A stretch of DNA of 64,000 nt from Candidatus Desulfofervidaceae bacterium (GTDB lineage Bacteria > Desulfobacterota > Desulfofervidia > Desulfofervidales > Desulfofervidaceae): contig JALWFG010000011.1 in NCBI GenBank assembly GCA_027038965.1, positions 248,001-312,000 of the forward strand, written 5' to 3'. The notes below the pieces were generated by a model. The model was not told where the DNA came from and made no database searches. It worked only from the letters and a program-made list of their open reading frames with translations. Position numbers and translations under genes: made by a program. Below, piece by piece: positions 1 to 64,000 of this stretch; the first letter of the stretch is position 1; the number at the start of each line of letters is the position of its first letter.

Positions 1-902
1 GGGCCAGTGCCAATCCCGTTTATCCCTTTTTTGACCGGGGGGTAACCCTTTATGGTGAGTTGTTTAATAAGAGCCTTGTTTACACCCTGGGTGCTTTCAC
101 AGGGGCAGGCATGGAAAGGGATTACGGAAAATCAGATATAGATGACCACAAGGATTGGACTGGCCGTTTATTCTGGACTCCCTTCAAAAATTCAAGCAAT
201 GACTGGATAAACAACCTGCATTTTTGTATTGAAGGCACGTGGGGCACAGAAACGGTTAACACAAAAGGGTTTGAAAATCGCGGATTAAGAGCGCAGGACT
301 ATCAGAGTCTGGTATGGAAATGGAATACAAAGGACACATGGACTATCGGCCATCGCTATCGTTATGGCTTTGAGATCCACTGGATTAAGGGACCGTTCTT
401 TATCAGCAATGAGAATCTGAGAGTAAGCTGGGAAGATATTCGTAAAATCAGTAGTGGCATCGAAGGGACTTCCGGTATTTCTGGTCACACCTCTGTTTAC
501 ACCGTCTTTGGCGGATATTTCTTAACGGGTGAACGCATGCAGGTTTCTAACTGGGGCTGGCGATTTCCTGTGCCCAAGCACTACTTTAATCCGCTTGCGG
601 GCAGTTGGGGCGCTTTCTGCCCGACATTTAGTTACACATTTACGAGAACAACGCAAAATCTGTTTGATGCAGGGGTACTTGATGGCGCGAGTCAGCTCCA
701 CTCATTTGTTCTTGGTCTTAACTGGCTCTGGAGCAGTATGATTAGATGGCAGTTCAACCTGATGTATTTGCACGCAACGGCAACAGGACCAGGTGAGGGT
801 TTGATCGCGGGAGAGAATGAACATAAAGGCTGTAGTTGGCTACTAACCGAACACAGAAGAGATGAATGGATGTTTGGGGCACGGGTGAAGTTTACAATGT
901 AA
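1..902 (+). CDS. Phosphate-selective porin O/P-like outer-membrane protein (5' end missing)
   Basis: The reading frame is open from base 3 to the stop at 900-902, so this is the C-terminal ~300 residues of a longer protein that begins before the window. The segment around RGVTLYGEL, followed by LVYTLGAFTGAG, resembles the repeated strand/turn pattern of the OprP/OprO porin family (anion or phosphate-selective 16-strand barrels). The rest is rich in aromatic residues, Gly and Asn with alternating hydrophobic strands, as expected for a beta-barrel, and ends in a short strand (WMFGARVKFTM). Family placement is by recognised pattern only; substrate is unknown. The TTG at 60 is not a real start because homologous sequence continues upstream of it. 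Confidence 0.7.
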   Translation, partial: ASANPVYPFFDRGVTLYGELFNKSLVYTLGAFTGAGMERDYGKSDIDDHKDWTGRLFWTPFKNSSNDWINNLHFCIEGTWGTETVNTKGFENRGLRAQDYQSLVWKWNTKDTWTIGHRYRYGFEIHWIKGPFFISNENLRVSWEDIRKISSGIEGTSGISGHTSVYTVFGGYFLTGERMQVSNWGWRFPVPKHYFNPLAGSWGAFCPTFSYTFTRTTQNLFDAGVLDGASQLHSFVLGLNWLWSSMIRWQFNLMYLHATATGPGEGLIAGENEHKGCSWLLTEHRRDEWMFGARVKFTM

Positions 903-1243
903 GTTTCCCCCAACCGGGTCGTTTCAAATGTTCCCACCCCAGATTAGACATGCTTAACGGCTCGGTTGGAGGCTAAATAAAAAGGGAGGTAAAAGGTGAA
1001 GCTTAAATTAATTGGCAAATATATTGTAAAAGTGTAGTGTAATGCAGGTAGGAGGTAGCCTAGGTTTGATGAGGGCACGAAGTAAGGTCGGTCAGGATAA
1101 TCTGAAAAGCAAAGGTGAAAAAGGCTTAAAAAGTCACAAAGGCCCTGGAAACGCGCCAGGGTTTGTTTAAAAAAGAGAACTAAAAAATAGCAAAAAGGCA
1201 AAAAGGCAGAAAATATATGTTAAACCTAATCAAGGAGGTATTT
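903..1243. other. Gene-poor gap with no convincing gene
   Basis: About 340 bases between the porin stop and the permease start. I see one terminator-like hairpin (listed separately) and a 13-codon frame starting GTG at 995, after a good GGAGG, that stops almost at once and may be a decayed gene start. An A-rich stretch with the repeat AAAAAGGC lies before 1217. A minus-strand frame across 944-1201 has low-complexity composition (many Leu, Phe, Tyr) and no recognisable domain. Confidence 0.5.
1143..1168 (+). terminator. Hairpin after the porin
   Basis: CCCTGG and CCAGGG pair across a 7-base loop and are followed by a T-rich tract (TTTGTTT). It is consistent with an intrinsic terminator for the porin transcript, although it lies 240 bases past the stop. 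The stem is short, so confidence is moderate. Confidence 0.45.
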
Positions 1244-1605
1244 TTGATTTTGCATGAAAGTTTTACTTTCATTTTACTCGGTCTTATCATAGGTATTCTT
1301 GCCAGCTTTACTGGACTCGGAGGTGGATTTTTGATGGTGCCTCTATTGCTTTTCCTTGGCTTTGAGGCCCAGAAGGCCGTGGGAACTTCCTTTATGGGGA
1401 TTCTGATTATTTCTATTTCGGCCTTATTTGCCCATGGTAAATTAGAAAATGTAGATTATAGGGTAGGGATATTGCTGGGCATTGGCGGTATAATTGGTGC
1501 CCAAATGGGCGCAAGATTGTTAGACATGTGCCTACGGATACGTTTAAGAAAATATTTGCCATTATTCTCTTTTTGCTGGCCCTACGGATGTTCTTAAAAA
1601 GGTGA
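1244..1605 (+). pseudogene. TauE/SafE-type permease, short and frameshifted
   Basis: The N-terminal half matches the TauE/SafE (sulfite exporter-like) permease repeat: GLIIGILASFTGLGGGFLMVP, then an AVGTS motif, then GGIIGAQMGARLL. The likely start is TTG 1244, because AAGGAGG lies 7 bases upstream. After GARLLDM (about 1527-1532) the frame that began the gene runs into unrelated residues and stops at 1597. The next frame reads VPTDTFKKIFAIILFLLALR and stops at 1603-1605, exactly the sequence expected at the end of such a repeat. So there is one single-base frameshift. Even when repaired, the protein is ~120 residues, half of the usual ~250, so it is either a one-repeat form or a broken gene. 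It sits directly before two other damaged genes. Confidence 0.65.
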
Positions 1606-1619
1606 TAAAATTTTATTAA

Positions 1620-1997
1620 AGAGTCAAGATTGATGCCAAGCAGCTTCAGCAAGTTTTTCTTAATATTATTAACAATGCTATTCAAGCTATGCCTAATGGT
1701 GGGAGTTTAAGGATAACAACTAGGTTAAATAGTGAATTAAACCTGGTTGAAATTTTCATAAAAGACACTGGTGTAGGTATTAAGCCGGAACATAGAAGGA
1801 GGATTTTTGCCCCATTTTTCACTACCAAAAAGGTAGGAGAGGGCACAGGCTTGGGTCTTACTGTCAGTTATGGCATCGTTACCAACTATGGTGGAACTAT
1901 TGATATTGAGACCATCACAGAAGAGGAGGAAAAAAAAAATCACGGCACTACTTTTATCATCAGGTTGCCGGTGTATAAATCAAAACAAGGGGGGTAA
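1620..1997 (+). pseudogene. Histidine kinase remnant, ATPase domain only
   Basis: The frame opens after a stop at 1617-1619 and reads the C-terminal HATPase domain of a two-component sensor kinase: QQVFLNIINNAIQAMPNGG (N box), DTGVGI (G1 box), FAPFFTTK (F box) and GEGTGLGL (G2 box), ending at 1997. No sensor domain, transmembrane segment or HisKA phospho-acceptor domain lies upstream; the permease tail ends only 14 bases before. The N-terminal ~80 % of the kinase has therefore been deleted. The remaining sequence closely resembles the ATPase domain of the intact kinase at 2425-4467, so this is a decayed tandem paralogue. Confidence 0.75.
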
Positions 1998-1999
1998 AA

Positions 2000-2428
2000 A
2001 TGCCAGGGAAGATTCTTATTGTAGATGATGAAAAAGCAATGCTAGAGTTGTTAAGCATGACTTTTAGACATAAACTGTGTATGAGGTGATTACGACCACT
2101 GACCCTGTGGAAGTACCTGAAATTTTGGAAAAAAATAATATAGATGTGGTTATCAGTGACCTTCGTATGCCAGAAATAGATGGAATAGAGCTTATGGATT
2201 ATGTGAAACAGGTAGATGAGACTATTCCTTTTATTGTTATAACAGCTTATGGTACAATTGAATCAGCGGTGGAAGCAATGAAAAAAGGTGCTTTTGATTA
2301 TATCACCAAGCCTTTCAGGAAAGAACAGATCATTTTAACAGTTGAGAGAGCGATGAAAATGCATCAGTTACAAAAAGAAAATTGAACTTAAAAAGCAACT
2401 GGAACAAATACGCAAAAAGCAGGTATGA
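2000..2428 (+). pseudogene. Response-regulator receiver remnant with two frameshifts
   Basis: ATG 2000 begins MPGKILIVDDEKAML, the first strand and acidic pair of a receiver domain, but this frame stops at 2087-2089. The receiver continues in another frame (about 2077-2385) with VVISDLRMPEIDGIEL (phospho-Asp), TAYGTIESAVEAMKKGA and the conserved KPF lysine. A second shift near 2381 restores the first frame, giving IELKKQLEQIRKK and a stop at 2426-2428 that overlaps the next gene's ATG (2425). Even if both shifts are sequencing errors, the protein would be a ~140-residue receiver plus helix with no AAA+ or HTH domain. It is a partner of the kinase remnant and a paralogue of the receiver at 4457. 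Confidence 0.7.
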
Positions 2429-4467
2429 ACTATCTATCCAAAAAGACATTTTTGACTACCACATTTTTTGTTATCTTTATTTTACTGGGGAGTTTTGTTT
2501 TAGGTTTCCGCTCGTCCCAGGAATTAAAAAAAGTCGTAACACAACAGTTTAACCACCAACAGCTTATTCTTGCCCGTCAGGCTGCCCAAGAAATAGAAGG
2601 CAGTTTCAATGCCCTGATAGAAGAACTAATTACTCTAAAAAGACTCTACTCAACCGCAGGAATATTCTCCACTAGATTATTGCAAGCAATTTTTCAACGC
2701 ATCCAAAAATTTGGGGCCAAGGGCATTTTTATCGTTGATAACAAGGGCAAAATTATTTATCAAGAGGGTATTCCGTTCCCACATGTTTCTTTTCCTATAA
2801 AATCTTGTTTCAGTCATGAAGAAATATCTGTTCTATTTAAAAGGCCCTGGATTTACATTTCCACATCTCTTGGGAAAAATTCCATTGTATTTCTTATTGA
2901 CTCTTTGCTTTTGGTTAAGAAACATGTGGAGAAAATTCGTTCTGGGGAAACAGGCTATGCTTGGATTATAGATGATACGGGTTATTTTGTTTATCACCCG
3001 ATTAAGGCCTTTATTGGTCAGAATGCCTTTAAAGCCAGACGGGAAAGAGCACCTTATTTTTATTTTAAAAAGATAAATGAAATTCAGCGCCAGGAAATGT
3101 TACAAGGCAAAGAAGGAACAGGGGAATACATATCTCTTTGGCATAGGAATCTGAAAGGTCATATTAAAAAAGTTGTTGCATATACCCCTATCCATCTCCC
3201 TTATACACAACATATCTGGTCAGTAGCAGTATGTGCCCCGGAAGGGGAAGTAAGTAGAGTGGTTCACTATCTTTATTTAAAGCAGTTTATCATCCAGGGC
3301 AGCCTCATTTTTGCCCTCATCTGGCTAGGGATTATCCTCTTTTCCTTGGAGAGTCGCTTTAGAAAAAGATTGGAAGAGGAAGTTGCTAAAAAAACCGAGG
3401 TTTTAAAAAAACAAGAAGAAAGATATCGCCTTTTGATAGAATCTGCTGATGACTTAATCCTTACTCTGGATCAATTTGGGCAAATTCTTTCTTTTAACCA
3501 AGCTACACTTACTTTTTTTGAGAGACGACCAGAGGAAATTAGAGGCCAACGCTTTGATGTTCTTATGCAATGGCCTAAGGAAACTTTGAGTGCCTATCTA
3601 AAAAGACTTTCTAATGAAAAAGGCAGCATTATAAAGGAACATCTTATCAAAATAGAAAACAAAAAATGCTGGTTAAATACTAAATTGATGCCCTTACGCT
3701 TAGAGGGCAAAGTTAGAGAAATTTTATGCATTACTAGAGAAGTAACTCAGGAAAAGCTCTTGCAAGAACAATTAAGTAATACTGAAAAATTAGCTTCTTT
3801 GGGAACCTTAGCCGCAGGCGTAGCCCATGAAATCAATAACCCTCTTGGGATTATCATCGGATTTGGAGAACTTCTGCTTGAGAATACCCCTAAGGAATCT
3901 CAGGCCTATCAAGACATAAAGACCATTCTTAAACATGCCTTTAACTGCAAAAAAATCGTAGAGAATTTGCTTAATTTTGCCCGTCCAACTCAAGAAACTC
4001 GTGAGACCACGATGGTCAATGAGGCCATTACAGAAATTATTACTGTCATGAGCCATTTTCTAAAGATACATAATATTAAGTTAAAAACCACACTTGCAGA
4101 GCACTTGCCCCCTGTTAGAGGCAACAAAAAAGAGCTCCAACAAGTTTTTTTGAATTTGATTATAAACGCCATAGATGCTATGCCTGAGGGAGGAGAATTA
4201 TTTATTTCTACTGTTTTGGATGAAGATCAAAGTATAAAAGTTATCTTTCAAGATACAGGTTGTGGCATTAAAAAGAAACATCTGGGCAAAATTTTTGATC
4301 CTTTTTTTACCACCAAACCTCAAGGCAAGGGAACAGGATTGGGCCTATCTGTTAGTTATAGCATCGTCACCAAATATAATGGTCAGATTTGGTGTGAAAG
4401 TGAAGAGGAGAAAGGAACCACCTTTATTATAAAACTCCCTTCCACAGGAGGCAATCATGCCAGGTAA
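2425..4467 (+). CDS. Membrane sensor histidine kinase (Cache-like sensor, PAS, HisKA, HATPase)
   Basis: Intact 680-residue two-component kinase. A transmembrane helix at ~8-27 and another at ~290-312 frame a ~260-residue extracytoplasmic domain of Cache-like character (SGETGYAWIIDDTGYFVYHP is typical). A coiled linker and a PAS domain (~335-440) follow. The HisKA box holds the phospho-acceptor His in GVAHEINNPLG, and the HATPase domain shows NAIDAMPEGG, DTGCGI, FFTTK and GKGTGLGL. It overlaps the response regulator by 11 bases, so the two are co-translated and form a cognate pair. Cache sensors usually bind small metabolites such as carboxylates or amino acids; with an acetyl-CoA-synthetase-like gene downstream, an organic-acid signal is plausible but unproven. 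Confidence 0.88.
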   Translation: MNYLSKKTFLTTTFFVIFILLGSFVLGFRSSQELKKVVTQQFNHQQLILARQAAQEIEGSFNALIEELITLKRLYSTAGIFSTRLLQAIFQRIQKFGAKGIFIVDNKGKIIYQEGIPFPHVSFPIKSCFSHEEISVLFKRPWIYISTSLGKNSIVFLIDSLLLVKKHVEKIRSGETGYAWIIDDTGYFVYHPIKAFIGQNAFKARRERAPYFYFKKINEIQRQEMLQGKEGTGEYISLWHRNLKGHIKKVVAYTPIHLPYTQHIWSVAVCAPEGEVSRVVHYLYLKQFIIQGSLIFALIWLGIILFSLESRFRKRLEEEVAKKTEVLKKQEERYRLLIESADDLILTLDQFGQILSFNQATLTFFERRPEEIRGQRFDVLMQWPKETLSAYLKRLSNEKGSIIKEHLIKIENKKCWLNTKLMPLRLEGKVREILCITREVTQEKLLQEQLSNTEKLASLGTLAAGVAHEINNPLGIIIGFGELLLENTPKESQAYQDIKTILKHAFNCKKIVENLLNFARPTQETRETTMVNEAITEIITVMSHFLKIHNIKLKTTLAEHLPPVRGNKKELQQVFLNLIINAIDAMPEGGELFISTVLDEDQSIKVIFQDTGCGIKKKHLGKIFDPFFTTKPQGKGTGLGLSVSYSIVTKYNGQIWCESEEEKGTTFIIKLPSTGGNHAR

Positions 4468-5845
4468 AATCTTGGCTGTAGATGATGAAGTAGACATGTT
4501 AAGGCTCTTAGAAAGAATTATTAAAAGCAAAACTGGTTATGATATAGTAACTACTCCCTCTTCTGAAAGGGCAATCAAATTTATTCACAAAGAATATTTT
4601 GATCTCGTTTTGATTGACCTAAAAATGCCTGAAATGAATGGAATGGAGTTGCTTAAAAAAATCAAGGCCATTGAACCCGATACCGCCGCTGTTATCATCA
4701 CTGCTTATGGAACTGTTGAATCGGCAGTAGAGGCCATGAAACTTGGGGCCTTAGACTTTATCACCAAACCCTTCAAGCAAGAGCAGATCTTACTTACTAT
4801 CAACCGAGCTATGGAAATACAGTCCCTAAAGAGGGAAAACCGGCGTTTAAAAGAGGAATTAAGTCAACAAAGGGATGCCGATTTTATTGTTGGCAAAAGC
4901 CCTGCTATGCAATCAATTTATAAATACCTCTTGCAGGTTGCTCCATCTTCTGCCCCTGTAGTAATTACTGGAGAAACCGGTACTGGTAAAGAACTTATAG
5001 CCAGATTGGTTCATAAACATAGTAGAAGAAAAGGTTCTTTTGTAGCCATAAATTGCAGTGCCTTCCCAGAAACTTTAATAGAAAGTGAACTATTTGGTTA
5101 TGTAAAAGGGGCATTTTCCGGGGCCATTAAAGATAAAAAGGGGTTAGTAGAAGAAGCCGATAATGGAACACTATTTCTAGATGAGATAGGTGATTTAAGT
5201 CTTTTAATGCAGACAAAGCTTTTACGATTTCTTCAAGAGGGAGAATTTCGTCCAGTAGGTAGCACTATAACCAAAAAGGCCAACGTGCGAATTATAGCTG
5301 CTACCAACAAAGATTTGGAAGAACTCATTAGAGAAGATAAATTTAGAGAAGACCTTTATTATCGCATCAATGTAATTAAAATTCATATTCCTCCTTTAAG
5401 AGAAAGAAAAGAAGATATTCCACTTTTAGCTCATTACTTTTTAAAAAAATATGCTGAATTAAATAAGAAAAATATAAAAGGATTTTCTGAAAAGGCAATG
5501 ATTGAATTAATTAACGGAAGCTGGCCAGGGAATATCAGACAACTGGAAAATGTCATTGAAAGAGCAGTCATTATTTGCCAAAAAGAAGAAATTGGCCCCT
5601 TGGACATAGATCCTTTATCAAAATCAGTTCAAACTCCATTTGGTCAAAAAGACATCTCCTCCATTTCCTTTAAAGAAGCCAGGAACAGGGCCATACTAGA
5701 CTTTTATTATCATTATTTGACAAATCTTTTGACCCAATGTAAGGGAAATGTCTCTCAAGCAGCAGAAAGGTGTGGATTAAAAAGACAGTATCTTTATCGC
5801 CTTATCAAGCTTGTAGGCCTCGATCCCGATAATTTCAGAACTTAG
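4457..5845 (+). CDS. NtrC-family sigma-54 response regulator
   Basis: A 462-residue activator: receiver domain (1-120; VDDE acidic pocket, phospho-Asp in VLIDLKMPEMNG, TAYGT, KPF), AAA+ domain (~140-380) and Fis-type HTH (~425-455; NVSQAAERCGLKRQYLYRLI). Walker A is GETGTGKE and Walker B is GTLFLDEIG. The sigma-54 contact loop reads GAFSGA rather than GAFTGA, a mild Thr-to-Ser change that keeps the hydroxyl. The start overlaps the kinase gene, so the kinase at 2425 is the partner. The promoter at 5968-5984, 120 bases downstream of its stop, is of the class this protein activates, making 6032-8711 the likely target. Confidence 0.9.
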   Translation: MPGKILAVDDEVDMLRLLERIIKSKTGYDIVTTPSSERAIKFIHKEYFDLVLIDLKMPEMNGMELLKKIKAIEPDTAAVIITAYGTVESAVEAMKLGALDFITKPFKQEQILLTINRAMEIQSLKRENRRLKEELSQQRDADFIVGKSPAMQSIYKYLLQVAPSSAPVVITGETGTGKELIARLVHKHSRRKGSFVAINCSAFPETLIESELFGYVKGAFSGAIKDKKGLVEEADNGTLFLDEIGDLSLLMQTKLLRFLQEGEFRPVGSTITKKANVRIIAATNKDLEELIREDKFREDLYYRINVIKIHIPPLRERKEDIPLLAHYFLKKYAELNKKNIKGFSEKAMIELINGSWPGNIRQLENVIERAVIICQKEEIGPLDIDPLSKSVQTPFGQKDISSISFKEARNRAILDFYYHYLTNLLTQCKGNVSQAAERCGLKRQYLYRLIKLVGLDPDNFRT

Positions 5846-5923
5846 TGTCACTTCTTAAGAAACATTAATACTCTAATAGTGTCTCTTTTAAGTTTACATA
5901 TATTTTTGCCAATCATGCAAAAA
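5843..5923 (+). promoter_or_regulatory. Candidate upstream activator sites (direct repeat plus inverted repeat)
   Basis: Two related elements, TAGTGTCACTTCTTAAG at 5843 and TAGTGTCTCTTTTAAG at 5877, are spaced 34 bases apart (about three helical turns). At 5903-5923 there is an inverted repeat, TTTTTGC-N7-GCAAAAA. They lie 45-125 bases upstream of the sigma-54 promoter, where enhancer-binding proteins normally bind, and directly follow the NtrC-type gene. Assignment to that regulator is inference. Confidence 0.4.
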
Positions 5924-5967
5924 TAGAATAAATCTTGTTAAAATCTTTATCCTCCCTTCATTTTATC

Positions 5968-5984
5968 TTGGCATATTTTTTGCC
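5968..5984 (+). promoter_or_regulatory. Sigma-54 (-24/-12) promoter
   Basis: TTGGCATATTTTTTGCC has the GG of the -24 box and the GC of the -12 box exactly 10 bases apart, matching the TGGCAC-N5-TTGC type consensus. Transcription would begin near 5995, about 37 bases before the next start codon (6032), which has its own AAGGAGG. An NtrC-family regulator gene ends just upstream. Confidence 0.75.
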
Positions 5985-6031
5985 AATTTTAAATGTCAAA
6001 ATCTAAATGTTCTTAATTAAGGAGGAAAATA

Positions 6032-7729
6032 ATGAAAAAACAAATTATGGAATACTGGAAAGAGGCCAGTTCAGGGTTGTTTTGGTTTCATCCTTGGAAT
6101 AAGGTGTTAGATGTTTCTTCCTTCCCTAAAGTTACTTGGTTTAAAGACGGAAAGACAAACATTGCTTACAATGCAGTAGATGTCCATGCTATTTCCCATA
6201 GGCGTAATAAGGTAGCTCTTGTCTGGGAAAGTGAGCCAGGGCAGAGGATCCGTTATACCTATTTCGACTTAGCCCGAGAGAGCAAGCAGTTTGCCAACGT
6301 CTTGAAAAGTTTAGGAACAAAAAGGGGAGATAAGGTAGTGCTTTTTATGCCCAATATTCCTGAAACCATAATTGCCATGTTGGCTGTACCTCGTTTAGGG
6401 GCTATTCTTGTACCTGTAAATGTAAGATATGGCCCATTTGTACTTAAAAAAATCCTCAAAGACACTCAAGCAAAAGTTCTAATTACAGCCAATGGCTATT
6501 ACCGTAAGGGGCAACCAATATGCCTCAGACCTACTGTAGAATCAGCCTTAAGTGGAGTTTCTGAACCTTCCTGTGTGGTTATGGTAAAACGATTACAAGA
6601 AGAAGAATTTGAAGCTAGAGACAGTTTCCTTTGGTATCATGAATTAATATCTGGGCAAAGGCCAGAATGTTTTCCTGAAGAAATGGAGTCCAATGAGCCA
6701 TTTGCCATTATCTATACACCTAATCATGAAGGGAGAATGGTTGGCGTTATCTATTCTCACGGAGGGTTTATGGTAGGTTTATCTCATAGTATGGAATTGG
6801 CCTACAATCTTAAGGAGACAGATGTTATTTGGTGGAACACAGAGCCTGGAGACATTCTTAATTTGGCCTATACCGTTTACGGTCCTCTTCTTAAAGGAAT
6901 CACTACTGTGCTTTATGAAGGACACCTGCTTTATCCAAGAGCAGAAAGAATCTGGCAGATTATAAATAAATATGGAGTAACCATTTTAGGGACCTATCCC
7001 TCTCGGCTAAGGGCCCTTATACCATTTGGCCAAAAGCCGATTAAATCCTGGGACTATAGCACTTTAAGAACTATTTCCTTAAGTGGAGAAAAATTTGACG
7101 AGCGCCTTTCAGAATGGCTTTATGAAAATATCTTTGATAGACCTGGTAAGATAAAGAATTTTTGGATAACTGCTGAATTAGGGGTCTTTACCCTTATTTC
7201 ATCCATTAAGGTAGAAACAAAAAAGAGCATCTTTTCTCTTTCTCCTTTTCGATGCCTTATTCCCATTGCCTGTCCTTCTATTGTGGATGAGAATGGCAAT
7301 GTGCTTTCTAAAGGACAAGAAGGAGTCCTAGCCTTTGAAACCCCTATCCCAAGTATGTTTACTGGTATATGGGAGGGGGAAACATTATATTTAGACTATT
7401 TTAAAAACGGTTATTTTTGCACCAAGGATTATGCATTTCTTGCCGATGAAGGGATAGAGCTATTAGGTCACCGCAGTAAAAGGGCTATTAATATTGGTGG
7501 TTTAATCGTTCCTGCAGGACTAGTAGAAAGTGCCATAGAAAAGCATAGTGCTGTAGCAGCAGTTGTCGCTCAACCCATGGAAGATAGCGTGAAAGGTCAG
7601 GTAGTAGAGTTGAAGGTAAAACTCAAGCCAGAGGTAGAATTAGATCATGAAATAAGGGTTGAGCTTTTAAGATATGCCAAATCTGAATTGGGGGAGGCAG
7701 TAATTATTGGCTTTATTGAATTTATTTAA
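6032..7729 (+). CDS. Acetyl-CoA-synthetase-like AMP-binding protein, active-site motifs degenerate
   Basis: A 565-residue member of the ANL (acyl-CoA synthetase) family, closest in pattern to AMP-forming acetyl-CoA synthetase: GDKVVLFMPNIPETIIAMLA, a DVIWWNTEPGDILNL segment, VYGPLLKGITTVLYEG and YGVTILGTYPSRLRALI. Key motifs are damaged. The phosphate loop (normally YTSGTTGKPKG) reads YTPNHEGRMVG. The aromatic motif WWQTETGG reads FWITAELGV. YxTGD reads FCTKD, and the GRxDD hinge reads GHRSKRA. The chain ends before the usual catalytic-lysine region (PKTRSGK). Normal adenylation activity is unlikely; ligand-sensing or a structural role is possible. Expression from the sigma-54 promoter and an undamaged frame argue against a simple pseudogene. 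AAGGAGG supports the start. Confidence 0.75.
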   Translation: MKKQIMEYWKEASSGLFWFHPWNKVLDVSSFPKVTWFKDGKTNIAYNAVDVHAISHRRNKVALVWESEPGQRIRYTYFDLARESKQFANVLKSLGTKRGDKVVLFMPNIPETIIAMLAVPRLGAILVPVNVRYGPFVLKKILKDTQAKVLITANGYYRKGQPICLRPTVESALSGVSEPSCVVMVKRLQEEEFEARDSFLWYHELISGQRPECFPEEMESNEPFAIIYTPNHEGRMVGVIYSHGGFMVGLSHSMELAYNLKETDVIWWNTEPGDILNLAYTVYGPLLKGITTVLYEGHLLYPRAERIWQIINKYGVTILGTYPSRLRALIPFGQKPIKSWDYSTLRTISLSGEKFDERLSEWLYENIFDRPGKIKNFWITAELGVFTLISSIKVETKKSIFSLSPFRCLIPIACPSIVDENGNVLSKGQEGVLAFETPIPSMFTGIWEGETLYLDYFKNGYFCTKDYAFLADEGIELLGHRSKRAINIGGLIVPAGLVESAIEKHSAVAAVVAQPMEDSVKGQVVELKVKLKPEVELDHEIRVELLRYAKSELGEAVIIGFIEFI

Positions 7730-7833
7730 AAACATATGGGAAAAATTGGGAATAAGACTCCAACTGAATTTGAACAAAGGTTTTATCAAAGTTATTATCA
7801 GGAGGTGGCTTAATAACCTTTACCTTAAAATGG

Positions 7834-7868
7834 GTTGAAATATGTCCGCTCAAAGGGGGGGTATTACA
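7834..7868. repeat. 35-bp direct repeat, copy 1
   Basis: Begins GTTGAAATATGTCCGCTCAAA and ends ATTACA. A second copy lies at 8945-8979 with no gaps and, by my count, 29 of 35 identical bases. The two copies bracket the DUF169 gene and the insertion-sequence remnant. Copy 1 spans the 5' end of the DUF169 gene. Confidence 0.7.
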
Positions 7869-7871
7869 AAA

Positions 7872-8711
7872 ATGATAGATACAAGTTTGTTATTAGATGA
7901 CGTGAAATTTTCAAAAGAAATGTTAAAAAAAGAAAAATTTTCAAATGCAGATCTAGTATTCATTTTGAGAAATATTTACAAATTCAAGTATTACCCAGTT
8001 GCAGTAAAATATTTTTATAAGGACGAAGAAATAGAAGATTTTAAAAAAAATAATGAGTTTAAATTAGCTGTAAAGCCTCTGACTTTTTGCCATTATGTAG
8101 CTGCATCAAGACAAGAAGGAGAAGTTCTATTTTGTGGGCAGGAAAAAATGGGATGTCCCAATGCCAAATTCGTCTTAGGGTGGAAGGAATTTGATGAATC
8201 AGAAGTAAAAAGACATTTAAAATACACAAAAGACAAAGACCAAGCCATTAGATTTTTAAAGACAAAAAAAAGATTACCACCAGGACTCAAGGCATTTGCC
8301 ACGGCTCCTCTTCATAAGGCAAATTTTGAGCCTGATGTAATCCATATGGTTTGTGACGTATTACAGTCATATCATATAGGAAATGACTGGGATGCTGCTT
8401 TTGATAATCATCCTTTTGAAATGTTCATGACCATGAATTCCTCTGTATGTCATGGTTGTGTAGCCACGTATGTCACTCAAAAACCCAATATCACTCAAAT
8501 GTGTAGTGGAAGCTATACCTCTGGTAAGACCGAACAAGGTGAAATAAATATTGTCATGCCCTATTCCCAGCTAGAACCTACTCTAAAATGGACCCTAGAG
8601 AGGATAGTTAGGGATGGAGGTGCATCTTACTCAAGAACTGGACATACATATCCAGGTTATGATGTTTGTAAGATATGTCCCCTCCTTGTCTTTACAAAAC
8701 CAAGAAAATAA
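7872..8711 (+). CDS. DUF169 family protein
   Basis: A protein of ~280 residues of the DUF169 family (COG2043), whose function is unknown but which is common in anaerobes. Visible signatures are YYPVAVKYFY near the N-terminus, CHYVAASRQEG, a GCPNAKFVLG segment, and conserved Cys in the middle (CHGCVATY) and at the end (CKICPLL), which could bind metal or Fe-S. Two starts are possible: ATG 7842, and ATG 7872 with a G-rich Shine-Dalgarno ~10 bases upstream. I prefer 7872, because 7842 lies inside a repeat that also occurs at 8945 without this gene. It follows the acetyl-CoA-synthetase-like gene by ~140 bases and may share its sigma-54 transcript. Confidence 0.75.
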   Translation: MIDTSLLLDDVKFSKEMLKKEKFSNADLVFILRNIYKFKYYPVAVKYFYKDEEIEDFKKNNEFKLAVKPLTFCHYVAASRQEGEVLFCGQEKMGCPNAKFVLGWKEFDESEVKRHLKYTKDKDQAIRFLKTKKRLPPGLKAFATAPLHKANFEPDVIHMVCDVLQSYHIGNDWDAAFDNHPFEMFMTMNSSVCHGCVATYVTQKPNITQMCSGSYTSGKTEQGEINIVMPYSQLEPTLKWTLERIVRDGGASYSRTGHTYPGYDVCKICPLLVFTKPRK

Positions 8712-8773
8712 AAAAAGGACCATGTCCCCCCTAATTATTTTAGTCTTTACTTAGTCGAGATTCTCTACAATTC

Positions 8774-8801
8774 TGTCCTGCACCCCTAGGGGTGCAGGAC
8801 A
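8774..8801. repeat. 28-bp perfect palindrome
   Basis: Arms TGTCCTGCACCCC and GGGGTGCAGGACA meet at a central TA (CCCCTAGGGG). The symmetry is perfect over all 28 bases. It interrupts the transposase remnant frame, creating its stop codon. It could act as a terminator-like hairpin for the DUF169 gene (no clear T-run), or be two fused element ends. Confidence 0.7.
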
Positions 8802-8869
8802 CTACTAGGAAGTTCAGCTTCAGCAAGAATTTGTATAATTTTATCTGGTGGATATTTTGTTGGTTTCAT
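8786..8869 (-). pseudogene. Transposase OrfA N-terminal fragment
   Basis: Starts ATG at 8869 after AAAGGAGG and reads MKPTKYPPDKIIQILAEAEL, which looks like the first helix of an IS3-type OrfA helix-turn-helix protein. The frame then enters the palindrome and stops at 8786-8788. The rest of OrfA and all of OrfB are absent. Confidence 0.5.
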
Positions 8870-8944
8870 AACAATACCTCCTTTTTCAGAAATTTTACAC
8901 AAAATTACCCTTTTTGACATTCCAAAAAATGGGGGGCAGGTCAA

Positions 8945-8979
8945 GTTAAAATATGTCCGCTCAAAAGAGAGTCATTACA
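8945..8979. repeat. 35-bp direct repeat, copy 2
   Basis: Second copy of the repeat at 7834-7868, starting two bases after the insertion-sequence end. The ATG inside it opens only a short frame with no DUF169 similarity. It may be a leftover of a duplicated DUF169 upstream region. Confidence 0.65.
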
Positions 8980-9030
8980 CAAATTAGGGTAAAAATGGTA
9001 GGGGTAAGACTAAGCGTTTTTTGAGAGGCG

Positions 9031-10038
9031 TTATTTTTCATCGTCTTCTTCAGAAAGGAGTTTTTGATATTTTTTTATCCAGCCATAAATCTTTACCTTT
9101 TCTGGGTGTTTCAAGAGGGCGTCTTTAAGAGTTGTAATCAAATCTGCCAAGCGGTTTCTTCTTTTATAAGCAGCAAATAATGCCGCTCTCACAGGATGAT
9201 TATAAGGATTTTCTAAAAAAAACTGCCTCAGCCTCTCAATTCCCATATCTATTTGCCGGGTATCATCTGTTTTTACTAAGACAAAGCCCAGATTTAAACT
9301 AGCCTCACGATTATGAGGGTCAATTTTCAATACTTTATTATAAATGGAAATGGCCTCTTGCCATTTGCCCTTATCTTTGGCCAGTTGAGCCTGCGTTAAT
9401 AACAAGGTTACATCCCTTTGAGACGAAGGCAAACGGCCAATGAGTTCCATCTCTTTATCCCATTTTTCCTTTCCTTTTAAATGCCTTTTAAGCATTAGAA
9501 TCCGCTTTTTTATCCCAGGATCTTTGGGATTTTCCTTTTGTAAAATCTCATATACCGTAATAGCATCTTTATATCGTTTAAGCCCCTCCAGAATCTTGGC
9601 CTTAAGCCATCTGATAGGAGTGGTGTCTTGAAGCTTATAAGGCACTGACTGTAACAACTCCCAAGCCTCTTTTGCCTTTTTGGCCTTAAAGTATGCCTCC
9701 AATAGCCAATATAAAAAGGCAACTTTGTTAGGATATTGAGAAAAGAGATAATTGAAAATTTCTATTGCCTGCTCGGCATCTTTTTGAGTATTCTTGGCAA
9801 GCAAGATTCTTCCCTTAAGGCTTAAAACCAAATTTTCGCTTTTTGCTTGCCGTATCAATTTATTACAAATTTGTTCTGCCCTTTCAATGCCGCCTTTCTT
9901 TAAAAGGTATTCTGCCTCAAGTAATAGACCATAGAAATCCTCTGGATTGACCTCTAAAATTTTCTGAATCTGGGTTTCAGCTTCTTCTAAATGCCCAGAT
10001 TTGATAAGATTTTTTATCTCAAAAAAGCGTTTTTCCAT
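9031..10038 (-). CDS. Tetratricopeptide-repeat protein
   Basis: About 335 residues made almost wholly of TPR helices. The repeats are recognisable as A/G-x-x-x-E/A-x-x-x-x-x-x-x-x-x-P units, for example GHLEEAETQIQKILEVNP, KRYKDAITVYEILQKENP and GKWQEAISIYNKVLKIDP. There is no signal peptide or membrane helix, so it is probably a cytoplasmic scaffold or adaptor. ATG 10038 (MEKRFFEI) begins just before the first repeat; an in-frame TTG at 10071 is also possible and neither has a good Shine-Dalgarno. It lies close behind relA on the same strand and is probably co-transcribed with relA, proS and ispG. The specific role is unknown. Confidence 0.75.
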   Translation of the reverse strand: MEKRFFEIKNLIKSGHLEEAETQIQKILEVNPEDFYGLLLEAEYLLKKGGIERAEQICNKLIRQAKSENLVLSLKGRILLAKNTQKDAEQAIEIFNYLFSQYPNKVAFLYWLLEAYFKAKKAKEAWELLQSVPYKLQDTTPIRWLKAKILEGLKRYKDAITVYEILQKENPKDPGIKKRILMLKRHLKGKEKWDKEMELIGRLPSSQRDVTLLLTQAQLAKDKGKWQEAISIYNKVLKIDPHNREASLNLGFVLVKTDDTRQIDMGIERLRQFFLENPYNHPVRAALFAAYKRRNRLADLITTLKDALLKHPEKVKIYGWIKKYQKLLSEEDDEK

Positions 10039-10084
10039 CTCTTTACAAAAAACAAGTTTAAAGCGGAACAATTGAAGAACATTA

Positions 10085-12220
10085 TCACATTCCGATTCGC
10101 TTTACCTCTTCTACCCCTTCAACCTGCCAGAGGGCCTTGGTAACTTCTTGAAGATGTTGGGTGTTTTTGACTTCAATGACAAACGAGCAGAAGGCATAAT
10201 GGTCTAAGGTAGTTTTGGTTTCGGCTTCAATAATATTGGCGTTGGCCTTGGCAATAGCTGCACTCAATTCAGCCAAAAGACCTACTTTATCCTTGCATCG
10301 TAATTGGATATGAGCTGGGTAAACTTGGCCTTCTTCTTTCTCCCATTCTACATCAATTAATCTCTCAGGATCGGCCCGGGTAATATTAGGACAATCTACC
10401 CGATGAATGCTAACACCCTGTCCCCTTGTGATATAACCAATAATTTTGTCCCCAGGCAGTGGGGCACAACATTTGGCAATTTTCACCATGATTCCGTCAA
10501 TTCCTTTTACCTTGATGGCCGAAATGGATTTGTTTTTTTCCAAAACTTCTTTCGTAGTTTCTGCTGGTTGCCTTTTCTTCTCTGGAGGGGGAGAAATTAC
10601 ATTAATAATTTGCTTAGGAGAAACCTTCCCATAACTAACGGCCAAAATAAGGTCTTCTTTAGTTTTAAAGGAAAAATGCTGAGCGATTTTTTCAAAGTCA
10701 GGATTGTTAAAAAACTCTTGAAAATTGAGACTGTGTTTTCGGAATTCCTTTTCACATAATTCCTTACCTAGGGTAAGACCACGCTCTCGTTGCTCTTCTC
10801 TTAAAAACCTTTTAATTCGGTTTCTCGCCCGAGGGGTTTTAACAAAATGCAGCCAATCTTTACTAGGGTGCTGGCGAGGTGAGGTGATGATTTCTACTAC
10901 ATCTCCTGTATTTAGCCGATAACGCAACGGGACCAATCTTCCGTTTACCTTAGCCCCAGCACAGTGATGTCCCACTTCACTATGAATGCTATAGGCGAAA
11001 TCCACTACCGTTGCCCCAGCGGGCAGGGCCTTTACATCTCCTTTAGGTGTGAAGACATAAACTTCGTTAGGATACAGGTCTATCTTAATAGCACTCAAAA
11101 ATTCCCTAGGGTCTTTTAATTCCCTTTGCCAGTTGAGCAATTGCCTAAGCCACGCAAAACGTTTTATCTCCTTTTCGTCTTTGCCCTTTCCCTCTTTGTA
11201 ACGCCAATGGGCTGCTACACCCTCTTCAGCAATTTTGTGCATTTCCTCAGTTCGGATTTGAATTTCAATCCGGCCTCCATAAGGACCCACTACCGTGGTA
11301 TGCAAACTTTGGTAACCATTGAGTTTGGGCATTGCAATATAGTCTTTAAATCTTCCTGGTACGGGTTTCCATAAGGAGTGGACCATTCCAAGAACCCCAT
11401 AGCAATCCTTGAGAGACCTCACAATGATCCGAAAGGCAATTAAATCGTAAATTTGATCTAGGTCTATCTGTTGCCTTTTGAGTTTGAGGTAAATGCTGTA
11501 AATGCTCTTTAAGCGCCCCTCCACTCTGCCTTCAATGCCAAATTCTTTCAATTTTTGAGATAATATTTCTTTGACTTCCTCTATGTATTTTTTTTCTTCT
11601 GTTTTATGTCTGGCAACTCCTTCGCTAATATGGCGATAGGTTTCCGGCTCCAAGTAATAAAGACACAAATCTTCCAATTCGGTTTTTAACCATCCGATTC
11701 CTAATCTAGCCGCCAACGGGGCATATATTTCCAGTGTTTCTTTGGCAATGCGCTTTTGTTTGTCTTCTCGAAGGTATCCCAAGGTCCGCATATTGTGAAG
11801 TCTATCAGCCAGCTTTACTAACACCACTCGGATGTCTTGAGACATGGCCAGGATCATTTTCCTCATGTTTTCTGCCTGTCGTTCCTCCTGGGAACGGAAG
11901 GAAATTTTACCTAGCTTGGTGAGGCCATCAATAATGATTGCAATTTCCTCACCAAAGTTGTCCTTAATATCCTCAATGGTTACGTTACCGTCTTCTACTG
12001 TATCGTGTAACAAGCCGCAGGCGATAGCAATGACATCAAGGCGCATTCGAGCCAGAATATCGGCCACGGCCAGAGGATGAGAAAGATACGGTTCTCCAGA
12101 AATCCTCACTTGACCCTTATGCACCTTAGCTGAATAAATATAGGCCCGGCGCAATAGAGAAATATCGGCCTTGGGATTATAGCTTAATACTCTATCAATG
12201 ACATCTTCAATCCTTACCAT
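10085..12220 (-). CDS. relA: Bifunctional (p)ppGpp synthetase/hydrolase (RelA/SpoT homologue)
   Basis: A 711-residue long-form Rel protein of the stringent response. The order is HD hydrolase domain (HKGQVRISGEPYLSHPLAVA and LLHDTVEDG, both metal-binding His/Asp sets intact), synthetase domain (~240-350; YDLIAFRII, GRFKDYIAMPKLNGYQSLHT and EIQIRT), TGS domain (~390-450; VYVFTPKGDVKALPAGAT), helical/zinc-finger region (CCAPLPGD) and a C-terminal ACT domain. The hydrolase motif and the synthetase motif are both complete, so it should make and degrade (p)ppGpp. Its ATG follows the proS stop directly, so the two are translationally linked. Confidence 0.93.
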   Translation of the reverse strand: MVRIEDVIDRVLSYNPKADISLLRRAYIYSAKVHKGQVRISGEPYLSHPLAVADILARMRLDVIAIACGLLHDTVEDGNVTIEDIKDNFGEEIAIIIDGLTKLGKISFRSQEERQAENMRKMILAMSQDIRVVLVKLADRLHNMRTLGYLREDKQKRIAKETLEIYAPLAARLGIGWLKTELEDLCLYYLEPETYRHISEGVARHKTEEKKYIEEVKEILSQKLKEFGIEGRVEGRLKSIYSIYLKLKRQQIDLDQIYDLIAFRIIVRSLKDCYGVLGMVHSLWKPVPGRFKDYIAMPKLNGYQSLHTTVVGPYGGRIEIQIRTEEMHKIAEEGVAAHWRYKEGKGKDEKEIKRFAWLRQLLNWQRELKDPREFLSAIKIDLYPNEVYVFTPKGDVKALPAGATVVDFAYSIHSEVGHHCAGAKVNGRLVPLRYRLNTGDVVEIITSPRQHPSKDWLHFVKTPRARNRIKRFLREEQRERGLTLGKELCEKEFRKHSLNFQEFFNNPDFEKIAQHFSFKTKEDLILAVSYGKVSPKQIINVISPPPEKKRQPAETTKEVLEKNKSISAIKVKGIDGIMVKIAKCCAPLPGDKIIGYITRGQGVSIHRVDCPNITRADPERLIDVEWEKEEGQVYPAHIQLRCKDKVGLLAELSAAIAKANANIIEAETKTTLDHYAFCSFVIEVKNTQHLQEVTKALWQVEGVEEVKRIGM

Positions 12221-13921
12221 CTAACCGCCAATTTCTTTGACAATGTTTTCTATCTTTTCATTGAGCTCATTTAGGTCGGCAAGAATAACCTCTGAGGTTT
12301 TCCTTATCTTTAGTTCTACCCTATTTTCTTTTAAGTGCTTCCCAAGCGTAATTCTTATGGGGATGCCAATCAGGTCAGCATCCTTAAACTTGACCCCAGG
12401 ACGCTCGTCCCTATCATCATAAAGTACTTCCCATTTAGTCCCCAAGGATTTATAAAGACGTTCTGCCGTTTCCGCTATGAGGTTGTTTTTTACATCTACT
12501 GGCAGAAGATAAATTTGAAATGGAGCAATAGGATAGGGAAAAACAATCCCGTTTTTGTCATGGTTTTGTTCAATGGCAGCGGCTACGGTTCTTCCCACCC
12601 CAATGCCATAACATCCCATAATAATATAACGTTCCTTACCTTGGGCATCCAGATAAGTGGCCTTAAGAGATTGACTGTATTTGGTTCCCAGTTTAAAGAT
12701 ATGCCCTACTTCAATGCCCTTTTTAAAGACTAATTTCCCTCCGCATCTAGGGCAGGGGTCTTGGGGAGTAATGCAACGTATATCGGCAAATTGAGATACT
12801 TTAAAATCGGAAAGATTGACATTTACATAGTGATAATCGGTTTTATTGGCTCCGGTGATGAAATTGACCATGCCTTTGAGGGCCAAATCTGCAACGATGG
12901 GGATTTGAAGCCCTACAGGACCCGCAAACCCTACTTCAGCCCCAGTTTGCTGTTTCACTACTTCTTCTGGAGCCAATTCCAATTCGTTACAGCCTAAAAG
13001 ATGGCTTAATTTAACTTCATTGATTTCATGATCCCCCCGCACCAAGGCCGCTATTGGCTTGCCATCGGCCAAATAAATAATGGTCTTGACGAGCCTGGAA
13101 GCAGAGACCCCTAAGAATCCTGTTACTTCCTCCACCGTATGTTTCCCTGGGGTATGGACTTCCTCTCTGGGTTTAGGAGATTCCTTTGAGGGCATTATTG
13201 AAGATTTTACCTCTGCCTTCTCAATATTGGCAGCAAAATCACAATCTTGGCAAAAGACTATGGTGTCTTCACCCACATCGGCCAAGACCATAAATTCGTG
13301 AGAAAAACTTCCCCCAATGGTGCCTGTATCGGCCTCTACGGCCCGAAAATCAAGTCCACAACGGGTGAAAATGCGGCTGTAGGCCTCATACATTTGCCAA
13401 TAGCTCTTTTCCGCCCCCCTTTCGTCAGCATCAAAGCTATAAGCATCTTTCATAATAAACTCTCGACCCCGCATAAGGCCAAAACGAGGCCTGATTTCAT
13501 CCCGAAATTTCGTCTGAATCTGATATAAATTAAGGGGTAAATCCCGATAAGACCGCACCTCACGACGCACCAAGTCTGTAATCACCTCTTCATGGGTAGG
13601 CCCTAGACAAAAATCCCGATTGTGCCTGTCTTTAAACCGCAGAAGTTCCTTGCCGTATTTTTCCCATCTGCCTGATTCTTGCCACAACTCCGCTGGCTGC
13701 ACCATTGGCAAAAGGACTTCTTGGGCCCCAGCCCGATTCATTTCCTCTCTAATGATGGTTTCTACCTTTCTAATGGCTCTAAGTCCCAATGGGAGATAGG
13801 AGTAAATGCCAGAACCAAGTTTTCTAATCATTCCTGCCCTGAGCATAAGCTTATGGCTTGCAATTTCCGCCTCTGCCGGCAGTTCTTTAAGCGTTGGCAA
13901 AAAATAACGGGAATATCGCAT
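12221..13921 (-). CDS. proS: Prolyl-tRNA synthetase
   Basis: A 566-residue class II aminoacyl-tRNA synthetase of the bacterial type with an inserted editing (YbaK-like) domain. Evidence: [21 protein letters not shown] near the N-terminus, motif 2 ([28 protein letters not shown]), the editing insertion (~225-385), motif 3 ([17 protein letters not shown]) and the C-terminal anticodon-binding domain ([21 protein letters not shown]). ATG 13921 is the start because a perfect AAGGAGG lies 4-11 bases upstream; an earlier in-frame start at 13963 would lie inside ispG. It follows the ispG stop by one base. Confidence 0.94.
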
Positions 13922-13922
13922 C

Positions 13923-14981
13923 TTAGTCCTCCTTAGCAACCATCTTTTTGACTTCTGCTTCAAGCACCTTTAACAAGTCTTGTTCTTTAATCTTCTTGAT
14001 TACCTTGCCTTTTTTAAAGAGGATTCCTACCCCCTTTCCACCAGCAATACCGATGTCTGCCTCTTTGGCCTCTCCAGGGCCGTTTACCACGCACCCCATA
14101 ACTGCCACTTTAAGAGGCGTCTTTACCCATTCAAGTGCCCTTTCAACCTCATTGACCAGCTTGAACAAATCAATCTGGCAACGTCCACATGTAGGACAAC
14201 TGATAAGGTCAATGCCAAGTTGTCTCAAATTGAGTGCCCTTAGAATCTCATAGGCAATCTTCATTTCAACTACTGGATCTCCAGTAACCGAAACCCTTAT
14301 GGTTTCCCCAATGCCTTCAGACAACAGAATTCCCAAGGCGATGGCAGATTTAACGGCACTCCTTAAAGGCGGCCCCGCCTCGGTTACCCCCAAGTGGAAA
14401 GGATAGTTTACCCTTTGGGCTAAAGTGCGATAAGCAGAAATGGTGTCCAAAACAGAAGATGATTTTAACGACACCTTAAAATTGAAAAAATCCATATCTT
14501 CCAAAACATGAATTGCCCGCAGGGCACTGGCCACCATGGCCTCAGGGGTAGGGCCTTGATACAGATTTAAAAATTCCTTTTCTAATGAACCGCTATTTAC
14601 TCCAATTCTTACTGCCGTATTATAGTCTTTTGCCACTTTGACAACGGCCCTTAATTTTTTAACTCCCCCAATGTTACCCGGATTAATCCTTACCCCATCG
14701 GCGCCCTTTTCTATGGCCTTAATGGCCAGCCGATAATTAAAGTGAATATCTGCAATTAAGGGGATAGAAATTGACTTTTTGACCTTGGGAAGGGCTAGGA
14801 CGGCCTCTTCGTCAGGCACCGCCACCCGAACGATTTCACAACCTGCCTCTTCCAGGAGTTCAATTTGAGAAACTGTAGCGGCAATATTGGCTGGGTGGGT
14901 GGTAGTCATGGACTGCACCCTTACTGGTGCTCCACCTCCAATTTGAACATTTCCTACAAAAATTGGTCTTGTTTCCCGCAT
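13923..14981 (-). CDS. ispG: 4-hydroxy-3-methylbut-2-enyl-diphosphate synthase (GcpE)
   Basis: A 352-residue [4Fe-4S] enzyme of the non-mevalonate isoprenoid pathway, converting the cyclic diphosphate MEcPP to HMBPP. Recognised by the N-terminal TIM-barrel ([39 protein letters not shown]) and the C-terminal cluster-binding module with Cys in SCPTCGRCQ and in [11 protein letters not shown], the latter followed by a conserved Glu. Length is normal for the two-domain bacterial form. First gene of an ispG-proS-relA-TPR minus-strand cluster. Confidence 0.94.
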
Positions 14982-15166
14982 CCCTTAATTTGTTATAGAA
15001 TACCCTAAAGGATTTGTAAACGGCTGTAACAATTCCAAATTAACGATTGAATATTACCTTTTTGACAGTTGGAAATCGGGCCGGGACTCTACTGCCAAGT
15101 GGAGAGAGCAGGTTAGAAGGTAAGAAGGACAAACACTCTAAATTCAACTGAGACAATAAACTTGAT

Positions 15167-16678
15167 TTAGGAATGCCTTTTATATCGCTCAATCTTACCA
15201 AATGGTTTTAGTTTGCCATCTTCAATGACCGATACTGCCCCATGCCCTCCACAAATAAGACACCTTTTGTTAGAAGGCGCCAACGTTTGCTCGGTTTCCT
15301 TGGCAATTTGAATTAAGGCCTGTCTTTCCCTAGCGGCCGTTTCACTATCTACATTGACTGAGGTCATAAGAACTTTGGCCAAAAGGTTAAATTGCCTTCT
15401 CTCTTCAGTCAAGCTTTCAAAGTTGAGCAGGCTGTCTCCTGTGAAAAGAAGCCCATGCTTGGGACAGAAAAAGAATACCTGCCCATACAGATGTCCACCT
15501 AGACTTTCCAAGACCTCAAAGTCTAAAGGACCTATTTGAAAACGGTAAATAATGGGAAAGATGTTTCTTAATCCCAATACCTGATTGGGGAAAGGCCTAA
15601 CCCTTGTCGGTGGTGTAAACCTTGAAAATAGGTTGATCAATTTGGTATAGACCTCTTCTAAAACACAGCCTTCGGCCTTTGACCTATAGGCCCGGTTTGA
15701 TTTTTCAATAATTTCAAGCGTGCCCTGATGCAAAAAAGAAGTAGCCTCATAAAACCCGGCTGCTCCAGCGTGGTCGGCATCGGCATGGGTAATAAAAATA
15801 CGTTTTAGTTTATTGAGATTCCCAAGACCGTATTTTTGAAACATCTCCATGACATCAGGATAATAAATCCCAAATCCAGTGTCAATCATGACCATCTCTT
15901 CAAGGCCATCAAATACAAATATGTTGCCCCCACAAGGCAGTTGAAAACAAAAGAGGGTGATATTTTGAGTAACCTCTATTCTTTGGATATCGGCATAAAA
16001 ACCTGCTCCGGCAGTGTTTTTAAGGGTTTTACCGGTCAAGATGATGCTCTCAAACACTTGTTTGGGCTCTTGTCCTAGGTTGGTTAGTTCTTGGACAATG
16101 TGGTTTATGTCATGAAGCAACTTGAGCAAGAACTTGTCTTCAGTCGGACCTATGATATCTCGCAACTTTTGAGCAAACCGGAGATAAAACACGGTGTCGT
16201 CTAAATGTTTGCCTGTGGTGTCATATTCCAAGATTTCAATCCGATAGCGTGATTTTAGATTGTTAAGGAGCTGGCAGGTGGGTTGGGTTCTTTCTATAGT
16301 CAAACTTACCGTGAGTCGGTCAGGGTGTTTGCCCTTTTCATCAAAGTCTAAAAAGGCAATGTTGGCCTTGGCTGAAGTGGTATAGTTTAAAAATTCAAAA
16401 AGGGCCCCTGGACGATTGGGCAAATATACGTTAAATTTTAGAAACCCAACTGGCCTTAAGGATTCTTGAAGATAGCCAATTTTGTGCAAGTCCTCTTTAA
16501 TTTTGTCTTGAGCCTCCTCTGAGGGAACGCTTATTTCAAAGAACACTGTGTGGGGATCTATGCGGTGGTCATAGTGAATCCGGCTGATATTGCCTTGGTA
16601 TCTCCTCACAATTTCAGCGGCTTTGTGCAAGGCCCCAGGTTCGTCTGGCATCCGGGCAATAAAATGTAGTTTTCTCAT
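15167..16678 (-). CDS. ACT-ACT-metallo-beta-lactamase-fold protein
   Basis: A ~503-residue protein with two N-terminal ACT-like domains (MPDEPGALHKAAEIV at ~10-80 and LPNRPGALFEFLN at ~90-165, both with the ligand-loop pattern P-x-x-P-G-A-L). A helical linker is followed by a C-terminal metallo-beta-lactamase domain (~240-470) with the metal motif THADADHAGA, a later GGHLYGQ histidine and FTGDSL aspartate. HxDxDH rather than HxHxDH at the first motif is a known variant. ACT domains bind amino acids or similar effectors, so this may be an allosterically controlled hydrolase or oxidoreductase; the substrate is unknown. ATG 16678 is preferred over upstream TTG 16693 because GAGGGGAAGG lies just before it. 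Confidence 0.7.
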   Translation of the reverse strand: MRKLHFIARMPDEPGALHKAAEIVRRYQGNISRIHYDHRIDPHTVFFEISVPSEEAQDKIKEDLHKIGYLQESLRPVGFLKFNVYLPNRPGALFEFLNYTTSAKANIAFLDFDEKGKHPDRLTVSLTIERTQPTCQLLNNLKSRYRIEILEYDTTGKHLDDTVFYLRFAQKLRDIIGPTEDKFLLKLLHDINHIVQELTNLGQEPKQVFESIILTGKTLKNTAGAGFYADIQRIEVTQNITLFCFQLPCGGNIFVFDGLEEMVMIDTGFGIYYPDVMEMFQKYGLGNLNKLKRIFITHADADHAGAAGFYEATSFLHQGTLEIIEKSNRAYRSKAEGCVLEEVYTKLINLFSRFTPPTRVRPFPNQVLGLRNIFPIIYRFQIGPLDFEVLESLGGHLYGQVFFFCPKHGLLFTGDSLLNFESLTEERRQFNLLAKVLMTSVNVDSETAARERQALIQIAKETEQTLAPSNKRCLICGGHGAVSVIEDGKLKPFGKIERYKRHS

Positions 16679-16824
16679 GCCTTCCCCTCTCAAAACTGTA
16701 ATCTACCTTACCAACCGGTTTATGTCAAAGAGGGGTACCATAAATGTAACAATGAGTCCTTAAGAGGTCAAGTTTTTTACCCATCTAACCAAACAAAGTT
16801 TGGCTTTGACAGCTTGCCTTTTTT

Positions 16825-17763
16825 ATGGCATTTTTCATGGGTATGGAAACCATTGGCAAAATTTTGAAACAAACCAGAGAAGAAAAGGGTATTAGCCTTC
16901 AAGAAATAAGCCATAAGACCAAGGTGTCTCTCTCATATCTTAAGGCCATAGAAGCTGAGGACTGGGATGCATTGCCCCCCAAGCCTTATGTCAAGGGGTT
17001 TCTAAGACTATATGCCAGTTCGTTGGGCCTGGACCCAGAGCAATTTATTGCCTATTATGAACAAAACCTTGCTTCTTCGGAGCCAAGATGTAGCTCTTCT
17101 GATAAGATTAAGAACCTTAAAAAACAAAAGGAAGTTTTATTAAGAAAAAAAAGGCTTTGGATTGCTGGTATTGTATTCCTGTTGGCAATAGTTTTTCTTA
17201 TTTTTCTCCTTAGAAAATCCAATTATACCCCAACTCAAGCTGGGAATGTTGAGACAAAGGTCCGAGTTAACAAGATAAGAAGCCCTTTATCAGAAAAGGG
17301 AAAAACTTCTGTTCTTAGTTCTACCCCCTCTACAACTTCTACAGCCTCTACCCCCTCTCCACCTACCTCCCCTCTTCAGACTTCAGTTCAGAATGATGAG
17401 CTTTCAAATAAAATAACTATCTTCCCAAACAGCCCGTCTCACAAAGAACTGCGATTAAGTCGTATTTTGATTTGCTCTGGCGTAAAGAATAGGGAGCCTT
17501 TTGATATCCGGCAAAAGTTCCGTTTTGTAAGGCCGTTTTCGGTATGTTGCTTTACTGAAATTCGTAATGCCAGCCCTCCGGTTAAAATCAGTCATGTCTG
17601 GCTTCATAATAACCAACCGGTGGACATCATTGTTTTAGAAGTAAAGGCCCCTCACTGGCGCACCTGGAGCCGTAAGATAATCAGGGCCAAAGGCAATTGG
17701 AAGGTTGTTGTCTATGGGCCAAAGGGTAAAAAGTTGGGAGAGACATCTTTTGTAGTAGAGTGA
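16825..17763 (+). CDS. RodZ-like membrane protein with C-terminal DUF2914
   Basis: The N-terminal ~75 residues are a RodZ-type helix-turn-helix (IGKILKQTREEKGISLQEIS, then PPKPYVKGFLRLYASSLGLD). A basic stretch leads to one transmembrane helix (~113-130), then a Ser/Thr/Pro-rich periplasmic linker (~160-195). The end matches DUF2914 (GVKNREPFD, FTEIRNASPPVKISHVWLHNN, WRTWSRKII, GNWKVVVYGPKG) instead of the usual RodZ domain. RodZ anchors the MreB cell-shape cytoskeleton. There is an inner ATG at 16843 that begins exactly at the HTH; neither start has a clear Shine-Dalgarno. Confidence 0.75.
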   Translation: MAFFMGMETIGKILKQTREEKGISLQEISHKTKVSLSYLKAIEAEDWDALPPKPYVKGFLRLYASSLGLDPEQFIAYYEQNLASSEPRCSSSDKIKNLKKQKEVLLRKKRLWIAGIVFLLAIVFLIFLLRKSNYTPTQAGNVETKVRVNKIRSPLSEKGKTSVLSSTPSTTSTASTPSPPTSPLQTSVQNDELSNKITIFPNSPSHKELRLSRILICSGVKNREPFDIRQKFRFVRPFSVCCFTEIRNASPPVKISHVWLHNNQPVDIIVLEVKAPHWRTWSRKIIRAKGNWKVVVYGPKGKKLGETSFVVE

Positions 17764-17774
17764 TGGAGGGATAG

Positions 17775-18605
17775 ATGCCAGAGTATAAAAAACAGGTTGA
17801 GACCGCTGTAGATTATATTCGGGCCCGAACATATTTTGAGCCTCAAATAGCCATTATCTTGGGCACAGGCCTGGGAGGAATTGCCAAGGGTATTGCTAAA
17901 GAAAGGGAAATTACCTATGCTGAGATTCCTTATTTTCCTACTTCTACAGCCCCTAGCCATCAGGGGAAGTTGATATTGGGAAAACTTGGAGGAAAGCGAG
18001 TTATTGCCTTCCAAGGCAGGGTGCATTATTACGAAGGGTATTCCTTGAAGGAGGTTACCTTTCCAGTTCGGGTAGCCGCCCTTTTAGGGGCAAGGTATCT
18101 GATTATCTCCAATGCATCTGGGGGGTTAAATCCCCTTTTCAAAGAGACAGATTTGATGGCCATTGTAGACCATATAAATTTAATGGGGGATAATCCTTTA
18201 AGGGGCAAAAACATTGATGAGTGGGGCGTGCGCTTTCCAGAAATGGTGGAACCCTATGATCAGAGGCTGATTGAATTGCTTGAAAAAACTGCCCTTGAGG
18301 AAAAAATTAAGTTGCAAAAGGGTGTATATGTGGCAGTAGCTGGCCCAAGTCTTGAAACCGCGGCTGAAACCCGGTTTTTAAGGCTGATTGGAGCTGATGC
18401 GGTGGGGATGTCTACTGTCCCCGAGGTCATTGCTGCAGTGCATCAGCGGCTTAAGGTAGCTGCTATATCCGTTATCACCAATGTTAATCTGCCCGATCAT
18501 TATCAACCAGCCCCCATTGAAAAGGTCATTGCTACAGCCAGGCAGGCCGAAGAAAAGTTGACTCGCTTAATCATCAAGTTTTTAGAGCGTTTAGAGGTTG
18601 AATAA
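17775..18605 (+). CDS. Purine nucleoside phosphorylase (trimeric family)
   Basis: 276 residues of the PNP/MTAP family, which splits purine nucleosides with phosphate to base and ribose-1-phosphate. Signatures: ILGTGLGGIA, the phosphate loop around SHQGKLILG, FQGRVHYYEGY, NASGGLNP, AGPSLETAAETR (base-binding Glu), GMSTVPE and VITNVNLPD. The Asn in the last motif is the residue typical of 6-oxopurine-specific enzymes, while MTA phosphorylases usually have Asp there. The stop TAA shares a base with the next gene's ATG, and that next gene is an MTA/SAH deaminase, which turns adenine-type substrates into inosine-type ones this enzyme could cleave. The pair is a plausible purine/methylthio salvage route. 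Confidence 0.87.
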   Translation: MPEYKKQVETAVDYIRARTYFEPQIAIILGTGLGGIAKGIAKEREITYAEIPYFPTSTAPSHQGKLILGKLGGKRVIAFQGRVHYYEGYSLKEVTFPVRVAALLGARYLIISNASGGLNPLFKETDLMAIVDHINLMGDNPLRGKNIDEWGVRFPEMVEPYDQRLIELLEKTALEEKIKLQKGVYVAVAGPSLETAAETRFLRLIGADAVGMSTVPEVIAAVHQRLKVAAISVITNVNLPDHYQPAPIEKVIATARQAEEKLTRLIIKFLERLEVE

Positions 18606-19939
18606 TGGAAAGAGTAGACATTTTGGTCTCAGGTGCCTTTGTTCTGCCAATGGACGATAAACCCCGCATTTTGAAAAATGCAGGTGTGGTGATAAAAAAA
18701 GGTCTGATTTGGGATGTTGGCGAAACAGAAACTTTGCAGAGGAAGTATGATATAAAAAGGCATCTTCATTATGAGAATGGCCTGGTTATGCCAGGGCTTG
18801 TAAACGGCCACACCCATATCCCGATGACCCTCTTCCGAGGCATGGCCGATGACTTACCCCTTATGGAATGGCTTGAAAGACACATCTTCCCAGCCGAGGC
18901 CAAGTTAAGGGCCGAATGGGTTTATTGGGGAGCCTTACTAGGCTGTGCCGAGATGATTAGAAGCGGAACTACCAGCTTTTGTGATATGTATCTCTTTGAA
19001 AAACAAGTGGCTGAGGCGGTGGATAAAGCTGGTCTTAGGGCTATTTTGGGAGAGGCCCTTTACGACTTTCCTTCTCCAAATTATGGGCCTATTGAGAAGG
19101 GATTTGCTTATACCGAACATCTCATTAAAGACTGGCAGGGGCACCCTCGGATTGACATTGCGGTGATGCCACATGCCGTTTACACCTGTAGCCCCGATTT
19201 ACTAAAACAGGCAAGGCATTTGGCAGATAAATATAGCACCTCACTTGTAATCCATCTTTCAGAGACCCAAACAGAAGTAGGGCAAGTTAAAGGGAAATTT
19301 GGTCATACTCCGGTGATGCACCTTAAGAAATTGGGATTGCTGGATGAAAGGCTAATTGCCGCCCATTGTGTCTGGCTAACAGAGGAGGACATAGAAGCCT
19401 TAAGTGAAGCCAAGGTAAACATTATTCATAACCCTGAAAGTAACCTTAAACTGGCCTCGGGTATTGCCCCGGTGCCTGAGCTTCTAGAAAGGGATTTGGT
19501 AGTAGGATTGGGTACCGATGGCCCAGCCAGCAACAATGACTTGGACATGATTTTAGAAATGAGCACTACAGCCAAGCTTCATAAGCTGAATTGTTATGAT
19601 CCTACTGTAATGCCTGCTTATCAGGTGTTAGAGATGGCTACCAGTATAGGGGCCAAGGCCCTGGGTTTAGAACACGTGGGCTGTCTTAAAAAGGGTTATA
19701 AGGCCGACTTGATTGTCATTGATATGGATAAAGCTCATCTGATGCCTTTATACGACCCCATTTCTCACCTTGTTTATACTGCCAGCGGAGCGGATGTGGT
19801 GACAACCATTGTAGATGGCCAAATTCTGATGGAAAACAAACAACTTTTGACCCTGGATTTAGAGGAAATTTATGCCCAAATTGGGAACATTGTTAAACAA
19901 TTAAATAACTGTAACAAGGATAGTCGCCCCTTACTGTAA
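18605..19939 (+). CDS. mtaD: 5-methylthioadenosine/S-adenosylhomocysteine deaminase
   Basis: A 444-residue amidohydrolase of the MTA/SAH deaminase (ATZ/TRZ) family. Metal-binding and catalytic motifs are visible: GLVNGHTHIPMTLFRGMADD, HLSETQTEV, AAHCVWLTEEDI and LGTDGPASNNDLDM. The C-terminus (KADLIVID) closes the composite beta domain. It would deaminate MTA, SAH or 5'-deoxyadenosine. It starts on the last base of the upstream nucleoside phosphorylase stop, so the two are translationally coupled, and the product fits the 6-oxopurine preference predicted for that enzyme. Confidence 0.88.
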   Translation: MERVDILVSGAFVLPMDDKPRILKNAGVVIKKGLIWDVGETETLQRKYDIKRHLHYENGLVMPGLVNGHTHIPMTLFRGMADDLPLMEWLERHIFPAEAKLRAEWVYWGALLGCAEMIRSGTTSFCDMYLFEKQVAEAVDKAGLRAILGEALYDFPSPNYGPIEKGFAYTEHLIKDWQGHPRIDIAVMPHAVYTCSPDLLKQARHLADKYSTSLVIHLSETQTEVGQVKGKFGHTPVMHLKKLGLLDERLIAAHCVWLTEEDIEALSEAKVNIIHNPESNLKLASGIAPVPELLERDLVVGLGTDGPASNNDLDMILEMSTTAKLHKLNCYDPTVMPAYQVLEMATSIGAKALGLEHVGCLKKGYKADLIVIDMDKAHLMPLYDPISHLVYTASGADVVTTIVDGQILMENKQLLTLDLEEIYAQIGNIVKQLNNCNKDSRPLL

Positions 19940-19995
19940 AGCCTCGGTGTTCTAAAAAGCCTATTTTAACAGGGAAATTAAAAAGTAAGGCAAAA

Positions 19996-21057
19996 ATGTT
20001 CATTCATCATTTGTTTCACAAAATTGCCGAAGACCGTTGTGAGTCCCAGTGGTTAAACGCCCTTTTCTATTTGGTCTCAAAGGGCTATGGCCTGGGACTC
20101 AAACTGCATCAGATGACCTACCGTAAGGGTTGGTTGGCAGTAAAAGAAGCCCCTTGCAAGGTGATTAGCGTTGGTAATCTAGTGGTGGGAGGGACTGGCA
20201 AGACCCCTTTTGTAGCCTTTTTGGCAGATGCATTAAAAGAGGAAGGTAAACGGGTGGCAGTGGTTGTTAGAGGATATAAGGCCAAAGGTAAGGAGATGCT
20301 GATTTCTGATGGGAAAGACATTTTTTTGTCCCCTAACGAAGCTGGAGATGAAGGGCTTTTACTGGCTCAGAGACTGAAGGGAATTCCAGTCTTACAGGGC
20401 AAAAGCCGATATCAGGCCATCCAACTAGCGGTGAAACGATTTAACACAGAGTTGGTTATTTTAGATGATGCCTTTCAACATTATGCCTTGAAAAAGGATG
20501 TGGAAATTGTGTTATTGGATGCCAGAAGGCCATTTGGAAATTTCTGTCTTTTGCCACGGGGCATTTTAAGAGAGCCAATTTCGGCCCTTAACAGGGCAGA
20601 TGCGGTAGTATTAACAAAAATTGAAGACCAAACAGGGGCCTATGGCCTCCAAAGATGGCTTACCGTTCAATTCCCTCATCTCTCTGTGTTTATGTCTCAG
20701 AGCCATATTTCTTTTGTTCCAGAACTACAAGGGCAGGATGTAGTTGCCTTTTGTGGTATTGCCAGACCAGAGGATTTTTATCAAACTTGCTTTAAGCAAG
20801 GTTTAAAAATAAAAGATTTTTTGGCCTTCCCTGACCACTACGCCTATACTCAAAGGGATATAAAAAGGATTAAACAACTTGCCCAAAAAATGGAGGTGAA
20901 ATGGCTTGTGACTACAGAAAAGGATATAGTAAAGTTGCATCCCTTTAAAAGGGAATTTGACCAAGCCGGCTTGAGGCTTATAAATTCGAAGTTTGAAATA
21001 ACACCGGTGCCCAAGGAGGCCTTTAGAAAGTGGTTGATAAAAAAATGCAGATTTTAG
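19996..21057 (+). CDS. lpxK: Tetraacyldisaccharide 4'-kinase
   Basis: A 353-residue inner-membrane-associated kinase that phosphorylates the lipid A precursor at the 4' position. Recognised by its N-terminal hydrophobic helix, the Walker A segment SVGNLVVGGTGKTPFV, the VVRGYKAKG and GDEGLLLAQR segments, DDAFQHYAL and DARRPFGN LLPRG-type motifs. The 3' end overlaps waaF by 13 bases, so the lipid A and LPS core genes are co-translated. Its presence shows the cell makes lipid A. Confidence 0.92.
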   Translation: MFIHHLFHKIAEDRCESQWLNALFYLVSKGYGLGLKLHQMTYRKGWLAVKEAPCKVISVGNLVVGGTGKTPFVAFLADALKEEGKRVAVVVRGYKAKGKEMLISDGKDIFLSPNEAGDEGLLLAQRLKGIPVLQGKSRYQAIQLAVKRFNTELVILDDAFQHYALKKDVEIVLLDARRPFGNFCLLPRGILREPISALNRADAVVLTKIEDQTGAYGLQRWLTVQFPHLSVFMSQSHISFVPELQGQDVVAFCGIARPEDFYQTCFKQGLKIKDFLAFPDHYAYTQRDIKRIKQLAQKMEVKWLVTTEKDIVKLHPFKREFDQAGLRLINSKFEITPVPKEAFRKWLIKKCRF

Positions 21058-22019
21058 TGCGCAGTCCCAACTGGGTGGGAGATGCGGTTATGTCCCTTCC
21101 ATTTTTGGAGAATCTATGTCTGGCCCAGCCCAAGGCCGCTATTACCGTTTGGTGTAAGTCCCATTTAATCCCTATATTCAAAGCTTATGCAAAGGTGGAT
21201 GTATTACCGTATGAAGGCATTTTGAATACCCTGAGGAAAAGAGGCTGTTTTGATTACGATGTTTGTATCTTGCTTACAAATTCCTTTTCTTCAGCCCTGG
21301 CGGCCTTTTTGACCGGGATATCCAAGCGGATAGGCTATGCCACTGACGCCAGGAGACCTTTGCTGACCCAGGCCTTAAGCCCCCCAAAAGGCGTTCATCA
21401 AATTGATTACTTTTTGAATCTAGCCACCTCCTTAGGCATTTCACCTCAAAGATATACCCCTATTTTATCTCCATTGTCGGAGGGCATTCGTGAGAAACAG
21501 GCCCTTTTGGGGCGATTCAAATGGGCTGTTCCTTATATTGTCTTTGCTCCAGGGGCGGCCTATGGAGCGGCTAAATGCTGGCCAGCGGCATATTATGCCA
21601 AATTGGCTCAAATGCTTGTAGAAGAGTTAAAAATCAACATCCTTATTCTAGGAGGTAAAAACGACCAATCTATTGCCAAGGCCATCTTGAATCAAGTTCA
21701 AGTTACTGGTGTCTACGACCTAACGGGCTATACCACCCTGGCTGGGGCAATGGCCATCATTAAAGATGCCTTGTTGGTAATTAGCAATGATTCGGGGCTG
21801 ATGCACCTTACGGCTGCCCTTAACCGTCCCCAGATTGCCATATTTGGCCCTACAGATCCTGAAAGAACAAGTCCTTATGGGAACAGAACCCAAATTATCT
21901 ATCGCCGAGTGCCCTGTGCCCCCTGTAAACATCGTGTTTGTCCTAACAAACATAGGTGTATGACTCAAATAAAACCTCAGGAGGTAGTTGAGGTCATTAG
22001 ATCATTGGGGCTTAGATAA
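21045..22019 (+). CDS. waaF: Lipopolysaccharide heptosyltransferase II
   Basis: A 324-residue glycosyltransferase family 9 (GT-B) enzyme that adds heptose to the LPS inner core. MQILVRSPNWVGDAVMSLPFL is the standard N-terminus, and FAPGAAYGAAKCWPAAYYAKLA, ISNDSGLMHLTAAL and FGPTDPERTSPYG are the ADP-heptose binding motifs. The Cys cluster CAPCKHRVCPNKHRCM near the end is normal in this family. Start is ATG 21045; the in-frame GTG at 21030 adds only lysine-rich residues from within lpxK. Confidence 0.9.
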   Translation: MQILVRSPNWVGDAVMSLPFLENLCLAQPKAAITVWCKSHLIPIFKAYAKVDVLPYEGILNTLRKRGCFDYDVCILLTNSFSSALAAFLTGISKRIGYATDARRPLLTQALSPPKGVHQIDYFLNLATSLGISPQRYTPILSPLSEGIREKQALLGRFKWAVPYIVFAPGAAYGAAKCWPAAYYAKLAQMLVEELKINILILGGKNDQSIAKAILNQVQVTGVYDLTGYTTLAGAMAIIKDALLVISNDSGLMHLTAALNRPQIAIFGPTDPERTSPYGNRTQIIYRRVPCAPCKHRVCPNKHRCMTQIKPQEVVEVIRSLGLR

Positions 22020-22110
22020 ACCACACAATAAACGGTATTAAAGTTTTTCTTGCCTTCAAAGGCCAAGAATGCTATCGTAAAAACAGCATCCTTTGAGGTT
22101 ATATCTATTT

Positions 22111-23292
22111 ATGCTTCTGATTTTAGGTGGTTTAAGTTTAATCTTTTTGTTTTCTTTTATTTTAGCGCTGTTTTTGGAAAAAATCCGCATCCCAGGAATC
22201 ATTGCCCCTCTTCTCATTGGGGTAGCCCTTAAGGGCAGTGCCTTATTCCCATTTCTAGCCATGCCAAAGGTAATCAATTACTTTGATTTTTTGGCCAATC
22301 TTGGGGTCATGTTTTTGCTTTTTTTTATTGGCCTTGAGATAGACATCCCTCAAATGCGTCGCTTGTCAAAGGCCATTATTTGGATAACCATTTTGAATAC
22401 CTTTTTGCCCTTTTTGTTTGGCATAGGAGTAGGATTGTTGTTTGGATACTCTTTATTAATTTCTTTTATCATAGGGCTTACCCGAATGCCTACCGCTGAG
22501 GCGGTAGTGGTTCCTATTTTAGATGAATTTGGAATGATAAAAACAAAGGTAGGCCAACTTATCGTTGGGGCTGGAACGCTGGATGATGTAATAGAAGTCT
22601 TTTTGGTTGCCTTTGTTTCGGTAATCATTGGACATAAGGAAATGAGTGCCAACCCTGGTTTTATTCTCTTGGGATTAGGAGTGTTTTTAATTGCGATTTA
22701 TCTTTTGGCCAAGTTCATTCTGCCGTTGCTTAATCGGTTCCTAGTCCATCCCCGTCTTTGGCAGTTGGTAATGCTTGCCCTTTTTGTCCTTTTTTCTCTT
22801 AGTTTTATAGCCGAAAGATTTGATCTGGGATTGGTTATAGGGGCTGTGGTAGCTGGTATTGTCCTTCAACCTTATTTATCTCAAAAGACCAGCCTAGGGA
22901 TGAATGCCTTTTCTACTATTAGGGCAATTGCTTACGGCTTTTTAGGCCCTATATTTTTCTTTTATGTAGGATACACCACGGATTTAAGCACCATTTTTAA
23001 ATTTCCCTTGCTTACCTTGGCCCTGTTTTTGGCCGCTTTTTTAGGTAAAATGTTAGGCGTATATCTGCTTACCTTCAATCAAACTTTGAATAGAAAAGAG
23101 GCCCTTGCCATTGGGATTGGGCTTAATGCCCGCTTAACCACGGAGCTAATTGTATCCCAATTGCTCTTTGGTGCTCATTTGATTGATGAGGTCCTTTTTA
23201 CTGCCCTAGTGGCTGCCTCTGCCTTTTCTACTTTAAGTGTCCCTTTATTGACCTCAATTATTTTGGATAGATGGAAGGGATATTTAAAATGA
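22111..23292 (+). CDS. Kef/CPA2-type cation:proton antiporter
   Basis: About 393 residues with roughly 12 hydrophobic helices of the monovalent cation:proton antiporter-2 family. Seen: LEKIRIPGIIAPLLIGVALK at the start, GVMFLLFFIGLEIDIPQMRR and the TxAEAVVVPIL/DDVIEVF regions matching transport-core helices. There is no C-terminal TrkA-N (NAD-binding) domain, so it is a membrane-only form. ATG 22111 is preferred to TTG 22093, which overlaps the GAGG. Its TGA overlaps the ATG of the following P-type ATPase, so the two transporters are made together. Confidence 0.85.
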   Translation: MLLILGGLSLIFLFSFILALFLEKIRIPGIIAPLLIGVALKGSALFPFLAMPKVINYFDFLANLGVMFLLFFIGLEIDIPQMRRLSKAIIWITILNTFLPFLFGIGVGLLFGYSLLISFIIGLTRMPTAEAVVVPILDEFGMIKTKVGQLIVGAGTLDDVIEVFLVAFVSVIIGHKEMSANPGFILLGLGVFLIAIYLLAKFILPLLNRFLVHPRLWQLVMLALFVLFSLSFIAERFDLGLVIGAVVAGIVLQPYLSQKTSLGMNAFSTIRAIAYGFLGPIFFFYVGYTTDLSTIFKFPLLTLALFLAAFLGKMLGVYLLTFNQTLNRKEALAIGIGLNARLTTELIVSQLLFGAHLIDEVLFTALVAASAFSTLSVPLLTSIILDRWKGYLK

Positions 23293-25973
23293 AGTGGCAT
23301 AGCCTATCTTCAGACGAGGTTTTGAAACGCCTCCAAACAAACACAAATGGCCTTACAGAGAAAGAGGCTCAGCAAAGGATTCTTCAGTATGGTGAAAACA
23401 AACTGGAGGCCAAAAGGCGCATTACCCCTTGGCAAATATTTTTTAACCAGTTTAAAAACGTCCTGATTGGCATCTTATTAGCGGCTACCTTGGCTTCCTT
23501 TGCCATTGGTGAGATTACAGATGCCTTTACCATTTTGGCTATCGTTATATTGAACGCCTTTTTGGGGTTTACTCAGGAGTTTAAGGCCGAAAAGGCCCTG
23601 GAAGCTTTAAAAAAAATGCTGGCGCTGAAGGCGAAAGTCGTGCGAGCTGGTGTGCCTGTGTCCATAGATACCCATTTTATTGTCCCGGGTGACATTATAA
23701 TTTTAGAAATTGGAGAGAAAGTGCCTGCAGACATATATTTATTAGAAACAGAGGGGCTTCAAATTGACGAGTCTGTGCTCACAGGAGAATCTATTCCAGT
23801 AACTAAATCAGTAGGGAAGTTGCCTGAAGATACCCCATTGGCAGAGCAAAAAAATATGGCCTTTATGGGAACTATTGTCACCAATGGATACGGAAAAGGG
23901 GTAGTAGTAGCTACAGGTATGCAGACCGAGTTTGGACAAATTGCTCGTTTGACTCAGGAGGTAAAAGAGGCTGAAAGTCCTTTAAAGGCAAGACTAGATG
24001 TGTTGGGAAAACGCATTGGTGAAATTTCCCTTGCTATTGCGGTGCTGGTGGTCATCTTGGGGATCTTTCAAAAGAGACCACTACTAGAAATGCTATTGGT
24101 AGGAATTAGTTTGGCGGTGGCCGTGATTCCTGAGGGCTTGCCTGCTGTAGTTACCATGACCTTGGCCTTGGGTGTAAAGAACATGGTGAAAAGGAACTGT
24201 CTTTTAAGAAATCTTACCGCCTCTGAGGCCCTGGGAGCAACTTCTGTGATTTGCACCGATAAAACAGGCACTTTGACCAAAAATGAGATGACTTTAAGAC
24301 TGATTTATACCCCTGACAAATTTTATGAAATTACGGGTCGGGGTTACGAGCCAAAGAGGAAGTTTTTGAAAGATGGTCAAGCGGTTGAACCTTCAAAGGA
24401 CCCTGGGCTCTTTTTACTCTTAAAGACTGGACTGTTGTGCAATCGGGCGGTTTTAAACAAAACCAAGCAAGGCTGGCAAATCTTAGGGGATCCTACCGAA
24501 GGTGCCTTGGTAGTGGCTGCCAATAAGGCAAAGATTTTTAAAAAGGACGTAAATTGTGAAACTTGTCCTTTAATTACCGAATTTTCTTTTACTTCAATGC
24601 GGAAAAGGATGACAGTCATTTATCACTATCCTGACAAAAATATTGCCTATGCAAAGGGGGCTCCTGAAATAATATTGCCTTTATGTCGGGGTTATTTAGA
24701 AAACAACGAGATAAAAAAACTTACGCAAGCCCAGCGAGACTACCTTGGCCAAGTCTATAAAAAAATGGCCTCTCAAGGACTGAGGGTCTTGGCCCTTGCC
24801 TATAGAGAGATGTCTCCACAAATGACTCAATTTACAGCCAATGAGGTGGAAAGGGACCTTATCTTTCTTGGCTTTGCAGGCATTGTTGATCCTCCCAGGC
24901 CTGAAGTGAGACTGGCCATGGAAAAGGCCAAGACCGCAGGCATTGATGTTATCATGATGACTGGTGATTCTCCCCTAACGGCCATGGCCATTGCCAAAGA
25001 AGTGGGGCTTCTTTCTTCTAAGGCCATCAGAGGAAGAGAGATTGAGACACTTGATGAATCAAGCTTAAGAAGACTCCTTCAAAATACCAAGGTTTTTGCC
25101 AGGGTAAATCCCTCTCATAAATTGAAGGTAGTTGAAGTCCTTCAGAGACAAGGGCACATTACTGCTATGACTGGTGATGGAGTCAACGATGCCCCTGCCT
25201 TAAAAAAGGCCAATATTGGCATTGCCATGGGTATTAAGGGTACAGATGTAGCCAAAGAGGCCGCAGATATCATCCTTTTGGATGACAACTTTGCCAGTAT
25301 CATCAGCGGGGTAGAAGAAGGACGTCGGGAATATGACAATATTCAAAGGTTTACTTGGTACCTGCTTTCATCCAATTTTGGAGAAATTATTGCCATTGCC
25401 GGGGCCATGTTTCTAAACTTCCCCCTTATTTTGCTCCCGGTTCAGATTTTATGGATGAATCTGATTACCGACGGAATGACCGCCCTGGCCTTAGGGATGG
25501 AACCTCCAGCCAGAGATGTTATGCAACGCCCACCTCGTGATCCCCAAAGACCCATTCTTTCCAAGTCTGTATTTTTAATAATCTTGGCTATAGGCATTTG
25601 GCTAGGAACCATGACCATTTTTAGTTTTAACCATTATCTAAACCAGCCAGACCTTCTGGCTAAGGCAAGAACTGTGGCCTTTACCGGGATTATCGTTTTT
25701 GAAAAAATTAATGTCTTTAATTTCAGAAGCTTTAGATTTAATCTTTGGGAAATTGGCCTCTTTAGCAATCCCTTTTTGATTATTGCCTGGCTTATAACCA
25801 TTGGATTGCAAGTTGCGGCCGTTTATTTTCCTCCCTTGCAACATATATTGCATACCGTGCCATTAGGCTTGACCGATTGGGCCCTTATTTTTGGGCTTGG
25901 AATTCCCATTTTGGTAGTCGGTGAGCTGTTTAAACTGCTCCGCAAGCAGAGGATTTACAAAAGCCCTCGATAA
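23289..25973 (+). CDS. P-type Ca2+-transporting ATPase (P2 class)
   Basis: A full-length ~894-residue P2-type ATPase. Actuator domain TGES; phosphorylation motif DKTGTLTKNEM; nucleotide domain KGAPE; hinge MTGDGVNDAPALKKA. Ion-site residues of SERCA-like pumps are present: PEGLPA in M4, NFGE in M5 and NLITDG in M6, which favours Ca2+ (possibly Mn2+) over K+ or Na+. The N- and C-terminal cation ATPase domains are both complete. ATG 23289 overlaps the antiporter stop (ATGA) with GGAAGGG upstream. The 3' end overlaps the SDR gene on the other strand by 19 bases. Confidence 0.9.
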   Translation: MKWHSLSSDEVLKRLQTNTNGLTEKEAQQRILQYGENKLEAKRRITPWQIFFNQFKNVLIGILLAATLASFAIGEITDAFTILAIVILNAFLGFTQEFKAEKALEALKKMLALKAKVVRAGVPVSIDTHFIVPGDIIILEIGEKVPADIYLLETEGLQIDESVLTGESIPVTKSVGKLPEDTPLAEQKNMAFMGTIVTNGYGKGVVVATGMQTEFGQIARLTQEVKEAESPLKARLDVLGKRIGEISLAIAVLVVILGIFQKRPLLEMLLVGISLAVAVIPEGLPAVVTMTLALGVKNMVKRNCLLRNLTASEALGATSVICTDKTGTLTKNEMTLRLIYTPDKFYEITGRGYEPKRKFLKDGQAVEPSKDPGLFLLLKTGLLCNRAVLNKTKQGWQILGDPTEGALVVAANKAKIFKKDVNCETCPLITEFSFTSMRKRMTVIYHYPDKNIAYAKGAPEIILPLCRGYLENNEIKKLTQAQRDYLGQVYKKMASQGLRVLALAYREMSPQMTQFTANEVERDLIFLGFAGIVDPPRPEVRLAMEKAKTAGIDVIMMTGDSPLTAMAIAKEVGLLSSKAIRGREIETLDESSLRRLLQNTKVFARVNPSHKLKVVEVLQRQGHITAMTGDGVNDAPALKKANIGIAMGIKGTDVAKEAADIILLDDNFASIISGVEEGRREYDNIQRFTWYLLSSNFGEIIAIAGAMFLNFPLILLPVQILWMNLITDGMTALALGMEPPARDVMQRPPRDPQRPILSKSVFLIILAIGIWLGTMTIFSFNHYLNQPDLLAKARTVAFTGIIVFEKINVFNFRSFRFNLWEIGLFSNPFLIIAWLITIGLQVAAVYFPPLQHILHTVPLGLTDWALIFGLGIPILVVGELFKLLRKQRIYKSPR

Positions 25974-26746
25974 TAGCCCCCGTCTGCCTGAATGACAAGC
26001 CCGGTAAGATAGCTGGCTCTTTCTGAGGCCAGAAAGACAACTAAATTGGCAATTTCTTCAGGCTTGGCCAGGCGTCCCAAAGGAATCTGTTTTTCCCAAT
26101 CGTTGAATACTTCCCTTTCAGAGATGTCCTTTTGCTTGGCGATGCTTTGGGCCAGAGATTTTACCCGTTCGGTCAGGGTATATCCCGGGCAGACACTATT
26201 GACCAAAATGTTATCCTTGGCTAACTCATCGGCCAATGTTTTTGTCCAACCTACTACTGCCGCTCGGACACTGTTTGAAAGCATGAGTCGATTGATAGGT
26301 TGTTTGACAGAGATGGAGGTCATGGTAATAATCCGTCCCCATTTTTGTTTTTGCATGTAAGGAATGGCCTCCCAGGCCATATTTAAAGCACTCATTAGGG
26401 TAAGATTAAAGGCCTCTTGCCACATTTCAGAATTAGTTTCCAGGAAATGAGCGGGGGGAGGGCCCCCAGCGTTGGTTATCAAGATGTCTACTGTCCCCCA
26501 CTTTTGAACCGCCTTTTTAATAAATCCCCTGGCCTCACTTTCTTTGGAGACATCAGCTACAATGGGCAAAACTTCTGTGCCTGAAATTTTGCCAATCTCT
26601 TGGGCCGACTCTTGGAGTATGGCTTTATTTCTGGCACAAATGGCTATCTTTGCCCCTTCTTGGGCAAGACCCAAGGCAATGGCCTTACCAATGCCCTTAC
26701 TTGCCCCAGCTACAACTGCTACTTTGCCCTTTATGCCTAGGTCCAT
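25955..26746 (-). CDS. Short-chain dehydrogenase/reductase-fold protein without the usual Tyr-Lys pair
   Basis: 263 residues with a standard SDR Rossmann fold: GASKGIGKAIA cofactor loop, CARN, ADV, NAGG and the C-terminal PLGRLAKPEEIANLVVFLAS and GLVIQADGG. The catalytic segment is unusual. After TSISVKQP, where YxxxK should occur, the sequence is LMLSNSVRAAVVGWTKTLA, with Ser-Asn and Arg instead of Tyr and Lys. This replacement recurs in one subgroup of FabG-like proteins and implies a different or absent reductase chemistry. It is annotated by family only. It is transcribed toward, and overlaps, the Ca-ATPase gene. Confidence 0.78.
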   Translation of the reverse strand: MDLGIKGKVAVVAGASKGIGKAIALGLAQEGAKIAICARNKAILQESAQEIGKISGTEVLPIVADVSKESEARGFIKKAVQKWGTVDILITNAGGPPPAHFLETNSEMWQEAFNLTLMSALNMAWEAIPYMQKQKWGRIITMTSISVKQPINRLMLSNSVRAAVVGWTKTLADELAKDNILVNSVCPGYTLTERVKSLAQSIAKQKDISEREVFNDWEKQIPLGRLAKPEEIANLVVFLASERASYLTGLVIQADGGYYRGLL

Positions 26747-26866
26747 GTTTCCCTCCCAAAGCCAACCAATCTAGGAGTAAGGAAAGGCAGAGACAGGCCA
26801 AAAGGTATATCCCAAAAAGCAGGCAGAGACCCGCTTCCCTATGTTTACTCTTGCCTTGCCAAAGAC

Positions 26867-26897
26867 AAAAAACCAGTCAGGGTTTTGCCCTAACTGG
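26867..26897 (-). terminator. Intrinsic terminator after tRNA-Arg
   Basis: On the minus strand CCAGTTAGGG and CCCTGACTGG pair (one G-U) across a CAAAA loop and are followed by TTTTTTG. It ends the tRNA transcript 20 bases past its 3' end and separates it from the SDR gene. Confidence 0.8.
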
Positions 26898-26917
26898 CCT
26901 TAATTTTCGCTTTTTAC

Positions 26918-26994
26918 TGGCACGCCCGGAGGGATTCGAACCCCCGACCTACGGATTCGTAGTCCGGCGCTCTGTCCAACTGAGCTACGGGCGC
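26918..26994 (-). tRNA. tRNA-Arg (anticodon ACG)
   Basis: Read on the minus strand: acceptor GCGCCCG pairs with CGGGCGT, D arm GCTCAGTTGGACAGAGC, anticodon loop CTACGAA (ACG), T arm GGGGGTTCGAATCCC, discriminator G and an encoded CCA. The ACG anticodon is normally modified to ICG and reads CGN codons. The outermost anticodon-stem pair looks mismatched (C-U). Confidence 0.95.
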
Positions 26995-27006
26995 ACCTTT
27001 ACAAAA

Positions 27007-27034
27007 AGTATATCACTTTTTATCCTCTATGCAA
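27007..27034 (-). promoter_or_regulatory. Sigma-70-type promoter of tRNA-Arg
   Basis: On the minus strand TTGCAT (27034-27029) and TATACT (27012-27007) are 16 bases apart. Transcription would start near 27000, about 6 bases before the mature tRNA 5' end. Confidence 0.65.
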
Positions 27035-27160
27035 CCCCTTGTTTTTGTATTTTTATGTTTGGTTGCATTGCTCAATTAATGTGTTGACATCTTTAAATTT
27101 ATTTTTGGAGTAGGGCCTTTACCCTTGAATGTCACTGGATTTTGAGTTAAGTTGCTTAGA

Positions 27161-27793
27161 ATGAAGAGATATCCTCTATTATTTTTGTTTTTCCTTGGTC
27201 TTTGTGTTTTTGGGATTGTTGCTTGTAATTCGTATTCTCCTTTCTACCATGTCCGCTGGGTAGATGATGGGGATACGATTGTACTGGATAATGGCATAAG
27301 GGTCCGCTATTTAGGTATAAATGCCCCAGAGATTGCCCATGATGGCCATCCTGGAGAGCCTTTTGGGAGGGAGGCCTTAAGGTATAACATAAAGCTTGTT
27401 AAGGGGAAAAAAGTGCGTTTGGAGACAGATTTGGAGAAATACGATCGTTATGGGCGTCTTCTGGCCTATGTATTTTTAAAAAATGGCACCTTTGTGAACT
27501 TAGAGATGGTGCAAGCCGGCTATGCCTATGTACTTTTTTTAAATCCTAATCTGCGCTATGCCTCCAGTCTTTTGAACGCTCAGAGGAAGGCCATGTTGGC
27601 TCGGAGGCATATTTGGCAAGTCTTGCTAAAGGATACTTGCCCTCGGTATCTAGGCAATAAAAAAAGCCATAAATTTCACCGTCCTGATTGTCCTTATGCC
27701 CAGAATATTTCTCCTTTAAATTTGGTCATTTTTAAAACTAAATGGGATGCCTTTTTTCAGGGATTTAGTCCTTGTCGGAGTTGTCGTCCATGA
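27161..27793 (+). CDS. Thermonuclease-family nuclease lipoprotein with C-terminal Ada-like zinc motif
   Basis: About 210 residues. The N-terminal hydrophobic helix ends in IVAC, a lipoprotein signal-peptidase II box, so the protein is probably exported and lipid-anchored. The middle is a staphylococcal-nuclease fold (WVDDGDTIVLDNGIRVRYLGINAPE, then DRYGRLLAYVF and NLEMVQAGYA). The C-terminus (KKSHKFHRPDCPYAQNI ... FFQGFSPCRSC) resembles the small metal-binding domain of Ada that is often fused to such nucleases, with three Cys (DCP, CRSC) and a nearby His as candidate zinc ligands. It may degrade extracellular DNA. Its stop overlaps the Nudix start. Confidence 0.8.
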   Translation: MKRYPLLFLFFLGLCVFGIVACNSYSPFYHVRWVDDGDTIVLDNGIRVRYLGINAPEIAHDGHPGEPFGREALRYNIKLVKGKKVRLETDLEKYDRYGRLLAYVFLKNGTFVNLEMVQAGYAYVLFLNPNLRYASSLLNAQRKAMLARRHIWQVLLKDTCPRYLGNKKSHKFHRPDCPYAQNISPLNLVIFKTKWDAFFQGFSPCRSCRP

Positions 27794-28272
27794 AAATGAA
27801 AGGGCCTTTAGAAGGGATTGAGAACGAAGTGAATAAGCGAGTCTATCCCCCTTATCCCCTTTTAGGTGTAGGAGGAGTTGTATTTTGGCAAGATAAAGTG
27901 CTTTTGATAAAACGCAAGAATCCGCCAGGGGCAGGTAAATGGAGTATTCCTGGAGGCCTGGTAAAGCTGGGTGAGGGTCTTAAGGCAGCGGTTAGAAGGG
28001 AGGTAAGGGAAGAAACAGGGCTAAAGGTAGAGGTTAGAGACATGATATCTGTGGTGGAGCGGATTATACCTGACGAAGCAAAGAAAATTAAATACCACTA
28101 CGTTATCTTAGATTTTTTATGTTTGACTTCAGAGCCCTTGCCGTTACAGGCCTCTTCAGATGCCTTAGAGGCAAGGTGGGTATCTTTGAATTCCTTAACC
28201 CAATTTGGTATAAATGAAGAGCTAAAAACAATTTTTAAAAAGGCATATCAATTATGGAAAAGAGAAAGTTAA
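27790..28272 (+). CDS. Nudix hydrolase
   Basis: About 160 residues with a complete Nudix box (GGLVKLGEGLKAAVRREVREETGL, positions ~57-80), which coordinates Mg2+ and hydrolyses nucleoside diphosphate-X compounds. The pattern (WSIPGG before the box) is that of ADP-ribose pyrophosphatase-like members; the exact substrate cannot be read. ATG 27790 overlaps the nuclease TGA. The 3' end overlaps der by 19 bases. Confidence 0.85.
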   Translation: MKMKGPLEGIENEVNKRVYPPYPLLGVGGVVFWQDKVLLIKRKNPPGAGKWSIPGGLVKLGEGLKAAVRREVREETGLKVEVRDMISVVERIIPDEAKKIKYHYVILDFLCLTSEPLPLQASSDALEARWVSLNSLTQFGINEELKTIFKKAYQLWKRES

Positions 28273-29591
28273 AAATTGCCTTGATAGGAAGACCGAATGT
28301 AGGGAAGTCTACTCTTTTTAACCGTTTGGTTCAGAAAAGTAAGGCCATTGTGGACAATATTCCTGGAGTAACTCGGGATCGCATCTATGGAGACGTAGAT
28401 TGGGAGGGGATTCCCTTTGTTGTGATTGATACGGGTGGTTTTTTGCCCCCAGAGGAGGAAAGCATTTTGCCTCAAGTGGTGGTCCAGTGTGAAAAGGCTA
28501 TAGAAGAGGCGGATGTAATAATCTTAGTTACAGATGCCCGAACTGGCCCTACTCCTGTAGACCAAGAATTAGTTCGAAGATTGAGGGAGCTTCAAAAACC
28601 ATTTTTGGTGGCGGTAAATAAGATTGATAGTGACAAGCAAATCCCTCTCATTTATGATTTTTATTCCTTAGGAACAAAGACCTTATGGCCCATTTCGGCA
28701 ATCCATGGTCATGGTGTCTATGAACTGTTTAATGAAGCTTTAAGATTGGCACCAAGAATAGATTGGGATGAATCCGAAGAGACAGAGTGCCCAGACTCGA
28801 CAATTAAAGTAGCCCTTGTGGGAAGGCCTAATGTAGGAAAGTCTTCTTTGTTTAATCAACTTATAGGAGATGCCAGGAGTGTGGTGAGTGATATTCCTGG
28901 AACGACTCGGGATACCATTAACACCTTAGTGCGACATCAGCAGAGGGAGTATCTTTTTATGGATACCGCAGGCCTCAGAAAAAAGGCCAGAATTAAAGGC
29001 AGGCTTGAGAGATATAGTGTCCAGCGTTCTTTAAGAGCTATAAGAGGGGCCGATATAACCTTGATTCTTATAGAGGCCCCCGAGGGGATGACCGACCAAG
29101 ATATAAGGATTATTAATTATGCCTTAGAACAAGGTAAATGTGTCTTTATTGGAGTTAACAAGTGGGATTTAATGCCTTCAGCGGCACGATATGAAATTGA
29201 GTATATTGAAGCCATAAAGTCAAGGTTACGTTTTGCCCCTTTTATTCCGATAATTACCCTTTCTGCCCTGCAGGGTGAAGGGTTGGATAAGGTCTTTCTT
29301 TGGATTGATAATTTATACCAAGAGTATACCCATCGTATTCCTACAGGGCGACTGAATCGCTTTTTGGAAGAGGTTTATGCCTATTATCAGCCACCTTTTT
29401 ATAAGAATCGGCCAGTGAAGTTGTATTATATAACTCAAGTTGGGATTAAACCTCCGACGTTTGTCATTTTTACCAATTATCCTCAAGGAATTGCTGAAAA
29501 TTACAAACGCTATTTAATTAAAAAAATGCGCCAAATAGGTTTCAAACACGTCAATTTAAGGCTCATTTTTAGAGAAAGAAGGAGGAAGTGA
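28254..29591 (+). CDS. der: Ribosome assembly GTPase Der (EngA)
   Basis: A 445-residue tandem GTPase required for 50S ribosomal subunit maturation. Two full GTPase domains are visible, with G1 GRPNVGKSTLFN and GRPNVGKSSLFN, G3 DTGG and DTAG, and G4 NKID and NKWD, followed by the KH-like C-terminal domain (GRLNRFLEEVYAYYQPP). Length is normal. Its start lies inside the end of the Nudix gene. Confidence 0.95.
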   Translation: MEKRKLKIALIGRPNVGKSTLFNRLVQKSKAIVDNIPGVTRDRIYGDVDWEGIPFVVIDTGGFLPPEEESILPQVVVQCEKAIEEADVIILVTDARTGPTPVDQELVRRLRELQKPFLVAVNKIDSDKQIPLIYDFYSLGTKTLWPISAIHGHGVYELFNEALRLAPRIDWDESEETECPDSTIKVALVGRPNVGKSSLFNQLIGDARSVVSDIPGTTRDTINTLVRHQQREYLFMDTAGLRKKARIKGRLERYSVQRSLRAIRGADITLILIEAPEGMTDQDIRIINYALEQGKCVFIGVNKWDLMPSAARYEIEYIEAIKSRLRFAPFIPIITLSALQGEGLDKVFLWIDNLYQEYTHRIPTGRLNRFLEEVYAYYQPPFYKNRPVKLYYITQVGIKPPTFVIFTNYPQGIAENYKRYLIKKMRQIGFKHVNLRLIFRERRRK

Positions 29592-29594
29592 ACC

Positions 29595-30563
29595 GTGAAG
29601 CGCATCTACTTGTGTTTTGCAGTTTTGTTTTTGTTTTTTCTTTTCTTTTCTTGTCATCGTTATGTTCCTTTACACCCCAAATTGGCCTTGGTTGTGCCTT
29701 TGTCAGGTAAATTGGCCCCTTGGGGGAAAAGGTGTGAACAAGGGGTGAAATTACGTTTGAAGAGTGAAAAGGGGATTAAACTTGAAATATTTGACAATCA
29801 GGGTAAGCCCAGCAAGACAAAGGAGATATTTGCTTCTTTAGCAGAGGATCCAGATGTAATAGGGATAATTGGTCCGTTAAAGTGTAGTTGCCTTCAGGCA
29901 GTTCTGCCAATAATAAAGGATAAGGAGCTTCCTACAATTTGTTTGGGTTGTTTTTCTGATTTAAGAAAGCAAACCGATGGATTTGCCTTGCCCTTGATGA
30001 CTCAAAGTGATGAGCTTCAGGCCATGGCTGCCTTTCTGAACAAAAGGGGAGCATCTTGGGCCTTGGTTTATACAAATGAGCCTTGGTCGGAGTATTTTGC
30101 TAAGGGGCTTAAAAAACTGGTTCAAATTTCCCCCATTGTTCAACTAAAACTTAAAGAGGACTTTATTAGTCCCAAGTCTTTTCAGGTCCAAAGGGTCCAA
30201 GTGGCTGTTCTTTTGATTCCACCATCTAGATTAGGTTTTGAGATTCAAAATCTGCAAAAAATGAATCCAAACATCCTTATATTAGGGCGATTTTACCTTT
30301 TTGATAACGATTTAAGGCCCTTAATACTCTACCCTGATAAGGTTTTTGCCATTATTCCTTGCCTCCCTCACCAAATGGACTCTTTATTTAAGGAGCAATT
30401 TGTAAAGACTTATTATCATCTCCCCCACTGGTTATCGGCTTGTAGTTATGGGGTAACTGACGCCCTCTTAAAAATGAAGCGGTTAAGTAGATGGAAAATT
30501 AAAAAAGATTTCTCTTATTCTTTGAATTTGAAACTTAAGGCTGTTTGTGTAAATAAAGAGTAA
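29595..30563 (+). CDS. Periplasmic-binding-fold lipoprotein (type 1, amino-acid-binding like)
   Basis: A 322-residue protein that begins GTG 29595 with GGAGG just upstream. The signal helix ends in FFSC, a lipobox. The mature part has type 1 periplasmic-binding-protein features: LALVVPLSGKLAPWGKRCEQGVKL, DNQGKP, IGIIGPLKCSC and RGASWALVYTNEPWSEYFAKG, as in branched-chain amino acid receptors. No ABC transporter subunits are next to it, so it may be a stand-alone receptor or an envelope protein (LpoA-like folds are similar). It lies 3 bases after der. Confidence 0.65.
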   Translation: MKRIYLCFAVLFLFFLFFSCHRYVPLHPKLALVVPLSGKLAPWGKRCEQGVKLRLKSEKGIKLEIFDNQGKPSKTKEIFASLAEDPDVIGIIGPLKCSCLQAVLPIIKDKELPTICLGCFSDLRKQTDGFALPLMTQSDELQAMAAFLNKRGASWALVYTNEPWSEYFAKGLKKLVQISPIVQLKLKEDFISPKSFQVQRVQVAVLLIPPSRLGFEIQNLQKMNPNILILGRFYLFDNDLRPLILYPDKVFAIIPCLPHQMDSLFKEQFVKTYYHLPHWLSACSYGVTDALLKMKRLSRWKIKKDFSYSLNLKLKAVCVNKE

Positions 30564-30583
30564 ATTTACTTCCAACTTTTTTG

Positions 30584-30612
30584 TTGACAATGTATAGTTA
30601 GAATGCTAAATA
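30584..30612 (+). promoter_or_regulatory. Sigma-70-type promoter of the tmc genes
   Basis: TTGACA (30584-30589), 17-base spacer, TAAATA (30607-30612). The -35 box is perfect and the -10 box matches 4 of 6. It lies 33 bases before ATG 30645, which has GGGAGG as its ribosome-binding site. Confidence 0.75.
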
Positions 30613-30644
30613 TACGCCCATAGAATAAAAGGGAGGTATTAGCC

Positions 30645-31295
30645 ATGTATGACTTGGTTAGGGGACCACTTTTGTGGGTGTCGTTTATTGTTTTTATAGG
30701 TGGGAGCATTGTGAGATTGGCCTATCTAGCTTATCTAGCAAAGAAAAAAGACCATACGGTTTTGACTTATGCCAACTTTAAATTTGGTTTGCGTTCCATT
30801 TTTCATTGGCTTGTGCCGTTTGGCTCCACAAATATGCGTCTCCGACCGGTTTTTACCATCGTCTCTTTTCTTTTCCATATTGGCCTGATTTTTACTCCTA
30901 TTTTTTTGTTGGCTCATAATATTTTGTGGTATCAGTCGTGGCGAATTAGCTGGTGGACAATTCCTGATTGGCTAGCGGACATTATGACAGTGGTTGTAAT
31001 TTTGGCAGGGGTATATCTTTTTGTAAGAAGAAGGGTGTGTAAAGAGGTCAGATATGTGAGCTCGGCCTCTGATTATATTCTATTAACTATAGCAGTAGGG
31101 CCATTTCTTACGGGTTTTCTGGCCTATCATCAATGGTTGCCCTATAAGGCTATGTTAACTTTACATATCTTATGTGGCGAAATTATGCTTATGGCCATTC
31201 CCTTTACCCGCCTGGACCATATGCTTTTCTTCTGGCTGACAAGGTTTTATATGGGGTCTGAATTTGGCGGCGTAAGACACGTTAAAGATTGGTAA
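30645..31295 (+). CDS. tmcC: TmcC-like membrane cytochrome b subunit
   Basis: A 216-residue membrane protein of the NarI/DsrM/HmcE/TmcC family. It opens MYDLVRGPLLWVSFIVFIGG, then FHWLVPFG, VSFLFHIGLIFTPIFLLAHN, TGFLAYHQW and LHILCGEIMLMAIPF. The His residues in the paired helices (FHIG, AHN, LHIL) are the expected ligands of two b hemes. Five or so membrane helices are present. In sulfate reducers TmcC passes electrons between the quinone pool or periplasm and the HdrD-like partner TmcB, which is encoded next. Gene order here is C-B-A rather than A-B-C-D, and no TmcD is seen. Confidence 0.8.
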   Translation: MYDLVRGPLLWVSFIVFIGGSIVRLAYLAYLAKKKDHTVLTYANFKFGLRSIFHWLVPFGSTNMRLRPVFTIVSFLFHIGLIFTPIFLLAHNILWYQSWRISWWTIPDWLADIMTVVVILAGVYLFVRRRVCKEVRYVSSASDYILLTIAVGPFLTGFLAYHQWLPYKAMLTLHILCGEIMLMAIPFTRLDHMLFFWLTRFYMGSEFGGVRHVKDW

Positions 31296-31334
31296 TTTGT
31301 AGTTAGCTTTTTAATTTAAGCAAGGAGGAATGCG

Positions 31335-32669
31335 ATGGCTGGTTTATTGCCAAGGAAATGGGATATAACCGATATTGGCTTGGAGGAAGGGGCAAAAGGT
31401 CTCAGTCCCGATAAAATAAGGACTGTAATTAAGAAGGTATTAAATGGTGAGGGTCTGGCCCGAATAAAGGCCTATGTGGATACGTGCATTCATTGTGGCC
31501 TATGTTCGGTTGCTTGTCATCATTATCTTTCAAATGATTGTGAGCCCCGCTTTGCCCCGGTAGGAAAGATAAAAAACACCCTTTGGGAGATGATAAAAAA
31601 CGATGGGCGTGTAAGCCCTGAGTTTATTAAACAGGCGGCTGAGATTGCTTATACTGAATGCAATTTGTGTAAACGGTGTAGCATGTATTGTCCCTTCGGG
31701 ATAGATATGGCCTGGATGCTAAGTGTAGTGCGCAGAATCTGCCATTTATGTGGGGTGGTGCCTCAATATCTTCAGGATACAGCTAATAGTCATTCAGTTA
31801 CGATGAATCAAATGTGGGTTAAACAGGATGAATGGATAGATACCTTACAATGGCAGGAAGAAGAGGCCCAGGGCGAGATTCCCAGTTTACGCATCCCTTT
31901 AGATAAGGAAGGGGCCGACATCATGTATTCAGTTATTGGTCCTGAGCCTAAGTTTAGGGCCCAACTTATATATTCAGCCGCTGTTTTGTTTAATGTAGCA
32001 GGTCTTAATTGGACTATGCCTTCCTTTGATGGTTGGGATAATAGTGATATGGCCATGTATTCTGGGGATTGGGAAGTTATGGGTCGGGTTAAAAAGGCAC
32101 ATTTTGAAGCCGCCATGAAGCTTAAAGTAAAAAAAATCGTTATGGGAGAATGTGGTCATGCCTTTCGCTCGGTTTATGATGTGGGGAATAGATGGCTGGG
32201 GTGGAAGATGCATCCTATTCCTATCATTCATGCCGTCCAGTTTTATTATGAGCTCTTGAGAGATGGTAAAATTAAAATTGTTCGCAAGATAAAGGAGCCT
32301 GTTACCTTGCATGACCCCTGTAATATTATGCGTGGCAGGGGGCTCATGGATTGTGCCAGGTATGTAGTTAAGGCCATATGTGAAGACTTTAGAGAAATGT
32401 ATCCCAATAGAGAACACAATTACTGCTGTTGTGCTGGTGGTGGGGTGATTAACTGCGGACCACCTTGGAAAAAGAAAAGGGTGGAAAGTAATAAAGTAAA
32501 GGCCGAACAAATGGCCGCTACTGGGGCTAAGATTGTTATTACTCCCTGCCACAACTGTCATAGTGGTATTGAAGATATTATTCACTATTATAAACTGCCG
32601 ATGAAGAATGTTTTTATTATAGATTTGCTTATGCAGTGTATAGAAATTCCTGAGGAATTAAGGGCATAA
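31335..32669 (+). CDS. tmcB: TmcB-like HdrD-type iron-sulfur protein
   Basis: A 444-residue cytoplasmic-side Fe-S protein. The N-terminal half has two [4Fe-4S] sets (CIHCGLCSVACH and CNLCKRCSMYCP). The C-terminal half has the Cys-rich HdrD/CCG region (HDPCNIMRGRG, CCCAGGG, CHNC) that builds the non-cubane active cluster in heterodisulfide reductase. With TmcC it would link cytoplasmic thiol or ferredoxin-type electron flow to the membrane. It lies between the cytochrome b and cytochrome c3 genes with AAGGAGG before its ATG. Confidence 0.82.
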   Translation: MAGLLPRKWDITDIGLEEGAKGLSPDKIRTVIKKVLNGEGLARIKAYVDTCIHCGLCSVACHHYLSNDCEPRFAPVGKIKNTLWEMIKNDGRVSPEFIKQAAEIAYTECNLCKRCSMYCPFGIDMAWMLSVVRRICHLCGVVPQYLQDTANSHSVTMNQMWVKQDEWIDTLQWQEEEAQGEIPSLRIPLDKEGADIMYSVIGPEPKFRAQLIYSAAVLFNVAGLNWTMPSFDGWDNSDMAMYSGDWEVMGRVKKAHFEAAMKLKVKKIVMGECGHAFRSVYDVGNRWLGWKMHPIPIIHAVQFYYELLRDGKIKIVRKIKEPVTLHDPCNIMRGRGLMDCARYVVKAICEDFREMYPNREHNYCCCAGGGVINCGPPWKKKRVESNKVKAEQMAATGAKIVITPCHNCHSGIEDIIHYYKLPMKNVFIIDLLMQCIEIPEELRA

Positions 32670-32687
32670 AATTAGGAAGGAGGGATA

Positions 32688-33152
32688 ATGATGTTCAAAA
32701 CGAGGTTCATAGCATTTGGGGTAGTTTTGTTTTTACTAGGGGGACTTGGTTATGTTTTGGCTCAAGATGATGTGATGGTTATCTTCCATAAGGATGTCTT
32801 TAAGCGTTGCGAGCGTCCTCCCGTAGTTTTTACTCACGAAAAACATGTTGAAGTTTTGGGAGGAGATGAATCGTGTGCTAAGTGCCACCACGTATATGAT
32901 GAAAAGGAACATAAGCTTGTCTATGAGGAAGGAGAAGAAACTGGCTGTGCCGATTGTCATGGTCCTAAGGATGAAAGAATGCCTGATGGAACAAAGAGAC
33001 CTTCCTTGATGAATGCGTATCATATCAATTGTATCAAATGCCATCGTGAATTCGCTAAGGCAGGGAAGAAGACAGGCCCCTATACATGTGGCGAGTGTCA
33101 TAAGAAAGAAAACTGGAAGTTAGTGGAAAAACCGGGTAAAGTTGAGGAATAA
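32688..33152 (+). CDS. tmcA: Tetraheme cytochrome c3 (TmcA-like, periplasmic)
   Basis: 154 residues with an N-terminal signal peptide (~1-25, cleaved near VLAQ) and four CxxCH heme-binding motifs: CAKCH, CADCH, CIKCH and CGECH. Extra His residues before the first heme (FTHEKH) provide axial ligands, as in class III cytochromes c3. The body is acidic (many Asp and Glu), as in type II cytochrome c3 (TmcA). It collects or donates electrons in the periplasm and is the last gene before rnfC, so it could serve either the Tmc module or Rnf. Confidence 0.85.
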   Translation: MMFKTRFIAFGVVLFLLGGLGYVLAQDDVMVIFHKDVFKRCERPPVVFTHEKHVEVLGGDESCAKCHHVYDEKEHKLVYEEGEETGCADCHGPKDERMPDGTKRPSLMNAYHINCIKCHREFAKAGKKTGPYTCGECHKKENWKLVEKPGKVEE

Positions 33153-33162
33153 AAATTTTTTC

Positions 33163-33192
33163 TTGACAACAGTAATGGCATAGTGCTATAAA
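33163..33192 (+). promoter_or_regulatory. Sigma-70-type promoter of the rnf genes
   Basis: TTGACA (33163-33168), 18-base spacer, TATAAA (33187-33192), about 38 bases upstream of the rnfC ATG at 33230. The -35 is perfect and the -10 matches 5 of 6. It allows rnf transcription separate from tmc. Confidence 0.7.
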
Positions 33193-33229
33193 CACTTTTC
33201 AGATTCAAATCCAGAGGTTGGGTTTAGCT

Positions 33230-34513
33230 ATGAAAACAGCAACGATAAAGGGCGGAATTGAGTTTAAGGTAGAAAGGGTAGGGGGAGCGATTGAGACCCT
33301 TCCGGTGCCTTCCAAGGTAGTGCTTCCCTTAAAGCAGCATAAAGGTACTGCCTGTAAAGCGGTAGTGAAAAAAGGCCAAGAAGTTAAGGTAGGGGAGTTG
33401 ATAGGAGATGGAGAAGTACCTATACATGCTACTGTGGCTGGCAAAGTGACAGAGGTTACTAAACGGTTTCCTGACATTAGAGGGGGATATATTCCTGCCA
33501 TAGGAATCGAAGTCCAAGGTGATGCTTGGGATGAAGATGGTAGCGATTTAGACCCGACTTCTCTTTCTTCCAATCAAGCCCTAGAAACAATAAAGAAAGC
33601 AGGATTAGTAGATTATAATATAGATGCTGAGCCTTTGGCAGAAAAAATCAATTTTGCTAAGACAAAGGGGGTAAAAACCCTGGTTATAAACGGGGTTGAT
33701 TTGGAACCTGGAGTGGGGATATGTAAGCAGTTGTTGGTAGAGAAAAGGCAGGAGATAGTTGGAGGGATAAAGGTTTTAAAGAATGTCTTAAATATTACCA
33801 ATGCTTATTTGGCCATTGAGTCTACTAGTGCTCAGGTTCAGGCAACGATAGAGGGGGCAGTTAGTGGGGTGGCTGAGTTAGTGGTTACTTCTCCCAAGTA
33901 TCCTGTAGGTTTGCCCAAGTTTTTGGTTAAGGCGATAACAGGCAAGGAGGTGCCTTCGCCACACGGGAGACCTGAGGATGTAGGGGTTGTAGTGATCGGT
34001 TTAGAAACAGCGATTTCAGTTTGGGATGCCCTAAAAACTAATAGGCCACCAATAGATAAGGCAATAACAGTTTATGGAGCCGTTAATAACCCTAAAAACC
34101 TTCGCGTTCGGATTGGAACGCCGCTAAAGCACGTTTTGGAATATTGTGGTGTTAGTGCTGAAATAGGAAAGGTAATTGTAGGTGGGCCTATGATGGGCTT
34201 GGCTCAATATTCCTTGGATATTCCTGTTACAAAAGAGGTAAACGCTATTTTTATTCAAAGAGAATCCGAGTTAACAGAGATTTCTGGGCAAAAATGCATC
34301 AATTGTGGTTGGTGCGTTAAGGTTTGTCCAATGAGACTTTTGCCTCACATCATCTCCTCCTACTGTGAAGTAGGTATGTTTGAGGAGGCAGAGAGTTATA
34401 ATCTCTCTTATTGTGTGGAGTGTGGCTGTTGCGCCTATGTTTGTCCAGCCAAAATTCCTTTAGTGCATTGGATAAAATATGGAAAATCTCAAATAAAGAG
34501 AGAGGAACGATGA
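33230..34513 (+). CDS. rnfC: Rnf complex subunit C
   Basis: About 427 residues. RnfC is the peripheral subunit that exchanges electrons with NADH. It has the N-terminal barrel-sandwich region (LPLKQHKGTACKAVVKKGQEVKVGELIG), the NuoF-like flavin/NADH fold and, near the end, two [4Fe-4S] sets (CINCGWCVKVCP and CVECGCCAYVCP). ATG 33230 is preferred to TTG 33218 because AGAGG is at a suitable distance. It is the first gene of rnfCDGEAB, and its TGA overlaps the rnfD ATG. Confidence 0.93.
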   Translation: MKTATIKGGIEFKVERVGGAIETLPVPSKVVLPLKQHKGTACKAVVKKGQEVKVGELIGDGEVPIHATVAGKVTEVTKRFPDIRGGYIPAIGIEVQGDAWDEDGSDLDPTSLSSNQALETIKKAGLVDYNIDAEPLAEKINFAKTKGVKTLVINGVDLEPGVGICKQLLVEKRQEIVGGIKVLKNVLNITNAYLAIESTSAQVQATIEGAVSGVAELVVTSPKYPVGLPKFLVKAITGKEVPSPHGRPEDVGVVVIGLETAISVWDALKTNRPPIDKAITVYGAVNNPKNLRVRIGTPLKHVLEYCGVSAEIGKVIVGGPMMGLAQYSLDIPVTKEVNAIFIQRESELTEISGQKCINCGWCVKVCPMRLLPHIISSYCEVGMFEEAESYNLSYCVECGCCAYVCPAKIPLVHWIKYGKSQIKREER

Positions 34514-35532
34514 AGGACAAAGGTTTTGTTGTATCGGTAGGGCCTCACATTCAAGGTAGGGAGTCAATACCTCGCATTGTTTACGGGGTTGTTATTGCGA
34601 TTTTGCCTGCCATAATTGCGGGTGTTTATTTTTTTAAGATGGAGGCGGTAAAAGTTATTGTGGCAGCCCTGGTTTCTGCAATTGTTTTTGATGCCCTTCT
34701 CCAGAAGTTGATTTGCAAAAAAGTAGACCTTACAAATGGCCATGCCTTATTGATGGGATTGCTTTTTGCAACAATTATGCCTATAGGTGTTCCATGGTGG
34801 GCCGTTGCAGCAGGGGTTTTTGTTGGTCTTTTGGTGGGAGAATATGTTTATGGAGGCTTTGGCAATAATCCCTTCAATCCAGTCATCGTGGGATGGGCAG
34901 CCTTGAAACTTTCTTATCCGGGTTATTTGAGCGTAGCAAGCAGCGTATTGGGAGTTTTGAAGTTAGAAGGAATCAGTGCCATAGTAGAAGATTATGGTTA
35001 TTTTAGTGATGCCTATGGAGTAGAAAATTGGTCTACTTTAGGGGGTAAATTGAAGTTATTAGGCAAGATACTGCTTGGATGGAAGGCTGGAGCTTGGGGA
35101 GATCATCTATTTGGATGTGTGGGTTGTATTTGCGCTCTAGCCATTCTTATTGGTGCTGCCTTCCTTTTTATAAAACGCTATATTAGTTGGTATGCTCCTG
35201 TAGGTTTTTTGGCAACTATACTATTTTTCTCTCTTGTTTTTTATAAAGGAGATAAGCAATATTTATATCCTTTCGTGCTTATTCAATTGTTTAGCGGTTC
35301 TACTTTGTTAGCTGCCTTTTTCTTTGTAACAGATTTTGCTACCACTCCATTTACAGGTTTAGGGATGTTTATTTTTGGAGTGATGGCTGGGCTTGTGACG
35401 ATGTTAGGTCGGCTTTGGGGGAAATGGGTGGACCCAGTGTGGTTTGCCATTTTGGTGGCTAATGCCTTTACGCCTTTGATTGATAGGTTTGTACGACCAA
35501 AACCTTTTGGGAGGGTGAAGAGCAGTGTTTAA
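34510..35532 (+). CDS. rnfD: Rnf complex subunit D
   Basis: A 340-residue membrane subunit with about nine helices (NqrB/RnfD family). It should carry a covalent FMN on the Thr of SGST in LFSGSTLLAAFFF, which is followed by the conserved VTDFATTPFTGLG. GFGNNPFNPVIVGW is another family motif. ATG 34510 overlaps the rnfC stop (ATGA); an earlier in-frame start at 34411 would lie inside rnfC. The FMN would be attached by the ApbE encoded at 41575. Confidence 0.92.
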   Translation: MKDKGFVVSVGPHIQGRESIPRIVYGVVIAILPAIIAGVYFFKMEAVKVIVAALVSAIVFDALLQKLICKKVDLTNGHALLMGLLFATIMPIGVPWWAVAAGVFVGLLVGEYVYGGFGNNPFNPVIVGWAALKLSYPGYLSVASSVLGVLKLEGISAIVEDYGYFSDAYGVENWSTLGGKLKLLGKILLGWKAGAWGDHLFGCVGCICALAILIGAAFLFIKRYISWYAPVGFLATILFFSLVFYKGDKQYLYPFVLIQLFSGSTLLAAFFFVTDFATTPFTGLGMFIFGVMAGLVTMLGRLWGKWVDPVWFAILVANAFTPLIDRFVRPKPFGRVKSSV

Positions 35533-36118
35533 ACTCTTAGTGAGACTGGTTGGGGTTTTGACGGGAATTTGTGTGGTATCTGCATTTCTATTGACATTTG
35601 TGAGAGAAGGAACAAAGGGGCAGATAGAGTATCAGCAACTTAAGGCCTTGATGGCACCAGCAGTGAAAGTAGTGTTGCCTCCAAGTGATAATGATCCCAT
35701 TGCTGACAGGGTTAAGGTTACTATTGGGACAGGCAAAAAGGCCAGAAAGATTACAGTTTTCCCTGCTAAGAAGGGGGGTAAACTTTTTGCCTTGGCTTAT
35801 ACGGCCAGTGCTAGTGGTCATGGAGGTCCAGTAGAGGTCATGGTAGGAATAACAGTAGATGGTAAGATTTTGGGCGTGAAAGTAGTTAAACATTCTGAGA
35901 CACCTGGTATTGGGACCAAGGTGACCAATTCTAAAGAATTTATGAGTCAGTTTGTGGGGAAGACATGGAATTCCAAGATTGCTTTAAGTAACGCAGGTGG
36001 AGATATTCAGGCCATTAGTGGAGCTACGGAAAGCTCCTTAGCCGTAACAAATGCAGTTGCTAATGCTATGAAGATATTTCAGGTTGTTAAACAAAAACTT
36101 GAGTCAAAACTAGGTTAG
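35525..36118 (+). CDS. rnfG: Rnf complex subunit G
   Basis: A 197-residue subunit with one N-terminal membrane anchor (~8-26) and a periplasmic FMN-binding domain. The flavinylation motif ISGATESS (Thr of SGAT) is present, preceded by HSETPGIGTKV. GTG 35525 is the start, with GGGAGGG upstream and 8 bases of overlap with rnfD. The second half of the usual SGATxT motif reads SGATES, so the attachment Thr is kept. Confidence 0.9.
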   Translation: MFKLLVRLVGVLTGICVVSAFLLTFVREGTKGQIEYQQLKALMAPAVKVVLPPSDNDPIADRVKVTIGTGKKARKITVFPAKKGGKLFALAYTASASGHGGPVEVMVGITVDGKILGVKVVKHSETPGIGTKVTNSKEFMSQFVGKTWNSKIALSNAGGDIQAISGATESSLAVTNAVANAMKIFQVVKQKLESKLG

Positions 36119-36130
36119 AGGGGTTTATAT

Positions 36131-36730
36131 ATGGACACCAAAAGGCTAGTAAAGGAATTTACAAAGGGTTTGTGGAAGGAAATTCCTCCTTTTCGTTTTG
36201 TCTTAGGTTTATGTCCTACGTTGGCATGTACTACGACAGTAAGCGATGGTCTGGGAATGGGGTTGTGCCTTACCTTTGTGTTAACCTGTTCTAATGTCTT
36301 TATTTCTATGTTGCGTAAGATTATCCCTGATGAGGTTCGTCTGGCCTGTTTTATTGTGGTAGTAGCCACTTTTGTTATTATTGTAGAATTGGTTACACAG
36401 GCCTATTTTTATCCTCTTTATATGTCTTTGGGAATATTTATCCCATTGATTGTGGTCAATTGTATTCCATTAGGTCGAGCTGAGGCCTTTGCTTCTAAAA
36501 ACTCAGTTATTTATTCTCTTGCAGATGGTTTAGGGATGGGTCTGGGATATACGATGTCTCTTACGTCTTTGGCCTTTTTCCGTGAGCTTTTAGGCAAGGG
36601 CACCATTTGGGGACATCATGTAATGTGGTCTGGTTTTGAACCTCTTAGCTTCTTGCAAAAGGCTCCTGGTGCTTTCGTTTGTTTAGGATTGATGTTGGGG
36701 ATAATGAATCTTGTAGGGTCTGAAAAATAA
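36131..36730 (+). CDS. rnfE: Rnf complex subunit E
   Basis: A 199-residue membrane subunit of the RnfE/NqrD family. It opens with a short cytoplasmic segment (FTKGLWKEIPPFRFVLGLCPTLA) and has six helices. The conserved half-helix Cys are in GLCPTLACTT and IVVNCIPLGRAEAFA. These Cys, together with those of RnfA, bind a shared intramembrane [2Fe-2S] cluster. Normal length and position between rnfG and rnfA. Confidence 0.93.
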   Translation: MDTKRLVKEFTKGLWKEIPPFRFVLGLCPTLACTTTVSDGLGMGLCLTFVLTCSNVFISMLRKIIPDEVRLACFIVVVATFVIIVELVTQAYFYPLYMSLGIFIPLIVVNCIPLGRAEAFASKNSVIYSLADGLGMGLGYTMSLTSLAFFRELLGKGTIWGHHVMWSGFEPLSFLQKAPGAFVCLGLMLGIMNLVGSEK

Positions 36731-36749
36731 AATTTGAAGGAGTAGGGCA

Positions 36750-37349
36750 ATGCATCATGAGGTATGGCATTTTTCTGATTACGTTATGTTAGTAGTTTCG
36801 GCCATCTTTATTAATAACATCCTTTTGGCCCGTTTCTTGGGGAACTGTCCCTTTTTAGGTACCTCTAAAAGGATGGATACAGCCTTTAGTATGGCTTGCG
36901 CAGTAACTTTTGTCCTAGGTTGTACAGGGCCTATTACCTGGCTTATTGAAAAATATTTGTTAATTCCTTACGATCTTCTTTACTTAGAAACATTGGCCTT
37001 TATTTTAACCATTGCGGTGTTTGTTCAGCTTGTAGAGATGGTTATTAGAAAGATTAGCCAACCTTTATATCGGGCCTTAGGAATATACTTACCCCTAATT
37101 ACGACGAACTGTGCAGTCTTGGGAACTTGCTTCTTAAACATAAAAGAAAAATTCAATTTTATTCAGACGATAGTTTTTTCGGTTGCTTCTGCAATGGGTT
37201 TTGGATTGGCGTTGGTGATTATGGCTGGCATTAGGGAAAGATTCAATTTTGCTCGCATTCCTAAAAACTTCCAGGACACAAGTATTGGCTTGATTACGGC
37301 AGGCTTGATTGGCTTGTCTTTCTTTGCCTTTCAAGGACTAGCAAAATAG
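36750..37349 (+). CDS. rnfA: Rnf complex subunit A
   Basis: A 199-residue six-helix membrane subunit of the RnfA/NqrE family, homologous to RnfE in inverted topology. Characteristic segments are NNILLARFLGNCPFLGTSKR and PLITTNCAVLGTCF, which hold the Cys ligands of the intramembrane Fe-S cluster. It has its own GAAGGAG and sits 19 bases after rnfE. Confidence 0.94.
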   Translation: MHHEVWHFSDYVMLVVSAIFINNILLARFLGNCPFLGTSKRMDTAFSMACAVTFVLGCTGPITWLIEKYLLIPYDLLYLETLAFILTIAVFVQLVEMVIRKISQPLYRALGIYLPLITTNCAVLGTCFLNIKEKFNFIQTIVFSVASAMGFGLALVIMAGIRERFNFARIPKNFQDTSIGLITAGLIGLSFFAFQGLAK

Positions 37350-37359
37350 GGGTAAGAAA

Positions 37360-38172
37360 ATGGAAGGGATTTTAGGCGCAACAGTTTATCCAGTTTTGGT
37401 TATGGGTGGTTTGGCAGCGGTGTTTGCGGTTATGCTAGGGGTAGCTTCTAGAGTGTTTTATGTGGAGGTTGACCCACGAATAAAGGCAGTAGAGGAACTT
37501 TTGCCAGGGGCCAATTGTGGCGGGTGTGGCTATGCCGGATGTGCTGATTGTGCGGCAGCTATTGTTAGAGGTGAAGCCCCAGTGAATGCTTGTGTGGCTA
37601 GTCCTCCTGAGGTATACGAAAAAATTGCTAAACTTTTGGGCAAAACGGTGGAGGCAAAAGAGCCCCAAGTGGCTCACATTATGTGTAGAGGGACCAAAGA
37701 TAAGGCCAAAATCCGTTTTCGATATATGGGTATTGAGGATTGCCGAGCGGCAGTTTTAGTAGCAGGTGGTGATAAAGAGTGTCTATATGGGTGTTTAGGC
37801 CTGGGGACCTGTGTTAAAAGTTGTCCCTTTGGGGCCTTAAGAATGGGAGAAAATGGTATTCCTGTTGTGGATAGGGATAAATGCACCGGTTGTGGTACCT
37901 GTGTGAGGGTATGTCCTAGGGGAGTTCCTAAACTTATTCCTGCTTCCCAAAAGATAGTTACTGTTTGTAATAACCATGACGCTCCTCCGACAGTTAAGAA
38001 GATTTGTGAGGTAGGCTGCTTGGGTTGTGGAATTTGCAAGAAGGTATGTCCTGAAAAGGCGATTGAGATAGTGAACTTTCTGTCTGTGGTGGATCCTTCA
38101 AAATGTAACTTATGCGGTAAATGTATTGAGAAGTGTCCCACAGGTGCAATTCAACAAATTTTACCTGGATAA
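37360..38172 (+). CDS. rnfB: Rnf complex subunit B (ferredoxin-interacting)
   Basis: A 270-residue subunit with an N-terminal membrane helix (~5-27), then the RnfB-specific cluster motif (GANCGGCGYAGCADC), and further cluster sets: CLYGCLGLGTCVKSCP, CTGCGTCVRVCP, CLGCGICKKVCP and CNLCGKCIEKCP. That gives about five Fe-S clusters, somewhat fewer than the longest clostridial forms. RnfB takes electrons from reduced ferredoxin; the complex couples their passage to NAD+ (or a cytochrome) to Na+ or H+ export. Confidence 0.93.
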   Translation: MEGILGATVYPVLVMGGLAAVFAVMLGVASRVFYVEVDPRIKAVEELLPGANCGGCGYAGCADCAAAIVRGEAPVNACVASPPEVYEKIAKLLGKTVEAKEPQVAHIMCRGTKDKAKIRFRYMGIEDCRAAVLVAGGDKECLYGCLGLGTCVKSCPFGALRMGENGIPVVDRDKCTGCGTCVRVCPRGVPKLIPASQKIVTVCNNHDAPPTVKKICEVGCLGCGICKKVCPEKAIEIVNFLSVVDPSKCNLCGKCIEKCPTGAIQQILPG

Positions 38173-38197
38173 AAGTTTATAATGAAGGAGCGTTTTG

Positions 38198-38683
38198 ATG
38201 GCCAAAAAAATATTGGTAGCAATAGACGGTTCTGAGCCTTCAATGAAGGCGGTGAGATATGTAGGAGAAACTGTTTTAGGGTGTAAAGAGATAGAAATTA
38301 CTTTGTTTTCCATTCTGCCTGAAATTCCACATGAGCTGTATAAGGGGCTTTCGGATGAGTTGAAACAGATGATTCCTGGTTTTGAAAGTAAGCTTGGGAG
38401 TTTAGCAGATATAAGGCATTTGGAAGAAGGAGAGTTGAGGAAGGCATTGGAAGAAGCCAAAGGAGTGCTTGTTTCTTTTGGGATTCCTGAAGACAAGATT
38501 GAGATAAAAGTGAAAAGAAAAAAAGAAGGAGTTGCGAGAGATATTTTGCGAGAAGTTGAAAAATATGGATATGATACGATTGTTGTGGGTAGGCGAGGCA
38601 AGGCGGGCGCCTTTTTTATTGGAAGCGTTTCTACAAAGGTTGTTAATAATGCGAGAAATTGTGCGGTTTGGGTCGTAGACTGA
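38198..38683 (+). CDS. Universal stress protein, single domain
   Basis: About 161 residues of the UspA fold: KKILVAIDGSEPSMKAVRYV at the start and VVGRRGKAGAFFIGSVSTKVV near the end. The nucleotide loop normally reads G-x2-G-x9-G-S; here the middle gap is seven residues, so ATP binding is uncertain. It sits between rnfB and rseC and overlaps rseC by one base (TGATG), so it belongs to the rnf transcript. The start is ATG 38198 with AAGGAG upstream. Confidence 0.85.
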   Translation: MAKKILVAIDGSEPSMKAVRYVGETVLGCKEIEITLFSILPEIPHELYKGLSDELKQMIPGFESKLGSLADIRHLEEGELRKALEEAKGVLVSFGIPEDKIEIKVKRKKEGVARDILREVEKYGYDTIVVGRRGKAGAFFIGSVSTKVVNNARNCAVWVVD

Positions 38684-39123
38684 TGTTGGTCCAACAAGAG
38701 ATAGGAACTGTTATTGATACCTATAATAGTAAGGCCAGAGTTAAGATAGCGCGTAAGTCTGAATGCAATTCCTGTAGAGCAGTTCGTTTCTGCGGAATGT
38801 TAAACCAACAATTCATGGTTCTTGAGGCGTTAAATCCTATAAAGGCTGAGCGGGGACAGCAAGTAGTGGTTAAGTTAGGGGTAGAGAGTGAATTAAAGGC
38901 TACCTTGATTTTGTACTTTATTCCTTTAATGGCCTTTTTAGTGGGGACTGTTTTGGGGTATGAATTCCACCCATTTAAGGGCAATTCTACTTTATCTGCC
39001 TTGATTCTTTCCTTTCTGTTTTTGTTTCTATCTTTCGTTGGTATCAAGCTCTATAATGATAAAATATATAAAACCAAAGCGTTTTATACTCCTGTGATTA
39101 CAGAAATTTTGGAACAATCTTAG
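38683..39123 (+). CDS. rseC: RseC/SoxR-reducing family protein
   Basis: About 146 residues with the RseC/MucC layout. A short N-terminal domain has a Cys group (ECNSCRAVRFCG), then two transmembrane helices (~78-97 and ~108-127) and a short tail. In E. coli RseC works with the Rnf homologue Rsx to keep SoxR reduced, and in other bacteria it occurs inside rnf clusters. Here it follows rnfCDGEAB, which supports a role in electron delivery to, or assembly of, Rnf. Translation is coupled to the upstream USP gene. Confidence 0.8.
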   Translation: MLVQQEIGTVIDTYNSKARVKIARKSECNSCRAVRFCGMLNQQFMVLEALNPIKAERGQQVVVKLGVESELKATLILYFIPLMAFLVGTVLGYEFHPFKGNSTLSALILSFLFLFLSFVGIKLYNDKIYKTKAFYTPVITEILEQS

Positions 39124-39137
39124 CAAGGGGTGAAGAT

Positions 39138-40676
39138 ATGAAAAGGTTGATTTTACTAGTGTCTATGTGTCTTCTGTGTTTTGGAGTAGGGTTGAGCTGG
39201 GCAGCAGAGCATGAAGTCGCGTCTTCGATTGGTTCTACTGAGGTAGGGCATGAGGTTAAAGCAGGAGGGACTCATCAGGCTATTCATGAGAAGGCCGCTT
39301 TGGCAGAACATGGTGAGGCGGAACATGAAGGGCATGTAGATATTGGGGAATTGTTGCCGCTTTGGAGCTGTATTCCTTTTGCAGGAATTTTGCTTTCGAT
39401 TGCCCTTTTTCCTCTTTTTGCCCCTCGCTTTTGGCATCACCATTATGGTAAAGTGGCTGCCTTTTGGGCCTTGGTTTTGGCAATTCCCTTTGTTATGACT
39501 TATAAACATGCCGCCGTTCATGAAATATTACATATCTATATTACCGATTATTTTCCATTTATCATTCTGTTGTGGTCGCTATTTACAGTGGCTGGTGGTA
39601 TTTATTTGAGAGGGACTTTAGTAGGGACACCACTTAATAATACAATTATGCTTGGGATTGGAACTGGTTTGGCTTCTTGGATGGGTACGACAGGGGCGGC
39701 AATGCTTATGATTAGACCCTTTTTAAGGGCAAATAAAAATCGGAAGTATAGGACCTTTATGGTTTGTTTCTTTATTTTTCTTATAGCCAATATTGGTGGG
39801 GCCTTGACTCCTTTGGGTGACCCTCCGCTTTTCTTGGGCTTCTTACATGGAGTGCCATTTTTCTGGACATTTAAGATATTGCCTCATATGCTCTTTGTGA
39901 TAGGTTGTTTGTTGACCATTTACTTTATAATGGATTTATATTATTACAAGAAAGAGGGAGTTCAACCCTATACTGGAGAAAAGGAACCCTTGAAACTTGA
40001 AGGCTGGTATAATTTCTTCTTTCTAGCGGGTATTGTAGCGGCTGTATTGATGAGTGGTTTAGTGAAATGGGGTGAGGTCAAGATTTTTGGCATTCCAAGA
40101 ACGATTCAAGATTTGGTGAGAGATGGGATTTTGATCTTGATGGGTATCCTTTCACTTATAGTTACACCTTCTGAGGTGAGAGAAGGAAACGAATTTAGTT
40201 GGGCTCCTATCGAAGAAGTGGCCTACCTTTTTGCAGGTATTTTCATGACGATGATTCCCTGTTTGGCAATTCTTAAAGCTGGAGAAGAGGGGGCAGCAGC
40301 ACCTTTAATTCGAGCCGTTAAAGAGCCTGCCCATTACTTCTGGATTACAGGTGCCCTTTCTTCATTTTTAGATAACGCTCCTACCTACTTGACCTTCTTT
40401 ACTAGTGCTTTAGGAAAGTTCTATGCAGGTTTGCCTGAACCAATGGCAGTGAAAAAACTTCTAGCAGAACATCCAGTATATTTAGAGGCCATTTCAGCAG
40501 GTGCTGTCTTCTTTGGAGCGAATACTTACATTGGAAATGCTCCGAACTTTATGGTGCGGTCTATTGCAGAAGAAGCTGGCACACCTATGCCTAGCTTTTT
40601 CGGATATATTTTTAAGTACTCGCTGGTGTTCCTTATTCCAATGTTCATATTAGTAACTCTAATTTTTTATCATTAA
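39138..40676 (+). CDS. NhaD-like sodium:proton antiporter (ion-transporter superfamily)
   Basis: A 512-residue membrane protein with an N-terminal signal peptide (cleaved near SWAAE) and a His/Glu-rich periplasmic stretch (~22-70), then about 11 helices. The core GTTGAAMLMIRPFLRANKNRKYR, NIGGALTPLGDPPLFLGFL and LDNAPTYLTFF are typical of the citrate/NhaD ion-transporter family; the DNAPT and GDPP turns form the transport site. In a Rnf cluster it could recycle Na+ by exchange with H+. The His-rich extracytoplasmic leader is unusual and may bind metal. It lies 15 bases after rseC. Confidence 0.8.
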   Translation: MKRLILLVSMCLLCFGVGLSWAAEHEVASSIGSTEVGHEVKAGGTHQAIHEKAALAEHGEAEHEGHVDIGELLPLWSCIPFAGILLSIALFPLFAPRFWHHHYGKVAAFWALVLAIPFVMTYKHAAVHEILHIYITDYFPFIILLWSLFTVAGGIYLRGTLVGTPLNNTIMLGIGTGLASWMGTTGAAMLMIRPFLRANKNRKYRTFMVCFFIFLIANIGGALTPLGDPPLFLGFLHGVPFFWTFKILPHMLFVIGCLLTIYFIMDLYYYKKEGVQPYTGEKEPLKLEGWYNFFFLAGIVAAVLMSGLVKWGEVKIFGIPRTIQDLVRDGILILMGILSLIVTPSEVREGNEFSWAPIEEVAYLFAGIFMTMIPCLAILKAGEEGAAAPLIRAVKEPAHYFWITGALSSFLDNAPTYLTFFTSALGKFYAGLPEPMAVKKLLAEHPVYLEAISAGAVFFGANTYIGNAPNFMVRSIAEEAGTPMPSFFGYIFKYSLVFLIPMFILVTLIFYH

Positions 40677-40688
40677 GAGAGGTGGAAG

Positions 40689-41561
40689 ATGGCAATTCGT
40701 AAAGTTTTATTTGCTACAAAGTTTAGAGAACTTTCATTTGATGCCTTGAATGCCTTGTTAGAATTGAAAGAAGCGGGTCTGGAAGAGGTAATTCTTTTGC
40801 ACGTTATTGAGAGAGAAAAGGTAGCTTATGTTCCATATGGTGGCTACTTAAAGGAAGAAGAAGAAAGATTGAAGGAAATTGCTAAGGTTAAATTTGAGGA
40901 GTGGCAGGAGTATCTTGGAAATAAGGGAATAAGGGCTAAGGCCAAGGTGTTAGTAGGGCATCCTGTTCCCAAGATATTGGCTATGGCTGAGGAAGAGGAT
41001 GTGGATGTGATTGTGGCAGGGCGAAAAAAGAGACGTCCCTTAGAGCGCTATGTAGGCAGCAATATGATGGATCTGCTTCAGCATTCTAAAAGGCCGGTGT
41101 TGGTATTTAAGTATATGTGGTGTGATATGGAAGGGGAAAGAGAATTTTGTGTGCTTAATCAGAAGTTCTGCGAACATGTTTTGATAGCTACTGATTGGTC
41201 AGAACCAGCTGAAAGGGCACTTGGTTTTGTGAATAATCTTCAAGGTGCTTTGGAAAAGATTACTTTAGTCCATGTAGTTTCAGAAGATTTGGATAAAACA
41301 TCTTTGGAGAATAGGGCCTCAGAGGCTAAGAAGCGGCTGGGAGCGCTCTGTGAAGATTTTAAGCAAAGGGGATTGGAAGCAGACTATTCAATTAATGTAG
41401 GGAAGCCAGTTCAGGAAATATTAAGGGTTGTTCAAGAAAGTAATGCTAATATGGTTCTTATGGGCACTACCGGCAAAGGGCGCTGGCGGGCTTTGTGGTT
41501 GGGAAGTGTTTCCCAAAGGGTAGCCGAGCTGTCTCCAGTTCCAGTATTGCTAGTGCCTTAA
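40689..41561 (+). CDS. Tandem universal stress protein (Rnf-cluster member)
   Basis: 290 residues, two USP domains (~1-145 and ~158-290). The C-terminal domain has an intact nucleotide loop (GTTGKGRWRALWLGSVS), while the N-terminal one is degenerate (GRKKRRPLERYVGSN). Near residue 37 it carries the block LHVIEREKVAYVPYGGYLK followed by an acidic EEEERL segment. The same block occurs at the same position in the two tandem USPs at 51121-52845, in the Mrp cluster. It is 12 bases after the antiporter and 13 before apbE, so it is part of the Rnf-related operon. Confidence 0.85.
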   Translation: MAIRKVLFATKFRELSFDALNALLELKEAGLEEVILLHVIEREKVAYVPYGGYLKEEEERLKEIAKVKFEEWQEYLGNKGIRAKAKVLVGHPVPKILAMAEEEDVDVIVAGRKKRRPLERYVGSNMMDLLQHSKRPVLVFKYMWCDMEGEREFCVLNQKFCEHVLIATDWSEPAERALGFVNNLQGALEKITLVHVVSEDLDKTSLENRASEAKKRLGALCEDFKQRGLEADYSINVGKPVQEILRVVQESNANMVLMGTTGKGRWRALWLGSVSQRVAELSPVPVLLVP

Positions 41562-41574
41562 GGAGGTAATAAAG

Positions 41575-42612
41575 ATGAAAGGTTATTTACAAAAGGCGTT
41601 AGAGGCCTCTTTAAAGAGAAGGGATTTTTTGAAAATTGCAAGCATTTTGGGAATATCTTTAAGTATTTCTCCTGTGACCACGGCTGCCACTTTAACAGAG
41701 GTTAAATTTGATAAAAAACTGCATAAGTTAGAACACACCCTACCTCTTATGGGGACGGATGTGACCATTACTGTTCTTGATAGTTCTGCTGATAGAGCCG
41801 AAGAGGCTATTGAGGCAGGTTTTGATTGTATTAGAAGATTGAGTACTATCTTTGACCGTTTTAAGACAAATACCACAGTAAGCGTTTTGAATACTCGGGG
41901 CAAACTTGATGACGTGCCGCCTCAACTTCAAGAGGTTTGGCAAAGGTCTTTTTATTACTATCGTTTAAGTCAAGGTGCCTTTGATGTTACTGTGAAACCT
42001 CTTGTGGATCTTTTAAAAGATGCTTTTGCTCAAACAGGGAAACCTCCTTCAGAATCACAGATTAGAGAGGCGCTTAAAGTTGTAGGTTCAGATAAAGTAT
42101 CCTTTTCTAATAGAAGAATTCGGCTTTTAGAGGGGATGGGTTTAACCTTTGATGGTATTGCCAAGGGATACATTGTAGATAAGACTGCAGAATTGATAAA
42201 ATCGAAGGGTGTTCCCTATGCCCTCATTAATGCTGGTGGCGACATTCGAGCTATAGGGGATAGGAAGTGGAAGGTGGCTATTAGAGACCCCTTTGATAAA
42301 GAGGCTTATGTAGATGTGATAGCTTTGAATAATAATGCCATTGCCACTTCTGGTAATTATGAAGTTTATTTTGATAAAGAGAAGCTTTACTGTCATATTG
42401 TTAACCCCTCTACTGGTATTTCCCCGCGTTTAAGCAGCAGTACAAGCGTCATAGCCAAGACCGTGACCGATGCCGATGCCCTTTCTACCACGGCCTTTGT
42501 TTTAAAACCACTGCAGGCCAAAAACTTTTTAGAAAGGATTGGTAAAGCAGGTTTGATTATTACCCGACAAGGGATTAAATTGGTTACTAATAATTGGCCT
42601 AGAATTGCTTAA
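41575..42612 (+). CDS. apbE: FAD:protein FMN transferase ApbE
   Basis: A 345-residue exported flavin transferase that attaches FMN by a phosphoester to Thr residues of RnfD and RnfG. The N-terminus (SLKRRDFLKIASILG) has a twin-arginine export motif ahead of a hydrophobic stretch. Catalytic-domain motifs are PLMGTDVTITV, FDGIAKGYIVDK, ALINAGGD and, near the C-terminus, VTDADALSTTAFVL (Mg2+/FAD site). It closes the rnf-containing gene run, which is a logical place for the maturation enzyme. A strong terminator follows. Confidence 0.92.
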   Translation: MKGYLQKALEASLKRRDFLKIASILGISLSISPVTTAATLTEVKFDKKLHKLEHTLPLMGTDVTITVLDSSADRAEEAIEAGFDCIRRLSTIFDRFKTNTTVSVLNTRGKLDDVPPQLQEVWQRSFYYYRLSQGAFDVTVKPLVDLLKDAFAQTGKPPSESQIREALKVVGSDKVSFSNRRIRLLEGMGLTFDGIAKGYIVDKTAELIKSKGVPYALINAGGDIRAIGDRKWKVAIRDPFDKEAYVDVIALNNNAIATSGNYEVYFDKEKLYCHIVNPSTGISPRLSSSTSVIAKTVTDADALSTTAFVLKPLQAKNFLERIGKAGLIITRQGIKLVTNNWPRIA

Positions 42613-42635
42613 TTGATTTATAAAATTGAGGGAAT

Positions 42636-42669
42636 AAAAAGCACCGCTTAGATCTAAGCGGTGCTTTTG
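42636..42669. terminator. Bidirectional terminator between apbE and mrp clusters
   Basis: A perfect inverted repeat: AAAAGCACCGCTTAGA pairs with TCTAAGCGGTGCTTTT. The flanking A-run and T-run make it work in both directions. It ends the plus-strand tmc/rnf/apbE run and the minus-strand mrp operon. Confidence 0.92.
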
Positions 42670-42697
42670 TTTTATTGGATAAGAAGCTAGAAGCTTT

Positions 42698-44356
42698 CTA
42701 GCCAGCAGAGATAAAGAAACTAATGGTAAAAAGGGCCAAAACAAAGATTACCCCAATCCCTATAGGTCTGGGTACAGGGAGTGGTTTTTTACTTAAGGCG
42801 ATGATTGACGTTACCAAGTCACTCATTCCTGCTTGAATGGCCGTTCTGACATCATTAAGGAAGAAACAGAATTTGACAAGCCCTCTTCCTGCCATTCTGT
42901 AAAAATAATCAAAATCTAATACGATGCCTTCATGAGGAGCAAAATGTTCTTTAAAAAGCATAAAGACCAATCCAGAGAGCATAAACAACTGAATAATACC
43001 AATCACGTGAGCAGGGGCAAAGGCATGATAATGGAGAGGATAGTATGGAAGCACATGAAAAAGCACCTTGGGATATACACCAATAAAGACACATAGAAAT
43101 GCAGTTAAAATCATGGCCAACTGCATATTAATAGGCGCTTCTTTTGTCTCTATTTCCTCATTAGGGGCAAAGAAGGCAAAATAGCAAAGTTTGACAAAGG
43201 AAAGGAAGGTACCTACTGCCCCTAAGAGGAGAAGAAGATAGAGGATAGTCATATGTTCCTCAGCCGCTGCTAACATCACCATGCCTTTACTTACAAAGCC
43301 ATTGAAGCCAGGGGCGCCAGCAATAGAAAGAGAGGCTATAATACAGGTGATACAAGTGATGGGCATATACTTAGCTAAGCCTCCAAGTTGGGTTAGTTTT
43401 CTCTTGCCAGTCATATAAATTACCGAACCCATACACATGAACAGGAGTCCCTTATACAAAATGTGATTGAATACGTGAGCAATCCCACCGTTTACGGCTA
43501 GTTCTGTTCCAATTCCTACTCCAGCCACCATGTAGCCTACCTGACTTATAATATGGTAGGACAGCAATCTTCGGACATCATTTTGCATTAGAGCAAATAT
43601 GACACCATAAACTGCCATAATACCACCCATATAGGCAACCAACTCTGTTCCAGCAAAGCAACGGGCCAAAACATAAACGCCAGTTTTGGTGGTGTAAACG
43701 CACATAAAAACACTACCAGTGATTGTTCCTTCAGGATAGGCATCAGGGAGCCAAGTGTGGATGAAAATAAAGGCAGTGTTTAACCCAAAGCCGATTAAGA
43801 TAAGCAACCAAGCTAGCCCTCTTTCTATTTGTCCCACGTCTAAGCTACCAGTATTTGCCACATGGATTGCAATTCCTGCCAACAGGCAGCATCCCCCTAA
43901 TAGGTGCATGATGATGTACCTGAATCCTGCATCTAGAGCCTGTTTATCTCTGCGGTACCAAATTAGAAATACCGAAGCAACTGCCATAATTTCCCAGAAT
44001 GCATAAAGGCTGAAAAAGTCTCCTGAGAAAACTACTCCCAGTGAACTTCCTACATAAAGAAAGGCAGCAATGTGTTGACCATCATCTTCAACATGCAAGG
44101 CATAAAGCAAACCCAGAAAGGCAATGATGACAAATATGTAGGCTACTACCAAACTTAGCCTATCAACCTTTAATAATATGAGGTTGTAATTGAGAAAATG
44201 ATAAACCCAGCTTGTCCCATGTTTTAACTGAAGGATATCAATAAAGGCAATTACTGGAACCAAAAGCAAATAGGCCTTTTTAAGGCCCCCCCTAAATAGG
44301 GGGATAAGAAATGCCCCTAACAAAAAGATAAAGCCGGGAGGGATAGGTTTAATCAT
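42698..44356 (-). CDS. Antiporter-like membrane subunit (NuoN/MrpD type), third large subunit
   Basis: A ~552-residue multi-helix membrane protein of the proton-conducting family shared by complex I (NuoL/M/N) and Mrp antiporters. It has SGDFFSLYAFWEIMAVASVFLIW (helix 5 Glu), a helix-7-like LNTAFIFIHTWLPDAYPEG, the Lys-containing TTKTGVYVLARCF and GFNGFVSKG near the end. The start is ATG 44356, preceded by AAGGAGG, not the upstream in-frame codon at 44389. It is the last gene of the operon, overlapping the preceding small gene by 8 bases. Standard Mrp operons have two such subunits (A and D); this one is extra. Confidence 0.82.
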   Translation of the reverse strand: MIKPIPPGFIFLLGAFLIPLFRGGLKKAYLLLVPVIAFIDILQLKHGTSWVYHFLNYNLILLKVDRLSLVVAYIFVIIAFLGLLYALHVEDDGQHIAAFLYVGSSLGVVFSGDFFSLYAFWEIMAVASVFLIWYRRDKQALDAGFRYIIMHLLGGCCLLAGIAIHVANTGSLDVGQIERGLAWLLILIGFGLNTAFIFIHTWLPDAYPEGTITGSVFMCVYTTKTGVYVLARCFAGTELVAYMGGIMAVYGVIFALMQNDVRRLLSYHIISQVGYMVAGVGIGTELAVNGGIAHVFNHILYKGLLFMCMGSVIYMTGKRKLTQLGGLAKYMPITCITCIIASLSIAGAPGFNGFVSKGMVMLAAAEEHMTILYLLLLLGAVGTFLSFVKLCYFAFFAPNEEIETKEAPINMQLAMILTAFLCVFIGVYPKVLFHVLPYYPLHYHAFAPAHVIGIIQLFMLSGLVFMLFKEHFAPHEGIVLDFDYFYRMAGRGLVKFCFFLNDVRTAIQAGMSDLVTSIIALSKKPLPVPRPIGIGVIFVLALFTISFFISAG

Positions 44357-44555
44357 AGAAATCCTCCTTTTTCCTTGCAAAAGAACCAATGAATTTGATG
44401 ATGATTAGCAGCAAGAACGTACCTATAATTCCAAATACCGCATCTACTGAAGGCACATCATCCCACGGGAAAAAGTGATGATGTATTGGTAGAAAGCCAA
44501 TCACTACTGTTAACCCCACCAATACCCAAAAGATTGTCTTTAGCCGTGTTTCCAT
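44349..44555 (-). CDS. Small two-helix membrane protein of the mrp operon
   Basis: 68 residues with two hydrophobic helices (~8-22 and ~40-56) joined by a loop containing HHHFFPWDD. I do not recognise a family. It starts at the last base of the upstream antiporter gene stop and overlaps the next gene, so it is translated as part of the mrp operon. A structural subunit of the complex is likely. Confidence 0.65.
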   Translation of the reverse strand: METRLKTIFWVLVGLTVVIGFLPIHHHFFPWDDVPSVDAVFGIIGTFLLLIIIKFIGSFARKKEDFYD

Positions 44556-46051
44556 TAGTGCACCCCCATTATATTTTGAGTTGCAATGCTTGCTATTTTG
44601 AAGAAGTGGGTAAAGGCATCAGGAAAGATGCAGAAAACCACAGAAAAGATAGCGGTTATTACTAAGGGAACGACGACAAATGCCGGTGCCTCGCTGATAT
44701 GATTACCAGGATTGCTGGTTTGAGGCGACTTAAAGAATGCATTGATAATTACTGGGAAAAAGTATACGGCGTCTAAAATGGCACTAGCAAGAAGCACAAC
44801 CAAAAAGATGATATGTTTTGTTTCCATTGCCCCCACACAGAGGTACCATTTGCTTATAAACCCACATATCGGAGGAATACCTGTTAAGCCGATGGCACCG
44901 ATGGTAAAGGCGGCCATCGTGAATGGCATTTGTCTTCCGATGCCATTCATGTCGCTTATATATTCTTTGTGAGTTTTGACGTAAATGGCTCCGGCACAAA
45001 GAAACAATGTGATTTTCATGAAACCATGAAAGGCGATATGGAGCATACTTCCTTTAATGGCTTCAGGAGAAAGGAGGGCAGCTCCCAAGATAATGATGGA
45101 GAGGTTGTTTATGGTTGAAAATGCAAGTCTTCTTTTCAAGTGGTCTTGAGCAATAGCAAGAAGATTGGCCACAATAATGGTGAATGAGACTACGTAAGCA
45201 AGAATGATCCAGAGGTTTAAATCAGACAGAAGTTTTGGTCCAAAGACATAAAGAATAACCCTCAAGCAACAGAATACCCCGGCCTTGACTACGGCCACGG
45301 CGTGAAGCAAGGCACTCACAGGCGTTGGGGCGATCATGGCAGAAGGAAGCCATTCGTGCAAGGGCATAATGGCTGCCTTGGATCCAAAACCAATCATAAA
45401 GGTAAGAAACAAGAGCCGAAGTTGGTTTGCTGTTCCATGTCCAGCGAGAAATCCACCTGGAGCAAAGTCAACGCTGCCGGTAAGGTAATAAGTCCATCCA
45501 ATGGAAAACAGTGCAAAACAACCACCTGTGAGGAGGTAGGCCAGATATTTGCGTCCCGCTTTAATAGCTTCGGGTGTTTCTTTATGGGCTACCAAAGGAA
45601 ATGTAGATACTGTGAGAACTTCATAAAAAAGGTAAAGAGTCACTAAGTTCCCAGACATGGCTACACCAACGGCCGAAAAAATAGCAATAGCAAAGCAGAA
45701 AAAGAATCTGGTTTGGGCGTGTTCTTTGAGACCTCGCATATAACCGATTGAGTAAAAGGAAACCGCTATCCAAAGTCCTGAGGCCAATAGGGCGAATATC
45801 ATTCCAAAGGCATCTACCCTAAACTGTAAAAACACATGGGGCCAAATTTGGAACAAGGTAAACTCTATCATTTTACCGCTCAGCACTATCGGTAGCATGG
45901 AAAGAACAATTGCAAACTTGATAACCGAAGCTGCAATGCTCCAAAAATCCCTTAGGTTGGGATGCCTTTCTCCTGTGAAAAGGATAAGGAAGGCAGCAAC
46001 TAAGGATGTCAATATTGCCAACAGAGGCTTAATTGAATGTACCATTTCCAT
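44555..46051 (-). CDS. Antiporter-like membrane subunit (NuoL/MrpA N-terminal type)
   Basis: A 498-residue protein with ~14 helices: SGNLVTLYLFYEVLTVSTFPLVAHKETPEA (Glu in helix 5), FGSKAAIMPLHEWLPSAMIAPTPVSALLHAVAVVKAGVF (helix 7/8 Lys and His), and GLTGIPPICGFISKWYL. The LPSAMIAPTPVSALLHAVAVVKAG stretch is the NuoL/MrpA-like signature. It lacks the C-terminal DUF4040/MbhE extension of full MrpA; those parts are encoded separately at 48388-48914. AGGAGGG precedes the ATG. Confidence 0.83.
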   Translation of the reverse strand: MEMVHSIKPLLAILTSLVAAFLILFTGERHPNLRDFWSIAASVIKFAIVLSMLPIVLSGKMIEFTLFQIWPHVFLQFRVDAFGMIFALLASGLWIAVSFYSIGYMRGLKEHAQTRFFFCFAIAIFSAVGVAMSGNLVTLYLFYEVLTVSTFPLVAHKETPEAIKAGRKYLAYLLTGGCFALFSIGWTYYLTGSVDFAPGGFLAGHGTANQLRLLFLTFMIGFGSKAAIMPLHEWLPSAMIAPTPVSALLHAVAVVKAGVFCCLRVILYVFGPKLLSDLNLWIILAYVVSFTIIVANLLAIAQDHLKRRLAFSTINNLSIIILGAALLSPEAIKGSMLHIAFHGFMKITLFLCAGAIYVKTHKEYISDMNGIGRQMPFTMAAFTIGAIGLTGIPPICGFISKWYLCVGAMETKHIIFLVVLLASAILDAVYFFPVIINAFFKSPQTSNPGNHISEAPAFVVVPLVITAIFSVVFCIFPDAFTHFFKIASIATQNIMGVH

Positions 46052-46064
46052 TTTCTATCCCTCC

Positions 46065-47570
46065 TTAAATGTTCGCTGGGATAGCGAATTTAATAATAGA
46101 AGCAATGATATGTCCGCTAAACACACCAATTAGAATGATGCCAATGGCTACCAAAAACATGGGAATCAGCATCCCAATAGGCGCCTCATCGAACTTTACT
46201 ATTTCAGGTTGTCCTCCGTCGTGAGCGTAGGCAGGTTCCCTTGGTTCTAAATAGGCGTTTTCTATTACCCTGAAGAAGACAGCCACGTTGAATAAGGTAC
46301 TTGTCAGTATGACTGCAATAAACACCCACTTATGGGCTGCGAGGGCACCAAGGATGAGATACCATTTGCTGAAAAAGCCACACATGGGTGGAACGCCTAT
46401 GACAGAGAGGGCTCCTACAATCAGAACTGCCATAGTAAGTGGCATTTTTTTATGAAGAAACCGAAACTGATAAATGTCTCTGGTTCCGGTCTTGTAAACA
46501 ATTGCCCCAGCGACAAGAAAGAGGCATGACATCATAAACGCATCGTTTATGATGTGTAAAATGGCACCTGTTAAGGCCATCCGATTGGCTATGGCCACTC
46601 CAATAACAATATATCCTACTTCTGCTACAAGGATATAGGTGAGCATACGTTTAAAATCCCTTTGGGCCAAGGCCATAATGGAGCCAAAGAGCACTGCACC
46701 CGCTGCCAGCCATCCCAAAATATTGTGAGCGATAGGCATAACTTCAAGAGAGAAGTGAGGACCAAAGACGCTAAAGATAATCCTGAAAAGCACATAAGCG
46801 CCAACCTTGGTCATGGTAGGAGCCACTAAGGTGCTTACCGATGAGGGAGCCAGGGTGTAGGCATCTGGTAACCAAATATGAAGGGGAAATAGTGCCATCT
46901 TCAAACTTATACCTACAATAAAGAATACAAAGGCCGTTAACACTACCTTTGAACCATAAAGATGTGGAAGCAGTCGGGCCAAATCGGCCATATTTAAAGA
47001 GCCAGTAACGATATAAAGATACCCAACGCTCAAAAGATAGAAACATGCGCCAATAGTTCCCATGATTACATAATTAAAAGCGGCCATAGGGGCATGTTTT
47101 TCTCCCATGGCGATCAAGGCATAACCAGAAAGCGAGGTGATTTCTAGAAAGACATAGAGGTTAAACATATCTCCAGTTACTACAATTCCTAAGAGACCAG
47201 TGATTTGGAGCAGATAAAGAGAGTAAAAATAGGGAATTTTGCTCTTTGGGATTTCCTTTTCTGCACTAGGCCCAGAGTACCATAACGACATGAGACTAAC
47301 GAATGATACCAAAACCAGCATGGCGGCATTCAAATGGTCTACTACATACTCTATGCCCCAAGGAGGAAGCCACCCGCCTTGGTAATAATGAATAGTCCCA
47401 TGAAGGATTACCTTCTCAAGAAGCATGGCTGAGAAGATAAAGGATGCCAATGTAGCCAAAAAGGCAATTGGATAGCAAAGTTTTCGCTTTAACAACCCTA
47501 AAATGACCACCAAAAATGCGGTCATCAGGGGAACCGTAACGATTAATACAGGCAAGTTTTTGCTAATCAT
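46065..47570 (-). CDS. mrpD: Mrp antiporter subunit D
   Basis: A 501-residue antiporter-like subunit. VTGDMFNLYVFLEITSLSGYALIA, GISLKMALFPLHIWLPDAYTLAPSSVSTLVAPTMTKVGAYVLFR and GVPPMCGFFSKWYL are standard MrpD/MnhD motifs with the conserved Glu, Lys and His. It starts 8 bases inside the end of mrpC. In gene order it occupies the position of MbhH/MrpD. Confidence 0.88.
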   Translation of the reverse strand: MISKNLPVLIVTVPLMTAFLVVILGLLKRKLCYPIAFLATLASFIFSAMLLEKVILHGTIHYYQGGWLPPWGIEYVVDHLNAAMLVLVSFVSLMSLWYSGPSAEKEIPKSKIPYFYSLYLLQITGLLGIVVTGDMFNLYVFLEITSLSGYALIAMGEKHAPMAAFNYVIMGTIGACFYLLSVGYLYIVTGSLNMADLARLLPHLYGSKVVLTAFVFFIVGISLKMALFPLHIWLPDAYTLAPSSVSTLVAPTMTKVGAYVLFRIIFSVFGPHFSLEVMPIAHNILGWLAAGAVLFGSIMALAQRDFKRMLTYILVAEVGYIVIGVAIANRMALTGAILHIINDAFMMSCLFLVAGAIVYKTGTRDIYQFRFLHKKMPLTMAVLIVGALSVIGVPPMCGFFSKWYLILGALAAHKWVFIAVILTSTLFNVAVFFRVIENAYLEPREPAYAHDGGQPEIVKFDEAPIGMLIPMFLVAIGIILIGVFSGHIIASIIKFAIPANI

Positions 47571-47949
47571 TTTTCCTTATCTCCAATATTTCATTTTCTT
47601 CTAAAGTTCCATACTGTCTATGGATGAGGATGATTAATGCCAGGGCCACACCCGTTGTCGCAATCCCGACTACAATCGCTGTAAGCATAAGAACATGAGG
47701 CAGAGGATTTATGTAATTAAAGGGATTGATGTGATGAATTACCCCATGTGCTTCCTCTGGAATGATGGGAACCGTAGCTCCCTTTTTGCAACCAATGGAT
47801 ACATAATATAGAATTATAGCCGTTTGAAAGATGTTCATCCCTATTAGCTTTTTCACAAGGTTTCTTTTTCCCATCATTCCATAAAAGCCAATCATCATTA
47901 AGACGATATATATCCAGTAATTGTAATGGCTAACTATGAAATCCATCAT
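47563..47949 (-). CDS. mrpC: Mrp antiporter subunit C (NuoK-like)
   Basis: 128 residues, three helices as in NuoK/MnhC. LVKKLIGMNIFQTAIILYYVSIG and ALMLTAIVVGIATTGVALALIILIHRQYG-like segments (near 85-115) are diagnostic. There is a hydrophilic loop between helices 2 and 3 that is longer than in NuoK. ATG 47949 overlaps the mrpB stop by 4 bases. Confidence 0.88.
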   Translation of the reverse strand: MMDFIVSHYNYWIYIVLMMIGFYGMMGKRNLVKKLIGMNIFQTAIILYYVSIGCKKGATVPIIPEEAHGVIHHINPFNYINPLPHVLMLTAIVVGIATTGVALALIILIHRQYGTLEENEILEIRKND

Positions 47950-48404
47950 TTAAATTCCCCCCTTGTCCGCTTGGATTTGGAAGAAAGGGCGAGCATAATG
48001 GCTACCATGACTGCCATAACCGTAATACCTACCCCAGTTTCTACTGATAAGATTCCTAGGGCTCGGCGCTCTGCAATGGCTACAGGAAAGGGCAATTTAG
48101 AATAATCAAGGAAATTACCACCAAACAAAAGGCATAGTGCCCCTGTACCGGCATAGATAAAGACCCCGATAGCGACAAAGGCAATCATCAATTTTTCAGG
48201 TAAACGTTTTTTGACTTCATCCATTCCATAAACCACAGCCAATAAGATGAAGCTCGCTCCTAAAATAACCCCCCCTTGGAATCCCCCTCCAGGACTTTCA
48301 TGTCCGTGGGCAATTACATAAAGGCCATAAATTTGAATAAAGGGAATGAGTAACCTTGTCATTGTTTTTACAATCACATCTTCGTATTTAGTAATCATCT
48401 TCAT
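47946..48404 (-). CDS. mrpB: Mrp antiporter subunit B (MnhB)
   Basis: 152 residues with four helices. The MnhB hallmark YGLYVIAHGHESPGGGFQGGVILG is complete, with RRALGILSVETGVGITVMAVM near the end. It overlaps the preceding small gene by 17 bases and mrpC by 4. Equivalent to MbhF in archaeal membrane-bound hydrogenases. Confidence 0.9.
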   Translation of the reverse strand: MKMITKYEDVIVKTMTRLLIPFIQIYGLYVIAHGHESPGGGFQGGVILGASFILLAVVYGMDEVKKRLPEKLMIAFVAIGVFIYAGTGALCLLFGGNFLDYSKLPFPVAIAERRALGILSVETGVGITVMAVMVAIMLALSSKSKRTRGEFK

Positions 48405-48672
48405 CCCTCCTTAAAAGAAAAATACAGGCAATCCCTGCGGTGAAAATCACAGTTGTTTCTCCCATTGTGTCATAACCTCTGTAATCAGCTACCACAGATG
48501 TTACGGCATTAGGCGTAGCCGTTTCCTCTACTGTTTTTTCTATGTACCGGGGCGAAACATGTAAGGCGGCCGGAGCATTGGGATCACCCCATGGAGGCAT
48601 ATCCAATGTTCCGTAAATTAACAATGCCCCAGTAATCAACACAGCCAAGAAAGATAATGCTTTTAGACTCAA
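48388..48672 (-). CDS. MbhE-like subunit (separate piece of MrpA C-terminus)
   Basis: 94 residues with helices at ~5-22 and ~70-88. Between them is ASPRYIEKTVEETATPNAVTSVV-like sequence (actual reading from 39: SPRYIEKTVEETATPNAVTS) ending in DYRGYDTMGETTVIFTAG. This NAVTSVVxDYRGYDTLGE pattern is the MbhE domain, normally fused at the end of MrpA. Here it is its own gene between the DUF4040 gene and mrpB. Confidence 0.82.
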   Translation of the reverse strand: MSLKALSFLAVLITGALLIYGTLDMPPWGDPNAPAALHVSPRYIEKTVEETATPNAVTSVVADYRGYDTMGETTVIFTAGIACIFLLRRDEDDY

Positions 48673-48914
48673 TCTTTTGACCTCCTTGTAGTTTGGTAAA
48701 TTGCGGCAACGAAGAAGAGTGTGCTCACACCTGCTCCAACCGAGGCTTCAGTAAAGGCCACATCTACCGCGCCCATTTCCGTCCATAGCATTGCCATACA
48801 AAAACTATAGGCACCTAGGATCACAGCCGCACTTAATAGGTCCTTTACCATCATTGCCCCAATGGCGCAGATTACTACAAATAAAAGAATGACTAAATCT
48901 AATTGCCAGATCAT
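48669..48914 (-). CDS. MbhD-like DUF4040 subunit (separate piece of MrpA)
   Basis: 81 residues with three helices: KDLLSAAVILGAYSFCMAMLW then DVAFTEASVGAGVSTLFFVAA. The DVAxTEAxVGAG motif identifies the DUF4040/MbhD domain, usually within MrpA just before the MbhE part. Its ATG overlaps the mrpG stop and its stop overlaps the MbhE-like start, each by 4 bases. Confidence 0.84.
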   Translation of the reverse strand: MIWQLDLVILLFVVICAIGAMMVKDLLSAAVILGAYSFCMAMLWTEMGAVDVAFTEASVGAGVSTLFFVAAIYQTTRRSKD

Positions 48915-49237
48915 CTATAATCCTCCTTTTTCCATGGTTTTAAACCACATACAAAGGCCGCTTTGGCAATGGCGTGTGTTGCAGTAGGATTGGCCAGAAA
49001 GATGAAAACCGAGATGAGAAGAATTTTTAGAGCCAGCAGAATAGAGCCATGATATGCCTCGTAGAGCGCGAGACTGGTGATAATCATAAGAGACCCTAAG
49101 GTGTCGCACTTTCCTGTACCATGCATCCGACAGTAAAAATCTGGGAATCGAAGTAACCCTACTGTGCCACTAAATAGGAAAAAAAGTCCCACCAAAGACA
49201 GCCCAATGGTTATAATATTGACAATTTGACTAAGCAT
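48911..49237 (-). CDS. mrpG: Mrp antiporter subunit G (MnhG)
   Basis: 108 residues, three helices. The MnhG signature GTVGLLRFPDFYCRMHGTGKCDTLGSLMI is intact and NPTATHAIAKAA ends the domain. Start and stop abut mrpF and the DUF4040 gene. Confidence 0.9.
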   Translation of the reverse strand: MLSQIVNIITIGLSLVGLFFLFSGTVGLLRFPDFYCRMHGTGKCDTLGSLMIITSLALYEAYHGSILLALKILLISVFIFLANPTATHAIAKAAFVCGLKPWKKEDYR

Positions 49238-49509
49238 CAGACCTCTCCTTTTTTCTCAAAGAATTTGGCAATGGCCACAGTGCCAATGAAATTGAGCAAG
49301 GCATAAACCAAAGAAATATCTACAAACATGTCTACTCGGGCATAAATGAAGGCCATGAGAAGTAGCACTACTGTAGTCTTAGTGCCAAAGACATTTACAG
49401 CCACAATTCTATTCCATGCCCCTGGCCCAAACACGACCCTATAGAAGCAAAGCAGGGCTAAAAAACTAATTGCCAGTGATAGTCCCAAAAAGAAATTTGT
49501 CATTGTCAT
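49237..49509 (-). CDS. mrpF: Mrp antiporter subunit F (MnhF)
   Basis: 90 residues with three helices. CFYRVVFGPGAWNRIVAVNVFGTKT and the following ALLNFIGTVAIAKF are the MnhF pattern (GPsxxDRxxAxN) with Asp-Arg replaced by Asn-Arg. Three bases lie between it and mrpE. Confidence 0.88.
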   Translation of the reverse strand: MTMTNFFLGLSLAISFLALLCFYRVVFGPGAWNRIVAVNVFGTKTTVVLLLMAFIYARVDMFVDISLVYALLNFIGTVAIAKFFEKKGEV

Positions 49510-49512
49510 TTC

Positions 49513-50136
49513 TTATGCCTCCTGTAAGATGTGGGCAAGTTCACCTACAAAGGCATGATCTGCTTCCACAAACACATGGGCAACCCGATCTTCCATTTCC
49601 CCAGAGAGCAGATCTTCAGCTACGGCCTTGTCAATTGCATGGACATAATACTCACCTTCGCGAATATCCACTGTAATAGTACCGGGAGTGAGGGTAATAG
49701 AATTGGCAAACGTGACTAAAGAAACATCGCTTTCTAGTTTGGATTTAAACCGAATGATTTCAGGATCAAGAGGCATTTTAGGGCTCAAAGCCAGTTTGGC
49801 CACGTGAACATTAGCGAGCACGATTTGATAGATTAACCACGGGATGTAGAGGGCAAACCTTTTGGCGATAGTCAACCGATGAGGAGCGAGAATGTTCATA
49901 AAAAGCAGATCGTGGGAGATAAGGGCTACCAATCCACAGGAGAATACCCCCAGACCAACATGGAGGGGATCAGTCCTTCCAGAGCATAGATACCACGTGA
50001 CTGCCATAATGAAGAACGTAGCCGTAAAGCTCAATGCCCCAGCCCATTCAGATTTAACAGCCTGGGACTGCATCCACATTCTATCTTTTACTGTTTTGAT
50101 CAAATCATCCGCATAAGCAAGCTTTGTGACTTCCAT
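49513..50136 (-). CDS. mrpE: Mrp antiporter subunit E (MnhE), extended
   Basis: 207 residues. Two N-terminal helices and the MnhE core (RFALYIPWLIYQIVLANVHVAKLALSP, then ANSITLTPGTITVDIREGEYYVHAID) are clear. The N-terminus (~35 residues with a charged start) and C-terminal tail are longer than in the ~160-residue standard form. First gene of the antiporter subunits proper, ten bases after the degenerate regulator gene, with GAGG upstream. Confidence 0.88.
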   Translation of the reverse strand: MEVTKLAYADDLIKTVKDRMWMQSQAVKSEWAGALSFTATFFIMAVTWYLCSGRTDPLHVGLGVFSCGLVALISHDLLFMNILAPHRLTIAKRFALYIPWLIYQIVLANVHVAKLALSPKMPLDPEIIRFKSKLESDVSLVTFANSITLTPGTITVDIREGEYYVHAIDKAVAEDLLSGEMEDRVAHVFVEADHAFVGELAHILQEA

Positions 50137-50146
50137 CTTTTCCTCC

Positions 50147-51070
50147 TTAATTTTTTATTGGCTCCATAAGATTATATTTTCTTAGTTTGGCATAAAGGGT
50201 ACTCCGGCTAATGTGCAGTTTTTTGGCCACTTGGAGCTTGTTCCAATTGTTTTCTTTTAGCATTTTTAACAGAAATTCCCTTTCATTTTCTTCAAATGAG
50301 CTTGTTTTTTGTGTTTGAACCCTTTCTTTAATTTTATTAGGCAGGGCATCTACATCAATTACATTTGTGCTGCTCATAAGATACGCATATTGAACTGTAT
50401 TTTCCAACTCCTTGACGTTTTCAGGCCAGGAATAGCTCATTAAAAGCTGTATTGCTTCATTGGAAAAGGTCTTTTCTCCACTCTGCTTAGCAAGTTCATG
50501 TAGAAAATATTCAATCAACAAAGGAATATCTTCCCTCCTCTCTCTTAAAGGGGGAACAACAATAGTAATAATGCCCAGACGATAATAAACTTCTTCCAAA
50601 AAGGTGCCCTTTTCTGTTTCCTCTTTAAGATTTTTCTTGCTTCCTGCCATAATTCTTATCTGAGCGGGGATGCTTTCACTTCCGCCTAGCCTTTCAAAGA
50701 CTTGGGTTTCCAAGAGTCGTAACAACTTGAGCTGAGAGATTGGAGATAATAACTCTATATTATTTAAGAATATCGTGCCTTTATCTACAATTTCAAAGCG
50801 TCCCTTTTTTCTCTCGGTTGCCCCATAAAATGCCCCAATTTCATGTCCAAAAAGTTCACTTTCAAGCAGCATTTGGGGATATGCTTCACAGTCAACGGAG
50901 ACAAACGGTTCCCTACTCCGAGCGCTATTTAAATGAATTGCCTTTGCAATCAGTTCCTTTTCAGTTCCCTCTTCGCCTTCAATCAATACTGGAGCCTCTG
51001 TGGGACCAAGTTCAATAATCATTTGGCAAATTTGTTGCATTTTTACCGAGTATGTTTCAGGCCAAATCAC
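50147..51070 (-). CDS. Degenerate sigma-54 enhancer-binding protein (no receiver, broken ATPase)
   Basis: A ~307-residue AAA+ plus Fis-HTH protein with no N-terminal sensor. All three functional elements of an enhancer-binding protein are altered: Walker A reads GEEGTEKE (normally GESGTGKE, ~32-39), the sigma-54 loop reads GAFYGA (normally GAFTGA, ~79-84) and Walker B reads FLNNIE (normally FLDEIG, ~101-106). The HTH (NWNKLQVAKKLHISRSTLYAKLRKYNL) is intact and nearly the same as in the regulator at 53062. It probably binds DNA but cannot hydrolyse ATP or open sigma-54 promoters, so it may compete with the intact protein. GTG 51070 is the likely start because AAAGGAGAG precedes it; the in-frame TTG at 51100 lies inside a palindrome. 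Confidence 0.85.
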   Translation of the reverse strand: MIWPETYSVKMQQICQMIIELGPTEAPVLIEGEEGTEKELIAKAIHLNSARSREPFVSVDCEAYPQMLLESELFGHEIGAFYGATERKKGRFEIVDKGTIFLNNIELLSPISQLKLLRLLETQVFERLGGSESIPAQIRIMAGSKKNLKEETEKGTFLEEVYYRLGIITIVVPPLRERREDIPLLIEYFLHELAKQSGEKTFSNEAIQLLMSYSWPENVKELENTVQYAYLMSSTNVIDVDALPNKIKERVQTQKTSSFEENEREFLLKMLKENNWNKLQVAKKLHISRSTLYAKLRKYNLMEPIKN

Positions 51071-51081
51071 CGTTCTCTCCT

Positions 51082-51100
51082 TTGTCCAAAAAATGGACAA
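51082..51100. promoter_or_regulatory. Palindromic operator before the degenerate regulator
   Basis: TTGTCCAAAAAATGGACAA: perfect 7-base arms TTGTCCA and TGGACAA with an A5 spacer. It ends right beside the Shine-Dalgarno of the regulator gene and 20 bases after the USP stop. The same arms recur upstream of the USP promoter (52975, 53033, 53072 regions). Confidence 0.7.
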
Positions 51101-51120
51101 TAGTGTTCAAAAATAATACA

Positions 51121-51963
51121 CTAAGGCACAATTAACGTTGGAACTGGCGCGTATTCTGACACCTTATAACAGGGACTTCCAAACAGTAGTTCTTTTAATC
51201 GATTCTTTTTGTTTGTTCCCATTGTTACAGAAGTTGGGTGATAATCCTTTATGGCCTCAATGATTTCGTCTGTAACCTCCCCTGTATAGAAATGCAGTTC
51301 TGCATTGAGTCCCCGATTGATGCTGTAGGCGCAGAGTTCTTCTAGTTTTTTTCTAAGTTCTCGAAGTTCCTTCAGGCTCAGTTTCTCGCGAATTACATTT
51401 ACAATGTCTATCTTTTTAATGATGTTTTTCAGATTAAACAGGTAATAAAAGGCCTTTTGAGATGCAGGTGACCAATCGGTTGGGAAAAGCACATGTTCGA
51501 AAATCTTTTTAGGTGTGTTGAAACCAGGCATTTTTTTGTCTAAAAGAAGAAGTGGTTTGACCGTTCTTTGGACCAAGCTTCTGATAACTGGACCATAGGA
51601 CTTTTTGAAAAATGGGAAACTCCGCTTTTCTGCTAATCCTAACATAACCAAATCCGCATCTTCTTTTTCAGCAATACTTAGAATTATAGGAATTGGGTTG
51701 CCTACCTTTATGTACTCTTTGCAATTAAAACCGTCTAATTTTCGAATCCAATTCTCAAAACGAATGTTGGCGATGGCCTTTAACCTTTCTTCTTCTTCCT
51801 TGAGGTAGCCTCCGTAAGGTACAAAGGCTACTTTTTCTCTTTCAATCACATGGAGAAATACCACTTCCCTTGCCCCTACGTTCTGAAGTTCCTTCAGAGT
51901 ATCAGCCACATTGATGCCGCCCTCTTTAAAATTGGTTGCATATAAGACCTTTTCTACTCTCAT
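51121..51963 (-). CDS. Tandem universal stress protein (Mrp-cluster member 2)
   Basis: 280 residues, two USP domains. It carries LHVIEREKVAFVPYGGYLK near residue 37, identical but for one residue to the tandem USP in the Rnf cluster. The second nucleotide loop is degenerate (GTNKKNRLKELLFGS, lacking the second Gly), and the first reads LGLAEKRSFPFFKKSYG. ATP binding is doubtful in both halves. It lies 24 bases downstream of the next tandem USP and 20 bases before the operator of the degenerate regulator. Confidence 0.85.
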   Translation of the reverse strand: MRVEKVLYATNFKEGGINVADTLKELQNVGAREVVFLHVIEREKVAFVPYGGYLKEEEERLKAIANIRFENWIRKLDGFNCKEYIKVGNPIPIILSIAEKEDADLVMLGLAEKRSFPFFKKSYGPVIRSLVQRTVKPLLLLDKKMPGFNTPKKIFEHVLFPTDWSPASQKAFYYLFNLKNIIKKIDIVNVIREKLSLKELRELRKKLEELCAYSINRGLNAELHFYTGEVTDEIIEAIKDYHPTSVTMGTNKKNRLKELLFGSPCYKVSEYAPVPTLIVP

Positions 51964-51987
51964 CTTTCCCCTCCTAATTTTTAAATT

Positions 51988-52845
51988 TTATGGTACTACT
52001 AATGTTGGCACTTCAGACATTTCTGCCACCCAAAATGAAGGGCTTCCAAACAACAGCTCTTTTAGGCTTTGCTTTTTAGGTTTACCAATGGCAATAGCCG
52101 TTGCTTTGTGTCTTTCCGCCGCCTGGATGATTTGTTCCGCAGCGTCACCGGTATAAAAGTATGTCTCGGCAGGTAAGCCTTCTCTTTTTAAAAAGTTAAA
52201 GGTTTCTTCTAATTTTCTTTTAAAACTTTTTAAAGTAGGGGTAGCAACCTTTTCATTTATGACATGAATTACATCAACTTCTTTAATGAGTTTCTTAAAG
52301 CCTAGCAAAAAAGCACAGGCATGATTCGCTGAAGGAGACCAATCCGTAGCCAAAATAACATGCTCAAAGACCTCCTTGATCCTGCTCTTAAAGACCTCTT
52401 CCTCTTTGTTGATGAGAAGGACTGGGACAGGAGAACGTCTGATTAAACTAGCAATGGTAGAGCGCCCATAAATTGTTTCTAGAAGGGCAACAAACTTTGA
52501 TTTTTTCCGTTTTCCAGCAACGACGAGCCCAATGTCCTTATCTTTTTCTATTGTTCTAAGAATTTGGGCTACAGGGATTCCTACTTCTACCCGAATTTCC
52601 GTTCCGATTCCCTTCTTTTGCATTTTTTCTGCGAGACTTTCAAAGTAGGCTGTGGCAATTTCACGCAACCGCATTTCCTCATCCTTTAAGTACCCACCGT
52701 AAGGCACAAACGCTACCTTCTCCCTTTCAATGACATGAAGAAAAATTACCTTATTGAATCCTACTTCCTGACAATCAGAAAGAGTTTTCGCAAAGTTATA
52801 GGGAGATTCTGTTAAATCTGCCGCACAGAGTATTTTCTTACTCAT
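51988..52845 (-). CDS. Tandem universal stress protein (Mrp-cluster member 1)
   Basis: 285 residues, two USP domains; the family block LHVIEREKVAFVPYGGYLK is present near residue 35, followed by a DEEMRL variant of the acidic tail. The nucleotide loops are degenerate (GKRKKSKFVALLETIYG and GKPKKQSLKELLFGS). It is the first gene after a sigma-54 promoter and has AAAGGAGG before its ATG. It probably heads a transcript that includes the second USP, the degenerate regulator and possibly the mrp genes. Confidence 0.86.
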   Translation of the reverse strand: MSKKILCAADLTESPYNFAKTLSDCQEVGFNKVIFLHVIEREKVAFVPYGGYLKDEEMRLREIATAYFESLAEKMQKKGIGTEIRVEVGIPVAQILRTIEKDKDIGLVVAGKRKKSKFVALLETIYGRSTIASLIRRSPVPVLLINKEEEVFKSRIKEVFEHVILATDWSPSANHACAFLLGFKKLIKEVDVIHVINEKVATPTLKSFKRKLEETFNFLKREGLPAETYFYTGDAAEQIIQAAERHKATAIAIGKPKKQSLKELLFGSPSFWVAEMSEVPTLVVP

Positions 52846-52880
52846 CTTTTTCCTCCTTTGAGATTTTGCCTTAACGTTAG

Positions 52881-52897
52881 AGCAAAAGATGTGCCAA
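52881..52897 (-). promoter_or_regulatory. Sigma-54 promoter of the USP/regulator/mrp unit
   Basis: On the minus strand TTGGCACATCTTTTGCT: the -24 GG and -12 GC are 10 bases apart and the match to the TGGCACG-N4-TTGCW consensus is close. It is ~36 bases before ATG 52845 and points at the USP genes. Three palindromic candidate activator sites lie 80-190 bases upstream. Confidence 0.82.
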
Positions 52898-52973
52898 ACA
52901 AATTAAGTTACGGAGAAAACATAGAAAAACAGCATTGACCTTTTTGTTGATAATTGGGAATACAGAAAATTGT

Positions 52974-53090
52974 CCAAAATTTAGACAGTTTGAAAATCTA
53001 AGGTAAAAAACCTTCTAATCAAGCATAATTTTGCCGTCCATCTTTTGGACAAACAGTTTGTCTAAGAAGTGGACACTTTTTTGTCCAATA
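52974..53090. promoter_or_regulatory. Cluster of three TTGTCCA-type activator sites
   Basis: Reading along: TTGTCCA-AAATT-TAGACAG near 52974, CCGTCCA-TCTTT-TGGACAA near 53033-53051, and a reversed-arm copy TGGACA...TGTCCA near 53072-53090 that reaches into the 3' end of the regulator gene. Half sites GTCTAA and TTTAGAC also occur. The first two share the N5 spacing of the perfect palindrome at 51082. Position and repetition fit enhancer sites for the Fis-type HTH shared by the two regulators. Confidence 0.65.
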
Positions 53091-55779
53091 GATTGTAGCG
53101 TTTAAGTTTGGAATAAAGTGTACTGCGGCTGATGTTCAATTTTTTGGCTACTCGCATTTTGTTCCAATTGCATTCTTCTAACATCTTCAGCAAAAAACGC
53201 CTTTCATTTTCAGCAAAAGAGAGGGTTTCTTTTTCTTCTTTTTCGGTGCCTCTTAAATGCATAGGAAGGGCAGTTTTCTCAATAAGTTCTCCCTTTGTAA
53301 GCACAAAGGCATGTTCAATGGTATTTTCTAATTCCCTTACATTTCCTGGCCAATCGTAATCCATGAGAATTCGCATTACTTCAGGGGTTACTCCCTTGAT
53401 GTGTTTATTTTCTTTTTCATTCAATTTTTTGATAAAATGTTCTACCAAAAGCGGGATGTCATTTTTCCTTTCCCTCAATGGGGGCAAAAGGATAGGAATA
53501 ACATTAAGACGATAGTAAAGATCTTCCCTAAAATTGCCTTTTTTGACTTCTTCAAGCAAGTTCTTGTTTGTGGCTGCAATGAGTCTTACATCTACCTTTA
53601 TGGTTTTGTTACCCCCCAAACGTTCAAATTCTTGAAATTGGAGAAGTCTCAAAAGCTTTACTTGAGATACTGGTGGAATGTCTCCAACTTCATCCAAAAA
53701 GACAGTTCCCCCATTTGCCAATTCAAACCGACCTTTTTTCTGAGATACAGCGCCAGTAAACGCCCCCTTTTCATATCCAAATAATTCACTTTCAAGCAAA
53801 GTTTGAGGATAGGCAGAACAGTTGATGACCACAAAGGGCTTATTTTTCCTGAGGCTTTTGGCATGGATAGCTCGGGCTACCAATTCTTTACCTGTTCCGC
53901 TTTCACCCAGAATGAGGACTGTGGCGTTTGTGGGAGCAATATCATCGATGAGTCGATATATTTGAAGCATCTTGGGGTCTTTGCCCACAATAGAACCATA
54001 CGAATAGGAAATGATTTGTTTTTTTAATGCCTTAAGTTTTTCTTCCTGTTGGACAATCCTTTTTATTACACCAGAGACCTGAGAAAGCATGATGTATACA
54101 AATCTAAAATCCTTAGAAGTAGCCTTTTTATTATTTAAGAACAATATTAATCCCCCTATGGGTTCACCCTCTTTAGAAATTGGGATAATAAAGGGATAAC
54201 TAGTGAGCCTTTTCCAGCAATGCAATTTAGCGGTAAAGTAGGGTTTTTTAGAGTTGTTTTTTAACAATTTTACGATTTGCCTTTGGCATTTTTCACATAA
54301 AGAGAGGTTGTTTTTGAGATTTTCTAAAGACATTTCAAACAGACTTTCTTTATCCGAAGTAAGGACAAGGGGCAAAACCTGTTTGTAAGGAAGTATTTCT
54401 TTAACCCTAGGCAAAATGCAGTTAAATACTTCTTTAAAGGTGTTTTTTTCTCCAACTGTCTGAGAAATATGGTAAAATGTTTCAATCTCTTTGTATGACT
54501 TTTCTAATTCTTTTGTTTGTTCAATAACCTTTTTTTGAAGATTTTTGCTTAACTCTTTGGTTTCTTCATGAAGTTTGGCGTTTTCAACCGCAATCCCGAT
54601 TTGATACCCTAAGGTTTGGAGAAAGTTCATTTCTTGCTCATCAAAATGATGCTCTTTTTTGAAGCCCATTTCAATTATACCAACGATCTCATTGGAGGCT
54701 ATTAAAGGAATGGCTATCAAGCTTTTGCAGTTAAGATTTTCGGGTTGGTTTGGGAAGACCTGTTTGGCATCTAACAAAGTAACTTGCTTTTCTGAGGGAG
54801 GGATATAAATGGCTTCAACCGTAGAAAATAGAGGTAGGTCTTCTTTGGATACCCCTTGGCAATATGCGAGGTAGGTATAGTTGTTTTCTACCAAATAGAT
54901 TATTAGGACTTCAGCTCCAAATGTTTCAGAAAGTTCTTGAGAACATATTTCCAAAACTTTGTCTAAGTCAATAGAACTAGTGATAGTGGTGGTAATTTTG
55001 TGAAGGGTAGTTAACTCATCATGGCGTTTTTTAAGTTCTTCGGCAGCAATCTTGGCGTCGGTGATATTTCTAATGACTACAATTGCGTAGATTACCTTAC
55101 CCCTTTCGTTTTTTATGGGATATACTCCAATGCTTAAATAAAGTGTGTGCTGTCCTTTCTTTTGGGTATGGATTTTTGTAGATGGCCTTCCTGTGGCAAA
55201 AACTTCCTTTACAGGACATACCTCGCCACAGGCGTTACAGGTGTTATCAGAACCAGATAAAATCTTAAAACATGATTTCCCAATGGCCTCTTCTCTGGAG
55301 ATATTAAGATATTTGAGAAAGGCAGAATTGATTTCTTTGATTTTAAAATTTTTATCTACGATTAGAATGTAATCTCGGATACTGTCAAAGGTGCCTTGAA
55401 GGAAGTTCTTCATTTCTATTAACATTCGTTGAGTGTTTAAAAGGCGTTTTTCAAGAAGTGTCCAGATAATCCTGGCGGTGTTGTGGTCTATGAGGTAAAT
55501 ATTGGAAGGTATTTCTTCGGCGATAGCCCTTTTAATCTCATCTTGACCAGTGATTTCAAGAACAATATCAACATTAGAAAATTGAAACAAATCATGATAA
55601 TCATTGGTGGTAAAAATCCCTGTTTTTTGAGCATATTTAAATCCGGGTGCATTTGGATTGATGTCGGCTACCCCAACTACATTGACAAGGTGGCTAAATT
55701 GGTCACTCATCAGGACATTAAGGATTTCATAACAGGCCTTTCCGCCACCCACTATGGCAATGTTCAATTTCTTCAGCAT
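53062..55779 (-). CDS. Large sigma-54 activator with NAD-like, PAS and GAF sensor domains
   Basis: About 905 residues. Order: Rossmann-like N-terminus (1-110; LNIAIVGGGKACYEILNVL, then VVGVADINPNAPG, as in nucleotide-binding sensors), PAS (~130-245) with a Cys set (CNACGEVCPVKE) that could bind a metal or cluster, GAF (~265-410), coiled linker, second GAF-like region with CEKCQRQ (~445-590), AAA+ (~615-850; GESGTGKE, GAFTGA, GTVFLDEVG all intact) and Fis-type HTH (CNWNKMRVAKKLNISRSTLYSKLKRYNLL). ATG 55779 is preferred to TTG 55788. It should activate the promoter at 52881. The Rossmann and Cys features suggest redox or energy-state sensing, which is inference. Confidence 0.87.
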   Translation of the reverse strand: MLKKLNIAIVGGGKACYEILNVLMSDQFSHLVNVVGVADINPNAPGFKYAQKTGIFTTNDYHDLFQFSNVDIVLEITGQDEIKRAIAEEIPSNIYLIDHNTARIIWTLLEKRLLNTQRMLIEMKNFLQGTFDSIRDYILIVDKNFKIKEINSAFLKYLNISREEAIGKSCFKILSGSDNTCNACGEVCPVKEVFATGRPSTKIHTQKKGQHTLYLSIGVYPIKNERGKVIYAIVVIRNITDAKIAAEELKKRHDELTTLHKITTTITSSIDLDKVLEICSQELSETFGAEVLIIYLVENNYTYLAYCQGVSKEDLPLFSTVEAIYIPPSEKQVTLLDAKQVFPNQPENLNCKSLIAIPLIASNEIVGIIEMGFKKEHHFDEQEMNFLQTLGYQIGIAVENAKLHEETKELSKNLQKKVIEQTKELEKSYKEIETFYHISQTVGEKNTFKEVFNCILPRVKEILPYKQVLPLVLTSDKESLFEMSLENLKNNLSLCEKCQRQIVKLLKNNSKKPYFTAKLHCWKRLTSYPFIIPISKEGEPIGGLILFLNNKKATSKDFRFVYIMLSQVSGVIKRIVQQEEKLKALKKQIISYSYGSIVGKDPKMLQIYRLIDDIAPTNATVLILGESGTGKELVARAIHAKSLRKNKPFVVINCSAYPQTLLESELFGYEKGAFTGAVSQKKGRFELANGGTVFLDEVGDIPPVSQVKLLRLLQFQEFERLGGNKTIKVDVRLIAATNKNLLEEVKKGNFREDLYYRLNVIPILLPPLRERKNDIPLLVEHFIKKLNEKENKHIKGVTPEVMRILMDYDWPGNVRELENTIEHAFVLTKGELIEKTALPMHLRGTEKEEKETLSFAENERRFLLKMLEECNWNKMRVAKKLNISRSTLYSKLKRYNLLDKKVSTS

Positions 55780-55862
55780 AGCTCGCAACCTGACATATTT
55801 CTGTTAGTTCAATAGAAATTTATCATGAGGATTAAAAATTGTCAAAGTTTCCGCAAGCTGGA

Positions 55863-55903
55863 ACAAAAAATACTCCCAGCACTGTGTTAAAGTACTGGGA
55901 GTA
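55863..55903 (-). terminator. Intrinsic terminator after the chemoreceptor fragment
   Basis: On the minus strand ACTCCCAGTAC pairs with GTGCTGGGAGT (one G-U) across a 9-base loop and is followed by ATTTTTTG. It ends the transcript of 56289-55921. Confidence 0.85.
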
Positions 55904-55920
55904 ACTAGTATAATCTGTAG

Positions 55921-56289
55921 TTAGGTAGTGGGTAGTGATTTAGGCAGATTTTGGGGGATTGTATCTAGTATAGTTACCCCTTTCCCTTTGTCTTTTCCCA
56001 TGAGATGTTTGAGTTCTTGGAGGATGCTTTCCATTGAGGCTTCAAATGTTTTTCTTAAATTATCTGCTTGGGCATTAAGTTCTTGACTGGCCGAAGAAAG
56101 CTCTTCTGAATTGGCTGCAATGCCCTGAACTGCTTTGTCTAGCTGAGTTAAAGCAACATTAACCTGATTGATTCCTTGAGTTTGTTCTTGTGAATCTGCT
56201 GTAATTTCAGCTACCAGGCTGGCTACCTTTCCACTAAACCCAACGGCTACCTGTTGAGCCAAACCCAGTTTGCTTATTTTTTTAAACAT
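55921..56289 (-). CDS. Internally deleted chemoreceptor (MCP) remnant or mini-protein
   Basis: 122 residues. The first ~20 (MFKKISKLGLAQQVAVGFSG) look like the cytoplasmic start of a methyl-accepting chemotaxis protein, and the rest is the coiled C-terminal helix of the signalling domain (QEQTQGINQVNVALTQLDKAV, then ANSEELSSASQELNAQADNLRKTF). The sensor, HAMP and hairpin tip are missing, so the two ends appear joined in frame. It retains AGAGGGG before its ATG and has its own terminator, so it may be expressed as a small helical protein. It cannot signal as a normal receptor because the CheA/CheW-binding tip is absent. Confidence 0.65.
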   Translation of the reverse strand: MFKKISKLGLAQQVAVGFSGKVASLVAEITADSQEQTQGINQVNVALTQLDKAVQGIAANSEELSSASQELNAQADNLRKTFEASMESILQELKHLMGKDKGKGVTILDTIPQNLPKSLPTT

Positions 56290-56402
56290 GCTTTTCCCCT
56301 CTAGGGCAATATTTGTTATTTTTATTATATTATTTGTTCGTTTTTTTTCTCCCTTGCCAAATCTGCTTCAATATGATATGTCTTGCGTGGTTTATCCCGT
56401 AT

Positions 56403-56488
56403 CCGCAGGGGGCATAAATGTAACTGCGGAAATTCAGCCCGGACCAGGGGCGGGGAAACCTGGTCGTGCTTGCCTGCTTTAAGGCAAG
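56403..56488 (+). ncRNA. Structured leader of rpsB (candidate S2 autoregulatory RNA)
   Basis: Three consecutive hairpins precede rpsB: CCGCAG/CTGCGG (56403-56429), GACCAGG/CCTGGTC (56442-56465) and CTTGCCT/AGGCAAG (56469-56488). The last ends 9 bases before the Shine-Dalgarno (GAGGGGAGG). Leaders that bind S2 and repress rpsB-tsf are known in other bacteria; homology to those is not established here. Confidence 0.5.
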
Positions 56489-56507
56489 TGAATTGAGGGG
56501 AGGTAAG

Positions 56508-57314
56508 ATGGCGTATGTTACGATGAAAGAGCTTTTGGAGGCAGGGGTTCATTTTGGCCATCAGACCAGGCGTTGGAATCCTAAGATGAAGCCTTACATC
56601 TTTGGGGCCAGAAATGGCATTTACATCATTGATCTTCAAAAGACCGTCCAGCTTTTCAAGGTGGCTTATGACTTTGTGGCTGAGCAGGTGGCCCAAGGTA
56701 AAAAGGTGCTTTTTGTAGGAACAAAGCGTCAGGCCAAGGAGGCTATTGAAGAAGAGGCCAAACGCTGTGGGATGTTTTATGTTAACAATCGCTGGCTTGG
56801 CGGTACCTTGACCAACTTTAAGACCCTTAAAAAAAGTATTGAAAAATTGAAAAATTTTGAGGCCATGGTAGAAGACGGAACGATAGCAAATTTTACCAAA
56901 AAAGAGGCCCTTCAAATTCAGAGAAAGATTGCCAAGCTTAACAAAAACTTAGGTGGTATTAAGGATATGGAAGATTTGCCCGGAGTTATTTATATTGTTG
57001 ACCCTCATAAAGAAAGAATTGCCGTTCATGAGGCCAAAAAACTTGGGATTCCTATTGTGGCCATTGTGGATACCAATTGTGACCCCGATGAAATTGATTA
57101 TGTCATCCCGGGAAACGATGATGCCATCAGGGCAATTAGGTTAATTACTTCCCGAATTGCCGATGCTTGCATAGAGGGTCGGGAACGATATGAAAAGGAA
57201 ATGGCTACTCTAGAAGAGGAAATGATAGAAGCGGCTGAAGGAGATGTGGAAAAGGCAGCCGCTATTGCTGAAAAGATTACTGAAGAAGTTGCTGAGCAGA
57301 CGCCAGCAGAATAA
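56508..57314 (+). CDS. rpsB: 30S ribosomal protein S2
   Basis: 268 residues, start [22 protein letters not shown], the family hallmark. Further on: [56 protein letters not shown] and the C-terminal acidic tail. ATG 56508 has GAGGGGAGG upstream; in-frame codons from 56466 lie in the structured leader and are not used. First gene of rpsB-tsf-pyrH-frr. Confidence 0.96.
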
Positions 57315-57324
57315 GGAGGAGGAA

Positions 57325-57957
57325 ATGGGAATTACAACGGCTCAAATTAAAGAACTGCGCGAAAGAACTGGCGCTGGGATGATGGATTGCAAAAAGGCAC
57401 TCCAAGAGTGCCAGGGAGATATGGAAAAGGCCATTGCCTGGCTTCGCAAGAAGGGCATGGCCAAGGCCGCCAAAAGGGCCGGACGTTCGGCCTCTGAAGG
57501 TGTGGTGCAGGCCTATATTCATGGCGGTGGCAAGATTGGAGTATTAGTGGAAATCAACTGTGAAACGGACTTTGTGGCTCGGACAGAAGACTTTCAAAAT
57601 TTTGCCAAAGAAATTGCCATGCAAATTGCGGCCACCAATCCCTTGGCAATAAACAAAGAGGATTTACCTTCAGAGGTTTTGGAGAAAGAAAAGGAAATTT
57701 ATAGACAGCAGGCCTTGGATTCAGGAAAGCCAGAGAAGGTGGTAGAAAAGATTGTAGAGGGGAAATTGAATAAATTTTATGAACAAACTTGTCTTTTGGA
57801 ACAGCCTTACATACGGGATGATAAGATTAAGATAAAGGATCTTTTAAACGAATTGGTGGCCAAAACAGGCGAAAAAATAGTTATCAGGCGCTTTGTGCGT
57901 TTTCAATTGGGAGAGAAATCGGCTGATGAGACCGAAGTATCAGAGGGTGCTGCTTAA
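57325..57957 (+). CDS. tsf: Translation elongation factor Ts
   Basis: 210 residues. It recycles EF-Tu by exchanging GDP for [28 protein letters not shown] is the conserved N-terminal (UBA-like) region, and [16 protein letters not shown] is the core motif. It is about 70 residues shorter than E. coli EF-Ts because it has only one core repeat, as in Thermus-type forms. Ten bases after rpsB with AAGGAGG. Confidence 0.95.
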
Positions 57958-58636
57958 GATAAGTGGAGAGGCCCTTTTAGGGAGACTGCAATTTGGAATA
58001 GACCCCGAGATCCTTGAGTGCTTGTCTGCAGAGATGGTTGGTGTAGCTCAAGATGGAGTTCAGTTGGCCGTTGTAGTGGGTGGTGGTAACATCTTTAGAG
58101 GTAAGCAGGCCAAGGATTTGGGTATAGATCAGGCTACAGGCGATTATATGGGAATGTTGGCCACCCTAATGAACGCCTTAGCCCTGCAGGTGTGCTTGGA
58201 AAAACATGGGCTGGACGTAAGAGTGATGTCTGGGCTTAATGTGAGGTCGGTGGCTGAGCCTTATATCCGCCGCCGAGCCATCCGTCACCTTGAAAAAGGG
58301 CGAATTGTCATTTTTGCTGCTGGGACAGGCAACCCTTATTTTACGACTGATACAGCCGCTGCCCTTAGGGCAGCGGAAATTGGGGCCGAGGTAATCCTTA
58401 AGGCTACTAAAGTAGATGGTGTATATGAAAAAGACCCAGTTCGATTCAAAGACGCCCAAAAATATGAGCGTCTTTCTTACCTTGAAATCTTAGAGAAGCA
58501 GCTTAAGGTTATGGATGCTACGGCAGTTTCTCTTTGTATGGATAACAGGTTGCCTATTGTGGTGTTTAACCTTATGGTGTCTGGAAATATTAAAAAGGCC
58601 ATTTGGGGTGAACCTGTAGGGACAATTGTTTGTTAA
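57926..58636 (+). CDS. pyrH: Uridylate kinase
   Basis: A 236-residue UMP kinase of the amino-acid-kinase fold. [15 protein letters not shown] (phosphate loop), [47 protein letters not shown] and [10 protein letters not shown] are all present. ATG 57926 lies 32 bases inside the end of tsf. It supplies UDP for nucleotide and cell-wall synthesis and is allosterically activated by GTP in many bacteria. Confidence 0.95.
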
Positions 58637-58657
58637 TGGAGTTTTAGGGGGAATGAA

Positions 58658-59218
58658 ATGATAGAGGATGTCTATAAGGATGCCAAAGAGAGAATGCAAA
58701 AGACGCTAAAGGTACTTGAACATGATTTGTCAAAGATTCGTACAGGGAGGGCATCTGCTTCTTTGGTAGAAGAAATTATGGTCGATTATTATGGCACCCT
58801 GACTCCTCTTAACCAGCTTGCTTCTATCTCGGTGCCTGAGAGCAGGCTTATTGTGATTCAACCTTGGGATCCGTCTGTTTTGTCTGCAATTGAAAAGGCG
58901 ATTTTAAAGTCCTCTGAACTGGGGCTCACTCCCACAAATGATGGCAAGGTGATTCGGCTTTCTATTCCCGCGCTGACAGAAGAAAGAAGGAAGGAATTGG
59001 TAAAGGTAGTTAAAAAGACGGGCGAAGAGGCCAAGGTAGCTGTCAGGCAGGTGCGGCGTGATGCCAATGAAGAATTGAGAAAGATGAAAAAGAATAAGGA
59101 AATCAGTGAAGACGATTTTCATAGGGCTCAGGAAGAGGTACAAAAGATTACCGATGAGTTTATCAAAAAAGTGGATGAACTTATCCAAAAAAAAGAAGAC
59201 GAGATAATGAGTTTTTGA
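58658..59218 (+). CDS. frr: Ribosome recycling factor
   Basis: 186 residues, the standard RRF length. It shows [27 protein letters not shown], the three-helix bundle residues and [39 protein letters not shown]. It releases ribosomes from mRNA after termination with EF-G. The usual rpsB-tsf-pyrH-frr order is kept. Confidence 0.96.
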
Positions 59219-59221
59219 GAA

Positions 59222-59671
59222 ATGGAAATCAAGACCATTTTAGTACCGGTAGATTTTTCTAAGTGTGCGGCTTCTGCCGTGAGATATGCCCTTTTTCTAA
59301 AACAAAAATTTGGGGCTACGGTGGTGGTTTTACATGTGATTAACAAAAGCCATCTCGCTAGCCTGTTAAGGATTTCTCCCCTTTCACGGGAGGAAACAAA
59401 AAAGCAGGTGTGGAATGAGCATAAGAGAGGGCTTAAGGAATTTCTAAATCAGCTTGGAATTGATAAGCAAGTGGAAACAGTTATTTGTGAGGGGATTCCC
59501 TTTCAAGAGATTGCCAAAAAGGCCAAAGAGTTCGCTGTAGACCTAATCATCATGGGCGGATACGGACGAATGGGACAGGAAGACCTAGAACGGATTTTTT
59601 TCGGCAGCACTGCAGAGAAGGTAGTCAGACTTCTCCCTTGTCCCGTCCTTTGTGTTCCAGAGAAGGTTTAA
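59222..59671 (+). CDS. Universal stress protein, single domain
   Basis: 149 residues: IKTILVPVDFSKCAASAVRYAL at the start and IIMGGYGRMGQEDLERIFFGSTAEKVVRLLPCPVLCVP at the end. The nucleotide loop is slightly long (12 residues between the second Gly and GS). It starts 4 bases after frr, so it may be read from the same transcript, and it converges with the tandem USP on the other strand. Confidence 0.85.
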   Translation: MEIKTILVPVDFSKCAASAVRYALFLKQKFGATVVVLHVINKSHLASLLRISPLSREETKKQVWNEHKRGLKEFLNQLGIDKQVETVICEGIPFQEIAKKAKEFAVDLIIMGGYGRMGQEDLERIFFGSTAEKVVRLLPCPVLCVPEKV

Positions 59672-59678
59672 CCTTGCT

Positions 59679-60554
59679 TTAACTTGGAATTACCAATACG
59701 GCACAAGGTGCATAACCAGCTACTCTTTCAGTTACGCTTCCCATGAGGATTTTTTTGAGTCCGGTTCTGCCATATCGCCCCATAATAATGACATCAATGT
59801 CTTTTTGTTTAGCCAATTCTACAATTTCCAGCCACGGCTCCCCTTCTAGGACTACGACTTCGGCCTCGATGTTTTTGGCAGTTGCCTTTTGTTTGGTCTC
59901 TTCTACAATTCTATGGGCTTCTTCTTTGTATTCTGGATGACGGTTAGGTTTTACTACGCACACAATGGTAAGTTGTGCTTGGCAAGCTTCGGCTGCCCTT
60001 AAGGCTTCTTCAAGGGCTAGATTACTATTCTCAGAACCATCCGTAGCCATAAGGAGATTTTTAAAGCCCACTTTAGCATTGGTAGGTACTACCATAATGG
60101 GACAAGGGGTATGGCCAATGGTCCTAGCGGCTACACTTCCCAATAAAATCTTTTTCAGTCCAGTTTTTCCTTGGGTTCCTACGATAATGGCGTCCGCCTT
60201 CTCTTCCTCAGCTACAGAGATGATGGCCTGATGGGGTTGAGATTCTATTGGTAAAAGAAGCTTGTGTTGAATATTCATCTGTTGAAGTTTGTTTTCTAGA
60301 GTTTCTAATTTGGAGAGCCTTTCCTTTTTGAGCTTTTCAATTATTTCATCTCTTTTTAGGAAGAAGGATTCCAATACCAACCCCATTCCCGCAGGGTCAA
60401 CCTCTATGGCAGAAACCACAAAAACGAAACTTTGACATAACTTGGCCAGCTCTAAAGTTACATTTACGGCTGCTGCATTGGCTTCAGAAACATCTGTCCC
60501 CAAAACAATTTTTTGATACTTACCCAAAGGACATAAATCACAAAAAATCGGCAT
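59679..60554 (-). CDS. Tandem universal stress protein with two intact ATP loops
   Basis: 291 residues with two USP domains. Both nucleotide loops match G-x2-G-x9-G-S exactly: GTQGKTGLKKILLGSV and GRYGRTGLKKILMGSV. This distinguishes it from the three tandem USPs at 40689, 51121 and 51988, which have degenerate loops and a shared HVIEREKVA block that this protein lacks. N-terminal Cys pair FCDLCPLG is unusual. It has its own promoter and an ATG after AAGGAG. Confidence 0.86.
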   Translation of the reverse strand: MPIFCDLCPLGKYQKIVLGTDVSEANAAAVNVTLELAKLCQSFVFVVSAIEVDPAGMGLVLESFFLKRDEIIEKLKKERLSKLETLENKLQQMNIQHKLLLPIESQPHQAIISVAEEEKADAIIVGTQGKTGLKKILLGSVAARTIGHTPCPIMVVPTNAKVGFKNLLMATDGSENSNLALEEALRAAEACQAQLTIVCVVKPNRHPEYKEEAHRIVEETKQKATAKNIEAEVVVLEGEPWLEIVELAKQKDIDVIIMGRYGRTGLKKILMGSVTERVAGYAPCAVLVIPS

Positions 60555-60579
60555 TTCAAACTCCTTACACTTTTTTAAA

Positions 60580-60609
60580 ATTTTACCATAATGTGAAAAA
60601 TAAAGTCAA
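60580..60609 (-). promoter_or_regulatory. Sigma-70-type promoter of the tandem USP
   Basis: On the minus strand TTGACT (60609-60604), 18-base spacer, TAAAAT (60585-60580), about 26 bases before ATG 60554. Confidence 0.65.
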
Positions 60610-60853
60610 ATAAAAAATAACCTAAATTTTGCAATTGGACTAAGATAAATTTTCAGATTTACCACCGGATAAGTTCAATTTTGGTTGAAATTGGCCTAAC
60701 GCTACAAACGCATAAACTTTTTCATAAGCCAGAGTAGCGACTTTTGGGCTTGTAACTTAAAGTGCATTGATGTTGCGCAATTTGCCGTTAAGTATTTCCA
60801 AATAACTGTGTTTCACTACCTTTGAACCGATATAGGCCTACTAAATTGTAGCA

Positions 60854-60881
60854 TTGACAGATTAAACTTTTATGTTAATAT
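60854..60881 (+). promoter_or_regulatory. Sigma-70-type promoter of the hdrA-like operon
   Basis: TTGACA (60854-60859), 16-base spacer, TAATAT (60876-60881). The first in-frame ATG of the gene (60872) lies inside this promoter, so transcription from here (start near 60888) supports the downstream GTG 60920 as the real start. Confidence 0.7.
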
Positions 60882-60919
60882 GGGCATTCCGTAAGGTTTG
60901 TCTTTGTTTTGGAGGCAAA

Positions 60920-63667
60920 GTGGCAAGAATAAATTCTGATGTCTTGGTAATTGGAGGAGGAGTCACAGGCGCTCAAGTAGCCCTGGATCTGGCAAAACTT
61001 GGACTTCGCATTGCTCTTGTAGAAAGAAACCAATTTTTAGGGGGGATAAGTAAGGATTTGTATCGGACCTATCCCTTTTGTTTTTGTTGTCGTATTCCCC
61101 CTCTTTTAGAAGAAACCAAAGCCTGCCCTAATATCAGTATCTATTATGACGCTCAGGTGGTTGATATTGATGGGGAGGTGGGGAATTTTCGCATCAGAAT
61201 AGCGGATAAACAAGGTCAAGTTGCCTTTATAGTAAGGGCCGTTGTGTTGGCAATGGGTCTTGAGCCCAATATGGATCCCGCTGTTTTATCCCTTTACCAC
61301 TATGGCGAGTGCTCAAATGTGGTTACGGGTGTGGAATTTGAGGAGTGGCTTAAATCTAAGAAGAATGTCTTGCCCAATGGTAAGAGACCTCAAAGAATTG
61401 CGTGGCTCCAGTGCATAGGGTCTAGAGATGAAAAACATGGCTATGGTTATTGTTCTTCTGTGTGCTGTATGTATGCCTTAAAACAAGCCGTGAATGTTAA
61501 AGAGAGATTTCCAGAGGCGGAAACGGCTATTTTTTATATAGACCTTCGCACTTATGGTCGTTTTTATGAAGCTTATCTTAAAAAGGCTGAAGCCCTAGGG
61601 GTTCGTTGTATTCAGTCCCGAATTTCCTTTCTTAAGCCATGTCGTGAAGAGCAAGAAATTTCCATTTCGTATGTAGATCGCGAAGGAATAAGAAGGGATG
61701 AAGCGTTTGATTTAGTAGTGCTTTCAGTAGGATTGAAACCCAGAAGGGAAAGTTTAACCTTGGCCAAAAGGCTTTCATTAAAGCTTAATCGGTGGAATTT
61801 CATTGAGACGCACCCTCTTTCTCCTGTAAAGACCAGCAAAGAAGGGATATATATCTGTGGTGCCTTGCAGGAGCCTAAGGATATTTATGAGTCGTTAATT
61901 CAAGCAAGTGCAGTAGCTTGTGAAATTGCCGGGTGGATAAATCAAGATGTTCCTGAAAAGCGGTTTGAGCCCTTAAAAAATCAGGAAGAAAATAAGATAG
62001 GGCTTATATGGCTTGATAATTTTAATAACAATGAAAGAATAGGACAGAAACTTAAGGAGAAATTTTCTGCCCTTTCTGGTGTAGCCTTTATGCAGGTTAA
62101 GGATATCTTTAACAAAAGGCAAAGACAAAAACTTATTGATTTTGTTACTCAAAATAATATTACAGGGTTTGTTTTTGCTGGATTTTCCCACCGCTTAGAT
62201 GAATCTGCCTTAAAAGAGTTGGCAAGAGGGTTAGGAGTTAGCCCTTATGCGTGTGAAATTGTAAATTTGGAATATCAGTGTTTTAACGTTCATTCAGATG
62301 AGGAGCAGGCCTTAAAGAAGGCAATGGTGGCTGTTTCTATGGCGATGGCAAGGCTTAATATATCGCGGTCTAAGAGGCCTATGGAGATTTCTGTAATCAA
62401 GTCTGGCCTTGTGGTTGGGGCAGGCTTAACAGGGTTGCTTGTTGCTAGAGAGCTGAGCCAACAGGGGTTTAAAGTGGACATTGTAGACAAAAATCCCAAT
62501 CTTGGGGAATCCCTGTTTTTAGAATCTATTTCCAATATAAAGAATACGGAGGCTATAAAGAACTATATTCACAATCTGTTAAAAGCAGTTGAACAAGATC
62601 CTTCCATTCAAATCCATCTGGGAACCCAGATTGTGAGTTCTTCTGGAGTGGTAGGTAACTTTAGAACTCTGGTAAGAAAGGGCGGTACAGAATTTGAGAT
62701 AAAACATGGAGTAACCTTTATTACAGGCTATGCCCAAGAAGCAAATATAGACCATATAAAATTTGGGAAGGACCCCCGTATAGTTTCTATTAATAATCTT
62801 TCCCAAATGGCTCAAGATAGATTAAGGACTGCCTCTCATGTGGCCATTATTCAATGCGTAGGTTCTCGTTGTGAAGAGTATCCCTTCTGTAGCCGGATTT
62901 GTTGTGTGCGAGCCATGATTTATGCCTTGAAAATAAAGGAAATAAACCCAAAGGCAAATATATATGTATTTTACCGTGATATTAGAACATACGGTTTTGC
63001 TGAAGCCCTTTATCGCAAGGCCAGAGAAGCAGGTGTGTCTTTTATTCCATTTGAGGGAGAGATAAAGATAGAGAGGACGGGGGTGGGGGCCTTGGACAAT
63101 CTTAATGTATTTGTCAAAGAGGCCCTTTTACAGAAGGAAGTCATCTTTCCGGCTGATTTGGTAATTTTAAATACAGGTATTTGGCCGAGCGAAGAGAACA
63201 AGAACCTAAGTAAAATTTTTAAAGTTCCATTGGCAGAAGACGGTTTTTTTAAGCCTTCTACCGAAAAGATGAAACCCGTTGAGACGAACAAAAGGGGTGT
63301 TTTTATCTGTGGATTGGCCACAGGTCCCAAATTGCTTTCTGAACACATTGTTTCTGCTAAGGCGGCGGTAGCCAAGGCATTGCCCATACTGAAAAATGAG
63401 AAGATAGAAAATTGGTCTTTGGTGGCGAAGGTAGATAAAGACAAATGTGATGGGTGTGGATATTGCGTTGATGTTTGTCCTTTTGGTGCCATTCATTTGA
63501 TTGAATATCCAAAGGAAGGGGAAATTAAGAAAATGGCCCAAGTGGATGAAGGAACTTGTCAAGGCTGTGGGATATGTCAGGCTACCTGTCCTAAAGAGGG
63601 CATTTATGTAGAAAACTTTTCTCTAACAGAGCTTCGGGCCATGATAGATGCTGCCTTAAGAGAATAG
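60920..63667 (+). CDS. Double HdrA-like flavoprotein with C-terminal ferredoxin domain
   Basis: About 915 residues built as two HdrA-like FAD modules. The first (~7-365) has the FAD loop VIGGGVTGAQVALDLAK, a PFCFCC segment and an Fe-S motif CIGSRD...YCSSVCC. The second (~505-850) has VVGAGLTGLLVARELSQQGFKVDIVDK and CVGSRCEEYPFCSRICC. Between them (~370-490) is the HdrA N-terminal-like region. Two [4Fe-4S] sets close the protein (CDGCGYCVDVCP and CQGCGICQATCP). HdrA proteins do flavin-based electron bifurcation or confurcation, so this may do so with the HdrC encoded next. GTG 60920 with GGAGG is favoured over ATG 60872. Confidence 0.82.
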   Translation: MARINSDVLVIGGGVTGAQVALDLAKLGLRIALVERNQFLGGISKDLYRTYPFCFCCRIPPLLEETKACPNISIYYDAQVVDIDGEVGNFRIRIADKQGQVAFIVRAVVLAMGLEPNMDPAVLSLYHYGECSNVVTGVEFEEWLKSKKNVLPNGKRPQRIAWLQCIGSRDEKHGYGYCSSVCCMYALKQAVNVKERFPEAETAIFYIDLRTYGRFYEAYLKKAEALGVRCIQSRISFLKPCREEQEISISYVDREGIRRDEAFDLVVLSVGLKPRRESLTLAKRLSLKLNRWNFIETHPLSPVKTSKEGIYICGALQEPKDIYESLIQASAVACEIAGWINQDVPEKRFEPLKNQEENKIGLIWLDNFNNNERIGQKLKEKFSALSGVAFMQVKDIFNKRQRQKLIDFVTQNNITGFVFAGFSHRLDESALKELARGLGVSPYACEIVNLEYQCFNVHSDEEQALKKAMVAVSMAMARLNISRSKRPMEISVIKSGLVVGAGLTGLLVARELSQQGFKVDIVDKNPNLGESLFLESISNIKNTEAIKNYIHNLLKAVEQDPSIQIHLGTQIVSSSGVVGNFRTLVRKGGTEFEIKHGVTFITGYAQEANIDHIKFGKDPRIVSINNLSQMAQDRLRTASHVAIIQCVGSRCEEYPFCSRICCVRAMIYALKIKEINPKANIYVFYRDIRTYGFAEALYRKAREAGVSFIPFEGEIKIERTGVGALDNLNVFVKEALLQKEVIFPADLVILNTGIWPSEENKNLSKIFKVPLAEDGFFKPSTEKMKPVETNKRGVFICGLATGPKLLSEHIVSAKAAVAKALPILKNEKIENWSLVAKVDKDKCDGCGYCVDVCPFGAIHLIEYPKEGEIKKMAQVDEGTCQGCGICQATCPKEGIYVENFSLTELRAMIDAALRE

Positions 63668-63697
63668 ACAACACCTATGTATGCTAGGAGGAGATAA

Positions 63698-64000
63698 TTG
63701 GCAGAAAGGATAGAAAGACCAGAACCTGAGTTTAAATATGAGGTAGCTAGAGAGGCAGGAGGGCAACATATCCAAGATTGCTTTCTTTGTGGTGCCTGTG
63801 TTGGTGTGTGTTCAGCCAATAAGGTTTTCCCGGAGTTCAATCCTAGGTATGTTATTCACATGGTATTGCTTGGACTTAAAAGGGAGCTTTTGTCTTCAGG
63901 TCTTATATGGTATTGCAGCTTGTGCCATAATTGCGATTTTGCCTGTCCGCAAGGGGTCAATTTTAGCTCGGTTATGAGGGCGTTACGCAGTATTGCCCAA
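63698..64000 (+). CDS. hdrC: HdrC-like iron-sulfur protein (3' end beyond window)
   Basis: Starts TTG 63698 with AGGAGGAG (63686-63693) upstream, 30 bases after the hdrA-like stop, and runs in frame off the window end (101 codons seen). It contains both HdrC [4Fe-4S] sets, CFLCGACVGVCS and CSLCHNCDFACPQGV, at the usual spacing. HdrC links HdrA to the HdrB active site; an hdrB gene is expected just past the window. Confidence 0.88.
   Translation, partial: MAERIERPEPEFKYEVAREAGGQHIQDCFLCGACVGVCSANKVFPEFNPRYVIHMVLLGLKRELLSSGLIWYCSLCHNCDFACPQGVNFSSVMRALRSIAQ

Follow-up and report, generated by a model that had tools for sequence, protein, structure and literature searches.

A predicted pseudo-ATPase paralogue of a sigma-54 activator is conserved in usp-mrp operons and may act as a feedback brake

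In a window of 64,000 nucleotides from a Candidatus Desulfofervidaceae bacterium (the whole stretch of DNA analysed here), the gene at 50147–51070 (minus strand) encodes a 307-residue paralogue of a bEBP (sigma-54 activator). That the protein is ATPase-dead and has been retained is well supported by comparison of sequences. Probably it is a pseudo-ATPase conserved across genomes, a paralogue of the likely controlling bEBP of the usp-mrp operon, and serves as a feedback brake.

The frame is intact over 307 codons. Position 51070 was preferred as the start, AAAGGAGAGAACG-GTG, with a good ribosome-binding site ahead of the GTG; the ORF could extend to a TTG at 51100. The gene is separated by 10 bp from mnhE and by 50 bp from usp1. 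The protein consists of an AAA+ core, a lid and a Fis HTH, and lacks a sensor domain. Pfam returned Sigma54_activat (PF00158, 7e-54), the lid (PF25601, AAA_lid_14, 3e-26) and HTH_8 (PF02954, 1.2e-10), while NCBIfam gave sub-cutoff matches only (NifA, AtoC and similar). The AlphaFold2 model (pLDDT 80.1, pTM 0.64) showed a reasonably confident bEBP fold, and its best match among solved structures in Foldseek was ZraR (1ojl, E = 8.9e-28). By descent, the protein is a member of the bEBP family. Its own genome holds about 20 bEBP-like matches, the closest being the intact neighbour at 53062 (54% identity).

The motifs were compared with those of this intact neighbour. Walker A is GESGTGKE in the intact protein and GEEGTEKE in the dead one; Walker B has changed from FLDEVG to FLNNIE, the GAFTGA loop to GAFYGA, and the first arginine finger region from FREDLYYRL to FLEEVYYRL. 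The sensor I Asn (AATNK to AGSKK) and the sensor II Arg (WPGNVRELEN to WPENVKELEN) are also changed, and the segment before the P-loop that aligns with GSIVGK of the partner is absent or different. Roles for Walker A, Walker B (D107 and E108 in PspF), the arginine fingers (R162 and R168), sensor II and GAFTGA have been established in PspF and NtrC1 (PMC7175178, PMC12054792). The dead protein is without an intact form of the GAFTGA loop, Walker A and B, arginine finger and sensor II of a functional sigma-54-activating bEBP. The HTH sequences are HISRSTLYAKLRKYNL for the dead protein and NISRSTLYSKLKRYNL for the protein at 53062. The original prediction had described an AAA+ fold with an intact Fis-type HTH, alterations in Walker A, Walker B and the sigma-54 loop, a recognition helix nearly identical to that of the neighbour, and an intact frame with a good ribosome-binding site packed tightly against mrp. 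All of this was borne out: the three altered motifs were found exactly as claimed, Pfam recovered the AAA+ domain, lid and HTH, and the HTH sequences and the 10-bp spacing agreed.

Profile and pattern searches located orthologues in the mrp operon of 17 further genomes, all from the same phylum and belonging to the families coded f19, f51 and f148. The set therefore comprises at least 18 genomes including that of the window, with 17 full-length copies. The same classes of motif change were found in the mrp operons of the 17 other genomes. Walker A Gly was replaced by Glu, and the Walker B Asp, the GAFTGA Thr and the first arginine finger (equivalent to R162) were lost, in 18/18; the sensor II Arg was replaced by Lys in every full-length protein (17/17), and the second arginine finger (equivalent to R168) was lost in 12 of 17. 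All of the residues lost in the dead clade were kept in the intact Mrp-linked bEBPs (n = 12). The dead clade carries a signature of GTEK in Walker A (18/18) and KELEN at sensor II (17/17 full-length), both of which occur in the window protein; this protein also shares the location of the clade, within or next to mrp genes and downstream of an intact sister bEBP. With the family profile, no dead protein scored below 546 bits and no partner above 457 bits. Matches from Nitrospinota (L092) and Acinetobacter (L090) have a normal Walker A and were not counted as clade members.

Changes present in every dead protein fell on 5 of 13 catalytic or sigma-54-contact positions, compared with 12 of 137 other partner-invariant positions (Fisher p = 0.0075); under a less strict threshold, by which a change in half or more of the dead proteins sufficed, the enrichment at catalytic positions was not significant (p = 0.09). 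None of the 22 invariant HTH positions was lost in all dead proteins, and identity between dead protein and partner was 65–77% in the HTH against 52–56% in the AAA core. The Walker A Lys is kept in all dead proteins and the Walker B Glu in 13 of the 17 full-length ones, so the dead protein may still bind nucleotide. The same two residues would be the argument for an unusual but active bEBP in which ATP turnover survives the changes. We consider this highly improbable, given that the Walker A Gly, Walker B Asp, first arginine finger, sensor II Arg and GAFTGA Thr are lost together and that the lost residues have catalytic roles (PMC7175178, PMC12054792).

In the tree, the dead bEBPs formed one clade with a support of 100/99 when the motif columns were included and 100/98 when they were removed, and their nearest relatives were the intact Mrp-linked bEBPs. 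A convergent origin of the dead state was rejected, as the single clade persisted even without the motif columns. The dead copy of the window has a long branch of 0.99, whereas that of its partner measures 0.29. Because of this long branch, BLAST gives the short proteins from other lineages higher scores with the intact bEBP of the window than with its dead one. The orthology assigned to the short proteins rests on the tree, on shared derived residues and on position in mrp.

We also looked for a neutral pattern of substitution. Pairwise dN/dS (Nei–Gojobori) among the dead orthologues was 0.04–0.16 overall and 0.03–0.14 for the AAA core, similar to the values for the partners; the most distant pairs were saturated in dS, and the copy of the window was left out, as it has no close relative with the gene. 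Substitution among the orthologues is strongly purifying, the AAA domain included. A decaying duplicate kept by chance would account for the long branch of the copy in the window and for two genomes of the same family (G002 and G003) in which mnhE was present but no dead bEBP was matched. It fits poorly with 18 genomes that share the same lost residues, with the low dN/dS, and with the intact frame and conserved HTH, and we give it very little credence. For the family, decay was rejected on the grounds of conservation, dN/dS and frame, and to that extent the earlier statement that this is not a decaying gene holds. Constraint may have been relaxed in the lineage of the window itself, because its copy has the long branch, no close relative for dN/dS and a different gene order.

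The gene order in the window, on the minus strand, is intact bEBP (53062–55788), usp2 (51988–52845), usp1 (51121–51963), dead bEBP, mnhE (49513–50136), mnhF and so on. Both usp genes encode universal stress proteins; usp2 is the first gene of the inferred operon, to which usp1 and the dead bEBP also belong, and mnhE is the first Mrp subunit after the dead bEBP. The remaining genes of Mrp, a multisubunit cation/H+ antiporter, occupy 42698–49509 (minus strand). We take these, from family knowledge and gene order, to be mnhF, mnhG, MnhB-type pieces, mnhB, mnhC and three mnhD-type subunits. The intact partner has all catalytic motifs and consists of NAD-binding-like, PAS, GAF, AAA+ and HTH parts, the NAD-binding-like segment at its N-terminus (PF03447, ahead of PAS and GAF) scoring just under the cut-off. 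Before this gene, at 55921–56289, is a short piece that looks like the C-terminal end of a chemotaxis receptor. Elsewhere in the window, short ORFs at 1217–2385, just before an intact kinase/bEBP pair (2425–5845), resemble a truncated TauE-type exporter, a kinase C-terminus and a receiver fragment, and look like decayed genes.

In most other lineages with enough contig, an intact bEBP (receiver, AAA+, HTH) is followed by a histidine kinase, a receiver-kinase, a receiver and, on the opposite strand, usp; the order then continues with another usp and through mnhE, mnhB, dead bEBP, mnhF and mnhG to the rest of mrp. The receiver domain of these intact partners shows that their input differs from that of the window's partner, the output module being kept. 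The dead gene had been placed at the head of the Mrp operon, and it does adjoin mnhE. Its transcription unit probably begins with another gene, however, because the likely promoter lies upstream of the two usp genes at 52896 and because other lineages place the dead gene between mnhB and mnhF. Across the class of G076, dead gene and partner occurred together in 12 genomes and neither in 376, with the dead gene only in one and the partner only in one, both of these being fragmented drafts.

No match to mnhE was found in the one genome of the same genus that was searched, and mnhE of the window was 62% identical to that of G022 as against 55% and 50% to those of the family members. Taken with the family members that have mnhE and gave no dead gene, this points to acquisition as a module. 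An apparent exchange was seen in G443 (L086, 352–12181), where an f51-type bEBP stands upstream of an f19-type block: the intact bEBP, a lone receiver and the opposite-strand usp are f51-like, while the enhancer, promoter, usp, mnhE, mnhB and dead gene are f19-like. Such mixed ancestry implies that the dead gene moves with its operon.

A sigma-54 promoter with consensus -24/-12 elements (TGGCAC-N5-TTGCT) was predicted at 52881–52896 (minus strand), 36 bp before the usp2 ATG, by a scoring scheme of our own; rpoN is present. Predicted enhancer palindromes with one mismatch lie at 52971–52987, at 53035–53051 (64 bp from the former) and at 53059–53075, the last of these overlapping the intact bEBP gene at its 3' end. 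A perfect palindrome, TGTCCA-AAAAA-TGGACA, is located at 51083–51099, directly before the ribosome-binding site of the dead gene, and is the only perfect TGTCCA-N5-TGGACA in the 2.19 Mb genome. The window contains eight matches with up to two mismatches, a number reached by 0 of 100 shuffles. In other lineages TGTMCA-N5-TGKACA occurs at two positions 64–67 bp apart, about 100–185 bp ahead of a -24/-12 element that precedes usp; in L091 and L084 only one member of the pair reaches the threshold. Zero-mismatch palindromes number 0–2 per genome, and of the ten found in 12 genomes four are at the usp-mrp promoter and one is at the dead gene of the window. Comparative genomics thus predicts both promoter and enhancer for usp-mrp. 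With the predicted motif upstream of the operon and again beside the dead gene, the dead protein and its neighbour are likely to share sites.

Among the one-mismatch sites checked in the genome of the window, only the cluster at 52971–53075 is in enhancer position to a strong sigma-54 site; the others have none close by, and no wider regulon is claimed there. Within the dead gene, a sigma-54-like site (51024–51039, plus strand; one mismatch) that faces upstream is probably due to chance, since 24 of 100 shuffles equalled the match count of the window. An RNA hairpin at the ribosome-binding site, considered as a riboregulator, folded no better than shuffles (z -0.19).

The perfect palindrome raises the question of whether the dead protein acts independently of ATP, at sigma-70 promoters or as a roadblock or operator protein at 51083, and not via its partner. 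R. capsulatus NtrC, V. cholerae VpsR and Caulobacter NtrC lack GAFTGA and regulate sigma-70 promoters, and so resemble the dead protein in having a bEBP fold without normal sigma-54 remodelling (PMC10274813). They differ in having receiver domains and no intact sister within the operon; moreover, R. capsulatus NtrC needs ATP binding and Caulobacter NtrC its Walker residues (PMC10274813). The predicted sites of the window sit at a sigma-54 promoter, though the dead protein may act at sigma-70 promoters as well. The motif is concentrated at this one promoter, dead protein and partner co-occur, and a palindrome near the dead gene was seen in the window only and in none of the other lineages. We therefore regard independent action as unlikely, although the only perfect palindrome of the genome abuts the dead gene.

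The feedback brake would work as follows. Duplication of the bEBP controlling the operon, with loss of the sensor domain, would have given rise to the dead paralogue. The intact bEBP would bind the tandem TGTCCA-N5-TGGACA enhancer and activate the sigma-54 promoter at 52896, and the activated operon would make the dead paralogue along with the Mrp pump. The paralogue could then occupy the same palindromes through its almost identical HTH, join mixed AAA+ rings, or both. In a mixed ring its own ATP site would be disabled (Walker A, Walker B, sensor II), and so would that of its neighbour (arginine finger). Expression of usp-mrp would thereby be capped by negative feedback. Motif loss, conservation, common origin, purifying selection among orthologues and operon position are read directly from the sequences; binding of the dead protein to the same sites, mixed rings and net repression are what we infer from them, as is the role of anti-activator or repressor originally proposed. 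Mixed-ring poisoning and competition for DNA would be equally likely routes.

The opposite sign of action was also considered, with the dead protein binding DNA as a partner that does not hydrolyse ATP, and aiding activation through higher occupancy of the enhancer or a more stable ring. Selection has been purifying on AAA core and HTH alike, which implies that a surface of the protein is kept, and the tandem enhancer may have room for both proteins. In Azotobacter, the paralogues VnfA1 and VnfA3 bind the same enhancers and each other and co-activate, one being partly controlled by the other (PMC9542535). These carry N-terminal sensor domains, and loss of ATPase residues is not reported in the part of the paper covered here (PMC9542535). 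Loss of the first arginine finger, which acts in trans, should harm the ATP site of the neighbour, and a positive role is on balance not very likely.

The closest precedent for the proposed brake is D. vulgaris DVU2956/DVU2960, set beside the window protein by description only: a degenerate bEBP (GAFPGA) inside a sigma-54 operon controlled by a neighbouring intact bEBP (PMC4641369). For DVU2960 the GAFTGA substitution is the only change reported, and it is not among the bEBPs listed as lacking an N-terminal domain (PMC4641369). DVU2960 failed to bind the site of its neighbour (PMC4641369). This is a real caution for the shared-site model. A protein that holds back a bEBP, as proposed for the dead one, is seen in PspA–PspF (PMC6003685) and FleN–FleQ (PMC10723142). 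A literature search, with subscription journals mostly outside its scope, yielded no described ATPase-dead bEBP paralogue and no such conserved class among sigma-54 activators. PspA and FleN, as anti-activators, are not themselves bEBPs and are without the bEBP DNA-binding domain. Among kinases, pseudoenzymes that regulate active sisters are well known.

We put forward tentatively, as something that may or may not prove right, that the protein is a natural, dedicated dominant-negative bEBP: a pseudo-ATPase whose cis defects lie in the P-loop, Walker B and sensor II and whose trans defect lies in the arginine finger. Its gene would be part of the sigma-54 operon that it restrains, and would pass from lineage to lineage together with operon and enhancer. 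If the brake model is true, one operon encodes a pump and a disarmed copy of its own activator, a compact negative-feedback circuit, and nature supplies a means of finding out how many dead subunits can be tolerated by the ring of an AAA+ activator. With an enhancer and a promoter predicted, the model can be tested directly. A second enhancer and sigma-54 arrangement with the same palindromes was observed at 721–905 of L082, near a gene resembling NhaD; the regulon in that genome may include another antiporter.

Follow-up and report, generated by a model that had tools for sequence, protein, structure and literature searches.

A USP–mrp operon that depends on sigma-54 and carries a broken relative of its own activator as a built-in feedback brake is, taken as a whole statement, a reading that we consider somewhat likely. 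Its first component is held far more firmly: the intact activator, A, together with sigma-54 very probably drives this unit of universal stress protein (USP) and Mrp-type antiporter genes. The broken relative, P, is encoded within the unit. The window, i.e., the whole stretch of DNA analysed, comprises 64,000 nt of Candidatus Desulfofervidaceae bacterium GCA_027038965.1 (contig JALWFG010000011.1, positions 248,001–312,000 of the forward strand). Sequence comparison supports the promoter, the putative enhancer sites, the intact A, the broken P, their conservation and the selection on P. The control region is organized as follows:

53062–55788, minus strand: A, intact sigma-54 activator (bEBP) of 908 aa with Rossmann-like, PAS, GAF, AAA+ and HTH_8 parts
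53059–53075, no strand assigned: UAS1, putative, TGTCCACTTCTTAGACA; inverted repeat; overlaps the end of the A gene
53035–53051, no strand assigned: UAS2, putative, TGTCCAAAAGATGGACG; inverted repeat, conserved; 64 bp from UAS3
52971–52987, no strand assigned: UAS3, putative, TGTCTAAATTTTGGACA; inverted repeat, conserved
52881–52897, minus strand: sigma-54 −24/−12 promoter TTGGCACATCTTTTGCT; exact pattern match, conserved
51083–51099, no strand assigned: fourth site, perfect, TGTCCATTTTTTGGACA; 12 bases before the likely P start, in the window only

An earlier note on this DNA had claimed a near-consensus sigma-54 promoter with exact −24/−12 spacing just upstream of the first tandem USP, and both points were confirmed. 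The GG and GC elements stand at the fixed −24/−12 spacing at 52881–52897, and TTGGCACATCTTTTGCT occurs once in the window, with 0 expected (100 shuffles). It is the sole match to TGGCAC-N5-TTGCW in the window at zero mismatches, and 35 nt separate its end from the ATG of USP1 (52845), a start preceded by AAAGGAGG. With up to one mismatch, the same pattern gave four matches in the window against 2.35 expected; since this is chance level, the weaker sigma-54-like matches are uninformative. With one mismatch allowed, TTGGCAC-N5-TTGCW was found 53 times (28+25) across the whole genome and the reversed control pattern 6 times (0+6); the nine perfect matches include 52881–52897. The genome has one sigma-54 gene (Sigma54_DBD, E 7.1e-64). 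The enrichment and this gene argue that the genome uses such promoters and that 52881–52897 is among its best. Elsewhere in the window, a sigma-54-like site on the plus strand (TTGGCATATTTTTTGCC, 5968–5984) lies about 48 bases before an acetyl-CoA-synthetase-like gene (6032–7729, AMP-binding E 4.4e-53).

Downstream of the promoter, the unit consists of the following features:

51988–52845, minus strand: USP1, universal stress protein (Usp, E 2e-23)
51121–51963, minus strand: USP2, universal stress protein (Usp, E 3.9e-22)
50147–51070, minus strand: P, pseudo-activator with AAA+ and HTH only, broken ATPase motifs, likely GTG start at 51070
49513–50136, minus strand: mrpE (MNHE, E 4.1e-35)
49237–49509, minus strand: mrpF-like, named from size, order and relatives
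48911–49237, minus strand: mrpG-like, named from size, order and relatives
48669–48914, minus strand: mbhD-like, named from order
48388–48672, minus strand: mbhE-like (MbhE, E 2.2e-9)
47946–48404, minus strand: mrpB-like, named from order
47563–47949, minus strand: mrpC-like, named from order
46065–47570, minus strand: mrpD-type subunit 1, from order and blast to relatives
44555–46051, minus strand: mrpD-type subunit 2, from order and blast to relatives
42698–44389, minus strand: mrpD-type subunit 3 (Proton_antipo_M, E 3.7e-49), after a 165-base gap
42637–42668, no strand assigned: 14-pair hairpin, likely terminator, between convergent units

MrpE, an MbhE-like protein and proton-channel subunits occur in one cluster, which marks it as Mrp-type with predicted antiport; the remaining subunit names were given by order and by blast to relatives. 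Ten antiporter-complex genes were counted instead of the eleven claimed previously. The gaps of at most about 50 bases claimed for the unit hold from USP1 to the second mrpD-type gene (≤50) and fail only at the last gene (42698–44389). A strong promoter before mrpE, named beforehand as the observation that would speak against control from 52881–52897, was not seen: the nearby minus-strand sigma-70-like matches reach 9/12 and lie inside genes, and such matches total 37 against a shuffled mean of 32.9. Terminator-like matches on the minus strand within the unit were only short (5–10 pairs) and inside genes, none of them convincing. The earlier note's proposal that the sigma-54 promoter serves the USPs and possibly the antiporter is well supported as to control of the unit, by the intact adjacent activator, the enhancers and conservation; as to its reach, the order of the genes and the absence of any convincing internal promoter or terminator lead us to infer that transcription extends to the last antiporter gene. 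The scan listed no terminator-like site from the A stop codon to the promoter, which leaves room for read-through from A. A plus-strand cluster (33218–42612) converges on the mrp unit and contains Rnf-type genes (RnfC, RnfD/NQR2, FMN_bind, two Rnf-Nqr, ferredoxin-like and RseC), a CitMHS_2 transporter, presumably NhaD-like, ApbE and a third USP, which shares a VIEREKVA.VPYGGYLK stretch with USP1 and USP2.

The gene directly upstream of the promoter and USP1 encodes A; both this activator and the enhancer sites had been overlooked before. A matches Sigma54_activat (E 4.1e-73), PAS, GAF and HTH_8, and its N-terminus matches NAD_binding_3 weakly (23.1 bits against a cut-off of 24). With a Sigma54_activat AAA+ domain, Walker A and B, GAFTGA and an HTH, it has the full set of bEBP features. 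All 14 A-type proteins compared, including those of two genomes in which no P was seen (G009 and G047), are intact at every motif position. The A proteins of two further families, f19 and f51, are 623–642 aa long, and that of G022 (f19) has a receiver domain instead of the Rossmann-PAS-GAF part, with histidine kinases adjoining. The Rossmann-like N-terminus of A (the first ~113 residues) is also N-terminal in histidine kinases beside the activator-less USP–mrp loci L056, L059 and L060. At three USP–mrp loci without P in view, those of G312, G161 and G209, a histidine kinase whose N-terminus matches A residues 1–113 is present instead, and at L110 a related kinase adjoins the activator. This recurrence suggests that a shared sensor has been joined to two kinds of output.

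Between the A gene and the promoter lie three 17-bp inverted repeats of the form TGTMC-N7-GKACA (53059, 53035 and 52971). In the 64 kb, TGTCC-N7-GGACA occurs seven times at up to one mismatch against 0.94 expected, and four of these matches are at the USP–mrp locus. Because the pattern was derived from the window sequence, relatives provide the test that counts. The fourth site (51083–51099) is not conserved in them. As a genome-wide regulon mark the repeat was rejected: with one mismatch allowed, TGTCC-N7-GGACA has 66 matches and the control 68, and neither of the other two perfect repeats in the genome has a strict sigma-54 pattern nearby. Control of nhaD (39138) by the same sites was likewise unsupported, with no repeat there and only a 2-mismatch sigma-54-like site at 39110. 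By sequence and conservation, the three repeats are putative activator enhancer sites.

The control region recurs in relatives, as scored with sigma-54 weights set by hand from the consensus. In all of the first seven loci (the window, four of f19 and two of f51), the best sigma-54 score beats shuffles (p ≤ 0.01), and two or three enhancer sites (≤1 mismatch) are present against 0.02–0.07 expected. Seven further f51 loci (six with P, plus G399) played no part in defining the pattern; all seven have at least one enhancer site (p ≤ 0.035) and six have the promoter (p ≤ 0.025). In the seventh, G402, where the gene start is annotated too early, AAGGCACGCATATTGCA falls just within the annotated frame, at the place predicted by the spacing. 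In total, promoter and enhancer sites are found in 14/14 loci with readable upstream DNA (13 with P, the contig of G399 being cut); contig ends truncate the upstream DNA of the P loci of G405, G397 and G401. Start to start, 64–67 bp separate the second site from the third in all 14: 64 bp in the window, G350 and G076; 65 bp in G406, G407 and G400, and also in G398, G399 and G402 when one 2-mismatch site is counted; and 67 bp in the four f19 loci and G404. The promoter lies 90 bp from the third site in the window, 100–103 bp in eight f51 loci and 117 bp in the four f19 loci and G404. Where no P was in view (11 upstream regions, 10 genomes), eight of the regions gave no sigma-54 signal at p < 0.05. 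A sigma-54-like site was found in the other three, G008 (p 0.043), G047 (0.03) and G233 (0.0); G047 has an intact A-type activator with an N-terminus as in A, and no activator was seen in the examined stretches of G008 and G233. An enhancer-like site was found in one of the 11, G209 (one site, p 0.035). At the f19 and f51 loci L028, L051–L055, L101, L103, L104, L106, L107 and L111, the control region is common to the USP–mrp unit and a second, divergent USP gene, which has a TTGACA-like sequence near its start.

The "regulator" that the earlier note had placed in the operon is indeed a regulator-type gene, but its nature had been missed: it encodes P, a broken sigma-54 activator. The listed open reading frame starts at a TTG (51100), and the GTG at 51070 is the likelier start. 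P matches Sigma54_activat (E 7e-54) and a Fis-type HTH (E 1.2e-10) and has no sensor domain. In the window copy, the Walker A segment reads GEEGTEKE, the loop GAFYGA, the Walker B segment FLNNIE and the sensor II segment NVKEL. Across the 16 P proteins found, Walker A (GxxGxGK) is broken in every case by a Glu replacing the Gly before the Lys, the GAFTGA loop is present in none, and the Walker B Asp and the first Arg of the FREDLYYR segment are lost in all. The copy in G094, truncated at its contig end, is absent from the tree and the 15-row alignment. Sensor II Arg is replaced by Lys in 15/15 P proteins, and the recognition helix SRSTLY is retained in 15/15. SRSTLY also occurs in the A proteins of the P loci, except G407. 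The assignment of the arginine finger residues is taken from work on PspF and NtrC. With these motifs lost, P is predicted to be unable to hydrolyse ATP or to engage sigma-54, and very likely also unable to serve a neighbour's ATP site.

An AlphaFold model (mean pLDDT 77.5) indicates that P retains the AAA+ fold. Its best match is the AAA+ domain of ZraR (PDB 1ojl, chain 1ojl_D, E 6.5e-25, 41% identity), and the AAA+ domain of NtrC1 (PDB 1ny6) has the same fold. Unlike P, the aligned ZraR keeps the Walker and GAFTGA motifs, and NtrC1 also keeps them. In the AAA+ part, dN/dS was 0.065–0.182 for seven P pairs and 0.103–0.162 for four A pairs; by this sequence measure, P is under purifying selection. 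The 15 complete P proteins group as one clade (100/99) in a 47-protein tree, nested within a larger clade (100/98) that includes the A proteins from the window, f19 and f51; the branch of the window P is long (0.83). The single nested clade indicates one origin of P, out of the AAA+ and HTH output module of the A lineage.

MrpE searches covered 59 relatives and 395 genomes of the phylum (68 matches at E ≤ 1e-40); 39 mrpE neighbourhoods were taken from both searches, and a locus was lengthened by one extra stretch. Six P proteins were made into a profile, which was run on the 395 phylum genomes plus 5 and 17 genomes of two families, i.e., 409 distinct genomes, the five best candidates per genome being scored in the 395-genome search. 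P was found in 16 genomes of three families: one of the five searched in the window's own family (it was not found in the other four), four of five in f19 (one copy cut by a contig end) and 11 of 17 in f51. In the 395-genome search, six complete P proteins scored 541–628 bits, their A partners 432–468 and everything else at most 396, the cut G094 copy giving 353. In f51, an A match was obtained in 10 of the 11 genomes with P; G399 (f51) has A, and its contig ends in mrpE. P lies inside the target operon of A in 16/16. It follows mrpB in 15/15 relatives, with mrpF next in the 13 whose contigs continue; in the window it precedes mrpE. A scan of named genomes with P gave three loci, which were rejected, the best match of the frame found being A in all three. 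The only other searched genome of the genus, G001, lacks any mrpE match at E ≤ 1e-8, a sign that the unit may have been acquired or lost inside this genus.

Transcription by sigma-54 polymerase requires a ring of activator subunits driven by ATP. In the proposed mechanism, A, made from its own gene just upstream, would sense a signal through its Rossmann-PAS-GAF part, bind the three TGTMC-N7-GKACA sites and use ATP to open sigma-54 polymerase at 52881–52897, giving a single transcript of both USPs, P and the antiporter genes. P, keeping its DNA-binding helix but no longer binding ATP and lacking both the sigma-54 contact loop and the first arginine finger, would on accumulating occupy the same enhancer sites or join the ring of A as a dead subunit, so that expression is limited. 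The perfect extra site just before P in the window (51083–51099) is in keeping with such a brake. Against the reading weigh the sigma-54-like sites in three of the 11 regions without P, the failure to find P in four of the five searched genomes of the window's family, and the absence of the fourth site from relatives. We infer a shared set of binding sites for P and A, an inhibitory role for P and a single transcript across all genes. The nearest known case is DVU2956/DVU2960 of Desulfovibrio vulgaris, in whose genome TGT and ACA half-site enhancer motifs are reported; according to the available part of the source, an intact activator there controls a sigma-54 operon encoding a second, GAFTGA-altered (GAFPGA) activator (PMC4641369). 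That alteration is described as a single substitution, unlike the lost ATPase of P, and the operon concerns transmembrane transport, the main text not containing "antiporter", "Mrp" or "universal stress" (PMC4641369). Since the operon-encoded DVU2960 failed to bind the promoter sites in gel shifts, in the portion of the report available, a binding site shared by A and P is not to be assumed (PMC4641369).

The main rival is that P acts as a co-activator without which expression stays below its full level, either forming a mixed ring with A or tethering A to the enhancers; we regard this as possible though rather unlikely. Mixed complexes of paralogous activators do co-activate: HrpR/HrpS form mixed rings, and VnfA1/VnfA3, likewise reported as hetero-oligomers, bind the same promoters (available part of PMC9542535). 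Similarly, FleQ of Rhodobacter sphaeroides drives an operon encoding a second activator, FleT, which then forms a complex with it (PMC7277832, in the part available). P is moreover co-inherited with A. Yet Walker A, Walker B, sensor II, the sigma-54 loop and the first arginine finger are lost in every P that has the segment concerned, whereas FleT is a sigma-54 activator that helps to activate later genes (PMC7277832, same part) and no broken ATPase is described for VnfA1/VnfA3 or HrpR/HrpS in the accessible text (PMC9542535). That P instead works alone at other, sigma-70 promoters as an ATP-free repressor or activator, with no feedback on A, is improbable. Caulobacter and Rhodobacter NtrC and VpsR share with P an activator fold without the sigma-54 contact loop, and such activators are reported to regulate sigma-70 promoters, some without ATP hydrolysis; Caulobacter NtrC requires its Walker residues (available part of PMC10274813). 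Unlike P, they are not operon-encoded relatives of an intact partner (PMC10274813, as far as available). P has no sensor domain, lies in the target operon of A throughout and carries a matching recognition helix, and the repeat is not enriched genome-wide.

It is comparably improbable that the sigma-54 promoter serves the USP genes alone, perhaps with P, and that the mrp genes have a promoter of their own. The 165-base gap before the last gene and the weak sigma-70-like matches inside genes fit such an arrangement; the close spacing of the genes from USP1 through mrpD-type subunit 2, the missing strong promoter before mrpE, and the USP-mrpE-mrpB order behind the same control region in f19 and f51 argue against it. 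The loss of all catalytic motifs and the long branch of the window copy (0.83) might also be read as those of a functionless, decaying remnant. We give this very little credence: P is an open frame in 16 genomes, forms one clade with the same Gly-to-Glu change throughout, and has dN/dS values (0.065–0.182 in the AAA+ part) that speak against decay.

A more specific form of the brake reading stands at about an even chance. In it, P would be a dedicated pseudo-activator whose ATPase died once and which three families have retained through descent or transfer. Placed in its intact relative's operon, it would exert dominant-negative feedback on the transcription, by sigma-54, of genes for a stress-protein/antiporter complex and so act as a brake.

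A literature search, mostly short of full-text depth, retrieved no description of sigma-54 control of an Mrp–USP unit or of a conserved operon-encoded dead activator. The system combines ordinary sigma-54 logic with a conserved pseudo-activator, the latter apparently undescribed. In a defined lineage, it connects sigma-54 with universal stress proteins and with a sodium/proton antiporter complex. If the brake reading is true, a conserved dead relative of the ring, placed in the target operon, would be a simple way to tune a sigma-54 switch, and pseudo-ATPases would be regulators of bacterial enhancers.
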